From assembly GCF_900103285.1 (NCBI RefSeq), contig NZ_FNGS01000012.1, positions 62,001-126,000 on the forward strand: 64,000 nt of DNA, read 5' to 3'. The position numbers were made by a program, and so were the translations under genes. The stretch is from Siphonobacter aquaeclarae (GTDB lineage Bacteria; Bacteroidota; Bacteroidia; Cytophagales; Spirosomataceae). The notes below the pieces were generated by a model. That model did no database searches. It was not told the DNA's origin and saw nothing but the letters and a program-made list of their open reading frames with translations. Of this stretch, positions 1 to 64,000 are shown one piece after another; within the stretch, counting starts at the first letter, position 1; the number at the start of each line of letters is the position of its first letter.

Positions 1-478
1 GGTGAGAGGCAAGGTCGAAGCTGGCAAAACCGGAGCTATTGAGGGATACCCAGAGGTTGCCGTTTCGTCCCGAAACGATATCACTGATATCGTTGCTGCT
101 GTCGTCCTTTCCGGGAAAGGGCTGATACCGGTTAAATTGCCCGGTGCCGGGAATAAATTCGCAGATTCCGGCCCGGGTAGAAGCCCAGAGCGTACCGTTT
201 TTGTCACGGTGAAGTGCCCGCACATAATTACCGGCCAGGCTATGCGGATTGCCCGGATCATTCCGGAAAACGGTGAAGCGGTTGCCGTCGAACCGGTTGA
301 GTCCGTCGCCCGTCGCTATCCATATATACCCGTCCCTGTCCTGGACGATGCTATTGACGATTCCGGCCGAAAGCCCCTCGCGCACCGAGTACCGAAGCAC
401 CCGTCCGGGCTCGCCGCCATAGACCGCGGAAAATCCCGTCAGCCAGATACAAAAAAGGACAACCAGCGTTCGCACCAT
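1..478 (-). CDS. Two-component regulator propeller protein, N-terminal part (cut by window edge)
   Basis: The minus strand encodes about 159 residues running off the left edge from an ATG at 478. A signal-peptide-like start (MVRTLVVLFCIWLTGF) is followed by repeats such as IVQDRDGYIWIATGDGLNRF and LHRDKNGTLWASTRAGI. These are the short blades of the two-component regulator propeller (Reg_prop), which forms the periplasmic sensor of Bacteroidota hybrid histidine kinases and related LytTR- or AraC-linked sensors. Only the first two or three blades are visible, so the output domain (kinase, LuxR or other) is unknown. The start is well supported because the signal peptide begins there. Confidence 0.75.
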   Translation of the reverse strand, partial: MVRTLVVLFCIWLTGFSAVYGGEPGRVLRYSVREGLSAGIVNSIVQDRDGYIWIATGDGLNRFDGNRFTVFRNDPGNPHSLAGNYVRALHRDKNGTLWASTRAGICEFIPGTGQFNRYQPFPGKDDSSNDISDIVSGRNGNLWVSLNSSGFASFDLASH

Positions 479-567
479 TCGTCTCCGGGAAGCGAAGAGA
501 ACTTCCCCGTTACAAAGATAGACGGAGGGAGCAGATACCCGCTGCGCAGGGCCGGTGCGGCAGCGTT

Positions 568-1065
568 TTACGCGTCGGGAAGCAAGGGCTCGGGAAGCGG
601 CCACTGTCTCAGCATCTTTTTCAACAGCACGATCTGCCCGAGGTGATAGTGGGAATGCTCCACAATGCCTTCGAGGTTGCGGAACCAGGTACCATACTGC
701 CCGTCGATGAAGGCTTCGTTGAGACGGGATTCAGGCAGTTGTTCCACCAGCGCCGCAAACGCCTCCGCTTCCTGCCAGGTTTTTTGCAGGATAGCATCCC
801 ATTCTTCTGCGGAACCTACCGGCGGATGATCGAAGCTCCAGGCATCTTTTGCGTGGAGCGGCTCGCCTTCCAGTACTTTCCGGACAGCGGTCAGGTAGTA
901 GGTCGTATGCCAGACCAGGGTCAGAAGGGTATTGAATGAACCGATTTTGGTAACGGCTTCCTGCCAGGTAACGTCGGCAAGGTGCTGTCGGTAGCTGGAA
1001 GACGTCCAGTTTCCACCGGTATAGGTATCGCGGACGTGTTTGGCAATTTGCTGGGAGAGGTTCAT
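568..1065 (-). CDS. DinB family protein
   Basis: This 165-residue protein has the DinB/YfiT-like four-helix fold. Putative metal-ligand histidines lie in LVWHTTYYL and in the C-terminal EHSHYHLGQI segment. Family members are thiol-dependent or metal-dependent enzymes or damage-inducible proteins; the substrate here cannot be told. A longer reading frame extends to 1173, but the ATG at 1065 (MNLSQQIAKHVRDTY) fits the family start, and the longer version would overlap the divergent AraC gene. It is transcribed away from that regulator, which may therefore control it. Confidence 0.85.
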   Translation of the reverse strand: MNLSQQIAKHVRDTYTGGNWTSSSYRQHLADVTWQEAVTKIGSFNTLLTLVWHTTYYLTAVRKVLEGEPLHAKDAWSFDHPPVGSAEEWDAILQKTWQEAEAFAALVEQLPESRLNEAFIDGQYGTWFRNLEGIVEHSHYHLGQIVLLKKMLRQWPLPEPLLPDA

Positions 1066-1171
1066 CGGGGCAGGGGATAGGCAGCCGAAAATAGGCAAAT
1101 CCGCCCCGACGGGCAAACAGTCCCGCCGTACTTCGGAAAACACGCCCGGATCGGTTATCATTGCAACTGTC

Positions 1172-2035
1172 ATGGAGCATTTCTTCGAATCGAATTACAA
1201 GAAGCTGGGCGTGCTTCCAGCCTCGGCGCAGACGCTGGCAGAGATCAACGCCGACCGCTACCGCCCGTATATCAAAGCCATGCTGCTGCCGGCGGGGTAC
1301 TCGCTGACAGTCGATTTCCGGCAGTTTACGACCACGGGCCCGACGCTGTTTTTCCTCAACGTCAACCAGTTTCTGCAGATCGACTCGGCAGGAGAGGAGG
1401 AGGGTTTCTTTCTCTATTACAACCGCGATTTCTACTGCATCCAGATTCACGACGAAGAGGTATCGTGTGACGGGTTTCTCTTTAATAATATCTACACCAT
1501 GCCGATGACCCTGCTGCCCGAAGCCGAAGCGGCCCGGGTACTGGAAGCATTCCGGAATATGGTCGACGAACTCGAAGCCAGTGAATCCTCCCGCGAGGAA
1601 ATGATCCGGACCTACCTCAAGCAGGTTATTATCCGGGCAACGCGCCTCTGGAAGCGCCAGCAGCTCGGCGGGATGAACGATACGCCCGCCGATGTAGCCT
1701 TTTTGCGGGATTTCAGCCGGCTTGTCGAAATACACTTCCGCGAAAAACACAGCGTGATGGACTATGCCGATCTGCTGGCCGTCGCCCCGAAAACCCTTTC
1801 CAAAAAGTTCAACCGGCTCCAGCTCGGTCAGCCGAACGACATCATCAAAGACCGGATTCTCCTCGAAGCCAAGCGCCTGCTGGCTCATTCTTCCTTGAGT
1901 ATCAAAGAAATAGGATATGACCTGGGGTATGAAGACCCGGCCTATTTCAACCGCCTCTTCAGCCAGAAGATCGGCGCTACGCCTGCGGCATTCCGTCGCC
2001 GCTACCGGGCGGAGGAACAGGAAGCAGAGGCATAA
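1172..2035 (+). CDS. AraC family transcriptional regulator
   Basis: A 287-residue protein with an N-terminal ligand-sensing region of about 180 residues and a C-terminal AraC-type double helix-turn-helix. The second helix-turn-helix has the typical SIKEIGYDLGYEDPAYFNRL signature, followed by the TPAAFRRRYR end. The ATG at 1172 (MEHFFESNYKKLG) is preferred over an upstream in-frame start because it removes an overlap with the divergent DinB gene. Such proteins bind direct-repeat sites in nearby promoters; the divergent DinB gene and the following OsmC gene are the obvious candidate targets. The inducer is unknown. Confidence 0.9.
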   Translation: MEHFFESNYKKLGVLPASAQTLAEINADRYRPYIKAMLLPAGYSLTVDFRQFTTTGPTLFFLNVNQFLQIDSAGEEEGFFLYYNRDFYCIQIHDEEVSCDGFLFNNIYTMPMTLLPEAEAARVLEAFRNMVDELEASESSREEMIRTYLKQVIIRATRLWKRQQLGGMNDTPADVAFLRDFSRLVEIHFREKHSVMDYADLLAVAPKTLSKKFNRLQLGQPNDIIKDRILLEAKRLLAHSSLSIKEIGYDLGYEDPAYFNRLFSQKIGATPAAFRRRYRAEEQEAEA

Positions 2036-2117
2036 AAAAGGTACAAAACTCCCTTTAAGGGAAAAATGTACAATTCATGTCCGCTTTTTTGCGTTGAACC
2101 GGACCTGTCGGATCCGG

Positions 2118-2125
2118 TACCTTTG
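2118..2125 (+). promoter_or_regulatory. Bacteroidota-type -7 promoter box for osmC-like gene
   Basis: TACCTTTG matches the Bacteroidota -7 consensus TAnnTTTG, 40 bases before the OsmC start. A TTG at 2094-2096 could serve as the -33 element; the spacing of 21 is slightly longer than usual. Confidence 0.5.
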
Positions 2126-2165
2126 TCATGTCAAGTGAATCGAATCACTCTTAACAAACACGACA

Positions 2166-2579
2166 ATGAAACGCAAAGCGACCGCCGTCTGGGAAGGCGA
2201 CATCAAAGCAGGAAAAGGCCATCTGACTACCGGCAGCACCGTTCTGAACCGGACGCAGTATTCGTTCAACAGCCGTTTTGCCGACGGTGTTGGCACAAAT
2301 CCGGAAGAACTTCTCGCCGCTGCTCACGCGGGCTGCTTTACTATGAAGCTATCGCTGGACCTCACGACTGCCGGGTATACCGTCGAATCCCTCGAAACGG
2401 AATCGGTTATCACGCTTGAAAATGCGAAGATTACCCGGTCGGATCTCGTACTGAAAGCCCGGGTACCCGGTATCTCCGACGAAGACTTCCAGGCCATTGC
2501 CCGCGGCGCCGAGCAAACCTGCCCCGTTTCGCAGGCATTCAGCTTTGAAATCACCCTTCAGGCAGAGCTTCTCGCCTGA
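2166..2579 (+). CDS. OsmC family peroxiredoxin-like protein
   Basis: A 137-residue OsmC/Ohr-fold protein. The two redox cysteines are visible: C57 in AAAHAGCFTMKL and C119 in EQTCPVSQAF, the spacing typical of OsmC rather than OhrR-linked Ohr. Family members reduce organic hydroperoxides in the cytoplasm using lipoylated or other dithiol partners. It has its own promoter box (TACCTTTG at 2118) and lies 32 bases before a secreted esterase gene on the same strand, so the two may be co-transcribed. Confidence 0.92.
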   Translation: MKRKATAVWEGDIKAGKGHLTTGSTVLNRTQYSFNSRFADGVGTNPEELLAAAHAGCFTMKLSLDLTTAGYTVESLETESVITLENAKITRSDLVLKARVPGISDEDFQAIARGAEQTCPVSQAFSFEITLQAELLA

Positions 2580-2611
2580 TTGTCTTGATTCCCTGAAAAA
2601 CACTTCCCCCC

Positions 2612-3649
2612 ATGAAAACCGTATCTTTCTCTATCGCCGTTCTTCTTTTCTTTCATTTTCAAACAACCACCGTCATGGCACAAAAACCCGCCGAAACCGA
2701 TCCCGCTATCCAGTCACAAACCCGCGCCTTCCTGAAGGCGCTCAATTCCGGAGGCGGCAAGCCGCTGGAGCAGCTTTCCCCGGAAGACGCCCGCCAGGTA
2801 TTGGTTGGCGCACAGAAATCCGTTGAAGTAGATTACTCCGGAATCGAGGAAAGTGAGCGAACCATTACCCAGGATGGTGTCAGCGTCACGATTCACGTCG
2901 TGAAGCCGAAGGGGGCCTTCCCAAACCTGCCTGTATTTATGTTCTTTCACGGAGGAGGCTGGGTGCTAGGGGATTACCCGACACACCGCCGGCTTGTCCG
3001 GGACCTGGTTGTAGAAAGCGGAGCCGCCGCTGTCTTTCCGGACTATACGCCCTCTCCCGAAGCGCAGTATCCCGTAGCCGTCAACCAGGCATATGCTGCT
3101 ACGCAATGGGTGGCCGCGCACGGCGCTGAAATCGGCGTGGATGGTTCGAAACTGGCCGTTGCCGGAAACAGCGTCGGCGGAAACATGGCGGCTGTCGTCG
3201 CCCTTCTCGCGAAAGACAAAAACGGCCCGAAACTCAGACAGCAGGTATTGCTCTGGCCGGTTACCCACGCGTCTTTTGAAACCGAATCATACCATGCCTA
3301 TGCCGAAGGCCGCTTCCTGACGCGGAACATGATGATCTGGTTCTGGGATAATTACACAAAAGACGCCGGGAAGCGCGCCGAAATATATGCCTCTCCGCTC
3401 AACGCTACCCTTGAGCAATTGAAGAACCTTCCTCCGGCGCTCGTACAAACGGCAGAGAATGATGTTCTCCGCGACGAAGGCGAAGCCTACGCCCGCAAGC
3501 TCGACGAAGCCGGCGTACCTACTACGCTGACCCGCTACCAGGGTATGATCCACGACTACGGTCTGCTCAACCCCCTGGCGCACGTCCCGGCGGTGCAGAC
3601 AGCCATCCGCCAGGCGGCAGTGGTACTGCATCATGTGTTGTTTCAATAA
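2612..3649 (+). CDS. Secreted alpha/beta hydrolase (HSL-type esterase)
   Basis: This 345-residue protein has a signal peptide (residues 1-24, ending TVMAQ) and an alpha/beta hydrolase fold-3 domain. The oxyanion-hole motif HGGGW is at 113-117, the nucleophile elbow GNSVGG carries Ser187, an acid lies in AENDVLRDEG, and the catalytic His is in GMIHDYG near the C-terminus. This is the hormone-sensitive-lipase (family IV) esterase pattern; the likely substrates are short acyl esters, and the location periplasmic or outer-membrane. It follows the OsmC gene by 32 bases and ends at a strong bidirectional terminator. Confidence 0.9.
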   Translation: MKTVSFSIAVLLFFHFQTTTVMAQKPAETDPAIQSQTRAFLKALNSGGGKPLEQLSPEDARQVLVGAQKSVEVDYSGIEESERTITQDGVSVTIHVVKPKGAFPNLPVFMFFHGGGWVLGDYPTHRRLVRDLVVESGAAAVFPDYTPSPEAQYPVAVNQAYAATQWVAAHGAEIGVDGSKLAVAGNSVGGNMAAVVALLAKDKNGPKLRQQVLLWPVTHASFETESYHAYAEGRFLTRNMMIWFWDNYTKDAGKRAEIYASPLNATLEQLKNLPPALVQTAENDVLRDEGEAYARKLDEAGVPTTLTRYQGMIHDYGLLNPLAHVPAVQTAIRQAAVVLHHVLFQ

Positions 3650-3660
3650 GTGATAGGTGG

Positions 3661-3695
3661 AAAAAAGCAGGAGTCCAGCGGGCTCCTGCTTTTTT
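3661..3695. terminator. Bidirectional rho-independent terminator
   Basis: A 13-bp perfect stem (3661-3673 with 3683-3695) encloses a 9-base loop. It has A6 on the left and T6 on the right, so it works in both directions between the convergent esterase and beta-helix genes. Confidence 0.9.
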
Positions 3696-3737
3696 CGTTT
3701 TCAGGTGGGTTTTTTCCGGACAGGGGTAGCGACGTGT

Positions 3738-6083
3738 CTATTGTTTCACGAACCGGACGGTCCGGCCGTTCCCGAACCGGAGCAAATAGGCGCCGGCCGG
3801 GAGTGGGTGGATGGCTATTTCCTGGGTTTGCTGAAGAAGTACTACCCGTTGCCGGACGCTGCCGGTCATATCGAGAACCTGAATTTCGGTACCCGTCAGA
3901 GCCGGATCTTCGGTCAACACACGAATCGTACCCGTTGCTGGATTTGGACCTATGACCAGTGTACCTTCTTCTACGAGAGACAGGGTCCGGCTGCGGACAA
4001 AGCTGCCGTCTTCGTCGACCATCCGGAGGCGGTAGTAGCGGGTGCCCAGAAAAGGCGAGGTATCCCGGAACACATAGGACTGAAGCGCGGAATTACGGGC
4101 GGGAACCGTTGCCAGCGTTGAAAACTCGGTGCCGTTGCTGCTGCGTTCAACGGCGAAATGACTGACGCGCTCTTCGTCGGCCGTTTCCCAATTCAGGCGG
4201 GATACGCCGTTTTCCCGTACGGCCGTAAACCGCAGCAACCGAAGCGGCAGGGGAGAATCGGTAGCCTTGACGAAAAACCCGCTGAAACCGGTCACCGAAA
4301 AGGTAATCTCCCAACGGTTGGCGATTGCATTCCATTGGATATCCGCATCGGCCGGATCGATTGTGACGGGTGCGCCGGGATAGCTCGACGGGCTGCCGGA
4401 AAAATCGCTGCTTTCTCCGCTCCGCTTTTCGATCCGGAGGTTTGCGATGCCGGATACGTCGGCTGGCCCGGTTGGAAGTTTCTGCGCGCTCACGGCATTG
4501 AAGGCCGTGAATTCCTCCTGGGTAAAGTACAGCGTTACGGTTCCGGTGGCACTACCGGCATTTTCGCGCGGGGTGATTTCATAGTGGCGGGCGACGAATC
4601 CGGCGGGCTGTTCTGTTTCTACCCAAACCCGCGCACCGGTCAGTCCGGAAAAGCCGGTCGACGTCACCGAAGCAATGAGCGACGAACAATCATCGCCGAG
4701 GTAGTGGGTTGTCGTATTAGCAGCCTGAAACTGAATGGATTGCCCGAGCCAGCCGGGTAATCCCGCTGTAGCCGGGTCGGCAGGAGGAACGGCGGCGGAT
4801 TCCGTTTCATAAGCGCCGAGATCGACCGTGCCGTACTGAATGCGGACATTGCCTTCGAGGTCCGTTGTAACGCCGGCGGGCACACCCGTATTGTTGCCTT
4901 TGTCGATAGCGGGGCTACAGGGGCGCAGGCTGTAGTCGCCGTTTTCGTGGTCGGGAACTGGGTTGACGAAGAGCGGATCGGGGCTTCCCGCCAGATTGCC
5001 CGTGCCCGAAGCTCCGCCCTGGATCAGCGAGTATTGATAGGTAACAGCGTTGCCCGAACCGGATGCTGTGACGCCTGCCGTATTGCCGTAAACGATGGAA
5101 TTGGTGATGGTCATCACCGAAAAACCATCCGGTACAATCGCGCCTTTCGGTACGTATGTGCCGCCGTTTGCCGTATTTCCGGAAAAAGTACAGTTACCGA
5201 TAGCAAGAGCGGGCAGGCTGTACGAACGCAGGGCAGGCCCGAGCCGGCTGACATTGCCAGTGAAAAGGCAGTTGGTGAACCGGGAGTTGGACGAAACAAC
5301 ACCGAGGAGGAAAATGGCTCCGCCCGCCGCGTCGTTGCTCGTGGCGGTGGTTTGGTTAGCGGTAAACCGACAGTTTTCGAGGATCAGGGAGGAGAGCGTC
5401 GCGACGGAAATCGCTCCCCCGGTTTTGGTAGCGGAATTGCCGGTAAACCAGCAGTGATCAAACCGGACAGCGGAAGCAGCTGTGACGTAGACCGCGCCTC
5501 CCTGTCCGGAGCTTCCCGGCGCTGCGTTGTTGCGGAAGGTGCAGTTACTGAGTGTGAAGGATCCTCCGGAATGGTAAAACGCACCTCCGGCCTGACCTGC
5601 CTGGTTTTGCTCAAAAAGACAGTTCCGGATCTGCGGAAGGGCGCCGCCGACATTGTAAATACCACCCCCGGTGGAGGCCGTCGCCCCGCCCCGGATGGTA
5701 AATCCGTCGATGACTGTCGTATTTCCGATGTTGAAGTTATTGAACAGAACACGTTCTCCGTTGCCCTGAAGCACAGAGGGATAATTGTCCCAGTTTCGGT
5801 CGGTCAGCGCCGGATTCCCTGACGCCGGGAATCCACCCAGGAGTTTTACCCCGTTTTTCATCACGAAAGAGCTACCGGCGGCGGGCTGATAGGTCCCGGC
5901 AGCGACACAGATGGAATCGCCCGCCGCGGACGCGGTAATAGTCGCCTGGAGATTGTTGCCGGCGGCGGCCCAGGAATTACCACCTGCGCCGGGAGCGCCA
6001 TCGGTCCGGACATACCGGGTGGTCTGGGCGGAGGCGGAGATGGATAGACAGATCAGGAGGACAAGCGGGTAGAGTTTCTTCAT
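3738..6083 (-). CDS. T9SS-sorted right-handed beta-helix protein
   Basis: A 781-residue secreted protein. It begins with a signal peptide (MKKLYPLVLLICLSISASAQ). Residues from about 20 to 430 form a parallel beta-helix region with repeating NCTFRNNAA, NCLFEQNQA and NCLFTGNVS motifs, the polymorphic-outer-membrane/choice-of-anchor-Q style. The C-terminal 75 residues, starting at VIGPNPATGTIRV, form a T9SS type A sorting domain, so the protein is probably exported through the outer membrane and anchored or released. No catalytic motif was recognised; it may bind or cleave polysaccharide. The gene stands alone between terminator 3661-3695 and a regulator gene. Confidence 0.88.
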   Translation of the reverse strand: MKKLYPLVLLICLSISASAQTTRYVRTDGAPGAGGNSWAAAGNNLQATITASAAGDSICVAAGTYQPAAGSSFVMKNGVKLLGGFPASGNPALTDRNWDNYPSVLQGNGERVLFNNFNIGNTTVIDGFTIRGGATASTGGGIYNVGGALPQIRNCLFEQNQAGQAGGAFYHSGGSFTLSNCTFRNNAAPGSSGQGGAVYVTAASAVRFDHCWFTGNSATKTGGAISVATLSSLILENCRFTANQTTATSNDAAGGAIFLLGVVSSNSRFTNCLFTGNVSRLGPALRSYSLPALAIGNCTFSGNTANGGTYVPKGAIVPDGFSVMTITNSIVYGNTAGVTASGSGNAVTYQYSLIQGGASGTGNLAGSPDPLFVNPVPDHENGDYSLRPCSPAIDKGNNTGVPAGVTTDLEGNVRIQYGTVDLGAYETESAAVPPADPATAGLPGWLGQSIQFQAANTTTHYLGDDCSSLIASVTSTGFSGLTGARVWVETEQPAGFVARHYEITPRENAGSATGTVTLYFTQEEFTAFNAVSAQKLPTGPADVSGIANLRIEKRSGESSDFSGSPSSYPGAPVTIDPADADIQWNAIANRWEITFSVTGFSGFFVKATDSPLPLRLLRFTAVRENGVSRLNWETADEERVSHFAVERSSNGTEFSTLATVPARNSALQSYVFRDTSPFLGTRYYRLRMVDEDGSFVRSRTLSLVEEGTLVIGPNPATGTIRVLTEDPALTGTEIQVLDMTGSVRQRVVLLQQTQEIAIHPLPAGAYLLRFGNGRTVRFVKQ

Positions 6084-6220
6084 AAGACGATCGGGTAAAC
6101 GCGGGTTGCCGCGCCGCTGCTCAGCGGACAGGCCAAGTTTCGGATCCCGAAAGGAAGAAAGGAAAAAAGGTACCCGGACAAATACCGGACAAAGAAAGTT
6201 GATCGCTTAAAATCAGCAAG

Positions 6221-8032
6221 TTATGTGGAGGTGATTGCCCCTTTCGAGGACGTATCGGCTTTCAGTAGGTTGCAGAGGTAGTCTTCCAGGCTTTCTGATT
6301 TGTCCAGGTACAGCCTCAATCGCAGGCGGTGTTTCGCCCGGGTGACGCTGTCTTTTCCGATGCCAAGGGTGCCTGCTACCTGCGGGTGCGTGAAGCCGAG
6401 CGCCAGCAGCGCAGACAGCCGTTCTTCAGCCGGTGTGATCTGGGGAAGGCGGCTGGAGAGCCGGGGCAGAAAGTCCGGGTAGGCCCGGGTAAAATCGGCA
6501 CGGAATTTTTCCCACTCTTCGTCGCTGACAAGGGTATAAGACCGCAGGTTATCGAGCACTTCCTGCCGGGAATGCTGCGAATGCGCTGCCTCCATTTTGT
6601 CTTTCAACGATTCGAGAAGCGTATTTTTCTCCCGAAGATGGTGGGCGAAAAGCTTCACCTGATGCCGGGCGTTGCGGGCGTCGGTTTCCGCTTGGTGTTG
6701 CAGGCGGGCGGTTTCCTGCATCCGCGCTTTTTCCTTCAGCCGCTGACGGCTATAGGCGAGGGCGGCGATCACCGCCAGGAGAAAAATGCCGGCCAACAGT
6801 AACCACTTGTTCTGGCGTTCTTTCCGGAGCAGCGTCCCGGCGTTTTCGAGGGAATGCTGCAGGTTGTCCAGCTCCACTCGCGCTTTGACTGCCTGTATGC
6901 CTGACCGGTTAATGAACGTCATAACACTGTCCTGATACTGATGAGCGCGGCTGTAGTAGAAGAAGGCGCTGTCGGGCTGATGCTGCAACCGGTACAGGAC
7001 AGCGAGGCCTTCCGCCGCTTTTCCCGCATATTCGTAACTGCCCAGGGCAAAACTGGTGGTATACACCTCCTGCCAGTGCTTGCCGGCCATGGAATAGTTG
7101 CCCTGTTTGTCGTACCAATGAGCGAGCGCGTTTCCGGCAAGGCAGATATTCAGGTTGTCATGTACGGAATGGGCGGCGTCGGACCATTTCTTCAAAAGGG
7201 GGAGGGCGGCACGGAAGTCCCCCTTTATCAAGTAGTTTTCGCCGATATTTCCTTCTGCAATGGCTTTCCAGAAAGAAATACCCTGCTTTCGCCCATCTGC
7301 TTTCTCCAGCAGAATAGCCAGTTGGTGGTAGTAGTAGGAAGAGCTGTCCGGTTGTTTGAGTTGTTTGTAAGAAGCGCCTATCAGGTCGAGGAGGTAAACA
7401 TCCGGCATGAGATCACTGCCCGCCGGCAGTTTATTGCGCAGGCGCAGCGCCTGTTGCCCATAGCGGATGCAATCCCGGAAACTATAGACCCGGTAGGCGG
7501 CCTTGGCCATCCCGCCGTATTTCGAGTAGCGAAGCCGCGCCGGAAAAGACTCCGGCCCGAGGCGGTCGGCCAGTTCAAAAGCCTTCGTCAGCATCAGCAG
7601 GTACTCTTCGTAGCGCCAGAATGCGTTATAGAGTTCAGCAAGGTCAAAATACGTTTCGGCCAGGACATAGTCATTTCCTTCGAGGTAGCAGAGACGGATA
7701 GCCTCCTTCATCAGGGAAAGAGATTCCGGTCGTATTCCCCGCGAGGCATCGTAATTCCTGTACCCGGAGGCCGCATTGGCCTGCATCCGGAGAATGTGGA
7801 TGTAGAGCATGCGGTCCGGGTTTCGGGCATGAATATCTGTAAGGCGTGGCAGGAGCGTATCAAAAAGAAAGGAAGCGCTGAGAGGTAAATGGGCATGCAG
7901 TGCATCATCTTCCTGTCGGGTATGAGAGGCTTCGCGCGAGGTAAACGCACGCAGAATCGCGTCTGCATCCGGGGCCTGTCCGGCCGCCCGAGCGGAGGCA
8001 AAAAGAAGGAACAACAACAAAAACCTATTCAT
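6221..8032 (-). CDS. Membrane TPR protein with C-terminal LuxR-like HTH
   Basis: A 603-residue protein with a signal peptide (MNRFLLLFLLFASARAAGQ), about 380 residues of tetratricopeptide repeats (for example the SYYYHQLAILLEKA and SAFFYYSRAHQYQDS units), one membrane span (WLLLAGIFLLAVIAALAYS), a coiled-coil linker and a C-terminal helix-turn-helix (ITPAEERLSALLALGFTHPQVAGTLGIGKDSV). This Bacteroidota design puts TPRs in the periplasm and a DNA-binding domain in the cytoplasm, coupling an envelope signal directly to transcription. The ATG at 8032 is chosen over an upstream frame extension because the signal peptide begins there. Targets are unknown; the beta-helix gene downstream is a candidate. 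Confidence 0.85.
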   Translation of the reverse strand: MNRFLLLFLLFASARAAGQAPDADAILRAFTSREASHTRQEDDALHAHLPLSASFLFDTLLPRLTDIHARNPDRMLYIHILRMQANAASGYRNYDASRGIRPESLSLMKEAIRLCYLEGNDYVLAETYFDLAELYNAFWRYEEYLLMLTKAFELADRLGPESFPARLRYSKYGGMAKAAYRVYSFRDCIRYGQQALRLRNKLPAGSDLMPDVYLLDLIGASYKQLKQPDSSSYYYHQLAILLEKADGRKQGISFWKAIAEGNIGENYLIKGDFRAALPLLKKWSDAAHSVHDNLNICLAGNALAHWYDKQGNYSMAGKHWQEVYTTSFALGSYEYAGKAAEGLAVLYRLQHQPDSAFFYYSRAHQYQDSVMTFINRSGIQAVKARVELDNLQHSLENAGTLLRKERQNKWLLLAGIFLLAVIAALAYSRQRLKEKARMQETARLQHQAETDARNARHQVKLFAHHLREKNTLLESLKDKMEAAHSQHSRQEVLDNLRSYTLVSDEEWEKFRADFTRAYPDFLPRLSSRLPQITPAEERLSALLALGFTHPQVAGTLGIGKDSVTRAKHRLRLRLYLDKSESLEDYLCNLLKADTSSKGAITST

Positions 8033-8130
8033 ATTCCGAGATACGCCTGCGGTAAATGTACCAAACACCGCAGAAAAACAGCGCGGGGAAAGACCGGCGT
8101 CTTCTCCCGAAAAACCGATACCAAACAAAA

Positions 8131-8223
8131 TCAATAATACAACCAAACGAGCAGCATGGCCACAGCGGCAATCAGGACAATAATGGCATAGACCAGGGCG
8201 GGTTTTCGCAGGGGATTTTGCAT
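8131..8223 (-). CDS. Possible 30-residue single-span membrane peptide
   Basis: A short frame encodes MQNPLRKPALVYAI and then one strongly hydrophobic segment (IVLIAAVAMLLVWLYY). Tiny single-span peptides of this kind are common but rarely annotated in Bacteroidota. It sits 98 bases upstream of the membrane TPR regulator on the same strand. In-frame starts also exist at 8253 and further upstream. The support is the hydrophobicity pattern only, so this call is weak. Confidence 0.35.
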   Translation of the reverse strand: MQNPLRKPALVYAIIVLIAAVAMLLVWLYY

Positions 8224-8361
8224 AGCCGAATATTCACCGAAGCGCCGGCCCATCCCGAAAATCCACCCGGACAAAAGCCGGACAACGCAGGACGCAGATA
8301 ATCCCGGACTCCCCTTCAAAAAAGCCCCCTTTCCGGAACCTTTCCCCCCCGATCCAACTCC

Positions 8362-8448
8362 ACTCTAAACTCTAAACTCTAAACTCTAAACTCTAAACTC
8401 TAAACTCTAAACTCTAAACTCTAAACTCTAAACTCTAAACTCTAAACT
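8362..8448 (+). repeat. Tandem heptamer repeat (CTCTAAA, about 12 copies)
   Basis: About 12 uninterrupted copies of the 7-bp unit CTCTAAA (87 bases) end 11 bases before the sialidase ATG. The array fills the place where the 5' untranslated region and ribosome landing site should be. A short degenerate run of the same kind (CTCTAAACCCCCAACCCTAA) occurs at about 58712-58731 next to the sulfatase gene. Confidence 0.95.
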
Positions 8449-8459
8449 AACTTGCCCCC

Positions 8460-9584
8460 ATGAAAACCCGCCTCCTTCTCTCGCTGCTGCTATCCGCCGG
8501 TATACTCCACGCGCAAACACCCGTGTTTACTTCGGGTTCAGATGGTTATAAGTCGTTCCGCATCCCCGCGATCGTCCGGACGCCGAAAGGAGAGTTGCTC
8601 GCCTTTGCCGAAGGACGGGTAGGCGGAGCCGGCGATTTCGGAGACATCGATCTCGTTCTGAAGCGCAGTTCAGATGACGGAAAGACCTGGTCTTCCCTGG
8701 AAAAGATCGTCGACAACGGCACACTCCAGGCCGGGAACCCCGCACCGGTAATCGACGAAACCGATCCGGCCTTTCCCGGAGGGCGGCTATTCCTCTTTTA
8801 CAATACCGGAAACAACCACGAAGGCGAAGTACGTAAAGGCAAAGGCCTCCGGGAGGTATGGGTAGTAACCTCGGCGGATGGCGGCCGGACCTGGTCTGTT
8901 CCCGAAAACATCACCGCTCAGGTGCACCGGCCCAAACAGGAGCCGTATTCATTCCCGGACGACTGGCGGAGCTATGCCAATACGCCCGGCCATGCCGTTC
9001 AGGTACCGGCCGGGAAATACCGGGGGCGGATTTTCGTCGCCGCGAACCATTCTGCCGGAGATCCCAGGCCGCATTTCACCGACTACCGGGCACATGGTTA
9101 CTATTCCGACGATCACGGCAAAACCTACCACCTGGCAGAAACCGTTGCCTTTGACGGTTCAAACGAAGCGACGGCGGCCTGGCTTCCCGATGGCGGCCTG
9201 CTTTTCAACGCCCGTAACCAGAGCGGTACCCCGAAAGCGCGTATCGTGGCCAGGAGCAGGGATGGTGGTGCTTCGTGGTCGTCCGTGCAAATCGATCCCT
9301 CCCTTCCTGATCCCGTTTGCGAGGGCAGTCTGCTGAATCTCCGCCGTCGAAGAGGCCACATACTTGCGTTCTGCAATGCGGCGGATACCGCGCGCCGTGA
9401 CCGGCTGACGCTTCGGCTCAGCAAGGATGGCGGTATCAGTTGGACGACCGGAATCGTTGTGGACAGCGGGCCGCGTGATTTTACGGCTTATTCCGACCTG
9501 ACAGAACTCGACCGCAGGCGGATAGGTGTACTTTACGAAAGGGAAAACTACAGGCAGATCGTGTTTAAGGTCGTGGAGTTGTAA
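8460..9584 (+). CDS. nanH: Secreted exo-alpha-sialidase (GH33)
   Basis: A 374-residue enzyme with a signal peptide (residues 1-18, cleavage before QTP). GH33 hallmarks are all present: FRIP (R34), AEGR (R53), the acid/base region DFGDIDLV (D59/D62), five Asp-boxes (SSDDGKTW, SADGGRTW, SDDHGKTY, SRDGGASW, SKDGGISW), the glutamate in SNEATA and the tyrosine nucleophile in AYSDL. It hydrolyses terminal sialic acids from glycoconjugates in the periplasm or outside. No sialic-acid transport or catabolism genes are adjacent, so it is probably scavenging or unmasking. A heptamer repeat array directly precedes the start codon. The ATG at 8460 is fixed by the signal peptide. Confidence 0.95.
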   Translation: MKTRLLLSLLLSAGILHAQTPVFTSGSDGYKSFRIPAIVRTPKGELLAFAEGRVGGAGDFGDIDLVLKRSSDDGKTWSSLEKIVDNGTLQAGNPAPVIDETDPAFPGGRLFLFYNTGNNHEGEVRKGKGLREVWVVTSADGGRTWSVPENITAQVHRPKQEPYSFPDDWRSYANTPGHAVQVPAGKYRGRIFVAANHSAGDPRPHFTDYRAHGYYSDDHGKTYHLAETVAFDGSNEATAAWLPDGGLLFNARNQSGTPKARIVARSRDGGASWSSVQIDPSLPDPVCEGSLLNLRRRRGHILAFCNAADTARRDRLTLRLSKDGGISWTTGIVVDSGPRDFTAYSDLTELDRRRIGVLYERENYRQIVFKVVEL

Positions 9585-9698
9585 GGACCTTTCGGCAGCA
9601 GGGTCGGGGGCGCCGCGACCCAGGGCGTTGCAGCACAGGCAGACGGCGGCATACTTCCGATGATTCTGTAAAAGTACCCCTACAGCGTCCTGCACTGT

Positions 9699-9718
9699 CC
9701 CGGCCGGATACGGCCGGG
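9699..9718 (+). terminator. Probable terminator after the sialidase
   Basis: An 8-bp perfect stem (CCCGGCCG with CGGCCGGG) with a GATA loop is followed by TGTTTATTT. The T-run is interrupted, so efficiency is uncertain. Confidence 0.5.
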
Positions 9719-9729
9719 TGTTTATTTCT

Positions 9730-10200
9730 GATACTTTTTGAGACAATCCGGGAGTTCCGGAGTGGGTAGTGATACGGTTGATCCGACTTTGTCATTGGCC
9801 GGAATGTTACGTATGTGCCGGAGAGTTAGCGCATTAACGTAAAAAATACACGCAGGTTAGCTGCCGCCCGAACCAGTCCGGAATAGCTTTTCCGGAGACG
9901 AAACACGGATAATCGTTTTTGAGACAGCTATAGAAAGACCGGTATTTATTTAAAAAATTTATTAATTAAGATTATATCAATAAATAAAATTCTATTATTT
10001 GATCAATATCTCTAAGAATATACAAAAATATGACTCAATATGCTGCTGAATAGTAGCAAAGACACTTGAAAATTTTGTGTTTGAAGGGATTTTTAAAATA
10101 AATTACAAATATTTCCGAACGGCAGGGTATGAATTATCGGAAAGTCCCTTATTCTTGTGTAGGATTTCACGAATGTTTATTGTGATAATTCTGAGACAGC
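9730..10200 (+). repeat. Three direct copies of a GATA...TGAGACA motif
   Basis: The copies are at 9730-9745 (GATACTTTTTGAGACA), 9908-9928 (GATAATCGTTTTTGAGACA plus GC) and 10184-10200 (GATAATTCTGAGACAGC), all in the same orientation and all upstream of the resolvase-like regulator. Spaced repeats of this kind are candidate protein-binding sites. No function is shown. Confidence 0.5.
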
Positions 10201-10391
10201 GAGACAAATACAGAGGGACCGGGAATAGGAATAGCGCTCAAACAGATACAGTACCCCGTCTTTCGTGACCCGTTTCAGTAGCTTTTTCATCGCAAAGAGC
10301 AGGAATACAACGGTACCATTTTCTCACATCAATCCTGCAGGGCGGCCGGGCTGGCGGCTTTTGCGGAAAGACGCCCACTAACTACCTGGTT

Positions 10392-11012
10392 ATGACGATC
10401 GGTTATGCTTGTGAAGGCCCTTCGGCGCGGGACTTATCCCTGCAGCTAGGCGCGCTGATGGAGTACGGCTGCGACGAAATTATCCGCGAAAACCAGCCGG
10501 AAGAGGGCCGGATCGAGCTGGCCCGGGTATTGGTCCGGCTTCGTCGCGGCGACCGGATCGTGGTGTGGCACCTGGGTTGCCTCGGAGATTCCTGCGCCCA
10601 GCTTGTTCGCCTGCTTTCGGGGTTGAGGAGCCGGGAAATCGCTGTTTCCGGTATCGCGGATGAGTTCGACAGCGCCTGCCCCGAAAGTCCGGTGCTGTTC
10701 CGTTTTGTACGTTCCCTGCTTGATTTTGACCGGACGGACCGGCTGCGGTCTACCTTATCTGAACCGCCCGCAGGCCGCACCGGCGGCGGCCGGCCGAAGG
10801 GATTTCCCAAAGAAGTCATCGATAAAATCCGCAAGATTCAGCTGCTGAACCGATTACACCGCCCGGAAGAGATTATCCGGATGCTCGGACTGAGCCGGGC
10901 AACCTATTACCGTTACCTGAAAATCGGCGAGCAGTATGCGGAGGAGGACCTCCACTTGCTCGGCCGCCCGACAATACCGGCGCGACGGGAGAAAAGTAAC
11001 TCCCTCGGCTGA
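10392..11012 (+). CDS. Serine resolvase homologue lacking catalytic residues (probable regulator)
   Basis: A 206-residue protein aligning with Tn3/gamma-delta resolvases along its whole length: N-terminal domain (IGYA...LSLQLGALMEYGCDEI), the E-helix-like SLLDFDRTDRLRSTL, then GGRPK and a C-terminal helix-turn-helix (RPEEIIRMLGLSRATYYRYL, about 157-176). The catalytic positions are lost: Arg8 is C7, Ser10 is G9, and the Asp67-Arg68-x-x-Arg71 group (DRLGR) is GCLGD at 62-66. Arg45 is kept as R40. It therefore should bind DNA but not recombine it. It lies 137 bases before a SusC gene on the same strand, which suggests it has been adopted as a transcriptional regulator of that locus. Confidence 0.85.
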   Translation: MTIGYACEGPSARDLSLQLGALMEYGCDEIIRENQPEEGRIELARVLVRLRRGDRIVVWHLGCLGDSCAQLVRLLSGLRSREIAVSGIADEFDSACPESPVLFRFVRSLLDFDRTDRLRSTLSEPPAGRTGGGRPKGFPKEVIDKIRKIQLLNRLHRPEEIIRMLGLSRATYYRYLKIGEQYAEEDLHLLGRPTIPARREKSNSLG

Positions 11013-11149
11013 CCACCATCGCCATCTGAAAATCTGTTTGACTGCCTGCTCACCGAGCCCGGCCGGGAACTTCCATGCCCGTTCGGAGCAGTCGGCCCGC
11101 GATCCCTTAACCGTCAATGAATTATCCACTTTAACACCATCTATCTAGC

Positions 11150-14100
11150 ATGAAGACTATTTTACTTGCCTTTTTTCTCCTGGTGGCGGGGCCGGTGCTG
11201 GCTCAGCGGATCTCGGGGAAAATCACCAATGCCAGCGGGATACCCATCGCCGGAACGTCGGTTCTGGTGAAAGGAACCACCCGCGGAACGGTCGCAGACG
11301 CGGCCGGACAATACGTCATTCAGGCGTCAGAAGGAAACACGCTCGTCTTTTCCTTTGTCGGATTTCAGACGAAGGAAGTTCCGGTCGGAAAGGCAACCGT
11401 ACTCGATGTTACACTGACAGAATCTGACCGACAGCTCGACGAAGTCGTCGTAACCGCCCTCGGTATCCAGAAAGAAGCCCGCCAGATCGGCTTTTCGGTT
11501 CAGAAAGTCGACGCCGGCGACATCACCAAAGTAGCGCCGCCCAACATGGCACAAGGCCTCATGGGAAAAGTTGCCGGTCTGAATATCTCCGTGCCGAACG
11601 GCATTGAAGGCAGCTCCCAGCGGATTGTCATCCGGGGCAATAACAGCCTGCTGGGCAATAACCAGCCGCTGCTGGTCATCGACGGGATTCAGGTGCAGGA
11701 AAACGCACTTGGCGTCGACAACAAAAATGGAACTACCTCCAACGACGTTTCGACACTGCGCGACTGGGGCAGCTACCTCAACTTCATCAACAGCGATGAT
11801 GTCCAGGAAGTGAACGTGCTAAAAGGTCCTACGGCGGCGGCTCTCTACGGCGCCCGCGGCGCTAACGGGGTTATCCTGATTACGACGAAAAAAGGCTCCC
11901 GGAAACCCGGTCTCGGCATCGATTACAACTTCTCGACCCGCTGGACACACGCTTACCGTTTTCAGGAATTGCAGAATGAGTACGGTTATGGAGGCGCAAT
12001 CGGGCTGTGGTCGGCCGAAAAACCCTTCCCCACCGATGCCAACGGAAACCCCCGCTACCCGGCAGAAGCTCCGTGGTCAGGCGCGAATATCCCCGACAAA
12101 TTCGGCAGCCACGGCCCCGTTCCCGGCGGTAAAAATTCCTGGGATTTGTTCAGCTGGTACGGCACGGCCGCGTCCTGGGGCCACCGACTCGACGGCACCG
12201 AGATTACCTGGTGGGACGGCCAGAAGCGGAAGTGGGAAGCCAACCCGGATAACGTCCGCTCCTTCTTCAACACCGGGAATACCACGACGCACAACCTGTC
12301 CTTTTCCGGAGGCGGCGAGTTTGGAACCGTGCGGGCGTCTATCAGCCGGACCGACAACAAGGCGATCATTCCGAATAGCCATTTCAACCAGACAACCGTC
12401 AGCGTAGGGTCAAACATCGATATCTCGAAGAAACTCCGCGCCGAAGCGACGACGAGCTATACCCGGTTCAACCGCCTCAATACGCCCGATATCGGCGGTA
12501 ACTCCTGGACAAAGTTCATGACCTACGGCATGAGCCGGGACTACAAAAACATCGAGAAAGATATCTTCCGCAACCCCGATGGCTCAAAGAACCTCTTCGG
12601 AAACGACATGTACCCGTCGTCCTACCCCTACGGCGGCTATGGCAAGGATATCTATTGGAATGCCTACGAGAACAACGTGAACCTGCAGCGCGATCAGCTG
12701 CTCGGCTCCCTCAAGCTTTCGGCAGAGGTAACGCCCTGGTTCAACCTCATGGCGCGTACCGGGATCGACTACAATACAAACGAATTTGAAACCAAGAATA
12801 CTCCGATCGACAAAGAAGGGCTGAAAGGGCAGTATGGTTTCGAACTGAACAAGAACTACACCATTACCTCGGAAGTACTCGGGACCCTCCATACGGATCA
12901 TTTCCTGACGAAGGACCTGACCGCCAGCCTCAGCGCCGGCGCGAGTTCCTGGTACAACCGCTACCACGGATCGAAGCAATGGAATCCGGGACCGTTCGGC
13001 GTGCCGTTCCAGTATTTCCTCCGGAACACGACCGCCTCTCTCGGCACCGACTACAGCACCTGGCTGCCGGACGAATACCGTCTCCAAAGCAAAATCAATT
13101 CGGTATACGGCATCCTCGATCTGGGGTACAAAAACATGCTGTTCCTGCAAATGACGGGCCGCAATGACTGGTCGTCGACACTGCCCGCCGCCTCCAACTC
13201 CTTCTTCTACCCGTCTGCCAGCCTTAGTTTCGTATTCAGTGAGGCGCTGGGGCTGAAAGACAAGCAATCCTGGCTGGATTTCGGAAAACTCCGCGTTGCC
13301 TACGCCGCCAGTGCCAACGGTACCGATCCGTACCGGACCAGCTACGTGTACAATGCCGGTTCGTTCGGCGGGTATCAGACGCGCAGCCTTCAGACCAGCC
13401 TGCCTCCGCTGGCCTTGCAGCCGCAGCGGTCCAAATCGTTTGAAGTGGGTACCCAGCTCAACTTCTTCGGCAACCGCCTCAGTCTCGATGTGTCTTACTA
13501 CCACATCCGGTCTACCAGCCAGATTCTCAGCGCGCCGCTGCCGGTATCTTCCGGGGTATCGAGTGTGACGTTCAATACGGGCGAGCTGCAAAACAAGGGT
13601 ATCGAGTTCATCGTCCGCGGAAATATCGTACGGCAGCAGAACTTCAGCTGGGATGTGACGCTCAACGGCGCGCACAACCAGAACAAGGTCGTCAGCCTCG
13701 ACCAGGGCGTCGATACCTATCCGCTGGGAGAAGTATTCGGCGTGACCTACGGCGTGGCGCAGCAGGTTCGTGTCGGTCAGAACTACGGAACGATCTACGG
13801 GTATGATTACAAGAAGGACGCCAACGGTAACCGGATCGTCGCCCGTATTATGGACAGCAACGGAGACAAAGTAATCGGTACCCGTTACGTCACGACGGAT
13901 CAACCCGTAGCCATCGGCAACTCCACTCCGAAACTGACCGGCGGTCTGGGTAATAACCTGCGCTACAAGGACTTCAGCCTCTATGCCCTGATCGACTACA
14001 AGCTGGGCGGCGATCTCTACTCGTCTGATTATGCGACGGCGATGGGCAACGGTCTTGCGCCGGAAACCCTGAAAGAGCGGAACGGCGGCGGACTTCCGTA

Positions 14101-14512
14101 TACCTATGTCGACGGTAGTCAGGCCAATCACGGCGTTATCCTCGACGGTGTTTTTGCTGACGGAACCCGCAATACGGACGTCGTCAACTACATGTTCAAG
14201 TATGCCGGGGTATATTCCGGCTGGTCGGACATCCGCCTGCCGCGCAGCGCCGCTGTTTTCGAAAATTCCTGGGCGAAGCTCCGGGAAGTATCCCTGACCT
14301 ATACCGTGCCGAAGAATGTGGCCGTGAAGTCAAAAATTGTACAGGGATTGTCGCTTTCGGTGATCGGGCGCGACCTCTTTTACCTCTTTACCACCTTGCC
14401 GGACCGGTTGAATCCCGAAGGTATCAACGGCGTCGGGAATACGCAGGGCCTGCAATGGGCGGCGTTCCCGGGCACGCGGACCTATGGTTTTTCAGTGAAA
14501 GCTCAATTCTAA
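11150..14512 (+). CDS. SusC/RagA family TonB-dependent outer-membrane transporter
   Basis: A 1120-residue protein with a signal peptide (MKTILLAFFLLVAGPVLAQ), a carboxypeptidase-regulatory-like domain (about 20-105, ending with the TonB-box-like DEVVVTALG), a plug domain (NNQPLLVIDGI, GANGVILITTKKG) and a long beta-barrel ending in an aromatic residue (FSVKAQF). SusC proteins import oligosaccharides or peptides across the outer membrane with a SusD lipoprotein lid. There is no N-terminal STN domain and no sigma/FecR pair here, so control is not by the anti-sigma route; the adjacent resolvase-like protein is the likely regulator. The substrate is unknown. Confidence 0.95.
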   Translation: MKTILLAFFLLVAGPVLAQRISGKITNASGIPIAGTSVLVKGTTRGTVADAAGQYVIQASEGNTLVFSFVGFQTKEVPVGKATVLDVTLTESDRQLDEVVVTALGIQKEARQIGFSVQKVDAGDITKVAPPNMAQGLMGKVAGLNISVPNGIEGSSQRIVIRGNNSLLGNNQPLLVIDGIQVQENALGVDNKNGTTSNDVSTLRDWGSYLNFINSDDVQEVNVLKGPTAAALYGARGANGVILITTKKGSRKPGLGIDYNFSTRWTHAYRFQELQNEYGYGGAIGLWSAEKPFPTDANGNPRYPAEAPWSGANIPDKFGSHGPVPGGKNSWDLFSWYGTAASWGHRLDGTEITWWDGQKRKWEANPDNVRSFFNTGNTTTHNLSFSGGGEFGTVRASISRTDNKAIIPNSHFNQTTVSVGSNIDISKKLRAEATTSYTRFNRLNTPDIGGNSWTKFMTYGMSRDYKNIEKDIFRNPDGSKNLFGNDMYPSSYPYGGYGKDIYWNAYENNVNLQRDQLLGSLKLSAEVTPWFNLMARTGIDYNTNEFETKNTPIDKEGLKGQYGFELNKNYTITSEVLGTLHTDHFLTKDLTASLSAGASSWYNRYHGSKQWNPGPFGVPFQYFLRNTTASLGTDYSTWLPDEYRLQSKINSVYGILDLGYKNMLFLQMTGRNDWSSTLPAASNSFFYPSASLSFVFSEALGLKDKQSWLDFGKLRVAYAASANGTDPYRTSYVYNAGSFGGYQTRSLQTSLPPLALQPQRSKSFEVGTQLNFFGNRLSLDVSYYHIRSTSQILSAPLPVSSGVSSVTFNTGELQNKGIEFIVRGNIVRQQNFSWDVTLNGAHNQNKVVSLDQGVDTYPLGEVFGVTYGVAQQVRVGQNYGTIYGYDYKKDANGNRIVARIMDSNGDKVIGTRYVTTDQPVAIGNSTPKLTGGLGNNLRYKDFSLYALIDYKLGGDLYSSDYATAMGNGLAPETLKERNGGGLPYTYVDGSQANHGVILDGVFADGTRNTDVVNYMFKYAGVYSGWSDIRLPRSAAVFENSWAKLREVSLTYTVPKNVAVKSKIVQGLSLSVIGRDLFYLFTTLPDRLNPEGINGVGNTQGLQWAAFPGTRTYGFSVKAQF

Positions 14513-14536
14513 CCGGCCCCTTACTTCGTACGAAAC

Positions 14537-16123
14537 ATGAAAAAACTACCGATAAAACTGGCCCTGGTCCTGACGCTGATGACCGCGGGCTGCAAAGACG
14601 GATTCGAAGAACTCAACAAACCGTGGGACAAGGCAGTCACCGCTCCCGTGGATCAGTTGTACAACGGTATTGTGTCGACGTTTGTCCTCGGCTGGCAGGA
14701 GCAGGCGACCTACCATTCCTGGATTTATCCTGTCACCCAACAGGCAATTGTGACGTCGGCTTCCGGCTATGTCATGAATAATGCGGCGTCTGAACTGTGG
14801 AGCAATTACTACCTGTGTCTGGGGAACTTCCGTTTGCTGGAAAAGAAGATTGAGGAAAGCCCCGACAAGGACAAATACCGCAACCTGCAGGCGATGGCCA
14901 AAACCCTGATGGCCTATAAAACCCTGAAGATGACCGGCTTTTTCGGAGATATGCCGTATTCGGAAGCAGGCCGCGCCGCGACCGAAGGATACACGAAGTA
15001 CCGCGCCAAGTACGATACCCAGGCGGATATCATGAAAACGGCGATGACTGAACTGAAATGGGCCGTCGACAACTTCAGCACCGGCGCCGACCAGATTTCC
15101 GTCGGAGCCGCCGAGACCTTCCTGAAGGGCGACATCGACCAGTGGACGCGTTTTGCCAACTCCCTGCGCCTCCGCTGCGCGCTGAACATCTCGGGTAAGG
15201 ACAAAACGACTGCGGCGGCAGTCGTGACCGAATGCCTCGCGAAGCCGCTGCTGGCAGACGGCGAGAACATCGGTATCTGGCCGAAATCGCTCGGGCTGAC
15301 CCTGGGAGGCCGGCGCTGGTCGTTCAACGCGGGGTTCTTCCACCGCATGGGTACCACGATGTGGAGCTGGATGACGACAACGGACGCCAAAGACGGCAGC
15401 GGAATCATCGATCCGCGCTGCCGCATTTTCTTTGAGCCGAACAATGCCGGAGAATGGGCGCCCTATCCGCAAAACCCGACGAATACAACGCCGGTAGAAG
15501 GAGGACAGCCATACAACGACGTCCGGCTTACGAGCTGGGCCACCAAGGGCGCTACCAATATCTACTCGCCGATCAACTACTATTTCGCTCAGGATCAGAC
15601 AACTATCCCTGAGTTGATGATAACGGCCGCCGAAGTGCACCTGCTGAAGGCGGAAGCGTATGTATCCGGCATCGGGGTTACCAAAAACACCACGACGGCG
15701 AAGGATGAGTATGAAAAAGGGGTAACGGCTTCCGTGAATTTCTGGACCAAAGTAGCCATGGATTCACCGGAATGGGTGGTTGCCAAACCTGCCGCCCTGC
15801 CTGCTCCTGCGGTAATCGCCGCATTGCTGAAGGCGCCGAAAGTGGCTTTTGACGCATCGACCGACGAGAAAGCGCTGCGTCAGATTTATGCCCAGCTGTG
15901 GATCGACGGATTCCGCCAGCCCTGGGATGTCTGGACGCTCAAACGCCGGACCGGCAACATGACGCCGATGTCGGAGACGAATACGGCTTACTATGACGCG
16001 AACTTTGCTGTCTATCACCGCTTTACGTTCCCCAGCTCGGAACCTGACTACAACAACGCCAACTGGCGCGCGGCGACAGGCGGAACGGACGTCGTCGGAA
16101 CGAAAACCTGGCTGGAAAAATAA
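14537..16123 (+). CDS. SusD/RagB-like outer-membrane lipoprotein
   Basis: A 528-residue partner of the preceding SusC, starting 24 bases after its stop. The lipoprotein signal ends in LMTAGC (Cys19 acylated). The sequence is of the SusD-like type 2 class (FEELNKPWDKA, alpha-helical TPR-rich body; C-terminal QIYAQLWIDGFRQPWDVW). It binds the ligand at the cell surface and closes over the SusC barrel. The gene ends just before a strong bidirectional terminator, so the transcription unit contains only SusC and SusD. Confidence 0.93.
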   Translation: MKKLPIKLALVLTLMTAGCKDGFEELNKPWDKAVTAPVDQLYNGIVSTFVLGWQEQATYHSWIYPVTQQAIVTSASGYVMNNAASELWSNYYLCLGNFRLLEKKIEESPDKDKYRNLQAMAKTLMAYKTLKMTGFFGDMPYSEAGRAATEGYTKYRAKYDTQADIMKTAMTELKWAVDNFSTGADQISVGAAETFLKGDIDQWTRFANSLRLRCALNISGKDKTTAAAVVTECLAKPLLADGENIGIWPKSLGLTLGGRRWSFNAGFFHRMGTTMWSWMTTTDAKDGSGIIDPRCRIFFEPNNAGEWAPYPQNPTNTTPVEGGQPYNDVRLTSWATKGATNIYSPINYYFAQDQTTIPELMITAAEVHLLKAEAYVSGIGVTKNTTTAKDEYEKGVTASVNFWTKVAMDSPEWVVAKPAALPAPAVIAALLKAPKVAFDASTDEKALRQIYAQLWIDGFRQPWDVWTLKRRTGNMTPMSETNTAYYDANFAVYHRFTFPSSEPDYNNANWRAATGGTDVVGTKTWLEK

Positions 16124-16147
16124 ACCAGGCTACTTGTGAATACCTTA

Positions 16148-16177
16148 AACGCTACCGGAGGGCATTCCGGTAGCGTT
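16148..16177. terminator. Bidirectional terminator between SusD and hydrolase genes
   Basis: A 12-bp perfect stem (16148-16159 with 16166-16177) and a GGGCAT loop are followed on the plus strand by a run of T. It lies between two convergent genes. Confidence 0.9.
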
Positions 16178-16180
16178 TTT

Positions 16181-16963
16181 TTATACCTGATTCAGAAACG
16201 TTTCGATGAGGTCGAGGACCAGTACAGGCAGGCGGCTACCGGGGTTTACAGCTTCAATTTCTCCGATGTAATCGCCGTGACCTCCGGGGAGAATGGCCAG
16301 CTGCGCTTTTGGCATGAGGCGGGAGAGAAAGACGGCGTGTTCGCGGGTGACGACGTCGTTGTCTCCGTTGATAATCAACACCGGAGCCTGAATACCCGCC
16401 ACCTGTTCATCCGGAATATCTGCAAAGGCTTTCATCCGGGCGACATCCCGGTAAAACATGGCTTCAAGTGCTTTTTCGTCGGAATTGACGGACAGGAATG
16501 CCTCCCGCAATCCATGGGGAAGCATGCCGAGGTTTGCATTATCAAATCCGTCGAAAAAACCGGGAAACATGCCGTCCCGCCGTGTCAGGGCAGAGCCGAT
16601 GATCAGCTTGTGTACTTTCTCCGGATGCCGGATGGCCAGCTGGAGGGTAGTCGTTCCGCCGTTACTGAAACCGAAAACGTCAGCTTTCGGGATTTCGAGG
16701 AGGGAGAGGAGGGCAGCGATGTCGTCGGCATCCTGCTCAAAGCTCAGCGGACGGTTGATGTCGGCAGTACGACCGTGCGCCTGCATTTCAACGGCGATCA
16801 CGCGGTGTGTACGGGCGAGGGTCGGAAGGATGCGGCCAAAGGTAGAGTCGATCGTCGAACCGCCGCCATGAATCAGCACCAGCGGAAAGCCTTCGCCGTG
16901 GTCTTCGTAGTAGAGTTGGAGGCCGTTGACCGAAGCATAGCGGCCGGAAGAGATTGTCGTCAT
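16181..16963 (-). CDS. Alpha/beta hydrolase
   Basis: A 260-residue cytoplasmic alpha/beta hydrolase. It shows HGGG after strand 3 (LVLIHGGGSTIDS), the nucleophile elbow GFSNGG, an acid in INGDNDVVT and the catalytic His in LPGGHGDYIG. The pattern is that of pimeloyl-ester carboxylesterases and epoxide- or dienelactone-type hydrolases; the substrate cannot be assigned. The ATG at 16963 is preferred over an upstream extension, because the promoter-like TATGTTTG box lies only 22 bases upstream of it. Confidence 0.88.
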   Translation of the reverse strand: MTTISSGRYASVNGLQLYYEDHGEGFPLVLIHGGGSTIDSTFGRILPTLARTHRVIAVEMQAHGRTADINRPLSFEQDADDIAALLSLLEIPKADVFGFSNGGTTTLQLAIRHPEKVHKLIIGSALTRRDGMFPGFFDGFDNANLGMLPHGLREAFLSVNSDEKALEAMFYRDVARMKAFADIPDEQVAGIQAPVLIINGDNDVVTREHAVFLSRLMPKAQLAILPGGHGDYIGEIEAVNPGSRLPVLVLDLIETFLNQV

Positions 16964-16984
16964 GGAGTGCGAGAGTAAGCCCGA

Positions 16985-16992
16985 CAAACATA
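16985..16992 (-). promoter_or_regulatory. -7 promoter box for the alpha/beta hydrolase
   Basis: On the minus strand TATGTTTG matches TAnnTTTG, 22 bases before the ATG at 16963. No clear -33 element is seen at the expected spacing. Confidence 0.45.
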
Positions 16993-17167
16993 GGCAGTTC
17001 AGCTGAACGCGGGAGGTGCCGGATGCGTCAAAAAAGGTGGGCCATTGCAACACGTCGTTCCGAACGGCGGCTTCTTTCCATCTTCTTCTTACTATTGTTT
17101 CGGAAAAGGGAAGAAAAGCAGGCGGTAAGGCATACGCTCAACCTGCTTTTTCCTCTGAAAAAAGTTT

Positions 17168-17686
17168 ATGAAATACTGCGGAAAATGCGGCCGGGAACTG
17201 ATTCCGGCCGTGATCGACGAACGCCGGCGGCTGCGCTGCCCGGACGAAGCCTGCGGGTATGTTTTCTGGAATAATCCGACGCCCGTCGTCGCGATGCTCG
17301 TCGAGACAGAAGAAGGCATTGTCCTCGCACACAACAAGGCCTTTCCGCCCGGCATGTTCTCGTTTATTACCGGCTTTCTGGAAGCCGGCGAAGCGCCGGA
17401 AGAGGCTGCCGTCCGGGAGACGAGGGAGGAACTGTCTCTCGAAGCGGACCGGACCGAATTTGTCGGCGCGTTTCCCTTTCGGCGGATGAACCAGCTGGTA
17501 TTGGTGTACCACGTCTTTGCTTCCGGCGCCATCCGCCTCAACGAGGAGCTGGACGACTACCGCATCGTACAGCGAACCGACCTGCTCGGATATGCGGAAA
17601 GCGGTCGGTTCGAAGTAGCGGTCTGGTTTGAACGGATGCGGGTTCTCCGGCCGGAGGTAACCCTGTCGCCCGAATCAGGCCAGTAA
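17168..17686 (+). CDS. Nudix hydrolase with N-terminal zinc ribbon (NudC-like)
   Basis: A 172-residue protein. The first 30 residues hold a zinc-ribbon pattern (C4, C7, C24, C29), as in NADH pyrophosphatase NudC. The Nudix box follows, GFLEAGEAPEEAAVRETREE, with the catalytic REXXEE. It lacks the N-terminal domain of full NudC (about 257 residues in E. coli), so it may act on NAD(H), capped RNA or other nucleotide diphosphates; the exact substrate is open. Its 3' end overlaps the convergent SDR gene by 12 bases. Confidence 0.9.
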   Translation: MKYCGKCGRELIPAVIDERRRLRCPDEACGYVFWNNPTPVVAMLVETEEGIVLAHNKAFPPGMFSFITGFLEAGEAPEEAAVRETREELSLEADRTEFVGAFPFRRMNQLVLVYHVFASGAIRLNEELDDYRIVQRTDLLGYAESGRFEVAVWFERMRVLRPEVTLSPESGQ

Positions 17687-18682
17687 TTCAGGGTGCGCCA
17701 GCAGGTAGTCGAACGCGTCCCGCACCGCTTCCTGCGCCGGCCTCGGGTTGAAACCCAGTTCGGCGCGTGCCCGGCTGATGTCGAAATCCTGGCGCAGACC
17801 GGAAAACAGGGCTATATCCTTTCGCGTCAGCAGCGGGGCCCGTCCGCGGAGCCGGGCGGTCCCTTCCATCAGCGCGGCAATGCCGTACAACAGCGGCTTA
17901 GGTACCGGCCGGGGGATACGGATGCCAAGGTCAGGGTAGTATTCCTGAGCAAGCCGGGTGGTTTCGGTAATGGTGAGGCAGTTTTCGTTGGAAAGTATGT
18001 AGCGGGTACCGTTTCGGCCGTGTACTGCTGCCTGATAGCACCCTTCAGCAACATCTCGGACGTCCACCCAATTGAGCGTAATGCCGGTATCTACCGGAAT
18101 TTCCTTCTTCAGAATCAGCCTCAGTACGCCATAGGAAACATTCAGCGGCGCAAACGCTTCGCCGCCGATCATGGCAGCGGGCAGGACAGCGACTAACTCA
18201 ATACCCGATTTTGCCGCGAGCTCGAACGCCAGTTTTTCGCCGTCGTTTTTGGAATTGTAGTACATATCGCGACGTTCGGTATTGTAGCCGGAAGCCTCTG
18301 AAACAGGCGTTTGGGCATAATTAAGCGCAGCGACCGAACTCACATACACAATCCGGCGGACGCCCGCTGCCGCGGCAGCTTCCACCATGTTGCGGGTACC
18401 GTCGAGATTGACGTTGTAAATCTCCCGGACAGGATCTTTCGCCCATAGTTTGAAGGCCGCGCCGACGGCATAAAAGGTATCGATCCCTTCCATCGCGCGG
18501 ATCAGCGAGGCTTTGTCGGTGATATCGGCTTTCACAAGTTCACAATCCAGACCGGCAAAGGGAGCGGTATGGGCCGTATTCCGGACGGAAGCGCGGACGG
18601 AAAGGCCTTTTTGAAGTAGTAAACGGACGAGATTATTGCCAAGATGGCCATTGGCGCCGGAAACCAGGGAAATAGCAGACAT
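17675..18682 (-). CDS. NAD-dependent epimerase/dehydratase (extended SDR, DFR-like)
   Basis: A 335-residue extended short-chain dehydrogenase. The dinucleotide motif is SGANGHLGNN (G-x-x-G-x-x-G), and the active site has the Ser in YVSSVAALN and the YxxxK in MYYNSKND. It resembles dihydroflavonol-4-reductase-like and 3-beta-HSD-like aldehyde or ketone reductases; the substrate is unknown. A Crp/Fnr-like regulator gene lies directly upstream on the same strand, with a 16-bp palindrome in the 62-base gap, so this enzyme is probably its target. Confidence 0.88.
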   Translation of the reverse strand: MSAISLVSGANGHLGNNLVRLLLQKGLSVRASVRNTAHTAPFAGLDCELVKADITDKASLIRAMEGIDTFYAVGAAFKLWAKDPVREIYNVNLDGTRNMVEAAAAAGVRRIVYVSSVAALNYAQTPVSEASGYNTERRDMYYNSKNDGEKLAFELAAKSGIELVAVLPAAMIGGEAFAPLNVSYGVLRLILKKEIPVDTGITLNWVDVRDVAEGCYQAAVHGRNGTRYILSNENCLTITETTRLAQEYYPDLGIRIPRPVPKPLLYGIAALMEGTARLRGRAPLLTRKDIALFSGLRQDFDISRARAELGFNPRPAQEAVRDAFDYLLAHPELLA

Positions 18683-18733
18683 AGTCAGTGCAATTGATAC
18701 GCTGCAAAATTCCTTCGCCGGTATCTCCCGACA

Positions 18734-18749
18734 CCTAACAATTGTTAGG
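18734..18749. promoter_or_regulatory. Palindromic operator candidate (PrfA-box-like)
   Basis: CCTAACAATTGTTAGG is a perfect 16-bp palindrome overlapping the stop codon of the Crp-like gene (18745) and lying 52-67 bases before the SDR start. Its core TAACA-N2-TGTTA is the known binding-site core of PrfA, another Crp/Fnr-family protein. A -7-like GAATTTTG (minus strand, 18715-18722) lies downstream. Confidence 0.65.
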
Positions 18750-19335
18750 GAATGAACGACCGGCGGATCCGGCTCAGACTTTCCGGTTTGATGCCGAGAA
18801 AAGAAGCAATGTACTGTACCGGCACATTCTGCAGAATACCGGGGTAGTCGTCCATCAGTCGCCGGTAGCGCTGTTCGGCGGTGAGTGTTGCCAGCTCGCG
18901 GGAGCGGTTTTCGTTGTACCGGATTGCTTCCTGAAAGACGTGAAATCCAAAGGCTTTCATGGCTGCGCTTTCGTCAAAGAAACGCTGCAGGTTCGCGCGG
19001 GTAATGCACAGCAGCTCGCAGGGTGTAACGGAAGTGACCGTATCCGGCGCCGGAGCGCCGTCCATAAACGCTGAATAGGAAGTAAAAAAGCCCGGAGGGC
19101 AATTGAGATGCGTCGTGATTTCCTCACCCCGCTCGTCCACATGCCAGAGCCGCAGGTACCCGGAGCCAATGAAGTACAGGTGCTTCGGAACCTTGCCGGC
19201 TGCTTCGAGAACGGTATTTCGACCGACCGATACAGGCTCAAAGTACTTTTCGCACCGAAGGCGGTCTTCCGGTGGGAAGGCCGCCTTCGTTTGAATGAGT
19301 CCAATCAGCTTGTTGTGGAGGGTATTCACGGGCAT
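18745..19335 (-). CDS. Crp/Fnr family transcriptional regulator
   Basis: A 196-residue protein with a cyclic-nucleotide-binding-type beta-barrel (about 15-120; VLEAAGKVPKHLYFIGSGYLRLW) and a short C-terminal helix-turn-helix (VPVQYIASFLGIKPESLSRIRRSF). Cysteines for an Fe-S cluster as in FNR are not arranged as expected, so oxygen sensing is unlikely; the cNMP site lacks the full RxxxR phosphate-binding signature of true CRP. The recognition helix reads PESLSR. The neighbouring SDR gene, with a palindrome in its promoter, is the probable target. The gap to the divergent EamA gene (19336-19629) holds no clear operator. Confidence 0.9.
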   Translation of the reverse strand: MPVNTLHNKLIGLIQTKAAFPPEDRLRCEKYFEPVSVGRNTVLEAAGKVPKHLYFIGSGYLRLWHVDERGEEITTHLNCPPGFFTSYSAFMDGAPAPDTVTSVTPCELLCITRANLQRFFDESAAMKAFGFHVFQEAIRYNENRSRELATLTAEQRYRRLMDDYPGILQNVPVQYIASFLGIKPESLSRIRRSFIP

Positions 19336-19629
19336 TACTTAAAAAAGAATAGTTAGTTGACTGATGGAATCCGGGACCGGGAGGCTATTTTTGCCTTGTC
19401 CGATTTTTCGTACAAAGATATGCATCCATTTTCCTCCTTCTCTGTCGTATTACCACCTCCAGTACTGTCCTGATCCGGACAACTGCGGTGTTGTACTGAT
19501 GTCTTCCCCATTCCGGGAGGAGGTTTTTCCATTTGTCAGGTTGTCCGGTTGCCTGCCCCCGGCAGGTTGCTTTGGCGTTCCGGTCGTTTCGCTGCCGGAG
19601 CAATGGTTTTCTATTCCTGACAAATTCTC

Positions 19630-20496
19630 ATGAAAAAGGCACTTTTTCAGCTTCATATTTCTATTCTGCTCGCCGGCTTTACCGGCCTCTTTGGCAAACT
19701 GATTTCCCTCAACGAAATACTCCTGGCGTGTTACCGGCTCTGGATTGCCGGAGCGCTCCTGGCCCTGTTGCTGGCGTTGCAGGGAAAGCTCCGCCGCGTA
19801 GCCCCGCGGAACGCGGCGCGCATGGGCGTGACAGGTATGCTCCTCGGGCTTCACTGGGTGTTTTTTTACGGAAGCATCAAGTACTCCAATGTTTCGGTGG
19901 GTGTGGTCTGTTTTTCGCTGACGGGTTTTTTCACAGCGCTGCTGGCGCCGCTTCTCAACCGGACCCGGGTACGGCCTTCGGAAATTCTGCTGAGTTTGCT
20001 GACGCTGATCGGTATTGCCTTGATATTCAGCTTTGACAGTCGTTACCGCCTCGGTATTACTTTCGGGACGATTTCGTCTCTTTTCGGATCGCTTTACATG
20101 GTTTATAACGAGCGGCTGACAAAAGAATGGCCGGCCGAGACCATTTTGGTGTATGCCCTGCCTGCGGGCGGACTGCTGTTGACGACGCTTGTTCCGTTAT
20201 ATACCCGCTTCTATCCAGCGGCGTATTACCTGCCAACGTTCACAGACGCCGCCTGGTTGCTGGTACTGTGTTTTTTCTGTACGATTTTGTTGTACCGCCT
20301 TCAGTTACAGGCCCTTGAGCGGTTGTCGGCCTTCACCGTCAATCTCAGCCTCAATCTGGAACCGGTGTATTCCGTCATCCTCGCCATCTGGCTGATGGGA
20401 GAAGGGAAGGAACTGGGGGGTACTTTTTACGCCGGCCTGGTCCTCATCCTTCTCTCCGTTGCCCTGCAGACCTTCCGGCTGCGGCCGGCTTCCTGA
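19630..20496 (+). CDS. EamA/DMT family transporter
   Basis: A 288-residue inner-membrane protein with about ten hydrophobic segments, arranged as two EamA repeats (the second begins near TFGTISSLFGSLYMVYNERL). Motifs such as AITRLWIAGALL-type residues near the start (ACYRLWIAGALLALLLAL) and the C-terminal NLEPVYSVILAIWLMGE are typical of drug/metabolite exporters. The substrate is unknown. It is divergent from the Crp-like gene at 18745-19335, and another Crp-like gene follows 62 bases downstream. Confidence 0.9.
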   Translation: MKKALFQLHISILLAGFTGLFGKLISLNEILLACYRLWIAGALLALLLALQGKLRRVAPRNAARMGVTGMLLGLHWVFFYGSIKYSNVSVGVVCFSLTGFFTALLAPLLNRTRVRPSEILLSLLTLIGIALIFSFDSRYRLGITFGTISSLFGSLYMVYNERLTKEWPAETILVYALPAGGLLLTTLVPLYTRFYPAAYYLPTFTDAAWLLVLCFFCTILLYRLQLQALERLSAFTVNLSLNLEPVYSVILAIWLMGEGKELGGTFYAGLVLILLSVALQTFRLRPAS

Positions 20497-20511
20497 TTGA
20501 CGGAAAGCGGC

Positions 20512-20519
20512 TACTTTTG
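20512..20519 (+). promoter_or_regulatory. -7 promoter box for the Crp-like gene
   Basis: TACTTTTG matches TAnnTTTG, 40 bases before the ATG at 20559. No clear -33 element was found. Confidence 0.45.
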
Positions 20520-20558
20520 TAAGGGGCGCGGCAGGCACCCCTTACATGCTATTGGTCT

Positions 20559-21122
20559 ATGAGTCAGGTACTTCGCGAACATATTCAGCAATTGGTCCCG
20601 TTGTCGGACGAAGAATTTGCCTACGTTCTGGCGCATTTTACGCCGCGTAAATTCCGGAAACACCAGTTTCTGGTGCAGGCAGGGGAGGCGGTTTCAGCCG
20701 ATTTTTTTGTCGTCAGCGGGCTGCTCCGTTCCTACTTCACGAACGACGAAGGAAAGGATCATATCCTTCAGTTTGCGATGGAAGACTGGTGGATTTCTGA
20801 TTACCAGGCGTACTTCGGCCAGGCTCCGGCGACGTTGTCCATCGATTGCCTGGAGCCCGTCGAGGTACTCTGTCTTTCCCTTGAAAACAGAGAGAAAATC
20901 TGCGCGGACCTGCACAAAATGGAGCATTTTTTCCGGAAGAAATCAAATGCCGGATACATGGCGCTGCAGCGGAGAATACTGTCGCTGCTGACCAATAATG
21001 CCCGACAGCGCTACGAGGAACTGCTCCGGCAGAATCCGGCCCTGTTTCAGCGGGTACCCAAAACCCTGCTGGCGTCGTACCTGGGTGTGTCCCGGGAAAC
21101 GCTGAGCCGCTTTTCGGCGTGA
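20559..21122 (+). CDS. Crp/Fnr family transcriptional regulator
   Basis: A 187-residue Crp-like protein with an N-terminal sensing barrel (RKFRKHQFLVQAGEAVSADFFVVSGLLRSYF) and a helix-turn-helix at the very C-terminus (VPKTLLASYLGVSRETLSRFSA). The recognition helix RETLSR keeps the Arg, Glu and Arg that in E. coli CRP (R180, E181, R185) read the TGTGA half-site. The 3' flank contains TGTGACGTACGTC, a partial CRP-type site, placed in the promoter of the DJ-1/PfpI gene, which is the probable target. The protein stops almost immediately after the recognition helix, shorter than typical CRPs. Confidence 0.9.
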   Translation: MSQVLREHIQQLVPLSDEEFAYVLAHFTPRKFRKHQFLVQAGEAVSADFFVVSGLLRSYFTNDEGKDHILQFAMEDWWISDYQAYFGQAPATLSIDCLEPVEVLCLSLENREKICADLHKMEHFFRKKSNAGYMALQRRILSLLTNNARQRYEELLRQNPALFQRVPKTLLASYLGVSRETLSRFSA

Positions 21123-21140
21123 TCTGCGTCACACCAAATC

Positions 21141-21156
21141 TGTGACGTACGTCCTG
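21141..21156. promoter_or_regulatory. CRP-type operator candidate before the DJ-1/PfpI gene
   Basis: TGTGACGTACGTCCTG has an intact left half TGTGA, a symmetric CGTACG centre and a degenerate right half. It begins 19 bases after the regulator's stop and is centred about 58 bases before the 21207 ATG, roughly -43 if the CAACTTTG at 21178-21185 is the -7 box. An overlapping inverted pair, CGTCACA and TGTGACG (21127-21147), offers a second reading. Confidence 0.5.
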
Positions 21157-21206
21157 TGCCGGGGGGAAAAGACCGGGCAACTTTGCGGTCAGAAAACACA
21201 AGGTTA

Positions 21207-21962
21207 ATGAACGCAATTGTTTCAATAGTCCTGGCCGGAACCTTATTGTTAGGCGGACAGGCAACTGCTCAATCCCGAAAAAAAATGGCAAAGAAGATTC
21301 TATTCGTGGTCACGAGCCACAATCAGAAAGGAAGTACCGGTGAACCTACGGGTTATTACCTCGGCGAAGTATCACACCCGTGGGACGTTCTTCACGAGGC
21401 CGGTTATGAAATCGATTTTGTTAGTCCTCAGGGTGGAAAAGCGCCGGTAGACGGTTTTGACCTGAAAGATCCCATCAACCGTAAATTCTGGGAAAACAAG
21501 GAGTACCATGCCAAAGTCGAAGCGACGAAGCGGCCGGACCAGGTTCATCCGGAAGACTATGCCGCTATCTTTTTTGCCGGCGGTCATGGCGCCATGTGGG
21601 ACCTCGCCGACAACAGGGAAATCGCTGCTATTGCAGCAAAAATCTATGAAAATCAGGGTATTGTAAGCGCGGTATGCCACGGCCCCGCCGGCCTGGTAAA
21701 CGTTCGCCTGAGCGACGGTTCCTACCTCGTTACAGGGAAAAAAGTGAACGCCTTCACCAACGAGGAAGAAGAAGCGGTCGGGCTGACGAAAGTTGTCCCG
21801 TTCCTGCTCGAAGACAAACTGAAGGAACGGGGTGTCCGGTTTGAGAAAACCGGCCTGTGGCAATCTCACGTGACGGTAGACGGCCACCTGATTACCGGCC
21901 AGAATCCCGCGTCGGCGCATGGCGTAGGGGAGGCGGTAAAAAAGGCGCTGGAAGGAAAGTAA
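21207..21962 (+). CDS. DJ-1/PfpI family protein, secreted (type 1 glutamine amidotransferase-like)
   Basis: A 251-residue protein of the DJ-1/PfpI/Hsp31 superfamily with the nucleophile Cys in SAVCHGPAGL and a glutamate region near GYEIDFVSPQGG. Relatives are glyoxalase III, deglycase-like or chaperone proteins. Unusually it begins with a hydrophobic signal-like segment (MNAIVSIVLAGTLLLGGQATAQ), suggesting export to the periplasm. The ATG at 21207 is preferred over an upstream frame extension. A Crp-like regulator precedes it and a 19-bp stem terminator follows. Confidence 0.88.
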   Translation: MNAIVSIVLAGTLLLGGQATAQSRKKMAKKILFVVTSHNQKGSTGEPTGYYLGEVSHPWDVLHEAGYEIDFVSPQGGKAPVDGFDLKDPINRKFWENKEYHAKVEATKRPDQVHPEDYAAIFFAGGHGAMWDLADNREIAAIAAKIYENQGIVSAVCHGPAGLVNVRLSDGSYLVTGKKVNAFTNEEEEAVGLTKVVPFLLEDKLKERGVRFEKTGLWQSHVTVDGHLITGQNPASAHGVGEAVKKALEGK

Positions 21963-21983
21963 TTTTGGCCGTGATTTCAGGGG

Positions 21984-22028
21984 ATAAACAAAAAGAAGAG
22001 ACCATGACAGTCTCTTCTTTTTGTTTAT
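21984..22028 (+). terminator. Strong hairpin terminator after the DJ-1 gene
   Basis: A 19-bp perfect stem (21984-22002 with 22010-22028) with a CATGACA loop. The right arm is T-rich (CTTCTTTTTG). Confidence 0.85.
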
Positions 22029-22144
22029 AATCAATTTATTTACAGCTAGTTACGATTGGTCTTTTGGTTTACAACAGAAAAAAACGCCGTCCGGTGTGAC
22101 ATTCTTCCGTTTCCTGCGAATAATTGGCCAAAACACCACGACAC

Positions 22145-22627
22145 ATGGACACCGCAAGGCGGGATGCCTTTCTTGAAATGGCCGATACCCACAAGGGGAT
22201 TCTCTACAAAATCGCCCGGCTTTACGAGAAAGACGAGGACGATCGGAAAGACCTCCTTCAGGAAATGCTGCTTCAATTATGGCTTTCTTTTGACAAGTAC
22301 GATGGAAGCACCCGGCTTTCGACGTGGATCTACCGCATTGCCCTGAACGTCGCGATCTCGGCTTACCGGAAGCAGGCCCGCCGGCGGGAAGTACGCGAAC
22401 CCGTGCCCGAAACCACGATCGGTGCGGACCCGGAAACGGATGAGCTGCTGGACCGGCTCAAGGCATATATTCAGGAGCTGCGGGAACTGGACCGTGCGCT
22501 GCTGATTCTGTCACTCGACGGAAATTCTTATACCGAAATCGCTGATATTCTGGGTATTACACCGACGAATGTATCGACCCGGCTTTCCCGTGTGCGTCAG
22601 CAACTCCGACAAAAATTTAACCCGTAA
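22145..22627 (+). CDS. ECF RNA polymerase sigma factor
   Basis: A 160-residue ECF sigma factor. Region 2 is at LYKIARLYEKDEDDRKDLLQEMLLQLWLSF and region 4 at LDRALLILSLDGNSYTEIADILGITPTNV. The ATG at 22145 (MDTARRDAFLEM) is preferred; a TTG seven codons upstream is also in frame. The next gene, 5 bases downstream, is a membrane protein, not a FecR or zinc-binding anti-sigma factor, so the pair may be an uncharacterised sigma/anti-sigma unit. Targets are unknown. Confidence 0.92.
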   Translation: MDTARRDAFLEMADTHKGILYKIARLYEKDEDDRKDLLQEMLLQLWLSFDKYDGSTRLSTWIYRIALNVAISAYRKQARRREVREPVPETTIGADPETDELLDRLKAYIQELRELDRALLILSLDGNSYTEIADILGITPTNVSTRLSRVRQQLRQKFNP

Positions 22628-22632
22628 AAGCC

Positions 22633-23289
22633 ATGCAGGAAACTGAATTTTTGAATCTGTGGAAGTCGCTCGACGAGCGCATTACCGAAAACCTTCACCT
22701 CAACCGCATCCAGGCGGAGGAGATTACCCGCCTCAAAATCAAGTCATTATTGAGTAGTATGCGCCCAATTAAGGTATTCGCGCTGGCGGTGGGCGTGGTA
22801 TGGATTGTGTGGGTCGACGGACTACTGGTTGTCACTTTCGGCAATGCGAGCCCGTTCTTCTGGTGGTCCGCGTTGTTTCAGGTCGTTCTCTGCAAAATGG
22901 CTGTGGGAATTTACCTCTACCAGCTCCTCCTGCTGGCCGGGACAGACATCGCCGAACCCGTCCTTGAAACGCAGGCGCGCCTGGCCCGGCTCAAAGCCAC
23001 AACGCTCTCGGTAACCCGAATCCTGTTTCTGCAGTTACCGGCCTGGACGACGTTCTATCTTACTCCGGCTATGCTGCGCGACAGCCCGCTGCTTGGTCTG
23101 ATGATACAGTTTCTCGTTACAGCAAGTGCAGTCGTTGCCGCAGGCTGGCTCTTTATTCATATCCGGGAGAAGAACAAGGACGCACGCTGGTTCCGGGTAC
23201 TGTTCAGCGGCCGGGAGTGGGACCCGCTGCTGAAATCCCTGGAGCTACTCGACCAAACCCGTGACTATCAGGGTACCCGCACTTCGTAG
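22633..23289 (+). CDS. Multi-span membrane protein partnered with ECF sigma (possible anti-sigma)
   Basis: A 218-residue protein with a soluble N-terminal segment of about 43 residues (LDERITENLHLNRIQAEEI) and four hydrophobic segments (about 46-67, 75-103, 125-150, 155-178). It begins 5 bases after the sigma gene, so it is co-transcribed and probably translationally coupled. Known Bacteroidota operons often encode a membrane partner in this position that tethers or modulates the sigma. No family motif was recognised. Its last 22 bases overlap the convergent secreted protein gene. Confidence 0.75.
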   Translation: MQETEFLNLWKSLDERITENLHLNRIQAEEITRLKIKSLLSSMRPIKVFALAVGVVWIVWVDGLLVVTFGNASPFFWWSALFQVVLCKMAVGIYLYQLLLLAGTDIAEPVLETQARLARLKATTLSVTRILFLQLPAWTTFYLTPAMLRDSPLLGLMIQFLVTASAVVAAGWLFIHIREKNKDARWFRVLFSGREWDPLLKSLELLDQTRDYQGTRTS

Positions 23290-24200
23290 ATAAACAGCCG
23301 GGCGGCTTCGTCGTCGTCCGGCACAAAAAAGGCCCGGAAGCCATCAGCGGTTGCTTCGAACGTAGCAGGGTTATTGGTCATCGGGCGTCCGGAGGGAGAC
23401 CATATCCGGAGCGGAATCTGCCGTACGGGCCGACCGTCCCGCAGGTCGACAATTTCCCAGCCGCCGAGCCGGAAAGTACCATTGGGCGCCGTATATCCGG
23501 CCAGGCCCGAACCCAGCATCAGGTGATTGCCGAGGTATTTGGCATCCTGATAATCAATATAAAAGGAAGGATTTTCACGGCCGAGGAGGGTGGGAGAGAC
23601 CTCGGTTTTCCGGAGCTTTCCGTCTTTTCGAACGGGCCAGGTATAAAACTGCCGCGCGCCCCAGTTGGCTCCGGTGAGGGTACGGGCGTCGGCGTCATAG
23701 ACCACAGCGCCGATGGATTCCGGGTACCTGCCGACCTCCTCCACTTTCCCGGTTGATACCTGAAGGCGGTACAGAATCGAAAAACTGTTCGGGCGGTATT
23801 CGGTGACGGGAATCCAGAGCCAGGTACCATCAAAGTCCATCCCGCCGGGGTGGTAGGCGTCGCCCTCGCCGATGGGCAGGTCCCTGAGAAGGTTACCCAG
23901 GGAATCGAACTGAAAGACGTGCCCTTTGCCGGCACCGGTATCCCGGTCGTACCGACCGCGCGGTTCTGTATACTTCTCAGGCCAGCGCGTCACTTCCACC
24001 GAAGTCATAAAAAACGTGGCGCCCACCTTCACCATGCCCTGTGTATGAAACGCGTTGAATTTCAGGGGAATGGAAGCGACTTGTTTCCAGGTATGCCCGG
24101 GCGTCAGACGGAGTACCATGTTGCGGAACGGAGCGCGCTGCGCGGGCGACTGGGAAAAAGCCGGAAGGGATAGTAAAAAAAGCAGGCAGAGCGATCGCAT
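23268..24200 (-). CDS. Secreted protein of unknown function (DUF6454-like, propeller-like)
   Basis: A 310-residue protein with a signal peptide (MRSLCLLFLLSLPAFSQ). The body has recurring WxxP and GxxW blocks (HPGGMDFDGTWLWIPVTEY, GANWGARQFYTWPV, LGSGLAGYTAPNG) that suggest a six-bladed propeller, and it resembles proteins grouped as DUF6454. The function is unknown; no catalytic motif was identified. The ATG at 24200 is preferred over a TTG at 24221 because the signal peptide starts there. It is convergent with the sigma/membrane-protein pair. Confidence 0.75.
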   Translation of the reverse strand: MRSLCLLFLLSLPAFSQSPAQRAPFRNMVLRLTPGHTWKQVASIPLKFNAFHTQGMVKVGATFFMTSVEVTRWPEKYTEPRGRYDRDTGAGKGHVFQFDSLGNLLRDLPIGEGDAYHPGGMDFDGTWLWIPVTEYRPNSFSILYRLQVSTGKVEEVGRYPESIGAVVYDADARTLTGANWGARQFYTWPVRKDGKLRKTEVSPTLLGRENPSFYIDYQDAKYLGNHLMLGSGLAGYTAPNGTFRLGGWEIVDLRDGRPVRQIPLRIWSPSGRPMTNNPATFEATADGFRAFFVPDDDEAARLFIYEVRVP

Positions 24201-24407
24201 GACGGGATAATTGTCCCGCAAAATACAAAAAGCCCTGACCGTTTACTCAGGCATCCTTTCTTCCTGCCGCTTATCCAAAGCAATAGCCATACATACTACT
24301 ATGTATTGCACAGTAGCAAAAAGAAGGCCAATTTTGAATCGTTCCTCAAGGGGAAAAAGTAACAAGCCATGAAACAGTATCTGTCAAACCTGAAAAAATA
24401 CACAGCC

Positions 24408-24782
24408 ATGAAAACCCTGTTCGCCACCGCTCTTATTGCTTTTGCTGCTGCCACTTCTTTCGCCGCCGTTCCTGAAGATCCGAACCGCGTTCTGAACAGT
24501 AATTATGCCGTGAATGTATTCAACGGCAAGGAAGGTAAAATCAACTTCCTCATCGAAAAAGTAAAAGGCAAGCGATTGACCGTTCGCCTCCGCGACGCCA
24601 AAGGCCAGGCGTTATTTGTAGAAGACGTAGCGAAAAATGCGGAAGGATACGCCCGCCGTTTCGACGTCAGTACGCTCGAAACAGGTACTTACATCCTGGA
24701 AGTAACCGATGGCGAAACAACCACGAAGAAATCCGTCGAAATCCGTCGCGAAGCGCCGGCGAGAACGGTATCGGTGAATTAG
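24408..24782 (+). CDS. Small secreted protein with Ig-like/sorting-like domain
   Basis: A 124-residue protein with a clear signal peptide (MKTLFATALIAFAAATSFA) and one beta-rich domain (VKGKRLTVRLRDAKGQALFVED ... TGTYILEVTDG), similar in pattern to T9SS C-terminal domains or DUF3244-like modules, but standing alone. Short abundant periplasmic proteins of this kind are frequent in Cytophagales; their role is unknown. An in-frame ATG at 24369 would add 13 residues (MKQYLSNLKKYTA) before the signal peptide; both starts are plausible. Confidence 0.8.
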   Translation: MKTLFATALIAFAAATSFAAVPEDPNRVLNSNYAVNVFNGKEGKINFLIEKVKGKRLTVRLRDAKGQALFVEDVAKNAEGYARRFDVSTLETGTYILEVTDGETTTKKSVEIRREAPARTVSVN

Positions 24783-24785
24783 AAA

Positions 24786-24913
24786 TAGCAGAGGGCAGGG
24801 GGCATGGGGCTCAGGGTGAATCACCCATGCTCCATGCCTTTTGTCGTTTTTTAAAGCATGGGGCAGAGGGCCTAATGCGAGTCACCCTCTGCCCCATGCC
24901 CTTTGCCCCCTGC
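24786..24913. repeat. Nested palindromic repeat between convergent genes
   Basis: Built from GGGCA/GCATGGGG-type units. It contains a 15-bp perfect hairpin (24856-24870 with 24885-24899), a second weaker hairpin (24801-24838) and an outer inverted pair (24791-24810 with 24891-24913). It fills the whole gap between the small secreted protein gene and the convergent SDR gene, so it may also serve as a two-way terminator. The composition is low-complexity. Confidence 0.8.
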
Positions 24914-25617
24914 TACCTCATCACCCGCGCGGCCAGCGAGGGCGCAAGCCGGTATAGCGCATACAACAACCGGGCTTTTCCGACGCGGATGGTTGTTTTT
25001 CCCCGGTCAAAATCCTTGAGAAACCGGTCTGCCAGCGTTTCCGGCGTTATTTTTCCATGACCACGGCCGGCGGTCATGGGTGTGTCGACGAGCGGAGGAA
25101 TAAGTTCAACCATCCGAACCGACGTACCTGCCAGCTGATAGCGAAGCGCCATAGCCGTTTGGTGCAACGCCGCTTTGGTGCCGCAATACACCGGCGCCGA
25201 TCGCTTGGCGGCATAAATCAGCGCCGACGTGACGAAAACGACCGCCGCATCGGGTTGTTGGCAAAGAACCGGGAGCAGTTCCTGCGTTAACTGGAGCGGA
25301 CTGGTCAGGTTGACGGCGATTTCCTGAGCAATCCGTGCCGGTCCGTCGGGCGTGGTGAGCCATTCATCTTCATACTGTACGCCGGCGCTGTGAATTACTA
25401 CTGAGAGGTCCGGAAACCGCTCCCGGCATTCAATCGCCAGACTACGAACGGCGGCTGGGTCTGATAAATCCGCCGTGAGCAGTGCTACTCCGGACGGGAG
25501 ATTATCTGCGTTCTTTCGCGACGAAACGACCAGCACCCGGTCGCCGCACGCATGCAGGCGCTGCGCAATGGCCCGCCCGATACCGGACGTTCCTCCGGTC
25601 ACTAAAACCGTCTTCAT
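24913..25617 (-). CDS. SDR family oxidoreductase
   Basis: A 234-residue classical short-chain dehydrogenase. The cofactor motif TGGTSGIG is at 7-14, with SAGV, the catalytic Ser in VTSALIY and YxxxK in YCGTK. It resembles DltE-type SDRs; the substrate is unknown. Its ATG overlaps the stop of the darcynin-like gene (ATGA at 25614-25617), so the two are translationally coupled and probably controlled by the Crp-like gene further upstream. Confidence 0.9.
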   Translation of the reverse strand: MKTVLVTGGTSGIGRAIAQRLHACGDRVLVVSSRKNADNLPSGVALLTADLSDPAAVRSLAIECRERFPDLSVVIHSAGVQYEDEWLTTPDGPARIAQEIAVNLTSPLQLTQELLPVLCQQPDAAVVFVTSALIYAAKRSAPVYCGTKAALHQTAMALRYQLAGTSVRMVELIPPLVDTPMTAGRGHGKITPETLADRFLKDFDRGKTTIRVGKARLLYALYRLAPSLAARVMR

Positions 25618-25952
25618 TGGGAGAGGAGGATTTTGTTGAATTCCCGGAAGGCATTTTCCTGGCCGGGGATGATATCGACAACGTCGAAATAAGGCTTCCC
25701 ATAGACCTCCGTATCCCGGAGGCGCTCGATGAAGAGTTGGTAGGCTTCGAGCCTGTGAACGGTAATAATCAGAAAATCAGATACTTTTCCGTGAAAGTAC
25801 TCGCTGTCAAAAAGCCGGACGTTCAGGTCCGGATCGTTGAACAGCGGGAGTACGTGGTGGCTGAAGTACTCGTCGCGCTGCTCCCGGGAAAGGGATAGCC
25901 ATGCCGGTGTGGCGTTGAGCAGCATCAATATGGTAAGGGGTTTGGTTTCCAT
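25614..25952 (-). CDS. Darcynin-like protein
   Basis: A 112-residue protein matching the darcynin family pattern (ILMLLNATPAWLSLSREQRDEYF near the start, KVSDFLIITVHRLEAYQLFIERLRD in the middle). Darcynin is a small family of unknown function with a ferredoxin-like fold. The ATG at 25952 is chosen because the extension upstream to 26153 would overlap the Crp-like gene and is not family-like. It overlaps the following SDR gene by four bases. Confidence 0.8.
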   Translation of the reverse strand: METKPLTILMLLNATPAWLSLSREQRDEYFSHHVLPLFNDPDLNVRLFDSEYFHGKVSDFLIITVHRLEAYQLFIERLRDTEVYGKPYFDVVDIIPGQENAFREFNKILLSQ

Positions 25953-26020
25953 GGCCGCGCTTTTTGTTTTCACAAAACACGGTACCCTGAAATTCCGACG
26001 CATCAACCTATGTAAAGAAA

Positions 26021-26584
26021 TCACCGCCGGCGGATACGGCTCAGCTGTGTAGGCGTAATGCCGAGGTATGACGCGATGTGGTATTGCGGAATCACCTGCT
26101 CCAGGCCGGGGAACTGCTGCTGAAACCGTGCATACCGCTCGGTGGCGTTGCACAAAACCAGCTCTATTTCCCGCTCTTCCTTATTGACGAAAAACTGCTC
26201 GGCCAGTCGGCGCGCCGCCCGCTCCAACTCCGGCGAGGTATCGTATAGTGCTGTCAGTTGGCCGTAGTCGGCCACGAGAATCCGGCAATCGGTTAGCGCC
26301 TGCTGCACAATCTGGTTGGGTTGTCCGGTAATAAGCGAAGCGTAACCGCCTATCAGACAGTAGGGTACGAAGAAATGCTTGTTGTACTCTTCCCCTTCGT
26401 CGTTCCGGTAGAACGCGCGCATCACGCCTTCAGACAGAAAACCGATTTGCCTCGCCAGCGCTCCGGCTGTCAGGAAGTATTCCCCTTTGCGAAGCGTGAG
26501 AGGAGAAAACAAAGGTTCCAAACGCTCCCAGGTATCAGGAGGAAGCGGACAGAGGGTATCGAAGAAGGCGCGTAGTTCGGACAT
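26021..26584 (-). CDS. Crp/Fnr family transcriptional regulator
   Basis: A 187-residue Crp-like protein: sensing barrel (TLRKGEYFLTAGALARQIGFLSEGVMRAFY) plus a C-terminal helix-turn-helix (IPQYHIASYLGITPTQLSRIRRR). The recognition helix PTQLSR differs from the CRP-type RETLSR helices in this window. The start is the ATG at 26584; a TTG two codons earlier is less likely. A TATTTTTG box lies only 4 bases before the ATG on the minus strand, hinting at a leaderless transcript. The darcynin-SDR pair is directly downstream and is the probable target, but no clear palindrome was seen in 25953-26020. Confidence 0.88.
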   Translation of the reverse strand: MSELRAFFDTLCPLPPDTWERLEPLFSPLTLRKGEYFLTAGALARQIGFLSEGVMRAFYRNDEGEEYNKHFFVPYCLIGGYASLITGQPNQIVQQALTDCRILVADYGQLTALYDTSPELERAARRLAEQFFVNKEEREIELVLCNATERYARFQQQFPGLEQVIPQYHIASYLGITPTQLSRIRRR

Positions 26585-26599
26585 TCCCAAAAATACAGA

Positions 26600-27340
26600 T
26601 TACCCTTCCTGAACGTACCGGTTGAGTGTCTGAAGATTGCCGATGGCATTGCCGGCCGTATTGTTGAAATAGACATAGACGTCTCGGTCTTCGCTGATCC
26701 ATTCACGGATATAGCCGGCGAATTCATACAGAAAACCGTCGTCGTAGCTACCTTTGTAATTACCGTCCGGACCATGAAAACGCTGGTATACCACCGGCGC
26801 CGCTGGCGTTTCGAAGGGGGCGGAAACGCCGGATTTGTCGTGCAGAACGGGAGTCGCCCCGAAATCTTCCAGCAGCTGGTAGGATTCTTCCCGGTACCAG
26901 GAGTCGTGGCGAAACTCGACCGCCACCGGCCATCCGGTATTCAATTCCTCCAATGCTTCAAGCAGGTGCTGAACCTGAAGCAATTGGGAATACCGCAGGC
27001 TCGGCGGAAACTGAACGAGCATGGTACCCCGGCGTATCTCAGCCGGCGCAATGGCGTCGAAGAAAGCCTTCACGTCTTCTCTCCGGAAGGCGAGTTGCCG
27101 GGTATGGGTAATTTCCCGCCAGAGTTTGAACGTAAACCGAAAGGTAACGGGCGTGCTTTCGGCCCATTTGCCGACGGTAACGGGTCGCGGAAGCTTGTAA
27201 AACGTGCTGTTTATCTCGATACTGGAGAAAAGATGCGCGTAGTAGGTCAGTCGGCTGGATGACTGAAATTCAGGCGGATAGGCCTGTTTATTGGGTTGCG
27301 GAAGAACCAGCCCGCTGGTTCCGGAGAAGAAGCCTTTCAT
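26600..27340 (-). CDS. DUF72 domain-containing protein
   Basis: A 246-residue member of the DUF72/YecE family, recognised by the N-terminal GTSGLVL, the EINSTFYKLP segment, the FKLWREITH motif and the C-terminal DVYVYFNNTAGNAIGN. The family has a TIM-barrel-like fold and no settled biochemical role. The ATG at 27340 (MKGFFSGTSG) is the usual family start; an upstream extension is rejected. It lies 41 bases after the VOC gene on the same strand. Confidence 0.9.
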   Translation of the reverse strand: MKGFFSGTSGLVLPQPNKQAYPPEFQSSSRLTYYAHLFSSIEINSTFYKLPRPVTVGKWAESTPVTFRFTFKLWREITHTRQLAFRREDVKAFFDAIAPAEIRRGTMLVQFPPSLRYSQLLQVQHLLEALEELNTGWPVAVEFRHDSWYREESYQLLEDFGATPVLHDKSGVSAPFETPAAPVVYQRFHGPDGNYKGSYDDGFLYEFAGYIREWISEDRDVYVYFNNTAGNAIGNLQTLNRYVQEG

Positions 27341-27381
27341 GTGTCGAAAATACGTCTTCTCCGAAAAAAGCGGGCCAGGAA

Positions 27382-27792
27382 TCAAGCCTCCGCGTGCAGG
27401 GCTACGCGGTTTCCTTCTGTATCCCGGATGATGGCGATCAAACCAGCCGGAATCGGGGAGATACCGTTGAGAATGGAGCCTCCGGCTGCTTCCACGCGGT
27501 CGAGCACGGTTTGCAGCACCGGGCTGGCGTTGAGGTAGACCAATGTGCCTGTCAGCGAGGGCTTCGCGGCCGGCGAACGTACAAGCGCACCCGTTACACG
27601 GCCGGACGTAGCCTGGATCACGCCGGGATGCGACGGAAAAAAGGTCAGTTCTTCGTCTGTTTCGGGAAAGGAGCGGGTCGACATCTGAATGTCAAGGATC
27701 GTTTCGTAGAACGTTTTGGCCCGTTGGGTATCCAGCACCGGCAGTTCAAACCAGGTGAGGATATTGGTATCGGCATCGATTTTGCGGAGCAT
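27382..27792 (-). CDS. VOC family (glyoxalase-like) protein
   Basis: A 136-residue single-domain vicinal-oxygen-chelate protein. It begins MLRKIDADTNILTWFELPV, and the VOC pattern is seen in DTQRAKTFYETILDIQM and the C-terminal IPAGLIAIIRDTEGNRVALH. Close relatives are annotated as glyoxalase/bleomycin-resistance-like or PhnB-like. The ATG at 27792 fits the fold. Upstream is a Crp-like gene, with an 18-bp perfect palindrome in the promoter region, so regulation by that protein is likely. Confidence 0.9.
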   Translation of the reverse strand: MLRKIDADTNILTWFELPVLDTQRAKTFYETILDIQMSTRSFPETDEELTFFPSHPGVIQATSGRVTGALVRSPAAKPSLTGTLVYLNASPVLQTVLDRVEAAGGSILNGISPIPAGLIAIIRDTEGNRVALHAEA

Positions 27793-27844
27793 GATTGTCT
27801 GTCGTTGGAACAGGACAAAAGTGGCCGGTATCCGCCGCTTCCGC

Positions 27845-27862
27845 TTGTGACGATCGTCACAA
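27845..27862. promoter_or_regulatory. CRP-consensus palindrome before the VOC gene
   Basis: TTGTGACGATCGTCACAA is a perfect 18-bp palindrome containing the exact CRP arrangement TGTGA-N6-TCACA. It overlaps the stop codon of the Crp-like gene (27857-27859) and is centred about 61 bases before the VOC start, roughly -44 if the minus-strand CACTTTTG at 27816-27823 is the -7 box. Confidence 0.75.
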
Positions 27863-28426
27863 AGCACGTCGTTTCCGGATGCGGCTCAGCGTTTCGCGGG
27901 CGACGCCGAGATAGGAGGACAGTTGCGTCAGCGAAACCCGCTGCAGCAATTCGGGCCGCTGCTGCTCGAGGTATTCGTAGCGCTGGAGCGGCGTATAGAG
28001 TTTGAAGAGACGGGCATGTTCTTCGGACCGGGCGGCTGTCAGCCGCAGGCAGGCCTTCCCGGCTGTTTCCAGCTCAGGCTCGGCTTTCGCGGCGGCAAAG
28101 AGTCCGTACCGGTCGATAACCGTCACCCGTACTTTTTCACAGGCCTGCACGCCGTAGTCTGCCGGCGTACCGGCGGCGAAACTGCTCAGGTGGGTAACTA
28201 CTTCCCCTTCGAAGTGAAAATCAAGGTTTTTGTCGACGCCGTCGAGATCGGTAAAGGCCCGGACATACCCTTCTTCCAGGAAATACAAGGCCTGGCAAAC
28301 CCTACCTTCTGACCACAAAAAGCCACTTTTGGGCACGATGCGTTCGGAAAGCGCCGGTTGAAGCGCCTGCCACGCCGCGTCTGAAAGCGGCGCCAGAGAC
28401 GACAGGTATTCCCGGAAACGGTTCAT
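27857..28426 (-). CDS. Crp/Fnr family transcriptional regulator
   Basis: A 189-residue Crp-like regulator: sensing barrel (IVPKSGFLWSEGRVCQALYFLEEGYVRAF) and a C-terminal helix-turn-helix (VSLTQLSSYLGVARETLSRIRKRRAL). The recognition helix RETLSR retains the three CRP residues that contact TGTGA. A perfect TGTGA-N6-TCACA palindrome overlaps its own stop codon, positioned to control the VOC gene downstream. The ATG at 28426 overlaps the stop of the GNAT gene (28423), so it is transcribed with that gene. Confidence 0.92.
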   Translation of the reverse strand: MNRFREYLSSLAPLSDAAWQALQPALSERIVPKSGFLWSEGRVCQALYFLEEGYVRAFTDLDGVDKNLDFHFEGEVVTHLSSFAAGTPADYGVQACEKVRVTVIDRYGLFAAAKAEPELETAGKACLRLTAARSEEHARLFKLYTPLQRYEYLEQQRPELLQRVSLTQLSSYLGVARETLSRIRKRRAL

Positions 28427-28857
28427 CGGGCCAAATGAAGAATAGGATAGGGCTTGCCGGTACCGTCTACTTCCGAACGGCGTACCACTTCGAAGCCGAA
28501 ATGCCGGTAAAAACCGAGTGCCAGCGGATTTTGTTCGTTGACATCCACGTGGGTAATGCCCTGGTTTTCAATGGCGTGAAGCAAAAGAAGCTTGCCGGCG
28601 CCTTTGCCGCGGATATCCGGACGGAGGAAGAGCATTTCGAGGCTGGTACCGTGCGTCCCTGAAAAACCCAGGAGCTGGCCGGTGGCATCGCGGAGGCCGG
28701 TAACCGTCACTTCATGGAAAATGCCGGACCGTACCATTTCCCGGAAAAACTGAAAATCTTCTTCGGCGAGAAAGCCGTGGGTTGCGCGGACAGACGCTTC
28801 CCAGATGTCGGCGAGGGTATCGAATTCCGCCTCAGAGACGGACGTAAGGGTGTACAT
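28423..28857 (-). CDS. GNAT family N-acetyltransferase
   Basis: A 144-residue GNAT protein. The acetyl-CoA site is seen in LEMLFLRPDIRGKGAGKLLL (the V-x-x-x-x-R-x-x-G-x-G/A motif), and the C-terminal NPLALGFYRHFGFEVVRRSEVD is the usual end. It resembles putative acetyltransferases of the YjaB/ElaA type; the substrate is unknown. Its stop overlaps the Crp-like gene's ATG by four bases. Confidence 0.92.
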   Translation of the reverse strand: MYTLTSVSEAEFDTLADIWEASVRATHGFLAEEDFQFFREMVRSGIFHEVTVTGLRDATGQLLGFSGTHGTSLEMLFLRPDIRGKGAGKLLLLHAIENQGITHVDVNEQNPLALGFYRHFGFEVVRRSEVDGTGKPYPILHLAR

Positions 28858-28952
28858 GACGGCAAAAGTAGGCTTAATCCCGGAAGGAGAGGCCTGCTGC
28901 GGCCAGTTCCTGCTTTCAGTCAGGAGAGACCAGCACCCTGCCTTACAGAGTA

Positions 28953-29762
28953 TCAGTCGGTTGAAGACGCATTTCCGTGACGGATCATGCCGTGCGCAAA
29001 GCTAAAGCCGAAGCGCCGGTAAAAGGGAGCCATGTAGTCGGCACAGTACAGGCCCACCATGATTTGAGGAGGAATTTCGCCGTCCAGCCAGCGGGTCAGC
29101 TCCTGCATCAGGGCTGATCCTACGCCCCGGCGCTGCCAGTCGGGATGAACCATGACGTCTTTTAAATAGTAGAACGAAAGGCCATCGCCGATAATCGCCA
29201 GACTACCAATGGCAGTACCGTCCGCTTCGGCGACGAGGGAAAAGACTTCGTGTTCCCGTTTCTTTGCTGCGAAGGCGTCGTTGCGCTCTTTCGTCCAACC
29301 AACAGCGTTTCCGATGCGGAAAGATTCTTCAGGCGTGAGCGAACGGCGGACGACACGAAAAGAAGCCGTCGGCTGCGCAATACGCGTTTCAGCCGGTTGC
29401 CAGGGGGACGCGAAGTGAAGGTAGTACCCATTCAGGTCCCGAACGGTGTATTGGCCCATCCCGTATTCCAGCAGCTCCAGGGGAGCGACAATTTCCGCGC
29501 CGTTTCGTTGATGGCGGGCATACAATTCGTCAATATTCCGGACACGCATCCAGATTGAATTGCCCTTTGAGCGCTCGGCGAGCGTTTCACTGCGGTAAAA
29601 CTGAACATTTACCCCCAGCCACGACACCGCGCCGAGGGTGGGAGGCTCGCCCCATACCCATTTGTCGGTAAAGCCGATGACGTCCTGCCAGTACCGGATG
29701 GCATCGGCTACATCGGGAACGGCGAGGACGGGCTCGGCGATGACAGGGGAGGGGTCTTGCAT
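28953..29762 (-). CDS. VOC-GNAT fusion protein
   Basis: A 269-residue protein with two domains: an N-terminal glyoxalase/VOC-like domain (about 1-125; VLAVPDVADAIRYWQDVIGF ... YTVRDLNGYYLHFASPW) and a C-terminal GNAT domain (about 132-262; YLKDVMVHPDWQRRGVGSAL with the acetyl-CoA loop QRRGVGSA). The arrangement suggests antibiotic or toxic-metabolite binding linked to acetylation, but this is inference. The ATG at 29762 removes an unlikely extension with clustered cysteines. It lies 37 bases after the HxlR regulator and is probably transcribed with it. Confidence 0.88.
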   Translation of the reverse strand: MQDPSPVIAEPVLAVPDVADAIRYWQDVIGFTDKWVWGEPPTLGAVSWLGVNVQFYRSETLAERSKGNSIWMRVRNIDELYARHQRNGAEIVAPLELLEYGMGQYTVRDLNGYYLHFASPWQPAETRIAQPTASFRVVRRSLTPEESFRIGNAVGWTKERNDAFAAKKREHEVFSLVAEADGTAIGSLAIIGDGLSFYYLKDVMVHPDWQRRGVGSALMQELTRWLDGEIPPQIMVGLYCADYMAPFYRRFGFSFAHGMIRHGNASSTD

Positions 29763-29799
29763 GGGAATAGTAGGTTTTTTCTCACAGAATGCACAGAAA

Positions 29800-30174
29800 T
29801 CACAGAAGATGGGTCTTTTCACTTTCCGACTCCCCGATCACCTCCCTCAACCGCTCCTCATGTTCATCTCCCCATTGCCCCAGCAGCGTTATGACAGGTA
29901 TGAGCGTCTGGCCGAATTCGGTCAGGGAGTACTCCACCCGCGGCGGTACTTCGGGATAGATGACTTTCGAAACCAGTCCATGAGCTTCCAATTCGTTCAG
30001 CTGAAGGTGAAGTACCCGGCGTGAGGCTTCGGGTATTTTCCGTTGCAGCTCACTCGGGCGTTGAAAGCCTTCCCGGATAAACCAGAGCAACCGGATTTTC
30101 CACTTACCGTAGAGGACCTCCGCGACCAGATCGAGACCGCAGTTCAGATTCAGGGGTATTTTTCGGACACGCAT
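29800..30174 (-). CDS. HxlR family transcriptional regulator
   Basis: A 124-residue winged-helix regulator of the HxlR/MarR-like group: LVAEVLYGKWKIRLLWFI (the signature start), RPSELQRKIPEASRRVLHLQLNELEAHGLV (recognition region) and YSLTEFGQTLIPVI (wing end). One cysteine (C12) could be a redox sensor, as in YodB-type members, but this is not shown. It is divergent from an SDR gene; a near-palindrome sits between them. Confidence 0.93.
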   Translation of the reverse strand: MRVRKIPLNLNCGLDLVAEVLYGKWKIRLLWFIREGFQRPSELQRKIPEASRRVLHLQLNELEAHGLVSKVIYPEVPPRVEYSLTEFGQTLIPVITLLGQWGDEHEERLREVIGESESEKTHLL

Positions 30175-30218
30175 AAGTCAAATATACAGGCTATTGCCGG
30201 ACGTTGTACAGGGAAAAA

Positions 30219-30235
30219 ATTGTCACTATGATAAT
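30219..30235. promoter_or_regulatory. Near-palindrome, candidate HxlR operator
   Basis: ATTGTCACTATGATAAT has two 7-base arms with one mismatch around a 3-base centre, between the divergent HxlR and SDR genes. It lies roughly 60 bases upstream of the likely SDR transcription start, judging from GAATTTTG at 30272-30279. Confidence 0.4.
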
Positions 30236-30306
30236 CGGTTTTCGGTACTTGTGAGGTCCGGGCGCAAGCAGGAATTTTGCACCTGTTGAACGTCATCGAA
30301 AACACC

Positions 30307-31071
30307 ATGAATCAGGAACTTGCCGGAAAAACGGCTCTCGTTACAGGCGGCACAAAAGGCGCCGGAAAAGCGATTGCACAGCGACTCGCAGATGCCGGCG
30401 CAACCGTTACGGTCGTCGCGCGCAACCACCCCCAGGAAGACCTATCACCTTTGCGTTTTATCCAGGCAGATCTGAGTACGCCGGAAGGTGTTCTGAAAGT
30501 TGCGGAGATGGTACCCCGCCTGGATATCCTCGTCAATAACCTTGGAAAGTCAGGCACGCCGCCGGGCGGATTTGCCGTGCTGACGGATGCGGACTGGCTT
30601 GAAACCCTTCAGGCGAATTTGCTGGCACCCGTTCGGCTCGACCGAGCCTTTCTCCCCGGTATGCTCGAACAGAAAAGCGGCGTAATCATACATATTGCCT
30701 CGATTCAGGCACGGCTGCCGTTGTATGAGTCGACTTTGCCCTACGCCGCCGCGAAGGCCGGATTGCTGAATTACAGCAAGAGTTTGTCCAATGAAGTTGC
30801 ACCGAAAGGTATCCGCGTGGTGACCGTCTCACCCGGCTGGATCGAAACCGAAGCTGCAATCCGTTTTGTGGAAGAATTGGCACAAGGAGCGGGGACGAAT
30901 TATAACGAAGCGAAGCAACAGTTGATGCACTCCCTGGGCGGTATCCCGATGGGGCGACCGGCCAGACCGGAAGAAGTGGCGGAACTGGTAGGTTTTCTCG
31001 TCTCTCCGCGGGCAGCTTATCTGACCGGCGCCGAGTTTGTGATCGACGGGGGAACGGTACCGACGGTTTGA
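30307..31071 (+). CDS. SDR family oxidoreductase
   Basis: A 254-residue classical SDR with TGGTKGAG (cofactor loop), NNLG (the usual NNAG variant), the Ser in IASIQARL and YAAAK as the catalytic YxxxK. The C-terminal [16 protein letters not shown] is typical of FabG-like SDRs. The ATG at 30307 is preferred over an upstream start. It is divergent from the HxlR regulator, the usual layout for an HxlR-controlled oxidoreductase. Confidence 0.92.
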
Positions 31072-31122
31072 GAAAAGAAAAAGAAGTCGGTTATCTTTAC
31101 CCTTAACCTTCGTCTATTCCTT

Positions 31123-31581
31123 ATGTCATTCCCCGATATTTTTACGAAAGAAGTAACTGGGCAAATCGTCTCCCGCATTGAAAATCTCCGGCCTGATACG
31201 GCGCCGCAATGGGGCAAAATGACCGTCGCACAAATGCTGGCGCATTGTTCGGTGACGTACGAGATGATTTTTACTGACAAACATCCCAAGCCGGGACCGG
31301 TGAAGCGCTGGCTGTTGAAAGCCTTTGTGAAAGATACCGTTGTCGGCGCAAAGCCCTACAAACGAAACTCTCCGACCGCGCCGGCGTTTAAAATCATGAA
31401 CGAGCGCGATTTTGCCTCCGAACAGCGTCGGCTGATCGACTACCTCTGGCGGACGCAGTCGCTCGGAGCAGCGGCTTTTCAGGGGCGGGAATCCAACTCG
31501 TTCGGACCATTAACGACCGATGAGTGGAATACGATGTTTTACAAACACCTCGATCACCATTTGACGCAGTTTGGTGTATAG
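31123..31581 (+). CDS. DUF1569 (DinB-superfamily) protein
   Basis: A 152-residue protein matching DUF1569 in the DinB/YfiT superfamily: PQWGKMTVAQMLAHCSVTYEM near the N-terminus and MFYKHLDHHLTQFGV at the C-terminus carry the histidines of the putative metal site. The function is unknown. It starts 51 bases after the SDR stop and ends at a terminator, so the two genes may form one transcript. Confidence 0.88.
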   Translation: MSFPDIFTKEVTGQIVSRIENLRPDTAPQWGKMTVAQMLAHCSVTYEMIFTDKHPKPGPVKRWLLKAFVKDTVVGAKPYKRNSPTAPAFKIMNERDFASEQRRLIDYLWRTQSLGAAAFQGRESNSFGPLTTDEWNTMFYKHLDHHLTQFGV

Positions 31582-31602
31582 CGACACTCCTGTTCATTGT
31601 TC

Positions 31603-31638
31603 ATAGTCCCCGAAAGGCATCAGCTATTCGGGGACTAT
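31603..31638 (+). terminator. Rho-independent terminator after DUF1569 gene
   Basis: A 12-bp perfect stem (31603-31614 with 31627-31638), a 12-base loop and a T-rich tail (TTTGTTTT). Confidence 0.8.
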
Positions 31639-31702
31639 TTTGTTTTCTGAAAAACAGAAAACCGCGCCTGCAGCCGCTAAACAAACAAATTGGAATTGTT
31701 CT

Positions 31703-32031
31703 AAAATAAATTGTAAAAAACTATTTTTTTTCTAACGGATATGATTGATATTCCGCAAGTCAAACTGTATTGACGTCGATTTCCTTCGACCGCCAACCGA
31801 ATTATCGACAACCATAACCAACCCTGAATGCGTACACGCCTTACTTCTTTTGTGATCCTTTGTTAACGGATTGCGTTTCCCCGATTTTCCGGAAAGAGTT
31901 GTGTCAATGAGGCACAGATTACTGCGCAGGCAGTCCGGTTTTTGCATGCCTTATCTTTCATTTTCTGGCTCGCGTTGCGCGAGCCACCGGCTAATCTTTT
32001 ACTTCTAAACCCTGAATCGTTGTTCCGAACA
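31703..32031 (+). promoter_or_regulatory. Leader A: AT-rich promoter region with 12-codon upstream ORF
   Basis: An AAAATAAATTG...CTATTTTTTTT block (31703 on) is followed by the motif ACCATAACCAACCCTGAATG (31811-31830). Its ATG (31828) opens a 12-codon ORF, MRTRLTSFVILC, ending at 31866. Further down is an 8-bp hairpin (GGCTCGCG, TTG, CGCGAGCC; 31967-31985) before the coding start at 32032. The block, motif and small ORF recur before the next two related genes, so this long leader may control translation or attenuation. No T-run follows the hairpin. Confidence 0.5.
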
Positions 32032-32469
32032 ATGAAAAAACTAAACCTGTTGTCCCTGAGCTGGCTTTCTGCCTTGTTTCTCCTGCCGGTATGCGCTTCC
32101 GTACACGCGGAAAATACATTTGGACCGCGTACAGCCTTATCAAGCGAACGCGCTGCCACAGGTAGCGTATACAAGTGGGCGTTCTCTTATCCGACTCCGG
32201 ATTCCTATTACCTGATCCTGTATAATGTTCCGGTAAATGCGCCGGCTGCCGGTGGTATGTATTTCATTCCGGTTCAGAGTAATACAACCTGGTCAGTAAG
32301 CGGCATATTGCCTGCCTGGCTGTCGATCTCCGGTGACAGCGGCAGTGGAAATGGCACCATCACCGTAACCGTGGCTGCCAACAGCACTGGCGCAAACCGG
32401 TGGGCAACGTTGATGATTTCAGGAGATGGTGTAGCGCCGTATCCGTTTGATATTAACCAGAGTAAGTAA
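32032..32469 (+). CDS. Small secreted BACON-domain protein
   Basis: A 145-residue secreted protein: signal peptide (MKKLNLLSLSWLSALFLLPV...VHA), then one BACON-type beta-sandwich (VPVNAPAAGGMYFIPVQSNT ... SISGDSGSGNGTITVTVAAN ... YPFDINQSK). BACON domains are carbohydrate- or mucin-binding modules of Bacteroidota. It lacks the ricin-like and T9SS sorting domains found in its two downstream paralogues and stops where the lectin would begin, so it may be a truncated copy or a free periplasmic form. The ATG at 32032 is set by the signal peptide. Confidence 0.82.
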   Translation: MKKLNLLSLSWLSALFLLPVCASVHAENTFGPRTALSSERAATGSVYKWAFSYPTPDSYYLILYNVPVNAPAAGGMYFIPVQSNTTWSVSGILPAWLSISGDSGSGNGTITVTVAANSTGANRWATLMISGDGVAPYPFDINQSK

Positions 32470-32476
32470 TCCGACT

Positions 32477-32506
32477 ATACCCGAAAAGCACGCGCTTTTC
32501 GGGTAT
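32477..32506 (+). terminator. Terminator after the small BACON gene
   Basis: A 13-bp perfect stem (32477-32489 with 32494-32506) and an ACGC loop, followed by TCTTTC. Confidence 0.75.
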
Positions 32507-32649
32507 TCTTTCGTGAACATACCGACAGGAAAGGAGGAGATCCGTTTTCTGAAATAACCCGATTCGTACTTTTATTCCGGAAAACGATCCTCCCTGTTTC
32601 GGTACCGAATGGTCTTTCATTGTCTCCTTCAATCGATATCCGAATTATC

Positions 32650-32843
32650 AACATCTCAAACCAACCCTGCATGACGTTGACTCTTACCTCTTCTATTTTC
32701 TGTTAATCCGGATTCTATTTTGATTGACAACCTGATTTCGATGCACAGATAATATGAATTTACCCGTATTATTCTCGCTGTTTTCAGGCCTGTTTACCGG
32801 TTCTGTGTCCTTCTTTATACCTCACGCTAAACCTTATTTTAAT
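32650..32843 (+). promoter_or_regulatory. Leader B: conserved motif with 11-codon upstream ORF
   Basis: CAAACCAACCCTGCATG (32657-32673) matches the leader A and C motif. Its ATG (32671) opens MTLTLTSSIFC, ending at 32706, 137 bases before the coding start. The stretch CCGAATTATC just before it is shared with leader A. The upstream AT-rich block is weaker here than in A and C. Confidence 0.45.
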
Positions 32844-34289
32844 ATGGATGTTTCTACCTGCTTTCTCAGAAGGCTGCTGCCTTTGATAGCAATGGCATTA
32901 TTGATTGCAACGCCCTTGTATGCCAGGGAATCTCCGGCTAAACGCCCGTCCAAAACCGTTCAGATCAAGCCGCTCGTTACGTGCACCTGCGGGTATACCC
33001 TTGTATCTGTTAACCAGCGATCGGGCGAAACACGGGGCGAGTTTGTCTTTAATTCCTGCAGCGTCGATTCGCTCCGGATGGAATTATGGCTGGGGTCGAC
33101 GATGCAGATCAATAAAGTCGTAAAGCCCACCAGTGCGACCATCATTTTCGACATGCCAGCCGGCGCCGGCTCAGGTACTTATAAGCTAAAAGCGACGCCG
33201 CTGAACTGCGAGGGTACGAGCTCCAGTGTATATGAAATTTACTTTAACTATACGCCGCCTGTGCCGCCGGGAGCGATCAGCGTATCCCCCGGTGCGTATA
33301 CGTTTTCGGCGTCGAGCGGAAGCGCCTATTTCGCCATCACCAGTACAACGAGCTGGGCGGTAGCCAGCGGATCTATTCCTTCCTGGGCGTCTGTCAGTGG
33401 GGGCAGCGGCAGTGGAAATGGCTCTTTTACCGTTTCCGTGACGGCAAATACCTGGGGTGCAGCCCGGTCCGGAACACTGACACTCACCGCCTCAGGCGCT
33501 TCCTCTATTACGATTCCGATCACGCAGGTCGGGACCAACTGCTACCGGTTCGACGTCGGCGGATTTGTCGGAATAGAACCTCAGCGGCTGGATCTGACCA
33601 ATAGTGGAATCGTAAAGGTCAACCCGGCGAACGTATCTGCGCCGAAGCAAATCTGGCAGGTTGAAGACATTGGCGGCTATAAAAAGATCGCCCGGGCTTC
33701 GAATTCGAACAGTGTACTCGGTGTTGCAGGCGGCGGCTCGTCGACCGGAAGCCAGGTCGTGTTGCAAAGCTACACAGGCGGCGACCACCAGCTCTGGCAG
33801 CAGGAAAGTGTAAGCGGTTGCACGGGTTGCGTGATATTCAAACGGAAAGGCGGAGGAGGGGTAGCATTTGGCAGCCCGGAGGATTGGGGCCGGGGTTGGA
33901 GTGATACCACGATTCAGGACATTCGCCTGGTTTCTTATTCGGATGCAACGACCTACGGCGGAAACAAATGGGTATTGTCGTCGGTCACTTGCCCTACGAG
34001 CGGCGCCCGCATGGCGGCCGAAGAAGCGGTACGGCCGGAACAGCGGCTCCGGATCTCCGCTAATCCAAATGCCGGGGAGTTTAAGGTGGGATTTTTCCTG
34101 GCGCCGGGCAAAACCGCTGACCTGGGTGTAACGGATCTTTCCGGCCGGCAACTATACGGTCGTGCGGTGAAAGGAGAAGGAGAACAAACCGTCGATATAA
34201 AGCTGGCGCCAACGGTCAGCGGTATCGTTGTGGTTTCGTTGAAATCGGATGGAAAAATGCTTTCCCATCGCGTTTTAGTGGCGAAATAG
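32844..34289 (+). CDS. Secreted BACON / ricin-type lectin protein with T9SS sorting domain
   Basis: A 481-residue surface protein: signal peptide (1-28); an unnamed module at about 45-137 with cysteines C47, C49, C72 and C122; a BACON domain at about 145-229; a ricin-type beta-trefoil at about 233-390 (QIWQVE, QLWQQE and KWVL repeats); and a C-terminal T9SS sorting domain (ISANPNAGEFKVGFFLAPG ... SHRVLVAK). No catalytic motif was found, so it probably binds glycans at the cell surface. The ATG at 32844 is chosen because the signal peptide starts there; an earlier ATG at 32754 is less likely. Confidence 0.85.
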   Translation: MDVSTCFLRRLLPLIAMALLIATPLYARESPAKRPSKTVQIKPLVTCTCGYTLVSVNQRSGETRGEFVFNSCSVDSLRMELWLGSTMQINKVVKPTSATIIFDMPAGAGSGTYKLKATPLNCEGTSSSVYEIYFNYTPPVPPGAISVSPGAYTFSASSGSAYFAITSTTSWAVASGSIPSWASVSGGSGSGNGSFTVSVTANTWGAARSGTLTLTASGASSITIPITQVGTNCYRFDVGGFVGIEPQRLDLTNSGIVKVNPANVSAPKQIWQVEDIGGYKKIARASNSNSVLGVAGGGSSTGSQVVLQSYTGGDHQLWQQESVSGCTGCVIFKRKGGGGVAFGSPEDWGRGWSDTTIQDIRLVSYSDATTYGGNKWVLSSVTCPTSGARMAAEEAVRPEQRLRISANPNAGEFKVGFFLAPGKTADLGVTDLSGRQLYGRAVKGEGEQTVDIKLAPTVSGIVVVSLKSDGKMLSHRVLVAK

Positions 34290-34315
34290 AAACAGGTAAA
34301 TATTCACTTCGTGTT

Positions 34316-34345
34316 ATACCCGGCAGACTGCGGTTTGCCGGGTAT
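34316..34345 (+). terminator. Hairpin after the 481-residue lectin gene
   Basis: A 10-bp perfect stem (ATACCCGGCA with TGCCGGGTAT) with a 10-base loop. No strong T-run follows, so it may be a weak terminator or an mRNA 3' stabiliser. Confidence 0.5.
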
Positions 34346-34398
34346 ATTGCGTTGAAATAGCTGGAAAATCAAACATAATACTCTTCTCTGAAAAGGGG

Positions 34399-34711
34399 AA
34401 AATAAATTGAATAATTCTATTTTATTATTAGAAGTTAACCTGCATATTGCTGCCTTCAATTAAACGGACAAGCCAACCGCCTTCGGCCGAATCATGTTGA
34501 TTTATGAACGACCGTAACCAACCCTGAATGAAATCAAGTACTACTTCTTTCGCAGCGTAGTCTGCATCCGCCCAACCTGCTCGTCTTCTTTCTCTGATGA
34601 TTTGGACAATTTTCGTCTGAATCCGGTGTGTATTGGCCTTTTTTTTCTGTACCGGTGGTTTTATTTGTCAGACCTTTCGGCACACAACTTTTCACTATAA
34701 ATAACTCGCGT
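34399..34711 (+). promoter_or_regulatory. Leader C: AT-rich promoter region with 10-codon upstream ORF
   Basis: The AAAATAAATTG block (34399) and the motif ACCGTAACCAACCCTGAATG (34511-34530) match leader A nearly base for base, at about the same spacing (118 and 122 bases). The ATG at 34528 opens MKSSTTSFAA, ending at 34560. About 150 further bases without a recognised gene lie before the coding start. Confidence 0.5.
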
Positions 34712-37444
34712 ATGTCTGGTATTAAGCATATGTCATTGCTGATTAATCGTATATTTTTTGTCTTTTTTTTGCTGACGTCTTTTGACAGTATAAGTCAGGA
34801 AATAAACTGGCCGAGTACCATTCCGACAGGTAGCGGCGCCCAACAACCTATTAACAAGGTGTTTCAACGAGATGCTTCCGGCAAAGCAACGGTGAAATTT
34901 GTTGTATCTGCCGGATCTGCTGTCACGACCGTGAAAGTCCGTTTTAAGCAGTATGCAATAACCGGTTCCGATGGGTCTACGTATTCTCTTGGAGGGAGCT
35001 ATATAGATCCCAGACCGGGTTCGGCTTCATTGGCGGGTGACGGTGCATTGAACTTCGGCTCCAGCCCGTTTCAGGGGCTGGGCTCAAATACGGTAGTTAC
35101 CTATCAGCTGGATATTAAAGGCGGTATGTACCGGATGGAGGCAATCATCAACGGGACACAGAAAGAAGTAGATTTCGGAGTGGGAGAAGTACTGGTCATT
35201 GCGGGTCAGTCAAATGCTGCCGGGTATGTACATGACGGCTTCGACAAAAGCCTGGGTTACGGAAATGTGAAGTTTGTACATTTTAATAATACAAAGACTG
35301 ACTTCGAAGACGGAGATCCGAAAAATAACGATAAGTATTTTCCATGGTTCTGGTGCCGATTGGGTACTAAACTGGCTCAGAATCTTCAGGTTCCGGTAGC
35401 ATTTTATCAGACAGCGTGGAGCAATTCGAGCGTTGCCGACTGGCGCAAAAGTGCATATGAAGGCCAATCAGTACAGTTTTCACAAACAGGACAACCTTAC
35501 AAGAACTTCAAATCGGTTATCACTGACGTCCGGGGGAAAGTGGGCCTTCGCGGAGTATTGTGGCAGCAGGGTGAAAGAGACAACACCCAAAATGCCGGGG
35601 GGGTTATGCAGCAAACAGGCATTTTAGGTTATGACCAGAATCTGGCAGATCTGATTGTCAAGAGCCGTTCGGATATGGGTTGGACTGGTTTTGCGTGGGT
35701 CATTGCGCAGGCATCGATGAATTCGGGAATTTCAGATCCGGGAGGCATTGTTGCAGCGCAGCAGCGTGTCATTGGCCACACCGACGCGGGCGGGACGGTA
35801 CTCAAAGATTACGGAGATCCCCGGAAATCAGCACGAAATGGAGCGGATACAGTAAGCTCTCGCTTCAAGGGTCCGTATACCGACGAGATTCTTGGTTCGG
35901 CTCGCAGAAGTGGCGGCGGTGAGCCTACGCACTTCAGTACCAGCGCACTTTCCGGCACAAATTGTGGTCAATGTCAGGCGGCGGACAAATGGTTCACGGC
36001 CCTGACTCAACTGTCTTCCTATAACAACCGAAACTTTTTCGGTAATTCTGCTCCCGCCCTGAATACCCAGGTGACAGAGGGACCGACCGGTCTTTCCGAA
36101 TGCAATTGCGGATTTTCACTTCTTTCTGCCAGTCAGGTATCGGGACAGATGTCAGGTCAGTTTACGTTCCATTCCTGTAATGCCTTCAAAGTGAGATGGA
36201 CATTGCTGGACGGGACAACGGAGAAGGCCTCGGCGGAACTGGAACCAGGTGGGCCTACCGAAACATTTTCCATCCCTGCGTCTGTCAACTCCGGCAATTA
36301 CACGCTTCGCGTCGTTCCGGTAAGTTGTACCGGAAACAGCTCCAGTGTCTATGAAAAGCCATTTTCTTATACCAAGCCCGGTACTATAAGCTGGTATGTG
36401 AACGTAACGCCTTACCCGCTTTCCGTACCTGCGTCGGGCGGTACGTATTATATATCTGTCAACAGCAATACCAACTGGTGGATGACGGGTACTCCGGCAG
36501 CCTGGTCTTCGTTCTCAAATACCAGCGGCAGCGGTATCGGAACCATCACGGTAACCGTACAGCCGAATACGACGACCAGCAGCCGGTCGGTAACCATGAT
36601 GATCAATGCCGACAATGTCGCGGCGCAGCCCTACACCGTTTCCCAGGCGGCAGCTTCATCCGGATCCGGCACCTGCTACTACTTCGAACTCGCCAACTAC
36701 CACTATACCAGCGGGGTCACGAAACAAGCGATGGAGGTCAACGGGCAGGGAGTGGTCAAGATTCAGGACTTCAACACCTCGTCTTCTTCGCAGATATGGC
36801 GCGTTGAATCGGTTGGCGCATACAAGAAGATTTCGCGTGCATCGGATGCCAACTCGGTTTTAGGCGTGTCTGGCGGGCAGAGCAATATCGGCGATCAGGT
36901 GGTATTGCAGCCGTATTCCGGCGCTGATTATCAGTTGTGGGAAGAGGAAGCATCGTCATCCGTAACCACCAACTGCGCAGGATGTGTGATTTACAAGCAC
37001 AAGGCGAATGGAAACGTGGCATTCGGCAGTCCGCTGGGCAACTGGGGCGACGGCGACGCATCGGCTTCTGTCAACGACATCCGCCTGGTTTCGAAATCCG
37101 ACGCTTACATCTACGGAAACTTCAAGTGGTTCCGTACGCAGGTGGCATGCCCGGGCGGTGGCCGCGTTTCAGCCGAAGAAATCACCCAACCCGAATCCCG
37201 ACTGGCTGTTTCGTCCAATCCGAATGCCGGTGAATTCCGGGTCCGCTTCTTCCTGGCACCGGGACGGAAGGGAGACCTGGGCGTCACGGATCTGACCGGC
37301 CGCGTCGTCTACCAGCGCGCGGTAACGGGCGAGGGGGAACAAACGGTTGACGTTAAACTCGCTCCGTCTGTATCGGGTACGGTGATCGTTTCACTGAAGA
37401 CAGAGAAGGGGGTATTGTCAGAGCGGGTATTGGTGACGCGCTGA
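34712..37444 (+). CDS. Sialate O-acetylesterase-like / BACON / ricin lectin multidomain protein (T9SS)
   Basis: A 910-residue surface protein. After a signal peptide comes an SGNH-type esterase domain of the sialate O-acetylesterase (SASA) group: IAGQSNAAG with Ser167, VLWQQGERD (W284 to D290), and EPTHFST as the likely catalytic His block. The same unnamed four-cysteine module as in the previous protein follows (C464, C466, C489, C539), then BACON (about 560-645), ricin-type lectin (about 650-825) and a T9SS sorting domain. It would remove acetyl groups from glycans while bound through its lectin. ATGs at 34712 and 34730 are both possible starts. Confidence 0.85.
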   Translation: MSGIKHMSLLINRIFFVFFLLTSFDSISQEINWPSTIPTGSGAQQPINKVFQRDASGKATVKFVVSAGSAVTTVKVRFKQYAITGSDGSTYSLGGSYIDPRPGSASLAGDGALNFGSSPFQGLGSNTVVTYQLDIKGGMYRMEAIINGTQKEVDFGVGEVLVIAGQSNAAGYVHDGFDKSLGYGNVKFVHFNNTKTDFEDGDPKNNDKYFPWFWCRLGTKLAQNLQVPVAFYQTAWSNSSVADWRKSAYEGQSVQFSQTGQPYKNFKSVITDVRGKVGLRGVLWQQGERDNTQNAGGVMQQTGILGYDQNLADLIVKSRSDMGWTGFAWVIAQASMNSGISDPGGIVAAQQRVIGHTDAGGTVLKDYGDPRKSARNGADTVSSRFKGPYTDEILGSARRSGGGEPTHFSTSALSGTNCGQCQAADKWFTALTQLSSYNNRNFFGNSAPALNTQVTEGPTGLSECNCGFSLLSASQVSGQMSGQFTFHSCNAFKVRWTLLDGTTEKASAELEPGGPTETFSIPASVNSGNYTLRVVPVSCTGNSSSVYEKPFSYTKPGTISWYVNVTPYPLSVPASGGTYYISVNSNTNWWMTGTPAAWSSFSNTSGSGIGTITVTVQPNTTTSSRSVTMMINADNVAAQPYTVSQAAASSGSGTCYYFELANYHYTSGVTKQAMEVNGQGVVKIQDFNTSSSSQIWRVESVGAYKKISRASDANSVLGVSGGQSNIGDQVVLQPYSGADYQLWEEEASSSVTTNCAGCVIYKHKANGNVAFGSPLGNWGDGDASASVNDIRLVSKSDAYIYGNFKWFRTQVACPGGGRVSAEEITQPESRLAVSSNPNAGEFRVRFFLAPGRKGDLGVTDLTGRVVYQRAVTGEGEQTVDVKLAPSVSGTVIVSLKTEKGVLSERVLVTR

Positions 37445-37462
37445 TAAATACAGATTCAAGGG

Positions 37463-37496
37463 AAGGCCTGCTTCGGATCGTTCCGAAGCAGGCCTT
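37463..37496 (+). terminator. Strong terminator after the esterase-lectin gene
   Basis: A 15-bp perfect stem (37463-37477 with 37482-37496), a TCGT loop and a T-run. Confidence 0.9.
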
Positions 37497-37592
37497 TTTT
37501 TGTTAAAAAATAATACTATATGCTTATAGAATTGTTTGCATTCTTCGCAAATTGGCAGTGCTATTTTTTGTTTCTCCAACCAAATATCTCCC

Positions 37593-39512
37593 ATGTCTAC
37601 CTCTACTTTATTCTTTCGCATTGCTGTCATTGCGCACATCCTCGTGGGTTTGAGTGTTTCCGATCTCCGGGCACAAAACCCGAGCTTTGTTGAATCGACC
37701 CCTTCCGTTTTCAATTTCACCGCCGGCGGTTCAGGAGCGCAGGCGAGAAATGTTGCTTTTAAACTGGATGAATTCCGATCTGTAAAAGATTACGGAGCGA
37801 CAGGAGATGGCTCAACGGATGACACCCAGGCGATTCGGGTTGCTATCGCAACCGGCGCCTCTTTGTATTTCCCTCCGGGAACGTATAACATCAGTGGCCC
37901 GCTTCGTCCGAAAGACAATCAAAAACTCCTGGGCGCAGGATGGAACAGTATTCTTTCTCTGCAGCACGATGATTCTTCCGGGGTTATGGCAGACGGAAGG
38001 ACCAATATCGGTATTCACCAACTGAAGATTGATGGGAACGGGAAGAAGTTGACCGAAGGAATCCGGTTGACGAATTGCCGCTATTCGGTCATTTCGGATG
38101 TATGGATTACCAATATGGGGACGGTTAACCCATCAAGTCCTACGAACGACAATACTACCGGTGGAGTAGGGATTCTGCTCGTCAGTATCGGGGGCGAATG
38201 TGCATGGATTACCGTCGAACGTTGCCGGGTCGATCATATCGCAGCAGGTGGTAACTACAAAGGAGACGGTATAGAAGTAGCGGATTATGATGCGGATTCT
38301 GCTACTGTTCACGATGTTGTGGTTCGAAACTGCCGTGTTTCAACAGTCGGCAGGCATTGCTATACAGCGGGCGGGAATATGCCCCAGAAACCCTATGCCA
38401 TTCTCTTTGAAAACTGCTACGGCGAAAAATCCGCGCTCGATTGGCTCGACGTCGAGGATGCGCAAAGCGTCCGGGTTGTAAACGGTATCGCCAAGCGATG
38501 CGGTAACGACCAGACGTACTTTAATCCTGCTTCCGCCTATGGCGCCAACTATGGTTTGCTGGCAGCCATCGCCGTCGGCAATGCAAGCGGAAAAGTAGAA
38601 GTATCCGGCTTTTCGGCAGACTCCTGTTACCTCGGATGGACGGCCGGAGGAAGTACTTCGGTGGAGCTCGATCATGTCACGATTACCAATTCCACACGTG
38701 CGGACTATGCGCTGACGCTGGCCAATCACCCGACTACGATTACGATCCGGAACAGCGCTTTTCTGACTCCGGGAAAAACGGAGGTTTTTTATTACGATGG
38801 CTCAGGCTCCACGACGCCCAAGCTTTTTTCTAATGTTGTCTTTGCCTCACCCGTGAGGATGAGCACATCCGCAAATGTAAGATTCGACCTTTGCAGGTTT
38901 GGGGCCGGCATTATTTTTCAGGCAACCGGAATAAAGAACATGGAATTGAATGGATGCCTCTTTACCGATTTCCCGGGAGCCGGAGTTTCCTGGTCCGGTT
39001 ACAATAAGAAGACAGATAACCTGGTGATACAGAATTGCCGGTTTCTGGGCACAGGCCAGATGACGCACGGCGTACTGGCCATTTGGGAGTCATTATACCA
39101 TTCCAAAATTTCGGATAATGTCTTCTCCGGCTTAACCACAGCAGGTATCGGTCATGCCAATATGGCGGGTGATTCGCTGGTATTTGATTTGCTTCGCAAC
39201 CGGTTTTCAAACATGCCAACGGGGATTGAGTTGTCGCAGGCGACGAAGTACATGCGTATTTCCGGTAATAATTTCGAAAGTATCAGCAATTGGGCGATTT
39301 TGCAGACTACAATCTCATCTCCTACGTCGAATCTCGACAACCAGATAATCGAAAACATTGCAGGAGGCGGCGTCGCGAACGGGATAAAAATTGAGAACCT
39401 GACGGGCATATCCGACTACCTGATGATTCTCGGAAACAACATGCGGAAAGTGACGGGAGTTAAATACAATATCAACGCCAATGTGAACGGAATAAATACC
39501 AATAATCTCTGA
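37593..39512 (+). CDS. Pectate-lyase-superfamily beta-helix protein
   Basis: A 639-residue secreted protein: signal peptide (MSTSTLFFRIAVIAHILVGL), then the Pectate_lyase_3/glycosyl hydrolase 28-like N-terminal motif (SVKDYGATGDGSTDDTQAI, LYFPPGTYNI) and a long right-handed beta-helix with NCRV/NCYG/NCRF turn motifs. Such proteins are polysaccharide lyases, epimerases or hydrolases; the catalytic class cannot be told. Unlike the neighbouring proteins it has no obvious T9SS sorting domain. The ATG at 37593 is set by the signal peptide. Confidence 0.85.
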   Translation: MSTSTLFFRIAVIAHILVGLSVSDLRAQNPSFVESTPSVFNFTAGGSGAQARNVAFKLDEFRSVKDYGATGDGSTDDTQAIRVAIATGASLYFPPGTYNISGPLRPKDNQKLLGAGWNSILSLQHDDSSGVMADGRTNIGIHQLKIDGNGKKLTEGIRLTNCRYSVISDVWITNMGTVNPSSPTNDNTTGGVGILLVSIGGECAWITVERCRVDHIAAGGNYKGDGIEVADYDADSATVHDVVVRNCRVSTVGRHCYTAGGNMPQKPYAILFENCYGEKSALDWLDVEDAQSVRVVNGIAKRCGNDQTYFNPASAYGANYGLLAAIAVGNASGKVEVSGFSADSCYLGWTAGGSTSVELDHVTITNSTRADYALTLANHPTTITIRNSAFLTPGKTEVFYYDGSGSTTPKLFSNVVFASPVRMSTSANVRFDLCRFGAGIIFQATGIKNMELNGCLFTDFPGAGVSWSGYNKKTDNLVIQNCRFLGTGQMTHGVLAIWESLYHSKISDNVFSGLTTAGIGHANMAGDSLVFDLLRNRFSNMPTGIELSQATKYMRISGNNFESISNWAILQTTISSPTSNLDNQIIENIAGGGVANGIKIENLTGISDYLMILGNNMRKVTGVKYNINANVNGINTNNL

Positions 39513-39534
39513 AAGACAGGTAAATAGTGAAAAG

Positions 39535-39565
39535 GCCGGAATATGTACTGTTCCGGCTTTTTTTT
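39535..39565 (+). terminator. Terminator after the beta-helix gene
   Basis: A 7-bp stem (GCCGGAA with TTCCGGC), a 9-base loop and a run of eight T. Confidence 0.8.
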
Positions 39566-39692
39566 AGTACTTATTTCGAAACAGAAACCAAGTCTGGAAA
39601 AATAAGTAACTTTCGCGGAATGCGGGTTGTATTTCTGGTATGTTCCTTAATATAAACCTGAATTAATGAATTGACCTCTATTCATTGTCCCC

Positions 39693-40055
39693 ATGTTTAA
39701 AAGACCTTATTCTTTTGAAGGACGTATTCACCGGAAAGAGTACGCCATTAGTCTGATCCTCTTTTACACCGCAGTTTTCTCCCTCAGTATTGTGGCTGGC
39801 GTAGCCTGCTATTTCATGGACATACCCGTCGAAAGCTCGAAGGGAACGATTGTCATTTATACATTTCTTCTGCCTGTTTTTCCTTTTTTGTGGAGTCAAT
39901 CCTGCAAGCGTTGCCATGATGTGGGAAGCAGCGGTTGGTATCAGCTCATTCCCCTTTACTTTCTTTACCTGATTTTCAAGGACGGAGAGCCGGGAGAGAA
40001 CGGGTATGGGCCTGATCCGAAGGGGCGGTCGTATGAAGGAGTGGAGATCTTCTAA
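39693..40055 (+). CDS. DUF805 membrane protein
   Basis: A 120-residue inner-membrane protein of the DUF805/YhaH family: the N-terminal RPYSFEGRIHRKEYAISLIL is the family signature (F-x-G-R-x-x-R-x-x-Y/F), followed by three or four spans and the SCKRCHDVGSSGWYQLIP segment (R-x-H-D-x-G). The family function is unknown. The gene stands alone and ends at a two-way terminator shared with the convergent secreted-protein operon. Confidence 0.92.
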   Translation: MFKRPYSFEGRIHRKEYAISLILFYTAVFSLSIVAGVACYFMDIPVESSKGTIVIYTFLLPVFPFLWSQSCKRCHDVGSSGWYQLIPLYFLYLIFKDGEPGENGYGPDPKGRSYEGVEIF

Positions 40056-40080
40056 GTAAAGTACCTTCAGAGTAGTTTAA

Positions 40081-40116
40081 AAAAAGACCCGCTCCGTATA
40101 CGGGGCGGGTCTTTTT
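40081..40116. terminator. Bidirectional terminator
   Basis: A 12-bp perfect stem (40081-40092 with 40105-40116) extended by 4 more pairs around a TATA loop. A5 and T5 flanks make it usable from both sides, between convergent genes. Confidence 0.9.
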
Positions 40117-40123
40117 GGGCCAA

Positions 40124-41728
40124 CTATTTGCAGGATTTGGAATAGTCGACAAGTAGTTGCCGGTAGGTTGACAAGTCTGAAGAATCGTACTGTCCTGAAC
40201 CGACATTTTTCAGAATAGCCGGACATGTATTAAAAAAAGTTGTGAGCGATGTACGTCGTCCTGTAAAAACAGGAGGCGTATAAAAGGTATCCTGGCCGTT
40301 CCGTTTCAAAACAAAATCTTCCTGGGGATAAAATTCCCGAAAGAGTGTCAGGCCGCCTGTTGTTTCCAATTGATCGAGCAACGCATACCGTTTCGCGTTC
40401 GTAGCTCCGGAGGCATCAAATAAATCGCCGCCCCGGCCAATCTTTCCGACGAGATATGCATGACCATCGGACTCTTTTACAGACTTGATATTTTTAAGGG
40501 AAAGACGGACGGGCTTCTTCTTGTCAGCGACGTATACGAATACCGTCGGATTTTCTACATCCGTGTTGTTAAATAGGGATCCCAGTGTAATGTTACCCGA
40601 ATTGGCAGCCGATTGACCGCGCAAATCAAGGAGTTCGGGCGAATCACTGAGAACCCGGATTTTACCGGAATAAGTCTTGTTGTCTTCGTCCGTCACTTCG
40701 CCGTCGAACTCTGCGAAACGGAATGCCGTCTCCAGCTTTTTATAGGAAGGCAGCACCGGTTCAGCGGCGATAGGATCTACCTTCGTAAGGTTTTCAGATG
40801 TCTTCCGGTAAACGGTAACAGCGCGAAGCATGTTCTCCAGCTCCGGAGAATAGGACCGGCCGAGAATAGAGCGGGGTTCGGCTTCACGAATAGCGGGCAG
40901 CAGTTTCTCTGCTTCTTTTTCCTGACCCGTCAGCAGGTAGGAGGTAGCCAGGTTATACAGGGAAGCGAACCGAACCCGCTTTTGAAGATACGCATCGCCG
41001 GCATCCGTAAATTCTGTCAGCCCTTTCCAATACTTCTGAGCTTCTCCGAACAATTCGGGCCAGTTGGCTCGATCCACATCCGCGACTGCCGGGAAAACCG
41101 CTACAGACTGATTAAATTCCTTTTCATTGAAGCCGGATTTGGATGATTTTGACTTCTCAACCCGGGCAAATTGCAGTTTTGGAAAAGTGGGCCCGTAAAG
41201 ATAGGTAGCGTTAAACTCGGCGCTGAGTGCATCAAAATTTGTTTCGAGAACAAATCCTGCCAGCTTCTGAAATCCGGAACCGACAGGCACAACATACTTG
41301 ACAACTTTCGGCGTAGCATAGCGTTTGTAAATTGGCTTACCGGCTTTGTCGAGTACCTCCATGTTCGATTCGATGCCAACATAATAGCACGGCGACCGGT
41401 CGAAGGTCTTATCTACGTTATCTCCCTCCAATAATTCGAACCGGGTTACTGTATATCGGATTTCAAAATCTCCCTTCTCTGCTTTCTTCAAGCCGGGAAT
41501 GTTCAGAAGACCTTCGATATCCGTCGGCGAATAGACGCCTTTCTGAGATTTTATACTGCTTTCCACGTTGGGATGTAATACCATCGTAACATGATAGCTT
41601 TTGTACGCCGCATATTCCGGGTTGGCAGGCGTCACCGGACCACGGAGGTCCAGTTTTTGCGTATTGTCCTGAGAAAAAACAGGATATGAGAATACAAGTG
41701 CACCCGCAAGTGCCAGGATTTTTTTCAT
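40124..41728 (-). CDS. Secreted protein of unknown function
   Basis: A 534-residue protein with a signal peptide (MKKILALAGALVFSYPVFSQ). The middle contains a TPR-like stretch (FASLYNLATSYLLTGQEKEAEKLLPAI) that resembles the end of the preceding gene's product. No enzymatic motif or known domain was recognised. It starts 10 bases after the upstream gene on the same strand, so the two are one operon. No membrane span apart from the signal and no sorting domain were seen; it is probably periplasmic. Confidence 0.75.
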   Translation of the reverse strand: MKKILALAGALVFSYPVFSQDNTQKLDLRGPVTPANPEYAAYKSYHVTMVLHPNVESSIKSQKGVYSPTDIEGLLNIPGLKKAEKGDFEIRYTVTRFELLEGDNVDKTFDRSPCYYVGIESNMEVLDKAGKPIYKRYATPKVVKYVVPVGSGFQKLAGFVLETNFDALSAEFNATYLYGPTFPKLQFARVEKSKSSKSGFNEKEFNQSVAVFPAVADVDRANWPELFGEAQKYWKGLTEFTDAGDAYLQKRVRFASLYNLATSYLLTGQEKEAEKLLPAIREAEPRSILGRSYSPELENMLRAVTVYRKTSENLTKVDPIAAEPVLPSYKKLETAFRFAEFDGEVTDEDNKTYSGKIRVLSDSPELLDLRGQSAANSGNITLGSLFNNTDVENPTVFVYVADKKKPVRLSLKNIKSVKESDGHAYLVGKIGRGGDLFDASGATNAKRYALLDQLETTGGLTLFREFYPQEDFVLKRNGQDTFYTPPVFTGRRTSLTTFFNTCPAILKNVGSGQYDSSDLSTYRQLLVDYSKSCK

Positions 41729-41738
41729 AAAAGGGGAA

Positions 41739-42872
41739 TTAAAGAAGGGTAGGCTGATGACGGGAACGGGTTTGAGCACGCTGGAAATCAGCGAGTAATT
41801 CTTCAGCGGCGCGCTTCAGGCTTTTCCCGTCTCCGGTGTCATAGTCATTGGCAATTAATCCTTCGGCTTCCTGAATTGCTTTTTCCGGCTGATCGGTCAG
41901 AAGGTAGATCTTGGCCAGGTTGTAAAATGCCGAATAGCGCATTTTACGACCGGCTTTATCGGGCGCGGTATACTTCGTCTTAAGCGATTCAAAATAGGCG
42001 ATCAACGGCTGAAGATTGGCTTTGATATTCTCGATTGACTGATCGGCGCGCATCTCAGAAAAGATGGCCTTAACAGCCTGAATAGCTTCAATTTGTGCGG
42101 CGCCTTCGTCGTTTTTAGCATCGAGAATCCAAAGCGATTCAGACTCTTTGACAGGTACGTATCCGTAGGTGCGGTTGAGAAGACCATTGATCCGTGTCAG
42201 CGAGCGGTTTGTAAACTCCCTTACTTGTGTTTGGAGCATCGCTTTCCGGTTGTCTTCGAAATACTTGGAAACACGGCGGGAGTCAGTACTTTCTTCTGTA
42301 CGGACCGTTAAGGTTTCGGACAATCGCTGAACGACCGGTCCGGAGGGAGCGTCAGCCGGTTTGCTGATTGTTGCATTCTTCAAAAAACGGTTCGTACTGA
42401 CTGCCTCTTCTTTTTTGCGCTGTTCTTCCTGGTCGCGGGCAGACACGGGTTCAGGCGAACGGGGACCAGAAATACTCAACTGGCCGGATACAAGATAGGT
42501 AACGACCATCGTGTAGTAGGTCGTGCTGACAGACCGCCCGTCTTTGTCTTTGCTGCTTTCTGTTCTTGATTCCAATCGCGCTTCTTTTTCGGTGACGTCT
42601 TCCAGGTTGAGAGAAGCGCGAACGGTAGGAGAATCGGAAACTCTTTTCCATCCATCCAGGTGAATAGCATCGCGAACCGTACTTTCGGTAATACTCGGAG
42701 TCAGACGATTCCCGATTTTAACTTCTGTTTCATACGTTCGTTTGTCAGGAGAGACCGGCTCACGCGGAAGCTGCTGGTAAGTGACATCTACACGGAACCG
42801 GTCCAGATCAACACGTTGAGCAAAAAGAGGGGTAGCTGCCATCAGGCAACAGAAGAGTAAATTTTTTCGCAT
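41739..42872 (-). CDS. Secreted TPR-like protein of unknown function
   Basis: A 377-residue protein with a signal peptide (MRKNLLFCCLMAATPLFAQ), a charged middle section (RDQEEQRKKEEAV) and a C-terminal TPR-like repeat (YSAFYNLAKIYLLTDQPEKAIQEAEGL) similar to a segment of the downstream product. It is the first gene of a two-gene operon. The function is unknown. The similarity of the two proteins suggests an old duplication or that they form a complex. Confidence 0.75.
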   Translation of the reverse strand: MRKNLLFCCLMAATPLFAQRVDLDRFRVDVTYQQLPREPVSPDKRTYETEVKIGNRLTPSITESTVRDAIHLDGWKRVSDSPTVRASLNLEDVTEKEARLESRTESSKDKDGRSVSTTYYTMVVTYLVSGQLSISGPRSPEPVSARDQEEQRKKEEAVSTNRFLKNATISKPADAPSGPVVQRLSETLTVRTEESTDSRRVSKYFEDNRKAMLQTQVREFTNRSLTRINGLLNRTYGYVPVKESESLWILDAKNDEGAAQIEAIQAVKAIFSEMRADQSIENIKANLQPLIAYFESLKTKYTAPDKAGRKMRYSAFYNLAKIYLLTDQPEKAIQEAEGLIANDYDTGDGKSLKRAAEELLADFQRAQTRSRHQPTLL

Positions 42873-43250
42873 CGGACAAGCTATGTGTGGATTCGGGATT
42901 GAGCCGGCAAATATAAGTGTCTGTGTTCTGGATTTAAATGACGAAATTATTATTTGTTTCAGGTTTGTATAATCTTATTTTTAACACTATAGGCGAATTA
43001 ATTTTTCGTTTTAAAAGCTCAGTTTTCGGTTTTAATAAAGGTGTATTTTCTTGTTTTACAGATGGTATTTTATTGGAAATCAATTGATTTCCTTTGTGTG
43101 AGTATGGTTGTCGAAGGCAACGGCCGGGAAGCCTGCCGGAATTGGAATGGAAAGTATACCAGACGAAAAATGCCGTTCGCTCATTAATTATATTCTTTTT
43201 ACTAACCGGTTTGGGCAGTACGTATCTTCGGGAAAAGAATCCTTCCTACC
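42873..43250. other. AT-rich divergent intergenic region
   Basis: These 378 bases separate the divergent secreted-protein operon and the hydrolase gene. They are AT-rich at about 42930-43090 and presumably hold both promoters. No gene, repeat or clear -7 box was recognised. Confidence 0.6.
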
Positions 43251-44180
43251 ATGCGTATTTCCTTCTGTTTACTCTTCCTTTTTTTTATTATCCCGGCATC
43301 AAACGCCCAATCCCTCTACCTCAAAACTTACGGCACCCCGCATCATAAACCCCTGATTTTCTTGCACGGAGGGCCCGGTAATAATGCGCTTTCGTTCGAA
43401 GCAACGACGGCACAACGACTGGCCGACAAAGGGTTTTACGTACTCGTATATGACCGCCGCGGTGAAGGGCGCTCCGTTGATCCGGACGCCGCCTATACCT
43501 TCCAGCAAACCTTTGACGATCTCAACCAGATACTCAAAACAAACCGAATCGGGAAAGTCACATTACTCGGCGCGAGTTTCGGCGGGTTACTGGCCGTCCG
43601 ATATGCGGAGAACTACCCCCAACGCGTGCAGAACATCGTGCTGATCGGCGCACTGGTGACGTTGCAGGATACGTATTCCACCATTATTTCTTCTTCGCGG
43701 AAGCAGTACGAAGCCCGGAACGATACGGCTTCACTGGCACAACTGAAAGCCCTTGAAACGTCGGACCGGAGTAGCTATGACTTCCGCTCTGCCTGTTTCC
43801 AGCACGCCAGCCGCAACGGTTTTTTCGACGTCCCGAACCGCACGGAAGAAGCGCAGCGCCTGTATGCCCAACTACAGGGAGATACTACCTATCAGGGGTT
43901 GCAATCCCGCCGGAATAGCGTTGCCAGTAAAGCTTTCCACGAACACGAGCATTATTCCACAATCGATAACCTGCCCCTGCTGCCCAAATTGAAAGCCCGC
44001 GGAATAGGTCTGTACGCGATTTACGGCAAGGACGATGGTCTGTATTCTCCCGCGCAGGTAGAAGCGGTGCGGCGCGTCACCGGCTCGGCGCACATCCGGT
44101 ACCTGGATCGGTGTGCGCACGCGCCGTTTCTCGATCAGCAAACAGAATTTGTAACTGCGCTGGTACATTGGTTGCGTTAA
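43251..44180 (+). CDS. Secreted alpha/beta hydrolase (proline iminopeptidase-like)
   Basis: A 309-residue protein with a signal peptide (MRISFCLLFLFFIIPASNAQ) and an S33-type alpha/beta hydrolase fold: LHGGPGNN (oxyanion hole, the proline-iminopeptidase HGGPG), YDRRGEGRS, the nucleophile elbow GASFGG, the acid in YGKDDGLYS and the catalytic His in DRCAHAPFLDQQ. The likely role is peptide or ester hydrolysis in the periplasm. The following DUF1801 gene begins 30 bases later on the same strand. Confidence 0.9.
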   Translation: MRISFCLLFLFFIIPASNAQSLYLKTYGTPHHKPLIFLHGGPGNNALSFEATTAQRLADKGFYVLVYDRRGEGRSVDPDAAYTFQQTFDDLNQILKTNRIGKVTLLGASFGGLLAVRYAENYPQRVQNIVLIGALVTLQDTYSTIISSSRKQYEARNDTASLAQLKALETSDRSSYDFRSACFQHASRNGFFDVPNRTEEAQRLYAQLQGDTTYQGLQSRRNSVASKAFHEHEHYSTIDNLPLLPKLKARGIGLYAIYGKDDGLYSPAQVEAVRRVTGSAHIRYLDRCAHAPFLDQQTEFVTALVHWLR

Positions 44181-44210
44181 ACCGCGTAACTTACCCGAAA
44201 CCTTTACCCC

Positions 44211-44594
44211 ATGGATGCCTCGAATAAGTTTGAGTCGGTCGACGAATACAACGCTTCCTTTCCCGACTATATCCGCAAACAACTCGACGAAATACGCCGG
44301 ATTATTGCCGATACTGTCCCCGACGCCAGCCAGGTAATCAGCTACAACATGCCCGGCTTCCGCCAGCATAAGGTACTCGTCTGGTATGCCGGGTATAAAA
44401 ACCACATCGGCTTTTATCCTACGCCGTATCCGATCGAAAAATTCAGGGAAGAACTGGCCGGTTTCAAAACGTCCAAAGGTGCGATTCAATTTCCGGTTGA
44501 TCAGCCCCTTCCGGAGGCGTTAATCCGAACCATTGTCCGCTTCCGGATGGCGCAGGACGCCGAACAGGCGGCGTTGAAAAAGAAGAAGAAGTGA
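44211..44594 (+). CDS. DUF1801 (YdhG-like) protein
   Basis: A 127-residue protein of the DUF1801/YdhG family: VDEYNASFPDYIRKQLDEIRRII, ISYNMPGF and GFYPTPYPIEKFREELAGFKTSKGAIQFP are characteristic. Family members have been called iron chaperone-like (Fra/YdhG), but the function is not settled. It ends in a run of lysines (KKKKK). A strong terminator follows. Confidence 0.92.
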   Translation: MDASNKFESVDEYNASFPDYIRKQLDEIRRIIADTVPDASQVISYNMPGFRQHKVLVWYAGYKNHIGFYPTPYPIEKFREELAGFKTSKGAIQFPVDQPLPEALIRTIVRFRMAQDAEQAALKKKKK

Positions 44595-44607
44595 CGGTAT
44601 CGCAATA

Positions 44608-44637
44608 AAAAATCCCCGGTTGCAGCCGGGGATTTTT
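44608..44637. terminator. Bidirectional terminator
   Basis: A 12-bp perfect stem (44608-44619 with 44626-44637) with a TTGCAG loop and A and T flanks, between the DUF1801 gene and the convergent permease gene. Confidence 0.9.
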
Positions 44638-44640
44638 TTC

Positions 44641-47019
44641 TTATTCGCTCTTTAAACTCTTCACCGGATTCACCAGCGCGGCGCGTATGGTTTGATAGCT
44701 TACGGTTCCGAGTGCGATACCGATAGCCGATAGCCCGGCTGCTCCGAACATCCACCAGGACAGCGTCGTGCGATACGAATAGCGCGTCAGCCATTCGTTC
44801 ATCAGGTATGCCGTAACCGGAATGGAAATCAGGCAGGAAATCAGCACCAGGCGGACAAAATCCTTCGATAATAATCCCCACAGCTGGGCGACAGAAGCGC
44901 CGAGTACCTTCCGGACGCCTATTTCCTTTACCCGCTGCTCGGCGACAAACGAGGCCAGTCCGAACAGCCCGAGGGAAGAGATAATGACCGTCAGAATGGC
45001 AAAGAAACCGGCCAGTTTTCCGACACGCTCTTCAACGGCAAACTTCCGGCCATATTCCTCATCCACGAACCGGTAGGAAAACAGACTTTCCGGATTGTAT
45101 TTCCGGAATACCGGTTCAACTTTCGCCAGCGCCTCGCGGACAGCTTTGTCCGGCGCCAGGCGGACGTGCATGACGGTAACCGCCTTGTAATTGAGCATAA
45201 ACCCGGAGGGATTCACCGGCGCAAACGGGTTTTCCTTCACCATATTCCGGACGACGCCGATGACCTGGAATACCTGCCCGTTCCAGCGTACCGTTTCTCC
45301 GACCGGATTCCGGAAACCCATCAGTTTCGCTGCTGCCTCGTTGATGATCAGGCCCGCCGAATCAGTTGCCATGCGGCGGCTGAAATCCCGGCCGCGGAGT
45401 ACTTCCCAGCCGATTGTCCGCCCGAAATCATGGGATATGTAGTTGCCCATCAGGAGGGGTTTGCCGTCGGCGCTTTTGCCTTTCCAGGAGACATCAGTAG
45501 TCCCGCCGTCCTGCAGCGTAAGCGATCCCCTTGACGCCGAGACATCCCGTATGGCGCCGGTATGCAGCAATTCATCCCGAAGCGCGTCGTAATGAGAGAA
45601 TACCTCCGGAAGCAACGCATTGATCTCGAGCAACCCTTCCTTGCTGTACCCGACCGGCCGGTCTTTCGCATACTGGATCTGCTTGAAAACCACCAGCGTA
45701 CCGATGAGCAGCGTAATCGAAACCGCAAACTGAAACACAACCAGCGCCTGCCGGGGTACCGCGGCAAACCGCCCGGCCCTGAAAGTCCCCTTGAGTACTT
45801 TCACCGGCTGGAAAGACGACAGGTAGAAGGCCGGATAACTACCGGCGATGAAGCCCGTCAACCCGCAAAACACGAATGAGCAAAGCCAGAACAGCGGCTC
45901 GCCCCAGGGCATGGTGAGTTGCTTACCGGCGACGTTGTTGAAAAACGGCATCAGTAATTCTGCAACAATGAGCGAGAGCGTGAAGGAAAGGACGACGACT
46001 ACGAGCGATTCGCTGAAAAACTGCGCAATGAGCTTCGACCGCGCCGAGCCGATCGCCTTGCGGATGCCTACTTCCCGGGCGCGTTTCTCGCTCCGTGCCG
46101 TACTCAGGTTCATGAAGTTGATACAGGCCAGGAGCAGGATAAACAGACCGATCAGCCCAAACAGGCGCACAAATTCAATCAAACCGCCGACGTTCACGCC
46201 GTTTTCAAAATCGTTGTACAAATGCCACTTACGCATGGGATGGACGAAAAACTCCGGCTTGTACGCCGGCGGGTCTTTCTTCTTCATCCGGGTATCGCTG
46301 ATTTTGGCAGAAACTGATTCAAAATCAGCGCCTTCCCGAAGCTGGACATACACCTGAAAGGAGTTGTTGTCCCATTCCTGCTGCGAGTCCCTGACCCAGC
46401 GCTGGGTCGCTACCAGCAGGTTCCAGGGCGCAAGCACGCGTACGTCGTGAAAGGAACTGCTGAGTGGAAAATCCGCATAGACGCCCGCGACCCGGACGGC
46501 TTCCTTATTATCCAGCTTCAGTACCTGATTGAGCGGGCTCGCTTCGCCGAAGATTTCCGTTGCGACGGACTTTGACAGCAGGACAGAGCGGGGATCTTTC
46601 AACGCATCTTTTGTCCCGGAGAGCATCCGCAGCGATACCATATCGGGAAAAGGAGCTTCAACGAAATTCCCGGATTCGCGGAACTTCCGGTCGCCGTCCG
46701 CCAGAATAAATTCCGATCCTTTCGAAAGACTGACAGACTGAAACTCAGGGTATTTGCTGCGTAATTCTTCCGCCAGCGGCTGAGGCGTGACACCGTAAGA
46801 GGCCTTTTCCCCCGTAAAATTTACAAACTGCCAGACCTGCCCCAGCCGATCCCGATGCGCGTGGACCGAATCAAACGTAAACTCATCCACGATCCAGAGG
46901 CCGATCAGCAGTGCTACCGCCATTCCGGAGGCCAGCCCGGCAATATTGATGAACGAGTACATTTTCTGCCTCAGCAGCTGGCGAAATGCGATTTTGAGGT
47001 AGTTACGAAACATAGTCAT
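44641..47019 (-). CDS. ABC transporter permease (MacB/FtsX type)
   Basis: A 792-residue permease: N-terminal membrane span (MYSFINIAGLASGMAVALLIG), a MacB-like periplasmic domain, three spans near 290-430 (LFILLLACINFMNLSTARSEKRAREVGIRKAIG is the coupling helix), a second periplasmic domain, and C-terminal spans (ELMEIGVRKVLGASV-like RVKEIGVRKVLGASVAQLW). It belongs to the double FtsX-domain permeases common in Bacteroidota, often regulated by two-component systems. The start at 47019 overlaps the upstream stop as ATGA. No ATPase gene lies next to it. Confidence 0.92.
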   Translation of the reverse strand: MTMFRNYLKIAFRQLLRQKMYSFINIAGLASGMAVALLIGLWIVDEFTFDSVHAHRDRLGQVWQFVNFTGEKASYGVTPQPLAEELRSKYPEFQSVSLSKGSEFILADGDRKFRESGNFVEAPFPDMVSLRMLSGTKDALKDPRSVLLSKSVATEIFGEASPLNQVLKLDNKEAVRVAGVYADFPLSSSFHDVRVLAPWNLLVATQRWVRDSQQEWDNNSFQVYVQLREGADFESVSAKISDTRMKKKDPPAYKPEFFVHPMRKWHLYNDFENGVNVGGLIEFVRLFGLIGLFILLLACINFMNLSTARSEKRAREVGIRKAIGSARSKLIAQFFSESLVVVVLSFTLSLIVAELLMPFFNNVAGKQLTMPWGEPLFWLCSFVFCGLTGFIAGSYPAFYLSSFQPVKVLKGTFRAGRFAAVPRQALVVFQFAVSITLLIGTLVVFKQIQYAKDRPVGYSKEGLLEINALLPEVFSHYDALRDELLHTGAIRDVSASRGSLTLQDGGTTDVSWKGKSADGKPLLMGNYISHDFGRTIGWEVLRGRDFSRRMATDSAGLIINEAAAKLMGFRNPVGETVRWNGQVFQVIGVVRNMVKENPFAPVNPSGFMLNYKAVTVMHVRLAPDKAVREALAKVEPVFRKYNPESLFSYRFVDEEYGRKFAVEERVGKLAGFFAILTVIISSLGLFGLASFVAEQRVKEIGVRKVLGASVAQLWGLLSKDFVRLVLISCLISIPVTAYLMNEWLTRYSYRTTLSWWMFGAAGLSAIGIALGTVSYQTIRAALVNPVKSLKSE

Positions 47020-49382
47020 TCGGATTTGAGGCTTTTGACGGGATTGGCGAGCGCCGCCGAGACAGATTGGTAACCCACAGTGAGCAGCGTCAGAACGACG
47101 ACAATACCACCCGCCAGCACAAAGAGATCGGGCGCGAGGTCGACCCGGTAGGCGAAATCACTGAGCCATTGATGAAGCGCCCAGGCCGTCAGCGGAAACG
47201 CCAGCACGAGCGCCAGCAGACTGAGCCGCAGGAAATCGCCGGCGAGAAGCAGGGTCACGCTTATGACGGACGCGCCAATCACTTTCCGGATACCGATTTC
47301 TTTCTTGCGGCGCTGCGCCGTAAAAGCAGCCAGCCCGAATAACCCGAGACAGGTAATCAGGATCGCCAGCGCCGAAAACCAGAAGGAGAGGGTACCTATG
47401 CGCATTTCGGCGGCATATTGGGCCTGATAGTTTTCGTCGAGAAACGTCGCTTCAAACGGCGCCGTACGGTAAAACTGCTGGTACCGGGCCTGAATCTGCG
47501 CCAATGTCTCCTGCTCAGCTCCAGCCCGGAGCCGCACAAGGGCATTCGGCATCGCCGGGTATACCTGGAAGAAGCAGGGCTTGACGGGCTGGTAAAGGGA
47601 CTCGAAATGGAAATCCCGGACGACACCGACAATGACCCGGTCCTGTCCCCAGAAGCGTATTGTTTTTCCGACCGGATCTTTCAGTCCCATCTGGCGGATC
47701 GCCGTTTCGTTGAAGACAATTTCCCGGGTCGAATTCGGCGTATAGGAAAACGACCGGCCTTCTTTCAGCTTCATGCCGGTGGTTTCCAGAAACCGGTACC
47801 CGACTTCCAGATTGGCAAAATCGATGGTTTTTCCGGCCGGTTTTCCGGGCCAGGTGAAGTCGGAAATGTTTCCGTGCTGACCGGTCAGGGTATGGTAATA
47901 GCTCGAGACATCGGCGATGCCGGGGAGGGTCCGCAATTCCCCCAGAAAAGACTCCGCGCGGCCAAGACTGACCGAATCCATCTCCATGGGTATCTCAAAA
48001 TGAACGAGGTGATCCCGGTTATAGCCCAGATCCCGGTGGCGGATCAGGCTTAATTGCCGGTAGATGACGAGGGAAGAAACGATAAACATAGCAGACAGCG
48101 CCACCTGCGTTACCACCAGCCCTTTCCGGACACCGGCTTCGGTGGAGGAGGCTTTCAGCGAGCCCTTCAGCGCGCCGACGGGCTGAAAACCGGACAGGTA
48201 TACGGCGGGATAGCTGCCGGCGAGGAGGCCGGTCAGTAAAGTCACTCCGATGATCACAGCCAGCTGGGGTATGTCAAAATTCAGCGCGAGGGTTTTGCCG
48301 GAAAAGGTATTGAAAGCCGGCAGGAGTAGTTCCACCGTCAGAATCGCGATGCCCAAAGCCAGAAACGCCAGAAGAATGGATTCTGCCAGAAAATGGGCAA
48401 TCAACGTACTCCTGGCGGCGCCGAGCGTCTTTTTGACGGCTACTTCTTTGGCCCGGGTCATCGACCGCGCCGTACTCAGGTTGGTGAAGTTGACACAGGC
48501 GATGAGCAGGATAAACGCGCCGATCAGCGCAAACAGCCGGACATACCCGACGCGCCCGCCCGTGACAACGCCGTTTTCAAACGTGCCGAACAGGTATTTA
48601 TCCGCGTAGAGCAACGGCACCAGTTCGGTTTTGACATTCGGAGCGTGGGCGGTAATGAAGTACTTTATTTTTCGGTTGAAAGCGGCCTCGTCGGCCCCCG
48701 GGCGCAGGCGTACAAACGTACCCGGATCGCTGTTCGTCCATTCCTTCATTCCGGGTCGTTTCTCAACAAAGAGGGCAAAAGACGCCATGACGTCGAACGG
48801 CTCCGTTTCGTAGCGGGTGGGCGTCCGGAAAACGCCGCCGATGGTATACGGACCGGAAAATTCTCCGAGCTCCCAGCGTACGGTTTTCCCGACTGCCGCG
48901 GCGGCGGAACCGAACAGCCGCACGGCAACGTCTTCCGATACGGCCAGCGTTTCTTTGTTCCGGAGAAAAGACAGGCGGTCTCCTGCCACAAACGGGCAAT
49001 CAAACACCGAGAAATAGCCGGGTCCGGCAAACTGACCGCGGACTTTCAGCGCTCTGTCTTTCGAAAAGAGAACACCCCTTCCCGGAAACCAGGAAGCCTG
49101 GAGAACAGTTGCAGTAGCTTGTACCTCAGGTAGTTCGGCGGAGATGGCGTCCGCCAGCGGACCGGGCGTATTGGCGATCGTCCGGATGCCGTCTTCCTGC
49201 GGATAGTTGGCCATGAGCTGGTATACGCCCTCGGGATGGACGCGCCCCATCTTCATTTCGTCCCGTATCCAGAGGTAGATCAACAGGGTACAGGTCAGCC
49301 CCGCCGCAAGACCGGCGAGGTTCAGGAAGGCAGACCGGCGCTCCTTGAGGAGATTACGCCAGGCCATTTTCAGGACCGTCAT
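47016..49382 (-). CDS. ABC transporter permease (MacB/FtsX type)
   Basis: A 788-residue paralogue of the following gene with the same plan: N-terminal span (LNLAGLAAGLTCTLLIYLWI), periplasmic MacB_PCD domains, the coupling segment NLSTARSMTRAKEVAVKKTLGAARS and the C-terminal RRKKEIGIRKVIGASVISV. The two are translationally coupled. Such pairs are thought to move lipids, peptides or lipoproteins or to act in mechanotransmission with an ATPase encoded elsewhere. The substrate is unknown. Confidence 0.92.
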   Translation of the reverse strand: MTVLKMAWRNLLKERRSAFLNLAGLAAGLTCTLLIYLWIRDEMKMGRVHPEGVYQLMANYPQEDGIRTIANTPGPLADAISAELPEVQATATVLQASWFPGRGVLFSKDRALKVRGQFAGPGYFSVFDCPFVAGDRLSFLRNKETLAVSEDVAVRLFGSAAAAVGKTVRWELGEFSGPYTIGGVFRTPTRYETEPFDVMASFALFVEKRPGMKEWTNSDPGTFVRLRPGADEAAFNRKIKYFITAHAPNVKTELVPLLYADKYLFGTFENGVVTGGRVGYVRLFALIGAFILLIACVNFTNLSTARSMTRAKEVAVKKTLGAARSTLIAHFLAESILLAFLALGIAILTVELLLPAFNTFSGKTLALNFDIPQLAVIIGVTLLTGLLAGSYPAVYLSGFQPVGALKGSLKASSTEAGVRKGLVVTQVALSAMFIVSSLVIYRQLSLIRHRDLGYNRDHLVHFEIPMEMDSVSLGRAESFLGELRTLPGIADVSSYYHTLTGQHGNISDFTWPGKPAGKTIDFANLEVGYRFLETTGMKLKEGRSFSYTPNSTREIVFNETAIRQMGLKDPVGKTIRFWGQDRVIVGVVRDFHFESLYQPVKPCFFQVYPAMPNALVRLRAGAEQETLAQIQARYQQFYRTAPFEATFLDENYQAQYAAEMRIGTLSFWFSALAILITCLGLFGLAAFTAQRRKKEIGIRKVIGASVISVTLLLAGDFLRLSLLALVLAFPLTAWALHQWLSDFAYRVDLAPDLFVLAGGIVVVLTLLTVGYQSVSAALANPVKSLKSE

Positions 49383-49528
49383 AGCAGAAGAGATAGGATA
49401 CCGATGGCGATACCAAATCCGTGCCTCAGGGCGGGTGCTGTTTTTATATTTCTGATAACCAATAGATTATATAAAAAGATATGTTCGAAACCGAACAGCC
49501 TCCGTCCGCCTGCGGACAAACAAAAATA

Positions 49529-49550
49529 GCCCGGCAGCATGCTGCCGGGC
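49529..49550 (-). terminator. Terminator of the ECF-FecR-SusCD operon
   Basis: A perfect 22-bp palindrome, stem GCCCGGCAG with CTGCCGGGC around a CATG centre. It is followed on the minus strand by TATTTTTGTTTGT, 23 bases after the SusD stop. Confidence 0.85.
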
Positions 49551-49572
49551 CTGTGGGTGGAAAGACGGAACG

Positions 49573-51168
49573 TTAATTCCAGGTATTGGCAATGTCGCGG
49601 GCGACGTTGGGGTTATAGTTTTTCTCGACATCCGGAATCGGCAGGAGGACGTGCTTGTCCTGGAAGGGCTGCTTGCCGTCCCCCGGCTCAGCCGCCCGCT
49701 GGGCATTCAGCGTTTCTTTGGCAATACCCCAGCGGATAAGGTCGAAGTACCGGGACTGCTCGCCGCATAATTCAATCTGCCGCTCCCGGCGGAGGATGGT
49801 CGTGGCATTTGCCTGGTCGCCAAGGGTCGTATAGGCAAAGGCGCCCGCCCGTGCGCGCACGGCGTTGATGTACTTCAGCGGCTCGGCGCCGGTATTTCCC
49901 TGCTGGATATATGCTTCGGCGAGCATCAGGAGGACATCGGCATAGCGGATTACCTGGCCGTTGATCGGGCTTTGCGGACCGCCATAGGAGGCTATGTCCT
50001 CGTAGTATTCGTATTTACGCCAGACGTAATAGCCCTGCGGATCGGCGGCATTGAAGGGAAAGGATATCTTTCCTTCCTTGCAGCGTTCGCAGTAGACGGT
50101 ATCGCCGCCGCTGGCTTTGCTGCCGTAAAAGGTGAAGGCCGCCCGCGGGTCGGTATACGACGCGCCGGTACCGGGATTGGTATAGGTAAACGCTTTCACG
50201 ACGGTTGTCGGCACATACACGTTGAACCAATCCTTGAAACCGTATTCCTGCGCCCGGTCAGAGTGGCTGGCCTTGCCGCCCCAGGTTTCCTGTCCTCCGA
50301 AAACATAGTACTGATTACCGATACCCCAGTCGGTCCAGGCGGCATTCATCACCTGAAAGATATTCTCGGGAGTACTCTGGTTGGTCATGCTGAAGAGGTC
50401 GTCGTACGAAGGCGCCAGCGCATACGTAAACGGCGCTGCTGTGAGCTGGGTCAACGTAGCCTGCGCCTGTGCCCATTTTTTCTGGTAGAGGTACGACTTG
50501 CCGAGGAGCGCGAGCGCGGCGCCTTTGGTAGCCCGGCCGAGGCCGGTAGCAGCGTCATAGGTGACGGGCAGATCGGCGGCAGCCTGCGTCAGGTCGTTTT
50601 CAATGAAGCTCCAGATCGCAGCTACGGATGCCCGGGAAGGGTAGTTGTTGACTACCGTACTGTCATACGAAGTATAGAGCGGCGCGCGGCCCCACAGGTT
50701 CACGATGTTGAAATAGGCATAGGAACGCAGGAAACGGGCTTCAGCTACGTACTGCTTCGCCTTAGCCTGGTCGGCGGGCACGGTCGGGTTCCAGGCATTG
50801 GCCCGGTCAATCACCACATTGGCCCGGAAAATCAGGCGGTAGAGGCTATTCCACAGTTGGCCGATCTGCGTCTGGCTGGTACCGAAGGAGTAATCGGCGA
50901 GCTGCGCCATATCCCCCTGCAGGTTCGTGGATTTCTTGGCGTCGTACCCGAGGAGATCAAAAATAAAGTAATACTCCCGGGACCACAGCCCGTTGTGCAG
51001 CAGCGTGGCGTAGGTAGCGATAGTGGCCTGGTTAAGACCGTCGGCCGAGTTGAAGTACGTCGCGTAGTCGTAGTTGCTGAGGCTGGATAGCTCCAGCTTC
51101 GATTTATCGCAGCTCACGATACCGAAGCCGCCGGCGAGCAGGAACAAAAGGAAAAATATCTTTTTCAT
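49573..51168 (-). CDS. RagB/SusD family outer-membrane lipoprotein
   Basis: A 531-residue SusD homologue with a lipoprotein signal (MKKIFFLLFLLAGGFGIVSC). SusD features are an N-terminal TPR-rich domain (LWNSLYRLIFRANVVIDRAN, AEARFLRSYAYFNIVNLWG) and the C-terminal NAVRARAGAFAYTTLGDQAN ... RRERQIELCGEQSRYFDLIRW. It pairs with the SusC upstream (27-base gap) as the ligand-binding lid. An ATG at 51174 is two codons upstream. It is the last gene of the operon. Confidence 0.94.
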   Translation of the reverse strand: MKKIFFLLFLLAGGFGIVSCDKSKLELSSLSNYDYATYFNSADGLNQATIATYATLLHNGLWSREYYFIFDLLGYDAKKSTNLQGDMAQLADYSFGTSQTQIGQLWNSLYRLIFRANVVIDRANAWNPTVPADQAKAKQYVAEARFLRSYAYFNIVNLWGRAPLYTSYDSTVVNNYPSRASVAAIWSFIENDLTQAAADLPVTYDAATGLGRATKGAALALLGKSYLYQKKWAQAQATLTQLTAAPFTYALAPSYDDLFSMTNQSTPENIFQVMNAAWTDWGIGNQYYVFGGQETWGGKASHSDRAQEYGFKDWFNVYVPTTVVKAFTYTNPGTGASYTDPRAAFTFYGSKASGGDTVYCERCKEGKISFPFNAADPQGYYVWRKYEYYEDIASYGGPQSPINGQVIRYADVLLMLAEAYIQQGNTGAEPLKYINAVRARAGAFAYTTLGDQANATTILRRERQIELCGEQSRYFDLIRWGIAKETLNAQRAAEPGDGKQPFQDKHVLLPIPDVEKNYNPNVARDIANTWN

Positions 51169-51195
51169 CGTCATGTCGATAGAGAGGTGAAACCG

Positions 51196-54100
51196 CTAGA
51201 AACCGAGTTGAATACCGCCGAGGAGCGTCCGGGGTTGGGGGAGCTGGAGACGGTCGTCGATTCCGCGGGAGAAAATGTAACTGCCGCCGTTCTGCGTGCT
51301 GACTTCGGGGTCATACCCGGTGTACTTCGTGAACGTCAGCAGGTTTTGCCCGGCGACAAACAGGCGTACGCTCCGGACTGCTTTTCCGCCGGCGATCTTC
51401 CCCAGAAGTCCCTGTGGCAGCGAATAGCCCAGCGTAACGTTCCGGACGCGGAGGTAGTCTCCGTTTTCAAGCCACCAGTCGGAGGGACGGAGGTTGCCGT
51501 CGCCCGTCGCGCTCTGGCCCGCCCGCGGCAGGGAGGCGATATCTCCGGATTTACGCCAGCGGTCGAGGATAGCCGTCGACGCATTATGCCCGGTTGATTC
51601 GTTGTGGGTGACGAACTTGAAGGCATTCACCAGTTTTAGTCCACCGACCCCGGAAAGTACCAGGTTGAAATCGAAGTTCCGGAAGTTGAAACCGGCGTTG
51701 ATTCCGTACACGACTTTGGGAATGGGGTTGCCGAGGATTTTCATATCCGTTGGCGTGACTTTCCCGTCTCCGTCAATATCCTTGAAAATGAAGTCGCCCG
51801 GTAATAACCCTCCCTGATATACCGCAGCGGCGTCGCCGCTTTGTTGCCGGGCACGAGCGTTGAGTGCGTCGATTTCCGACTGATCCTTCGCGACATGGTC
51901 CAGCGAATAACCGTAGAACGAGCCGATCGCCGATCCGGCGGCGGTATAGGTAAACGTCGGCAGGTTACTGAACGACCCTGCCTGAATGGGCGCGGCGAAC
52001 TCGCTGCCAAGAGAGAGTACCTTGTTGTCGTTGATGCCGATATTCCCGTTCACATTGTAGTGGAAGTCCTTTCCGGCCGTACTCCGGTACCCGAGCGTAA
52101 TTTCAATGCCCTTGTTCTGCGCACTGGCGGCGTTGGCATACTTGCTGGGCTGTCCGCCGGAGAGCGACGCGCCCGTACTGCCTGACACCGGTACGCTGAC
52201 GAGCAGCCCGGTACTCTTCCGGTTGTACCAATCCAGACCCAGGGTCAGCTTGTTGTCGAGGAAGGCCAGGTCCAATCCGATGTCAGTCTGATCCGTCGTT
52301 TCCCACTTGATATTCGGGTTGGCCAGGGTGTTGATGGTGGTGCCCGGGTTGAACCCTTCGTTGGTGCCGAGGGAATACACCAGGTTACCGTTCGGATTGC
52401 CGCTGAAGGTCAACACAGACGTTACGCCCGTTGTCGGAATGCTGTTGTTTCCGGTACGGCCCAGGCCGACGCGCACCTTGCCGTCGCTGAGGAAGGGCAG
52501 TCCGCTTTTGAAGACGGCTTCATCCGTAAAGCGCCAGGCCAGACCGAGTCCGTAGAAATTCCCGAAGCGATTGTTGGCGCCGAAGTTGGACGCGCCGTCC
52601 CGCCGGTAGCTGGCTGAGAAAATGTAGCGGTCGTCATAGGTATATCCCACCCGTCCGAAGTACGAAATCACCGAAGAACGGGCATAGCCATATGCACTTC
52701 CGCTGACGGTCTGGGTTTGTGCGACGCTGATATTCTGGATGTTATCATTGGGAATGTTGGTGCCGTTGGCCGTTACGCTCGACGACCGCCCCGGATCCAG
52801 GTAGCTATTCCCGATGGTGCCGGATACATTGTGTTTGCCGAATTGCCGGTTGTACGAGAAGTAGTTTTCGATCGTGTAAAAGGAACTGTTGTTGTATCCA
52901 AGTGTCGCCTGCCGTGGATTCGAGAGGTTGTTTCCACCGTTGTAGGCATATTGATAGCTGTCGGATCGCCCGCCGCCGATCTGCGCCGACAGCTGAGTCC
53001 GGAAGCGAAGCCCGGCAAACAGGTCTACTTCTGCGTAAAACTGCGGGAAGAAGACGAAGCTGGTCGTAACCGGCTTTTTCAGGTTAATGACAGCCAGCGG
53101 GTTATTTCCATTGCTGAAGTCGTCGATGTTCGTTGTATTGGAATACCCGCCGGGAATCGTCGGATCAAAAACCGGCTTGTACGGCGCATAATACACGGCA
53201 TCGTTGATGCTCGCGATTTCTCCCTTGTCCTTCACGTAGCGGATGTTGAGCGTCTGGCCGAAGCGGAAGCGCCCGAGGGTTTCGTCGAGTGCGAAGCGGG
53301 CTGTAGTCCGGTTATCGACGAAGGCTTTGACGATCGCTTCCTGGCTCATATGGCTCAGGGAGAAGTTGTAGCTGACCTTGTCGCTGCCTCCGCTGACGTT
53401 GATGTCATTCTGAGAGACGAGTCCGTTCCGGAAAATCTGATCCTGCCAGTCGTTGCGGGTGACGAGCACATCCGGTGTGCTGAATTTCGCCGGCAGGGCC
53501 GAGTTGGTCGTCGCCGCGAAATCCCGGAGCAGGTCTACGTATTGGGAGGCGTTGAGCAAGTCGAGCCGTTTCCAGGCTGACGATACCCCCCACTGGGAGT
53601 TGACGCTGATTTTCGGCGCACCGGATTTGCCGCGTTTCGTGGTAATGATCACGACTCCGTTTGCCGCTGCCGAGCCGTAAATGGCTGTGGATGAGGCGTC
53701 TTTTAGAATCGTAATGTTCTCGATATCCTGCGGAGCCAGGGTATTGAACATCGTTTTGCTGCCCTGGATACCGTCGATGACATAGAGCGGATCTACGCCT
53801 GTAAACGAGCCCGTACCGCGGATGAGAATCTGCGAGTCGGAACCTGGCGTGCCGTTTGACTGGAGTACCTGAACCCCGGCCGACTTGCCGATCAGCAGCT
53901 GGGAGGCGTTGGTAGCGGTAGTGGAGCCGGCTTCTTTCGTGGAAATCAGGTCGAGGGCGCCGACGACGTCTTTTTTCTTCGCCGTTCCGTAACCGATGAC
54001 GACGACTTCACTCAGCGCCTGATCGCTCGGGTTGAGCTTGATGTTGAGGAACGTCTGTTCGCCCACGGTTACTTCCTGCGAAGCATAGCCGACATAGCTG

Positions 54101-54660
54101 AACACCAGCACAGCCGATTTATCGGAAACCTGAATCGTAAATTCCCCCGCCGAGTCGGTTACGGTGCCTTGCTGGGTACCTTTCAGGCGTACGCTGACGC
54201 CGGGGAGGCCCTTGCCTCTTTCGTCCACGACCGTTCCCCGGATGGGCGCTGCGAACACCACCACCGGCATCAGCGCCCGCAGGCCGGGGCGCATTTTGGC
54301 CTGGGGGGCCAGGTCCGTCAACAGGATGTATTTCCCCGAAACTTCATAGGAAATATTCAGGGGATGAAGCAACTGATCGAGCAGGTTGCCGAGGCGTTCC
54401 TTTTTCTGACGGATGGATACCTTCTGGTCCGACCGGATGACCTCCGGACTGAACACAAACCGGATGTTCCCTTCCTTCTCCAGCGCATGGAGCGCCCGCG
54501 CCACGTCCTGATTTTCAACATGTAGCTTGACGGTCTGATCGAGTACCTGCGCGCCGGCCGTCGCCGTCAGGGTTAAACTGGTAAGCAGAACGTGCCCCGT
54601 CGCGTGTAGCCAGCGACGGGCCTTTGTTCCGAAAGAAGTTGCATGTAAGAGGTTTTGCAT
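51196..54660 (-). CDS. SusC family transporter with N-terminal STN domain
   Basis: A 1154-residue TonB-dependent transducer. After a signal peptide comes an STN domain (about 43-115; VKLHVENQDVARALHALEKEGNIRF), then the carboxypeptidase-like domain (about 135-215), a TonB-box-like SEVVVIGYG, the plug (DPLYVIDGI, AANGVVIITTKRG) and the barrel ending LGGIQLGF. The STN domain contacts the FecR anti-sigma encoded directly upstream, signalling substrate binding across the envelope. The substrate is unknown. Confidence 0.95.
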   Translation of the reverse strand: MQNLLHATSFGTKARRWLHATGHVLLTSLTLTATAGAQVLDQTVKLHVENQDVARALHALEKEGNIRFVFSPEVIRSDQKVSIRQKKERLGNLLDQLLHPLNISYEVSGKYILLTDLAPQAKMRPGLRALMPVVVFAAPIRGTVVDERGKGLPGVSVRLKGTQQGTVTDSAGEFTIQVSDKSAVLVFSYVGYASQEVTVGEQTFLNIKLNPSDQALSEVVVIGYGTAKKKDVVGALDLISTKEAGSTTATNASQLLIGKSAGVQVLQSNGTPGSDSQILIRGTGSFTGVDPLYVIDGIQGSKTMFNTLAPQDIENITILKDASSTAIYGSAAANGVVIITTKRGKSGAPKISVNSQWGVSSAWKRLDLLNASQYVDLLRDFAATTNSALPAKFSTPDVLVTRNDWQDQIFRNGLVSQNDINVSGGSDKVSYNFSLSHMSQEAIVKAFVDNRTTARFALDETLGRFRFGQTLNIRYVKDKGEIASINDAVYYAPYKPVFDPTIPGGYSNTTNIDDFSNGNNPLAVINLKKPVTTSFVFFPQFYAEVDLFAGLRFRTQLSAQIGGGRSDSYQYAYNGGNNLSNPRQATLGYNNSSFYTIENYFSYNRQFGKHNVSGTIGNSYLDPGRSSSVTANGTNIPNDNIQNISVAQTQTVSGSAYGYARSSVISYFGRVGYTYDDRYIFSASYRRDGASNFGANNRFGNFYGLGLAWRFTDEAVFKSGLPFLSDGKVRVGLGRTGNNSIPTTGVTSVLTFSGNPNGNLVYSLGTNEGFNPGTTINTLANPNIKWETTDQTDIGLDLAFLDNKLTLGLDWYNRKSTGLLVSVPVSGSTGASLSGGQPSKYANAASAQNKGIEITLGYRSTAGKDFHYNVNGNIGINDNKVLSLGSEFAAPIQAGSFSNLPTFTYTAAGSAIGSFYGYSLDHVAKDQSEIDALNARARQQSGDAAAVYQGGLLPGDFIFKDIDGDGKVTPTDMKILGNPIPKVVYGINAGFNFRNFDFNLVLSGVGGLKLVNAFKFVTHNESTGHNASTAILDRWRKSGDIASLPRAGQSATGDGNLRPSDWWLENGDYLRVRNVTLGYSLPQGLLGKIAGGKAVRSVRLFVAGQNLLTFTKYTGYDPEVSTQNGGSYIFSRGIDDRLQLPQPRTLLGGIQLGF

Positions 54661-54675
54661 TGTTTTTACGGGTTT

Positions 54676-55716
54676 TTACGGAATCACATCGGGTGAAGGG
54701 GAGGTGGCGGCACATCCCCGGCTGGAGATGACAATCTGGGCGTCGACGACTTCATACGAAGCCCGCAGAACCCGGCAGATCAGGTCCAGTTTTTCGTACA
54801 GACTCTCGTTTCCGAGCGGCGCCGTAACGGTACACCGGGCCAGCGCCTCGCTGTCGTACAGAATCGGCACGCCATAGCTTTGCTGGAGACGGGTAAAGAC
54901 CTCGGAGACAGGGGTATCCTGAAAATGAAAAGAAACGTCAGGCGAGGTATGCAACAGCAGCGGCTGCTCCACCAGCGTCTTCGACAGGCGCTCGGTGGCC
55001 TTGCGGTATACGCCCATCTGGTTGGGTAGCAGGACGATATGCTCGCCGGTCGCTTCGGGAGCGGTGACGGATACCTTGCCGGTCACTACTTTCACGACAA
55101 CATCTCCGGATGCCGACTGCACCGAAAAGCTCGTCCCGAGTACCCGCGTCGTAACCTGGCCGGTATATACCTGAAACGGCCGTTCGGGCATGCGCACGAC
55201 ATTGAAAAAGGCCTCCCCGTCGAGTTGTACATTACGCCGGGCAAAATCCCGGGAGTAGCAGATGCGGCTTCCGGGCTCAAGCGTTACTACAGAGCCGTCC
55301 GGGAGGGTAATGCTCCGGCGGGCAGAGCTCGTGTTGCACTCTTCCTGCTGGCCCGCAGGCGCCAGACCGATCGTCTGCCGGATCGGCTCCCGGAAGGTAT
55401 ACCAGCCGAGTCCGCCGACGGCCAGAACCGCCACGGAAGCCGCCGCTGCGATCCACCAGCGTAGCGACCGGACCGGCGTGATCCGGTTTTGGAGGGTTTC
55501 GGTCCGGGCGAGGATGTCTTCGTCGCTGAGAGGCGCGTCCTCCATCCCCAGACCGGCAACAAGAAAGCGGGCCTGACGAATCTCCTCTTCTTTCTCCGGA
55601 TGACCCTGCCGGAAGGTTTCCCAGAAGGTATCCTCAGGGGGAAGTTCGCCGCCGACCCATCTTCGGAAATAAGGATCGAGGACAAAATCTTCACAGGTAA
55701 AATGGCTGTAATCCAT
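54676..55716 (-). CDS. FecR family anti-sigma protein
   Basis: A 346-residue inner-membrane protein: a cytoplasmic N-terminal anti-sigma part (about 1-95), one span (LRWWIAAAASVAVLAVGGLG), a FecR domain (ITLPDGSVVTLEPGSRICYS ... VQLDGEAFFNV ... FQVYTGQVTTRVLGTSFSVQ) and a C-terminal DUF4974 domain (FHFQDTPVSEVFTRLQQSYG). It holds the ECF sigma factor until the STN-SusC partner signals. The ATG at 55716 is chosen; an upstream extension would run into the sigma gene. Confidence 0.93.
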   Translation of the reverse strand: MDYSHFTCEDFVLDPYFRRWVGGELPPEDTFWETFRQGHPEKEEEIRQARFLVAGLGMEDAPLSDEDILARTETLQNRITPVRSLRWWIAAAASVAVLAVGGLGWYTFREPIRQTIGLAPAGQQEECNTSSARRSITLPDGSVVTLEPGSRICYSRDFARRNVQLDGEAFFNVVRMPERPFQVYTGQVTTRVLGTSFSVQSASGDVVVKVVTGKVSVTAPEATGEHIVLLPNQMGVYRKATERLSKTLVEQPLLLHTSPDVSFHFQDTPVSEVFTRLQQSYGVPILYDSEALARCTVTAPLGNESLYEKLDLICRVLRASYEVVDAQIVISSRGCAATSPSPDVIP

Positions 55717-55787
55717 GATAGAATTGTGTTCTATCTGGAAAAGGGAGGGGATTCTGCGTTTGTACTGAAAAATTTCCGGAAAAAATT

Positions 55788-56345
55788 TTACTCGTCCCGG
55801 AACCAGGCTGTTTTGAGGTCGCGGAGCGCGGTATGGAGCAGGTTGCGGGTCGACTGATTCGTGATCGACATCAGCGCGGCGATCTGCTCGTAGTCCAGCT
55901 CCTGGTAGAACTTGAGGTAGATCACTTCCCGCTGCCGCTTGCTGAGCTGGCTGACCATGTGACGGAGTTTTTTCAACTGCCACTCCGAGGTCTCTATTTC
56001 AATCAGCCGGCTCTCGATGGAAAATTCTCCGACGAAGTCAAGGTCCTCATCTACAGAGAGGTACTGGGACTCCCGCCGGGTTTCGTGCTGGATTTTACGG
56101 CGAAGGGCTTTGAGCAAGTAAAAACGCACCTGTTCCGTCTCGGCGAGGTATTCCCGGCGCTTCCAGAGGTCGAAAAACAGCTCCTGGATGCAGTCGTCAA
56201 CGAGCCCGTGATCGCGGGTGAGTTTCGTACCGTAGTGGTAGAGCGTGCGGTAAAATCCCCCGGCCAGGCGGGCAAAGGCTTCCCGGTCGCCCTTCCGGAA
56301 GGCGAGCCAGAGTTCCGTTGCTTCGGTCGCGCACGGCGGCTTCAT
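55788..56345 (-). CDS. ECF sigma factor (FecI-like)
   Basis: A 185-residue ECF sigma factor: region 2 (YRTLYHYGTKLTRDHGLVDDCIQELFFDLW) and region 4 (LSKRQREVIYLKFYQELDYEQIAALMSI). It is the first gene of the operon ECF > FecR > SusC > SusD, which is its probable main target. The cascade is: ligand on SusCD, STN to FecR, release of the sigma factor. Confidence 0.94.
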   Translation of the reverse strand: MKPPCATEATELWLAFRKGDREAFARLAGGFYRTLYHYGTKLTRDHGLVDDCIQELFFDLWKRREYLAETEQVRFYLLKALRRKIQHETRRESQYLSVDEDLDFVGEFSIESRLIEIETSEWQLKKLRHMVSQLSKRQREVIYLKFYQELDYEQIAALMSITNQSTRNLLHTALRDLKTAWFRDE

Positions 56346-56445
56346 CGTTAATTCGTGTCAGTTTGACATTTTAAAACAGCAAACAGAAGTCGTCCGCTTA
56401 CTGAGTTTACAGGCAGTTGATGAAGAAGTCGTTTTTCCGGCCGGG

Positions 56446-57012
56446 TTACTCCGAAACCGAGAGGTCGTACTTGGCCAGCAGCCCCGGCAGCTGGTACAGG
56501 GAAACGCGCGTTTTCTTGAATGTATTGACGTCCGGATCCATGCGCAGGTGGAAGGACGAGATAAAGTCGGTACGAACGAGCTGGTTTTCTTCAAAGACCG
56601 CGCGTTCCAGGTTACAGGAAGAGAAGACGGCGTCGGTGAGGTTACAACCGATGAAATGGGCCGACGTAAGGGAACATTCGTCGAAACGGGCTTTGGATAG
56701 GTTCCGCCGGAGGAAGGTATTGTGGTCCATCCGGCAGTTTTCAGCACGAATGGCAAAGCCGAAGGCATCCGAATCTCCGAAATTGAGGTGGGTCATTTCG
56801 CAATTGCGGAAGAGGACAGTTGCCAGCTGGGTACCGCTGAGTACCGCCTTTGAAAGGAGGCAGTCGTCGAAGCGGCAGTTAATGAAACGGGACTTGCGGA
56901 AATCGGCGCCGGTGAGCGTCAATCCCGTGAAGCGGCACTCTTCAAATTCAGATGCGGCCCAGGTGGGAGGCAGGGGGTCGGACCCGGTAAACGTATGCTG
57001 GTAATACTCCAT
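56446..57012 (-). CDS. Pentapeptide repeat protein
   Basis: A 188-residue protein built mainly of A(D/N)LXX-type pentapeptides (FEECRFTGLTLTGADF, SRFINCRFDDCLLSKAVL, FDECSLTSAHFIGCNLTDAV), which form a right-handed quadrilateral beta-helix. It resembles McbG/QnrS-type proteins, some of which protect DNA gyrase; the actual role is unknown. The ATG at 57012 (MEYYQHTFTG) is the Qnr-like start. It stands alone. Confidence 0.9.
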   Translation of the reverse strand: MEYYQHTFTGSDPLPPTWAASEFEECRFTGLTLTGADFRKSRFINCRFDDCLLSKAVLSGTQLATVLFRNCEMTHLNFGDSDAFGFAIRAENCRMDHNTFLRRNLSKARFDECSLTSAHFIGCNLTDAVFSSCNLERAVFEENQLVRTDFISSFHLRMDPDVNTFKKTRVSLYQLPGLLAKYDLSVSE

Positions 57013-57198
57013 GGGGTGAACGGCAGAAGACGGCCGCGGGGACAAAAATGAACGGTTTCGGGCGAAAATAAAAGCATTCCGGCCTGGCAAAGCGGATACC
57101 GGCACCGTTCCCGGTTGTTTTGCCTGCTAAGAAAAGTATCGTTGTAAGGGTTTGGTTTTCAGGAGAATTTCGGTAGTTTGGTTGAAAAATCGATAGCC

Positions 57199-57768
57199 AT
57201 GAAAACAGAAATTACCTATTCCGTTGTCTTCCTTTTTCCGGAAGAAATTGCCCGGCAGATCCGGGCGTTCAAAATGGATCTGAAAACCGTCATTAATTGG
57301 TTTCCCAGCTGCCATTCTGACCCGCATATGACGATCTGCGAGTTTGTCATTGAGCGTGAGAGGCTGCCTTACTATATGGCCAGGCTTCGCACTTTTTGTG
57401 AAAAATACCCGCCGGTCTATGCCCGTATGGATGGTACCGGTACATTTCCGACTACGTATTTTGTAAAGCCTGACGATTATACAATGTCCGTCCTCGGTCG
57501 CTATGCCGAAGCGCTGGTCAGATACGTTTTTGGTAGAAAAATCAATTGGAACGGACACGCGACGATCGGTCGCAAGCTAAACCCCGTTGAGTTGGCCGCG
57601 GCGAAGGCGCTGTTTGATGGCATGCCGATTGATTTCCGGTTTTTGTGCGATAGTATTTACCTGCGTGAATTTGATCATTCGCTGGGACAATTCCGGGTAA
57701 TCGATTCCTTCCGTCTTTCGGGAATGGATAATTTCAATGATACGTCGAAGCAATTGACACTTTTCTGA
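57199..57768 (+). CDS. 2H phosphoesterase (2'-5' RNA ligase-like)
   Basis: A 189-residue protein with the two HxT motifs of the 2H superfamily: HMTICEF at about 44-50 and HATIGR at about 121-126. The protein is longer than typical bacterial RNA 2',3'-cyclic phosphodiesterases and the first motif lies later than usual. The likely activity is on cyclic phosphodiesters, but the substrate is not known. The start is the ATG at 57199. Confidence 0.85.
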   Translation: MKTEITYSVVFLFPEEIARQIRAFKMDLKTVINWFPSCHSDPHMTICEFVIERERLPYYMARLRTFCEKYPPVYARMDGTGTFPTTYFVKPDDYTMSVLGRYAEALVRYVFGRKINWNGHATIGRKLNPVELAAAKALFDGMPIDFRFLCDSIYLREFDHSLGQFRVIDSFRLSGMDNFNDTSKQLTLF

Positions 57769-57807
57769 CAGGCGGGCGTATCTTTCCCGAAAACAAGTCT
57801 ATATCCT

Positions 57808-58284
57808 ATGTCATTACCTTCTCCCCGAATCGAAACCATCGGGGCTAAATATTTCGTGGGTATACGCCTGCCCATGTCCTTTGCGGCGAACCGGACGGCT
57901 GAACTCTGGCAGACCTTTATGCCGTTACGGGCGCGGATCGAAAACCGTGTATCTGCGGAGTTGTATTCGCTTCAGGTATATCCGCCGGCACTGACAATGG
58001 AAACCTCCTTTGAAAAATGGGCGCTGGCCGAGGTCGCTGAAGGAGTACCTGCCCCGGAAGGTATGGAATCATTCCGGCTGGAAGGCGGGCAGTATGCTGT
58101 ATTTCAGTACAAGGGCCATCCGGCGGCGGCGCAGCCGTTTTTCCAGGAGATATTTCAGGTATGGTTGCCGGCATCCGGTTATATCCTCGACGACCGCCCG
58201 CATTTTGAAATCCTCGGCGCTGCCTACCGGAATAATCACCCGGATTCGGAAGAGGAGGTATGGATACCCGTTAAAAAGAACTAG
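57808..58284 (+). CDS. GyrI-like (AraC effector-binding) protein
   Basis: A 158-residue protein of the GyrI/SOUL-like small-molecule-binding fold: LWQTFMPLRARIENRV, YPPALTMETSFEKWALAEV and GGQYAVFQYKG ... PHFEILG. Related domains bind drugs or act as AraC effector domains; alone they may be gyrase-modulating or drug-sequestering proteins. It follows the 2H phosphoesterase by 39 bases. Confidence 0.85.
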   Translation: MSLPSPRIETIGAKYFVGIRLPMSFAANRTAELWQTFMPLRARIENRVSAELYSLQVYPPALTMETSFEKWALAEVAEGVPAPEGMESFRLEGGQYAVFQYKGHPAAAQPFFQEIFQVWLPASGYILDDRPHFEILGAAYRNNHPDSEEEVWIPVKKN

Positions 58285-58301
58285 CGTGGCGAGTTTGCAC
58301 C

Positions 58302-58391
58302 GGTAGGTACAGCCTACCCACTAAAAAAGTGCGTAGCGGATGCTACCGTAGTGGAGCTACGCACGGCGGGCGCCCAGGCCTGGTCACAAAA
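58302..58391 (+). repeat. REP-like two-hairpin repeat, copy 1
   Basis: It opens with GGTAGG-TACAG-CCTACC (hairpin 1), then a spacer with AAAAAAG, then GTGCGTAG...CTACGCAC (hairpin 2), and ends in the palindromic CCAGGCCTGG before TCACAAAA. Copy 1 has a longer hairpin-2 loop (20 bases) than the other copies. It lies just after the GyrI-like gene. Confidence 0.85.
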
Positions 58392-58453
58392 AAGAAGATA
58401 GAAACAAAAAAGAAGTATGTAGGGAAATTTCCTAATCCGCAGCGGGACTGGCT

Positions 58454-58512
58454 GCCTGCCGTGCGTGGCATCCGCTACGCACTTTTTAGTCAGTAGGCTG
58501 CGCCTACGTTGC
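58454..58512 (-). repeat. REP-like two-hairpin repeat, copy 2 (inverted)
   Basis: The reverse complement reads GTAGG-CGCAG-CCTAC, then AAAAAG, then GTGCGTAG-CGGATG-CCACGCAC (one mismatch). It lacks the CCAGGCCTGG end of copies 1 and 3 and is inverted relative to them. Confidence 0.8.
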
Positions 58513-58575
58513 CGTTGCTTAGGAAAAGGATGCAACGTCTTCATAATCAGTTTGATTACACGCTGAGTTTATGGA

Positions 58576-58651
58576 GGTAGGCACAGCCTACCCATTAAAA
58601 AAGTGCGTAGTGGATGCTACGCACGGCGGGCACCCAGGCCTGGTCACAAAA
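58576..58651 (+). repeat. REP-like two-hairpin repeat, copy 3
   Basis: GGTAGG-CACAG-CCTACC, then AAAAAAG, GTGCGTAG-TGGATG-CTACGCAC (perfect 8-bp stem, 6-base loop), then CCAGGCCTGG and TCACAAAAA. It is followed by CCGAAAAC-type short repeats (58652-58682) and the sulfatase terminator. Confidence 0.85.
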
Positions 58652-58684
58652 ACCGAAAACGGAAGACCGAAAACCGAAAACAAA

Positions 58685-58708
58685 GGGGCCGGCAAACCTG
58701 CCAGCCCC
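58685..58708 (-). terminator. Probable terminator of the SusCD-sulfatase operon
   Basis: A 10-bp stem with one G-T pair (58685-58694 with 58699-58708) and a 4-base loop, 33 bases after the sulfatase stop; CTTTGTTTT follows on the minus strand. Confidence 0.55.
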
Positions 58709-58740
58709 CAACTCTAAACCCCCAACCCTAAACTCAAAAC

Positions 58741-60063
58741 TCAATTCTCACTCTCCCCCGTAAAACTCTCAAACAGTTTCTGCAGCGAGGCCGCCACTTC
58801 CGGTTGCTCTTTCGCGACGTTCACCCGCTCATTGGGATCGTTGGCGAGGTTGAAAAGTTCGATTTTCTTTTCGCCTTTATCCGTCGTTACCCGGTATTTC
58901 CAGTCGCCCTGGCGTATCACCTCAGCTTTTCCATTTTGGACGTAGAAAATCGGACGGTGCGGCTGGGTTTCTTTCTTCCCGAGAAGGATGTTGCTGACCG
59001 CCTGCCCGTCGAGCGTGCGGCCCTTTGGCAGCGCGGCGCCTGTCCATTGCGCGAGCGTCGGTAATACGTCCAGGCAGCTCAGCATGGATGTTTCCACCTT
59101 GCCGACCGGCGTATGGCCTTTCCAGTACACCAAAAATGGCACCCGAACGCCGCCTTCATAGGTTTCACCTTTTTTGCCACGAAATACACCTGTCGTACCG
59201 ACGTGCCAGGGCCGCGTAAATCCGTCTCCGCTCATGCGGGCGGGGTAGTCGATCCACGGACCGTTGTCGCTCGAGAAAAAGAAGATGGTATTGTCGGCCA
59301 GCCCCTGCTGCTCCAGCGCCTGCCAGATGCGGGCAAGGCCGGCGTCGAGCTCTTCGACGACATCGCCGAGCGGCCCGCCTGCCGAGCGACCCTGATTGGC
59401 CTTCGTCGACGCCAGCGGCAGGTGCGGCATGTTATGGGCCAGGTACAGGAAGAAGGGTTTATTCTTCGCCTGTTTCTTCACGAATTTGACCGCTTCCTGG
59501 GTGTAAAGCTCTGTCAGTGAGGCCGACTCCGGTTTTTCGATTTCCGGTGTACGATTCCGGAAGATCTTCAGCGTGGTATCCGTCTGCACGTAAGGCGCTT
59601 TGTAGTCATGACTGTAGAGCAGGCCGTAGTACGAATCAAAGCCCTGCGCAGTCGGGTGGTGATACGGCTTGGAGTCGCCCAGGTGCCATTTCCCGATCAT
59701 CGCCGTGGTATAGCCAACGGTTTTGAGCATTTCGGGAAGGGTTACTTCCTGGTCCGGCATGCCCAGCGGCGATCCGGGAGGAATCGGGTAGGGCAGGTTC
59801 ATGCGGGACGGGTACCGGCCGGTCAGCAGCGAAGCCCGCGACGGCGTGCAGGAAGGCGTCGTGACGACATAGTTCGTCGCCCGCAGTCCTTTCGCCGCCA
59901 TACCATCCAGAAAAGGCGTTTTGATGGACGGATTACCGTAGCAACCGATGTCGGAATAGCCCATGTCGTCGGTCAGAACGAACACGATATTGGGTTTCTG
60001 CTGTGCATGCACCGCCTGCGAACAAAGCAGCGCTGCCGCGAAAAGCAAGGGAGAGTACTTCAT
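58741..60063 (-). CDS. Secreted sulfatase (formylglycine type)
   Basis: A 440-residue secreted type I sulfatase. The signal peptide ends AVHAQ. The calcium-binding TDD is at 31-33 and the formylglycine motif [13 protein letters not shown] has C72 as the residue to be oxidised. Other conserved parts are GKWHLGD, HNMPHLP and FFSSDNG. It would remove sulfate esters from a glycan in the periplasm or outside. The gene follows SusD by 3 bases, in an operon with the SusCD pair, so its substrate is probably the glycan imported by that pair. The specific S1 subfamily cannot be set. Confidence 0.95.
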
Positions 60064-60066
60064 GAT

Positions 60067-61650
60067 TTACCAGCCTGGATTTTGGGTAAGTGAGGGATTC
60101 AGGTCGCGTTCCTTTTGCGGAATGGGCCAAAGATAATGGCGGGATTTGTCGAACTGGCGGTTAAATGCGACCACCTGTACCGTAACCGGCGACCCGCTGG
60201 CCGGTTGGTAAGTCATGCCGTAAACCGGTCCGGTCATGACGGTTTCAGCCGTCTTCCAGCGGCGGATGTCAAACAGACGCAGTCCTTCAAAGGCCAGTTC
60301 AACCGCCCGCTCGCGGCGGATGACCGTCCGCAGATCGGTTTGCGTAGCGCCGGAAGCTATGGCCGGTTGCTTCACATCCGACCGTCCGTTGCGGACGAGG
60401 TTCAGCGCCGTAAGTACCGTCGCATCGATCTGATTCAGTTCCGTTTTCGCTTCGGCATAGGTCAGCAATACCTCTGCATAGCGCAGCAGGATGATGTTGA
60501 TGCCGTTGTTGGACGGATTGGCATAATCCTCCGTATTGATGTACTTCTTGATGTTGAAGCCTGTCGTCGACGCGATATAGGTACTTCCGATGGCGTCAGC
60601 GGTACCGCTGTTCGGCGCCGGGAGGAATTTGGCGCCGCTCGGCAGTACATCGCCTGAAAGGTAGACGGAAAAGCGCAGGCGCGGATCCCGTCCCGCGGCC
60701 GGATTCAGGGCGTCGTAACCGCTGGCCGGGTCTGAAATCAGCTTGCCGGAAGCCATTTCATAGGTATCGACCAGGGCTTTGGTAGGAACATAGTAGCTCT
60801 GTGCGTTTTTCTGGCTATATGGCGCCAGGAGGTTGAATACCGCGTTGGAGTAGGTATCCTTGATAAACTGTTTGTCGAGAATGACCTCCCTGTTGTTTTC
60901 CGCGGCATAGCTAAAGAGCTTTTCGTAGCTGTCATTGAGCCCGTAGGTACCCGACTGAATTACCTGGTTGGCAGCGTCCGCGGCGAGCTGATACCGACCG
61001 GCATACAGATCGGCACGGGCTTTGAGCGCCAGGGCAGCCCCTTTTGTGATGCGGCCCTTGTCGGCCGTGGCATACGTGGCGGGCAGGAGAGTAGCGGCTT
61101 CTGTGAGTTCCTTGTCTACAAAATCCCAGATTTCCGTAACGGTATTCCGCGTCAGTTTCCGGCCTTCTTCGATGGAAATGGACTTTGTCACGAGCGGTAC
61201 GTCGCCAAAAAAACCGGCCAGTTTGATGTACTGATACGCCCGGAGTACTTTCGCTTCTCCCTTGAACTGCCCGATGAGCGCGGTATTGGTCGAAGCTACT
61301 TTGTCTACGTTTTCCAGAAAGTAGTTCGTCGCCCGGATACCGCGGTACGCGTTGGTCCATTCGGTCAGTAGCTTGGAGCTGGTGGCGTCATAGGTCCCCA
61401 GCTCGACATAGGCCTGTACGTCGAAGTTCTGGTTGGTATGAGCGATGTCGGTGACGGCGTCCCAGGTAAAGATCGATGTCCCGTCGAGGTCGTTGTAGAG
61501 GGAGTTGACGGCGAGCCGCGCGTCGTTTTCATTTTTCCAGAAGACACTTTCGGAAAGACGGTCATTCGGAACCGTTTCCAGCAGGCCCCGGTCGCAGGCC
61601 GACAAGCCGGCCATCAGACCCAGGGTGAGTATTGCGAGGCGTAACTTCAT
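60067..61650 (-). CDS. RagB/SusD family outer-membrane lipoprotein
   Basis: A 527-residue SusD homologue with a lipoprotein signal (LILGLMAGLSAC-type; MKLRLAILTLGLMAGLSAC) and the usual N-terminal RagB features (NDARLAVNSLYNDLDG, LRAYQYIKLAGFFGDVPLVT) plus the C-terminal NLVRNGRSDVKQP ... RRERAVELAFEGLRLFDIRRW. It is 5 bases after the SusC stop and 3 bases before the sulfatase, so it is part of the same operon and acts as ligand-binding lid. Confidence 0.94.
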   Translation of the reverse strand: MKLRLAILTLGLMAGLSACDRGLLETVPNDRLSESVFWKNENDARLAVNSLYNDLDGTSIFTWDAVTDIAHTNQNFDVQAYVELGTYDATSSKLLTEWTNAYRGIRATNYFLENVDKVASTNTALIGQFKGEAKVLRAYQYIKLAGFFGDVPLVTKSISIEEGRKLTRNTVTEIWDFVDKELTEAATLLPATYATADKGRITKGAALALKARADLYAGRYQLAADAANQVIQSGTYGLNDSYEKLFSYAAENNREVILDKQFIKDTYSNAVFNLLAPYSQKNAQSYYVPTKALVDTYEMASGKLISDPASGYDALNPAAGRDPRLRFSVYLSGDVLPSGAKFLPAPNSGTADAIGSTYIASTTGFNIKKYINTEDYANPSNNGINIILLRYAEVLLTYAEAKTELNQIDATVLTALNLVRNGRSDVKQPAIASGATQTDLRTVIRRERAVELAFEGLRLFDIRRWKTAETVMTGPVYGMTYQPASGSPVTVQVVAFNRQFDKSRHYLWPIPQKERDLNPSLTQNPGW

Positions 61651-61655
61651 GACAA

Positions 61656-64000
61656 TCAGAAATTAAGGTTGAGTCCGACGGTGTAGAGAGCTGTCTGCGG
61701 GTAGTACACCGCGCGGCCGGATTCCACTTCCGGGTCGAGGTTCCACTCGTTGAGTTTTGAAATCGTAAACAGGTTCGTGGCAGACGTGTACACGCGCAGG
61801 CGGTTCAGGCGCAGCTTCTGCGTCACCTTCGCGGGCAGGTTATACGCCAGCTGCACGTTCTTCAGCCGGAAATAGGAACCGTCGATGACGAGGCGATCGG
61901 ACGTTGCTACGTTCCGCAGGTCAAACTTGATCGGCCGCGGAAAACGGGCGTCGGTATGCGTCGGCGTCCAGTAGTTGTTCGTATAGATTTTGTGCGTGAA
62001 GCCTTCCTGGTTTCCCATTTCGGCAAGTGCGCCGGCGAGACGGACGTCTACGTCAGCCGTCCCCTGAAAAAGAAGATTCAGTTCGAAATTCTTGTACGAA
62101 AAGTCCGCGTTCAACCCAAAGGAATACTTCGGAAAGGAGTTGCCAATATTGGTCATGTCGTTGGCGTCGATCTTGCCGTCGCCATTGAGATCCAGGTACT
62201 TAACATCTCCGGGCCTGGTATTGGCGGCGTAGGTAGCCTTGTACTCTGCGATTTCCTGATCGGTCTGGAAAAGCCCGGCTGTTTTGTATCCCCAGAGCGT
62301 ATTGATCGGCAGGCCTTTGGCGATGATATACCGCGGATTGATATCGGTACCGGTGATGTAAGGGCCAGTACCTTTGAGGTCGACGACCTTGTTCTCATTG
62401 ATACTCAGGTTCGCGCCGATGGAGTAGCGGAAGCCGGAGGGAGAAGTACCCGATCGGTAGCTGGCGCTGAATTCCCAGCCTTTATTTTCGACGGAGCCGG
62501 CATTTTGCGGAGGCGCCGTCAAACCGATCGTCGCAGGAATATCCAGGTTCAGCAGGATGTCGTCCGTGCGTTTTTTGTAGTAGTCGATCGTGACGTTCAA
62601 CCGGCGTTGCAGAAACGCGGCGTCCAGACCGAGGTCGAGCTGTGTCGTCGATTCCCAGCCCAGCGCGGCGTTCGCGAGGGTGGTCTGCCGGTATCCCTGC
62701 ACTGCCGCGCCGCCGAACGTATAGCCTGATGCGGCAAGGGCAGCGTAGTAGCTGTAGAGGTCAACCGACTGGTTCCCTGTTTTTCCCCAGGAGCCGCGGA
62801 GCTTCAGGTCACCGACGACCGGCGCAATGGATTGCCAGAAACGTTCCTTTGATACGCGCCAACCGGCTGAGAACGAGGGAAAGAAGCTGTACTGCTTGTT
62901 TCCGGTGAATTTGGACGAACCGTCGTACCGCCCGTTTACCTCCAGCAGGTACTTCCCGTCGTAATCGTAGTTGATCCGTCCGAAATAGGAGCGGAGACCG
63001 TATACGGCATCGTTTCCGGAGTTACTCTTGGTGCCGTCGTTAGCGCCCTGACCGATAGACGTGATGTCATTGTTGTAAAACCGCTCGCGGTATGCTGTCA
63101 GGAACGTCTGGGTATTGCCGATCTGGGAGTATCCCGCCAGCGCTTTCAGGGTATGCAGACCGAAGCTCTTTTCATACGTCAGCAAGCTGTTCAGGGTATA
63201 TTCCCGGAGTGAATTCCGTACTTCCGTGAGGCTGTTGTTCGCAACGGTTTTGACGATACCGGTATTCTTGTCGGTATTCGTGTAGGCGTTGGTGAAGTTC
63301 TTTTCGGCGACAAACTGACCGCGACCGGCGATCTGCGTCGAGAACGTCAGCCCCGGAAAAATGTCCCACTCGCCTTTGACATACCCCGCCAGGTAGTCGG
63401 TATACCGCTTCGAATCCCCGCCGATTTCGGCATACATAAGCGGGTTATTTCCTTGTGTGCTAAGACCATAGGTGCCGTCTGCATACTTCGGGACGGCCCA
63501 GAGGGATCCGTGAAACATGATGTTGATCGGATCGACGGTCGGTTGCAGGGAATAGTTATACCGGTAGTTCACGTCTCCTGTAAACCGAAGATTCTTAGCC
63601 GCGGTATAATCGGAGTTCAACCGGATTTCTCCGATTTTGCTATTATAGTGTGTGATCACTCCGTCCTGATCCTGATACCGGATGCTCAGACGGGTACGAA
63701 GGGCTTCGCTGCCGCCGGCTACCGACAGGGTATGGTTTTGCTGGGGAGCTGCCCGGAGCATGGTTTGGTACCAAACGTTCGGCAGGGGGTACTTTTCCCG
63801 GTCGGTTGCACTTACCCAGGTTTTGATGGACTCTTCGGTAAACCGGGCCGGCAATGCCGCGCCGGCATTGGTGTAGGCGGCTACCTGAAGGCGCATATAG
63901 TCTTCCAGCCCCATGTTTTTCGGGGTATTAATGGAATTCTGAATGGCGTAGTAACCGTGGTAGTCAACCGATACCTTGCTGCCTTTCGCCCGCTTGGTGG
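61656..64000 (-). CDS. SusC/RagA family transporter, C-terminal part (cut by window edge)
   Basis: About 780 residues are visible, open at the right edge. The upstream-most visible residues (TKRAKGSKVSVDYHGYY) are the end of the plug, the start of the barrel follows, and the protein ends in LYTVGLNLNF with a terminal aromatic, as for outer-membrane barrels. It pairs with the SusD and sulfatase downstream. The N-terminal part (signal, possible STN) is outside the window, so whether it is FecR-controlled cannot be said. Confidence 0.94.
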   Translation of the reverse strand, partial: TKRAKGSKVSVDYHGYYAIQNSINTPKNMGLEDYMRLQVAAYTNAGAALPARFTEESIKTWVSATDREKYPLPNVWYQTMLRAAPQQNHTLSVAGGSEALRTRLSIRYQDQDGVITHYNSKIGEIRLNSDYTAAKNLRFTGDVNYRYNYSLQPTVDPINIMFHGSLWAVPKYADGTYGLSTQGNNPLMYAEIGGDSKRYTDYLAGYVKGEWDIFPGLTFSTQIAGRGQFVAEKNFTNAYTNTDKNTGIVKTVANNSLTEVRNSLREYTLNSLLTYEKSFGLHTLKALAGYSQIGNTQTFLTAYRERFYNNDITSIGQGANDGTKSNSGNDAVYGLRSYFGRINYDYDGKYLLEVNGRYDGSSKFTGNKQYSFFPSFSAGWRVSKERFWQSIAPVVGDLKLRGSWGKTGNQSVDLYSYYAALAASGYTFGGAAVQGYRQTTLANAALGWESTTQLDLGLDAAFLQRRLNVTIDYYKKRTDDILLNLDIPATIGLTAPPQNAGSVENKGWEFSASYRSGTSPSGFRYSIGANLSINENKVVDLKGTGPYITGTDINPRYIIAKGLPINTLWGYKTAGLFQTDQEIAEYKATYAANTRPGDVKYLDLNGDGKIDANDMTNIGNSFPKYSFGLNADFSYKNFELNLLFQGTADVDVRLAGALAEMGNQEGFTHKIYTNNYWTPTHTDARFPRPIKFDLRNVATSDRLVIDGSYFRLKNVQLAYNLPAKVTQKLRLNRLRVYTSATNLFTISKLNEWNLDPEVESGRAVYYPQTALYTVGLNLNF

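Follow-up and report, generated by a model that had tools for sequence, protein, structure and literature searches.

A small serine recombinase without its active site, likely retained as a DNA-binding protein, precedes a SusCD pair in Siphonobacter aquaeclarae

Introduction

What does a small serine recombinase do once the residues with which it would cut DNA are gone? A gene of Siphonobacter aquaeclarae raises this question. It lies in a 64,000-nucleotide stretch of contig NZ_FNGS01000012.1 (the window) and encodes a 206-residue protein, P0001, next to a SusCD pair. An earlier note on this DNA proposed that P0001 is a recombinase domesticated into a regulator of that pair. Proteins of mobile elements acting as transcription factors are already known; one review of such reuse draws its examples, in the available part, from Xre-type, antitoxin and ribbon-helix-helix proteins and mentions serine recombinases in catalytic roles only (PMC8987985). 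In the open-licence literature, the one paper found on an inactive resolvase or serine recombinase concerns vaccinia virus, and the titles and abstract openings listed show no bacterial case. Here, we examine what P0001 has lost, what it has kept, and what its surroundings suggest about its role (Table 1).

Table 1. Features of the P0001 locus. Motif ranks derive from a PWM seeded with a pattern already seen in the window and are partly circular.
Feature	Position	Strand	Basis
Terminator-like hairpin after upstream sialidase-like gene	9699..9718	+	Consensus match only; shuffles give equally many
Half-site-like motif A, TTTTTGAGACA	9735..9745	+	Second-best PWM match in window
Half-site-like motif B, holds TTTTTGAGACA at 9916-9926	9907..9926	+	Best PWM match in window
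AT-rich block, perhaps a former SusC promoter region that now precedes the dead gene (weak)	9943..9967	+	Leader comparison
Half-site-like motif C, TTCTGAGACA then tandem GAGACA	10189..10206	+	Motif scans
Dead small serine recombinase (P0001, 206 aa)	10392..11012	+	ORF, domain, alignment and model evidence
SusC-like TonB-dependent receptor, proposed target	11150..14512	+	ORF and domain evidence
SusD-like lipoprotein, SusC partner	14537..16123	+	ORF and domain evidence

Results

Protein family and active site

By descent and fold, P0001 is a member of the small serine recombinase family, with a recombinase fold at approximately residues 1-123 and a helix-turn-helix (HTH) at approximately 140-187. 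The Pfam Resolvase domain matches residues 14-115 above its cut-off (E = 1.7e-7), and HTH_23 matches at 2.9e-4, below its own. Its best solved relative is Gin (phmmer matches 4m6f/3uj3, ~5e-14); Sin and the resolvases of gamma-delta and Tn3 rank lower. Foldseek, queried with an AF2 model of mean pLDDT 66.5, returned the Tn3, gamma-delta and Sin resolvases (E about 1e-10 to 1e-9); the model differs from the resolvase structures in domain placement (rmsd 12-23 over the full length). The end-to-end alignment to Tn3/gamma-delta resolvases that had been described for this protein holds broadly; the exceptions are small deletions, located near residue 35 and within helix E, and a tail of ~15-20 aa that does not align.

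Alignment to gamma-delta resolvase also bears out the replacement of five catalytic positions reported earlier: R8 corresponds to C7 in P0001, S10 to G9, D67 to G62, R68 to C63 and R71 to D66. R45, present as R40, is the only one of the six active-site residues retained. In 48 homologues (51 loci entered, three dropped for want of a readable N-terminus), the same columns are conserved in 47 (R8), 48 (S10), 41 (D67), 47 (R68), 48 (R71) and 45 (R45) cases. These replacements leave P0001 unable to cleave DNA by the known mechanism. Change extends well beyond the active site, as 19 of 38 near-invariant columns are lost in P0001. The losses are not significantly concentrated in catalytic columns (4/5 catalytic versus 15/33 other near-invariant columns; Fisher 0.34), which counts against domestication.

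The DNA-binding part bears a different mark. The recognition helix, SRATYYRYLK, is identical in P0001 and three active cousins, L034-L036, and together with the domain matches and the structural model it supports the earlier view that the fold and the C-terminal HTH are kept. Relative to active L034, identity is 6/7 at residues 131-137 and 17/27 at 164-190, versus 35/112 in the catalytic domain (Fisher 0.0026). Comparisons of L034-L037 with other active homologues give the reverse pattern, with mean identities of 0.55 for the catalytic and 0.31 for the C-terminal part; C-terminal identity is the higher in 9 of 176 such pairs, which are non-independent. The retention in P0001 is not significant relative to L037 (9/27, P 0.54). 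Helix E, which serves dimerization and as a hinge, carries a 3-aa deletion and keeps only 4-5 of 18 residues, a further point against a maintained role.

Relatives of P0001

At the thresholds used, searches that included 222 genomes of the family detected no relative of P0001 exceeding about 38% identity along most of the sequence, and no orthologue was found in the genomes searched. Peptide patterns revealed no close homologue in genome and viral contigs, and no DNA copy of 9585-11149 occurs elsewhere in the genome. Phages and plasmids, the latter with at least 5000 records counted, contained distant recombinases only: counted records were all below 60% identity and listed matches all below 37%. 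A weakly supported tree placement (41/65) puts P0001 next to L092 and the group of L034-L037. The catalytic residues of these active proteins, L034-L037 and L092, are intact, unlike those of P0001. By eye, the four nearest active cousins, L034-L037 (L034, L035 and L036 being the same genes as in L085-L087), adjoin apparent toxin-antitoxin or Fic genes rather than SusC.

Selection on the reading frame

Neutral decay was simulated from four starting genes with 3000 runs each. The simulated frames stayed free of stops with a probability of 0.010-0.026, a hydrophobic core like that of P0001 persisted with a probability of 0.003-0.008, and the joint probability of both was 0-0.001 with frameshifts left out. 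Further neutral simulations (12 settings, 400 runs each) put the stop-free probability at 0-0.03. The third-position GC content (GC3) of the dead gene is 0.70, coding-like beside the 0.63-0.73 of ten neighboring genes. P0001 does not look like a pseudogene with a disrupted frame or unconstrained drift: its frame is open, and under simulated decay the joint P does not exceed 0.001.

Motifs upstream of the gene

TGAGACA occurs four times in the window, and three of these copies, at 9739, 9920 and 10192, fall in the 807-bp stretch that precedes the dead gene (uniform P of 7.9e-6; a count of three was reached in 0 of 20000 Markov-1 sequences). Of the seven exact copies of TTTTTGAGACA in 6.19 Mb, two lie here with a spacing of 181 bp; the reversed pattern, used as a control, has none. 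Motif B is identical at 16 of 20 bases to a site upstream of active cousin L086 and matches that 20-mer more closely than any other part of the window does (4 mismatches); a match as good arose in 1 of 2000 Markov sequences generated for the region. All of these P values are post hoc, because it was the window itself that first drew attention to the motif, the PWM was seeded with it, and the L086 20-mer was picked after the window contexts were known. When TTTTGAGACA is sought with one mismatch across the whole window, four matches are found versus 3.6 expected, so that only the clustering is unusual.

Sequence comparison places TGAGACA-type motifs upstream of the active cousins L034-L037 as well. 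In searches that were unseeded, albeit done after the motif had been noticed in the cousins, TGAGAC (with its complement) was the only 6-mer present at least three times in each 160 bp upstream of L034, L035 and L036, and a TGTCTCA/TGAGACA inverted repeat was listed in three of the four. At the sequence level, the P0001 gene is preceded by half-site motifs of the cousin type, as that of an autoregulator would be, on evidence that is partly post hoc. Against this, the distance of the three motifs from the ATG, 194-647 bp, is greater than in the cousins, and all share one orientation. Local alignments to the cousins' upstream regions beyond the motif scored 21-28, and we do not use these scores as evidence.

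The earlier statement that neither a res site pair nor a transposon adjoins the gene stands in part: a paired res site was not seen, nor was any transposase among the flanking genes (window ORFs scanned in part), but the half-site-like motifs are present. A 37-aa minus-strand ORF (~10290-10180) resembling a transposase start had no tblastn match to plasmids even at E 10 and was dropped. The exact TAnnTTTG promoter box is absent from the plus strand and occurs once on the minus strand, at 10030; scans for sigma-70-type promoters and terminators returned no more than chance, and Rfam gave nothing at gathering scores across 8100-16400.

Genomic context

The next gene is indeed SusC, on the same strand and 137 bp downstream, followed by SusD. 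The gap contains no terminator-like site, which would allow one transcript over the dead gene and SusCD; single-strand folding of the gap yielded nothing (z -0.47). As an orthologue-type SusC leader, it shows no clear resemblance, with 12-75 of 200 shuffles equally good. The AT-rich block upstream of the dead gene resembles one in three Dyadobacter-type orthologues, where it precedes SusC by 80-110 bp, and we give it little weight because the -7 box is not kept.

Linkage of the dead gene to SusCD is not conserved among relatives. It is absent from the upstream regions of SusC orthologues in 11 of 11 other genomes of the family (only ~1.1 kb being read at locus L073) and from two further orthologue loci in Chitinophagaceae-type genomes, hence from 13 of 13 other SusCD loci examined. 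SusC and a nearby SDR gene had no match in five congeners (thresholds 1e-150 and 1e-80), and for this reason the region looks accessory.

Discussion

P0001 is most likely a DNA-binding regulator, because its cutting residues are lost but the fold and the helix that reads DNA are kept, as probably are the binding sites in front of its gene. We lean toward reading it as a former small serine recombinase that no longer cuts and that selection has probably kept as a DNA-binding protein acting upstream of its own gene. Both domestication and a DNA-binding role, probably an autoregulatory one, appear likely from sequence features. We infer that P0001 would most likely bind as a dimer to half-sites of the TGAGACA type, within some 650 bp ahead of its gene, and would repress transcription from there or loop the DNA and modulate it, a second function that Tn3-type resolvases already have. 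Were SusC and SusD cotranscribed with the dead gene, this autoregulation would also set SusCD expression. The motifs point first to autoregulation, and SusCD would be affected only if it shares the transcript. As for the earlier proposal of a domesticated SusCD regulator, a dead but kept DNA-binding protein agrees with the simulations, GC3, the helix and the motifs; control of SusCD, suggested by gene position alone, is possible. We hold more tentatively, as a minority prospect, that the dead recombinase, with its dimeric DNA-reading apparatus and original operator half-sites retained, has turned into a dedicated transcription factor encoded by the leading gene of a SusCD operon, in which binding to an old recombination site now tunes nutrient uptake.

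Somewhat unlikely is that a maintained, DNA-binding P0001 has nothing to do with SusCD, regulating only itself or acting elsewhere, and adjoins SusC by chance in an accessory region. The accessory look of the region, the other SusCD loci that lack the gene and the toxin-antitoxin or Fic surroundings of the active cousins would all fit, whereas the shared strand, the short terminator-free gap before SusC and the Dyadobacter-type, SusC-leader-like block upstream of the dead gene speak for a connection. We consider it improbable that P0001 is a decaying pseudogene, still open by chance, with the motifs as remnants of an old recombination or operator site. Its tree branch is very long (3.57 changes per column versus a median of 0.13), half of its near-invariant columns are gone, orthologues were not found and a clear promoter was not seen; set against these are the neutral simulations, the coding-like GC3, and a recognition helix conserved at 10/10 residues, with three exact TGAGACA copies, while the remainder diverged. 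Least probable is continued recombination, whether P0001 uses an altered active site or serves an active recombinase in trans as an accessory subunit. The retained fold and HTH would permit it, and Sin employs a catalytically inactive dimer at synapse site II (PMC2428073, available part), but P0001 has lost the nucleophile, three arginines and the aspartate. Moreover, a full-length active partner was not seen in the genome, because its only other above-threshold Resolvase-domain match is a short 125-aa frame; the same search was positive in 10 of 14 control genomes.

TldR proteins are nuclease-dead and TnpB-derived; they are guided by RNA and have a fold unrelated to that of serine recombinases. 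As RNA-guided transcription factors, they offer a parallel in which a mobile-element-type protein is reused, according to the available part of one report (PMC13418256). Nearer in kind is TnpR, the Tn3/gamma-delta resolvase, which P0001 resembles in its fold, HTH and sites upstream of its own gene; TnpR of Tn3 represses its own and the tnpA promoters by binding res, as the available text describes (PMC7157771). Unlike Tn3/gamma-delta, P0001 is without R8, S10, D67, R68 and R71, and neither a transposase nor a paired res site was seen. Sin at site II likewise exemplifies a recombinase dimer working without catalysis, and its binding represses a test promoter; in contrast to P0001, it keeps the catalytic serine, which the site II geometry holds off the DNA (PMC2428073, available part). 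Vaccinia F16 is termed a "predicted inactive serine recombinase" in print, but it is a eukaryotic virus protein, said there to target nucleoli (PMC11980589), and has no link to a bacterial operon.

The case of P0001 is testable with one gene and one 500-bp fragment. If our reading is true, P0001 would be a bacterial serine recombinase in which the active site has been erased and operator-like sites have been kept, a natural split between the cutting and the repressing activities of a resolvase.

An inactivated resolvase with a conserved DNA-reading end

P0001 is a resolvase-type serine recombinase encoded directly upstream of a SusC/SusD pair. Pfam detects a Resolvase domain (1.7e-7) and an HTH_23 match under its cut-off, and the top phmmer match is Gin, followed by Sin, gamma-delta and Tn3 resolvase. 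An AF2 model (mean pLDDT 66.5; below 50 at residues 113-134 and 181-206) combines a recombinase fold with a long helix E and a C-terminal domain of three helices; Foldseek searches with it return Tn3, gamma-delta and Sin resolvases.

Positions of P0001, its neighbors and other SusCD or sialic-acid-related genes in the window
Feature	Position	Strand	Remarks
BNR sialidase-like gene	8460-9584		Upstream of P0001
P0001 (206 aa)	10392-11012	+	Same strand as SusC/SusD
SusC	11150-14512	+	137 bp after the end of P0001
SusD	14537-16123	+	A further 24 bp beyond SusC
SASA (sialic-acid acetylesterase-domain) gene	34628-37444		Shares the 64-kb window with the BNR sialidase-like gene
Second SusCD pair	49573-55983	-	FecR-domain gene upstream

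Aligned to gamma-delta resolvase, P0001 carries C, G, G, C and D at R8, S10, D67, R68 and R71 and retains R45. The loss of catalytic residues described in the earlier note is borne out by the near-invariance of the same columns among 48 homologues (51 loci supplied, three with an unreadable N-terminus removed): because S10 and R71 are each kept in 48/48, R8 and R68 each in 47/48 and D67 in 41/48, the alignments confirm it as real. R45 is present in 45.

At the DNA-reading end, residues 164-190 match L034, an active cousin from the same family, at 17 of 27 positions, including all 10 of SRATYYRYLK, and the arm (131-137) matches at six of seven, in contrast to 35 of 112 in the catalytic domain (P 0.0026). 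Cousins L035 and L036 give 16/27 and 15/27 (counts alone), and L037 shows no significant difference between the two parts (9/27, P 0.54). Across 176 pairings of these four cousins with further active homologues, the C-terminal part is better conserved than the catalytic domain in just nine. Helix E of P0001 keeps 4-5 of 18 residues and is three residues shorter. Judging from sequence, P0001 probably binds DNA.

TGAGACA motifs upstream of P0001

TGTCTCA ... TGAGACA inverted repeats lie directly before the start codons of the active cousins in L085-L087, loci with the same genes as L034-L036. An unseeded search listed this repeat in three of four cousins, and no 6-mer other than TGAGAC (counted together with its complement) occurs at least three times within 160 bp upstream in all three of L085-L087. 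TGAGACA is found within 300 bp upstream in 16/52 homologues, many of them related and so not 16 independent cases. Three of the four occurrences in the window lie upstream of P0001 (9739, 9920 and 10192; uniform P 7.9e-6, and 0/20,000 Markov-1 sequences with three), all motif P values being post hoc owing to the order of discovery. Across the whole window the motif type is not enriched; it clusters upstream of P0001.

The longest direct repeat in 9585-11160 from a blind search is TTTTGAGACAGC... (23 nt, two copies, 78%, at 9917 and 10189). The 20-mer of L086 has its best whole-window match at 9907-9926 with four mismatches (1/2000 as good; post hoc), and the L085/L087 form has the same best place with five. 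The top two window matches of a PWM, itself seeded with the motif, are likewise two of the upstream motifs. Exact TTTTTGAGACA has seven genome copies (reversed control pattern, 0), two of them upstream of P0001; the other five are single, with no common neighbor seen in a 3-kb stretch around each. We read the upstream motifs as putative half-sites, of an operator or for recombination, that have been retained; this reading weakens the earlier statement that no res site lies beside the gene. Two of those five copies of TTTTTGAGACA, at position 1501 in both L177 (directly ahead of a start codon) and L179 (intergenic, TGATACA close by), occupy promoter-like places and could be further targets of P0001.

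ORFs following active recombinases (L085 10039-10323, L086 10037-10321, L087 10298-10582, L088 9612-10436) are presumably toxin-antitoxin genes in three cases and a Fic gene in one; recombinase plus toxin-antitoxin looks like a recurring arrangement at the active cousins. At L092 (2896-3588, minus-strand reading), the recombinase of genome G624 lies near two ORFs, one that we take to be a CBASS-type nucleotidyltransferase and one with many STLRGGG-like repeats.

Relationship to the SusCD pair

SusC orthologues (E ≤1e-180, best three candidates per genome scored) occur in 11 other genomes among 222 of the family. None of their 11 upstream regions matches P0001 (1e-3), and the gene is also absent at two Chitinophagaceae-type SusC orthologue loci, in a comparison that left out a fifth locus, L060 (30% identical). 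Because it is missing at these loci, the gene does not belong to this SusCD system as a fixed component. Upstream of three orthologues is a kinase gene, presumably argB, and at four (L074, L075, L076 and L078) a divergent gene (~3050-4290 when the locus is read in the direction of SusC) that we take to be a ROK/NagC-type regulator. Because this gene fills the upstream place at four orthologous loci, swapping of regulators seems to occur within this SusCD family. The second SusCD pair in the window contrasts with the studied one, its upstream FecR-domain gene being the ordinary arrangement for SusCD loci.

Counting in favor of a link, P0001 and SusC share a strand and the 137-bp gap carries no terminator-like site. 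An AT-rich block upstream of P0001 (9943-9967) resembles the leader seen at three SusC genes of Dyadobacter type (4/2000 Markov sequences as good; -7 box lost). Given these features, co-transcription with SusCD is possible, as is the SusCD control by P0001 proposed earlier.

Isolation, decay and proposed role

No relative of P0001 above ~38% identity over most of its length was found in 59 relatives (E 1e-3), six genomes of the genus, 222 family members (E 1e-22), an order-level sample of 390 (E 1e-27) or a phylum-level sample of 395 (E 1e-25); these sets overlap and include the source genome, and the ceiling covers matches above each threshold. Two short matches among the 59 relatives are closer (41%/74 aa and 43%/61 aa), and plasmid and phage relatives are all <37% identical among the matches listed. 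The P0001 branch measures 3.57 changes per column versus a median of 0.13, and is placed, with weak support, beside L092 and L034-L037. In one relative, G008, four places (C1:94798, C3:4685, C3:19307 and C4:236444) have equal score, identity and frame length, which suggests a multi-copy mobile recombinase.

Conservation reaches at least 92% of the 48 homologues in 38 columns, and P0001 retains 19 of these; assuming an active ancestor, most of the 19 near-invariant losses came after inactivation. In neutral-decay simulations run to equal loss (four starting genes, 3000 runs each, frameshifts left out), an open frame survives in 1.0-2.6%, a hydrophobic core matching the real one in 0.3-0.8%, and both jointly in 0-0.1%. 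A separate 12-setting neutral simulation gave open frames in 0-3% (frameshifts left out) and a mean core fraction of 0.73-0.78 versus 0.95 observed, a value attained by single runs in most settings. GC at third positions is 0.70, matching neighboring genes. Counting against a gene that is dead but kept, catalytic columns are not significantly enriched among the losses (P 0.34). A role as partner subunit of another recombinase is unlikely, because the source genome (6.19 Mb in 19 contigs) showed no further full-length protein with a Resolvase domain. Its sole other Resolvase-domain match (C10:13748-14008; L083 ~8683-9012), a 109-125 aa frame without the N-terminal catalytic motif, is probably a recombinase remnant.

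Sections of a review of recruited mobile elements mention no dead serine recombinase serving as a transcription factor (PMC8987985), and among open-licence literature excerpts on inactive serine recombinases or resolvases the single case found was vaccinia F16, tabulated as a "predicted inactive serine recombinase" (PMC11980589). Among known resolvases, Tn3 TnpR represses, from res, both its own and the transposase promoter (PMC7157771); Sin is an inactive dimer when bound at site II, and binding by Sin represses a test promoter (PMC2428073). P0001 is probably domesticated. Whereas Tn3 TnpR both recombines and represses, P0001 would, in the simplest account, have kept the repressing half of this double role alone.
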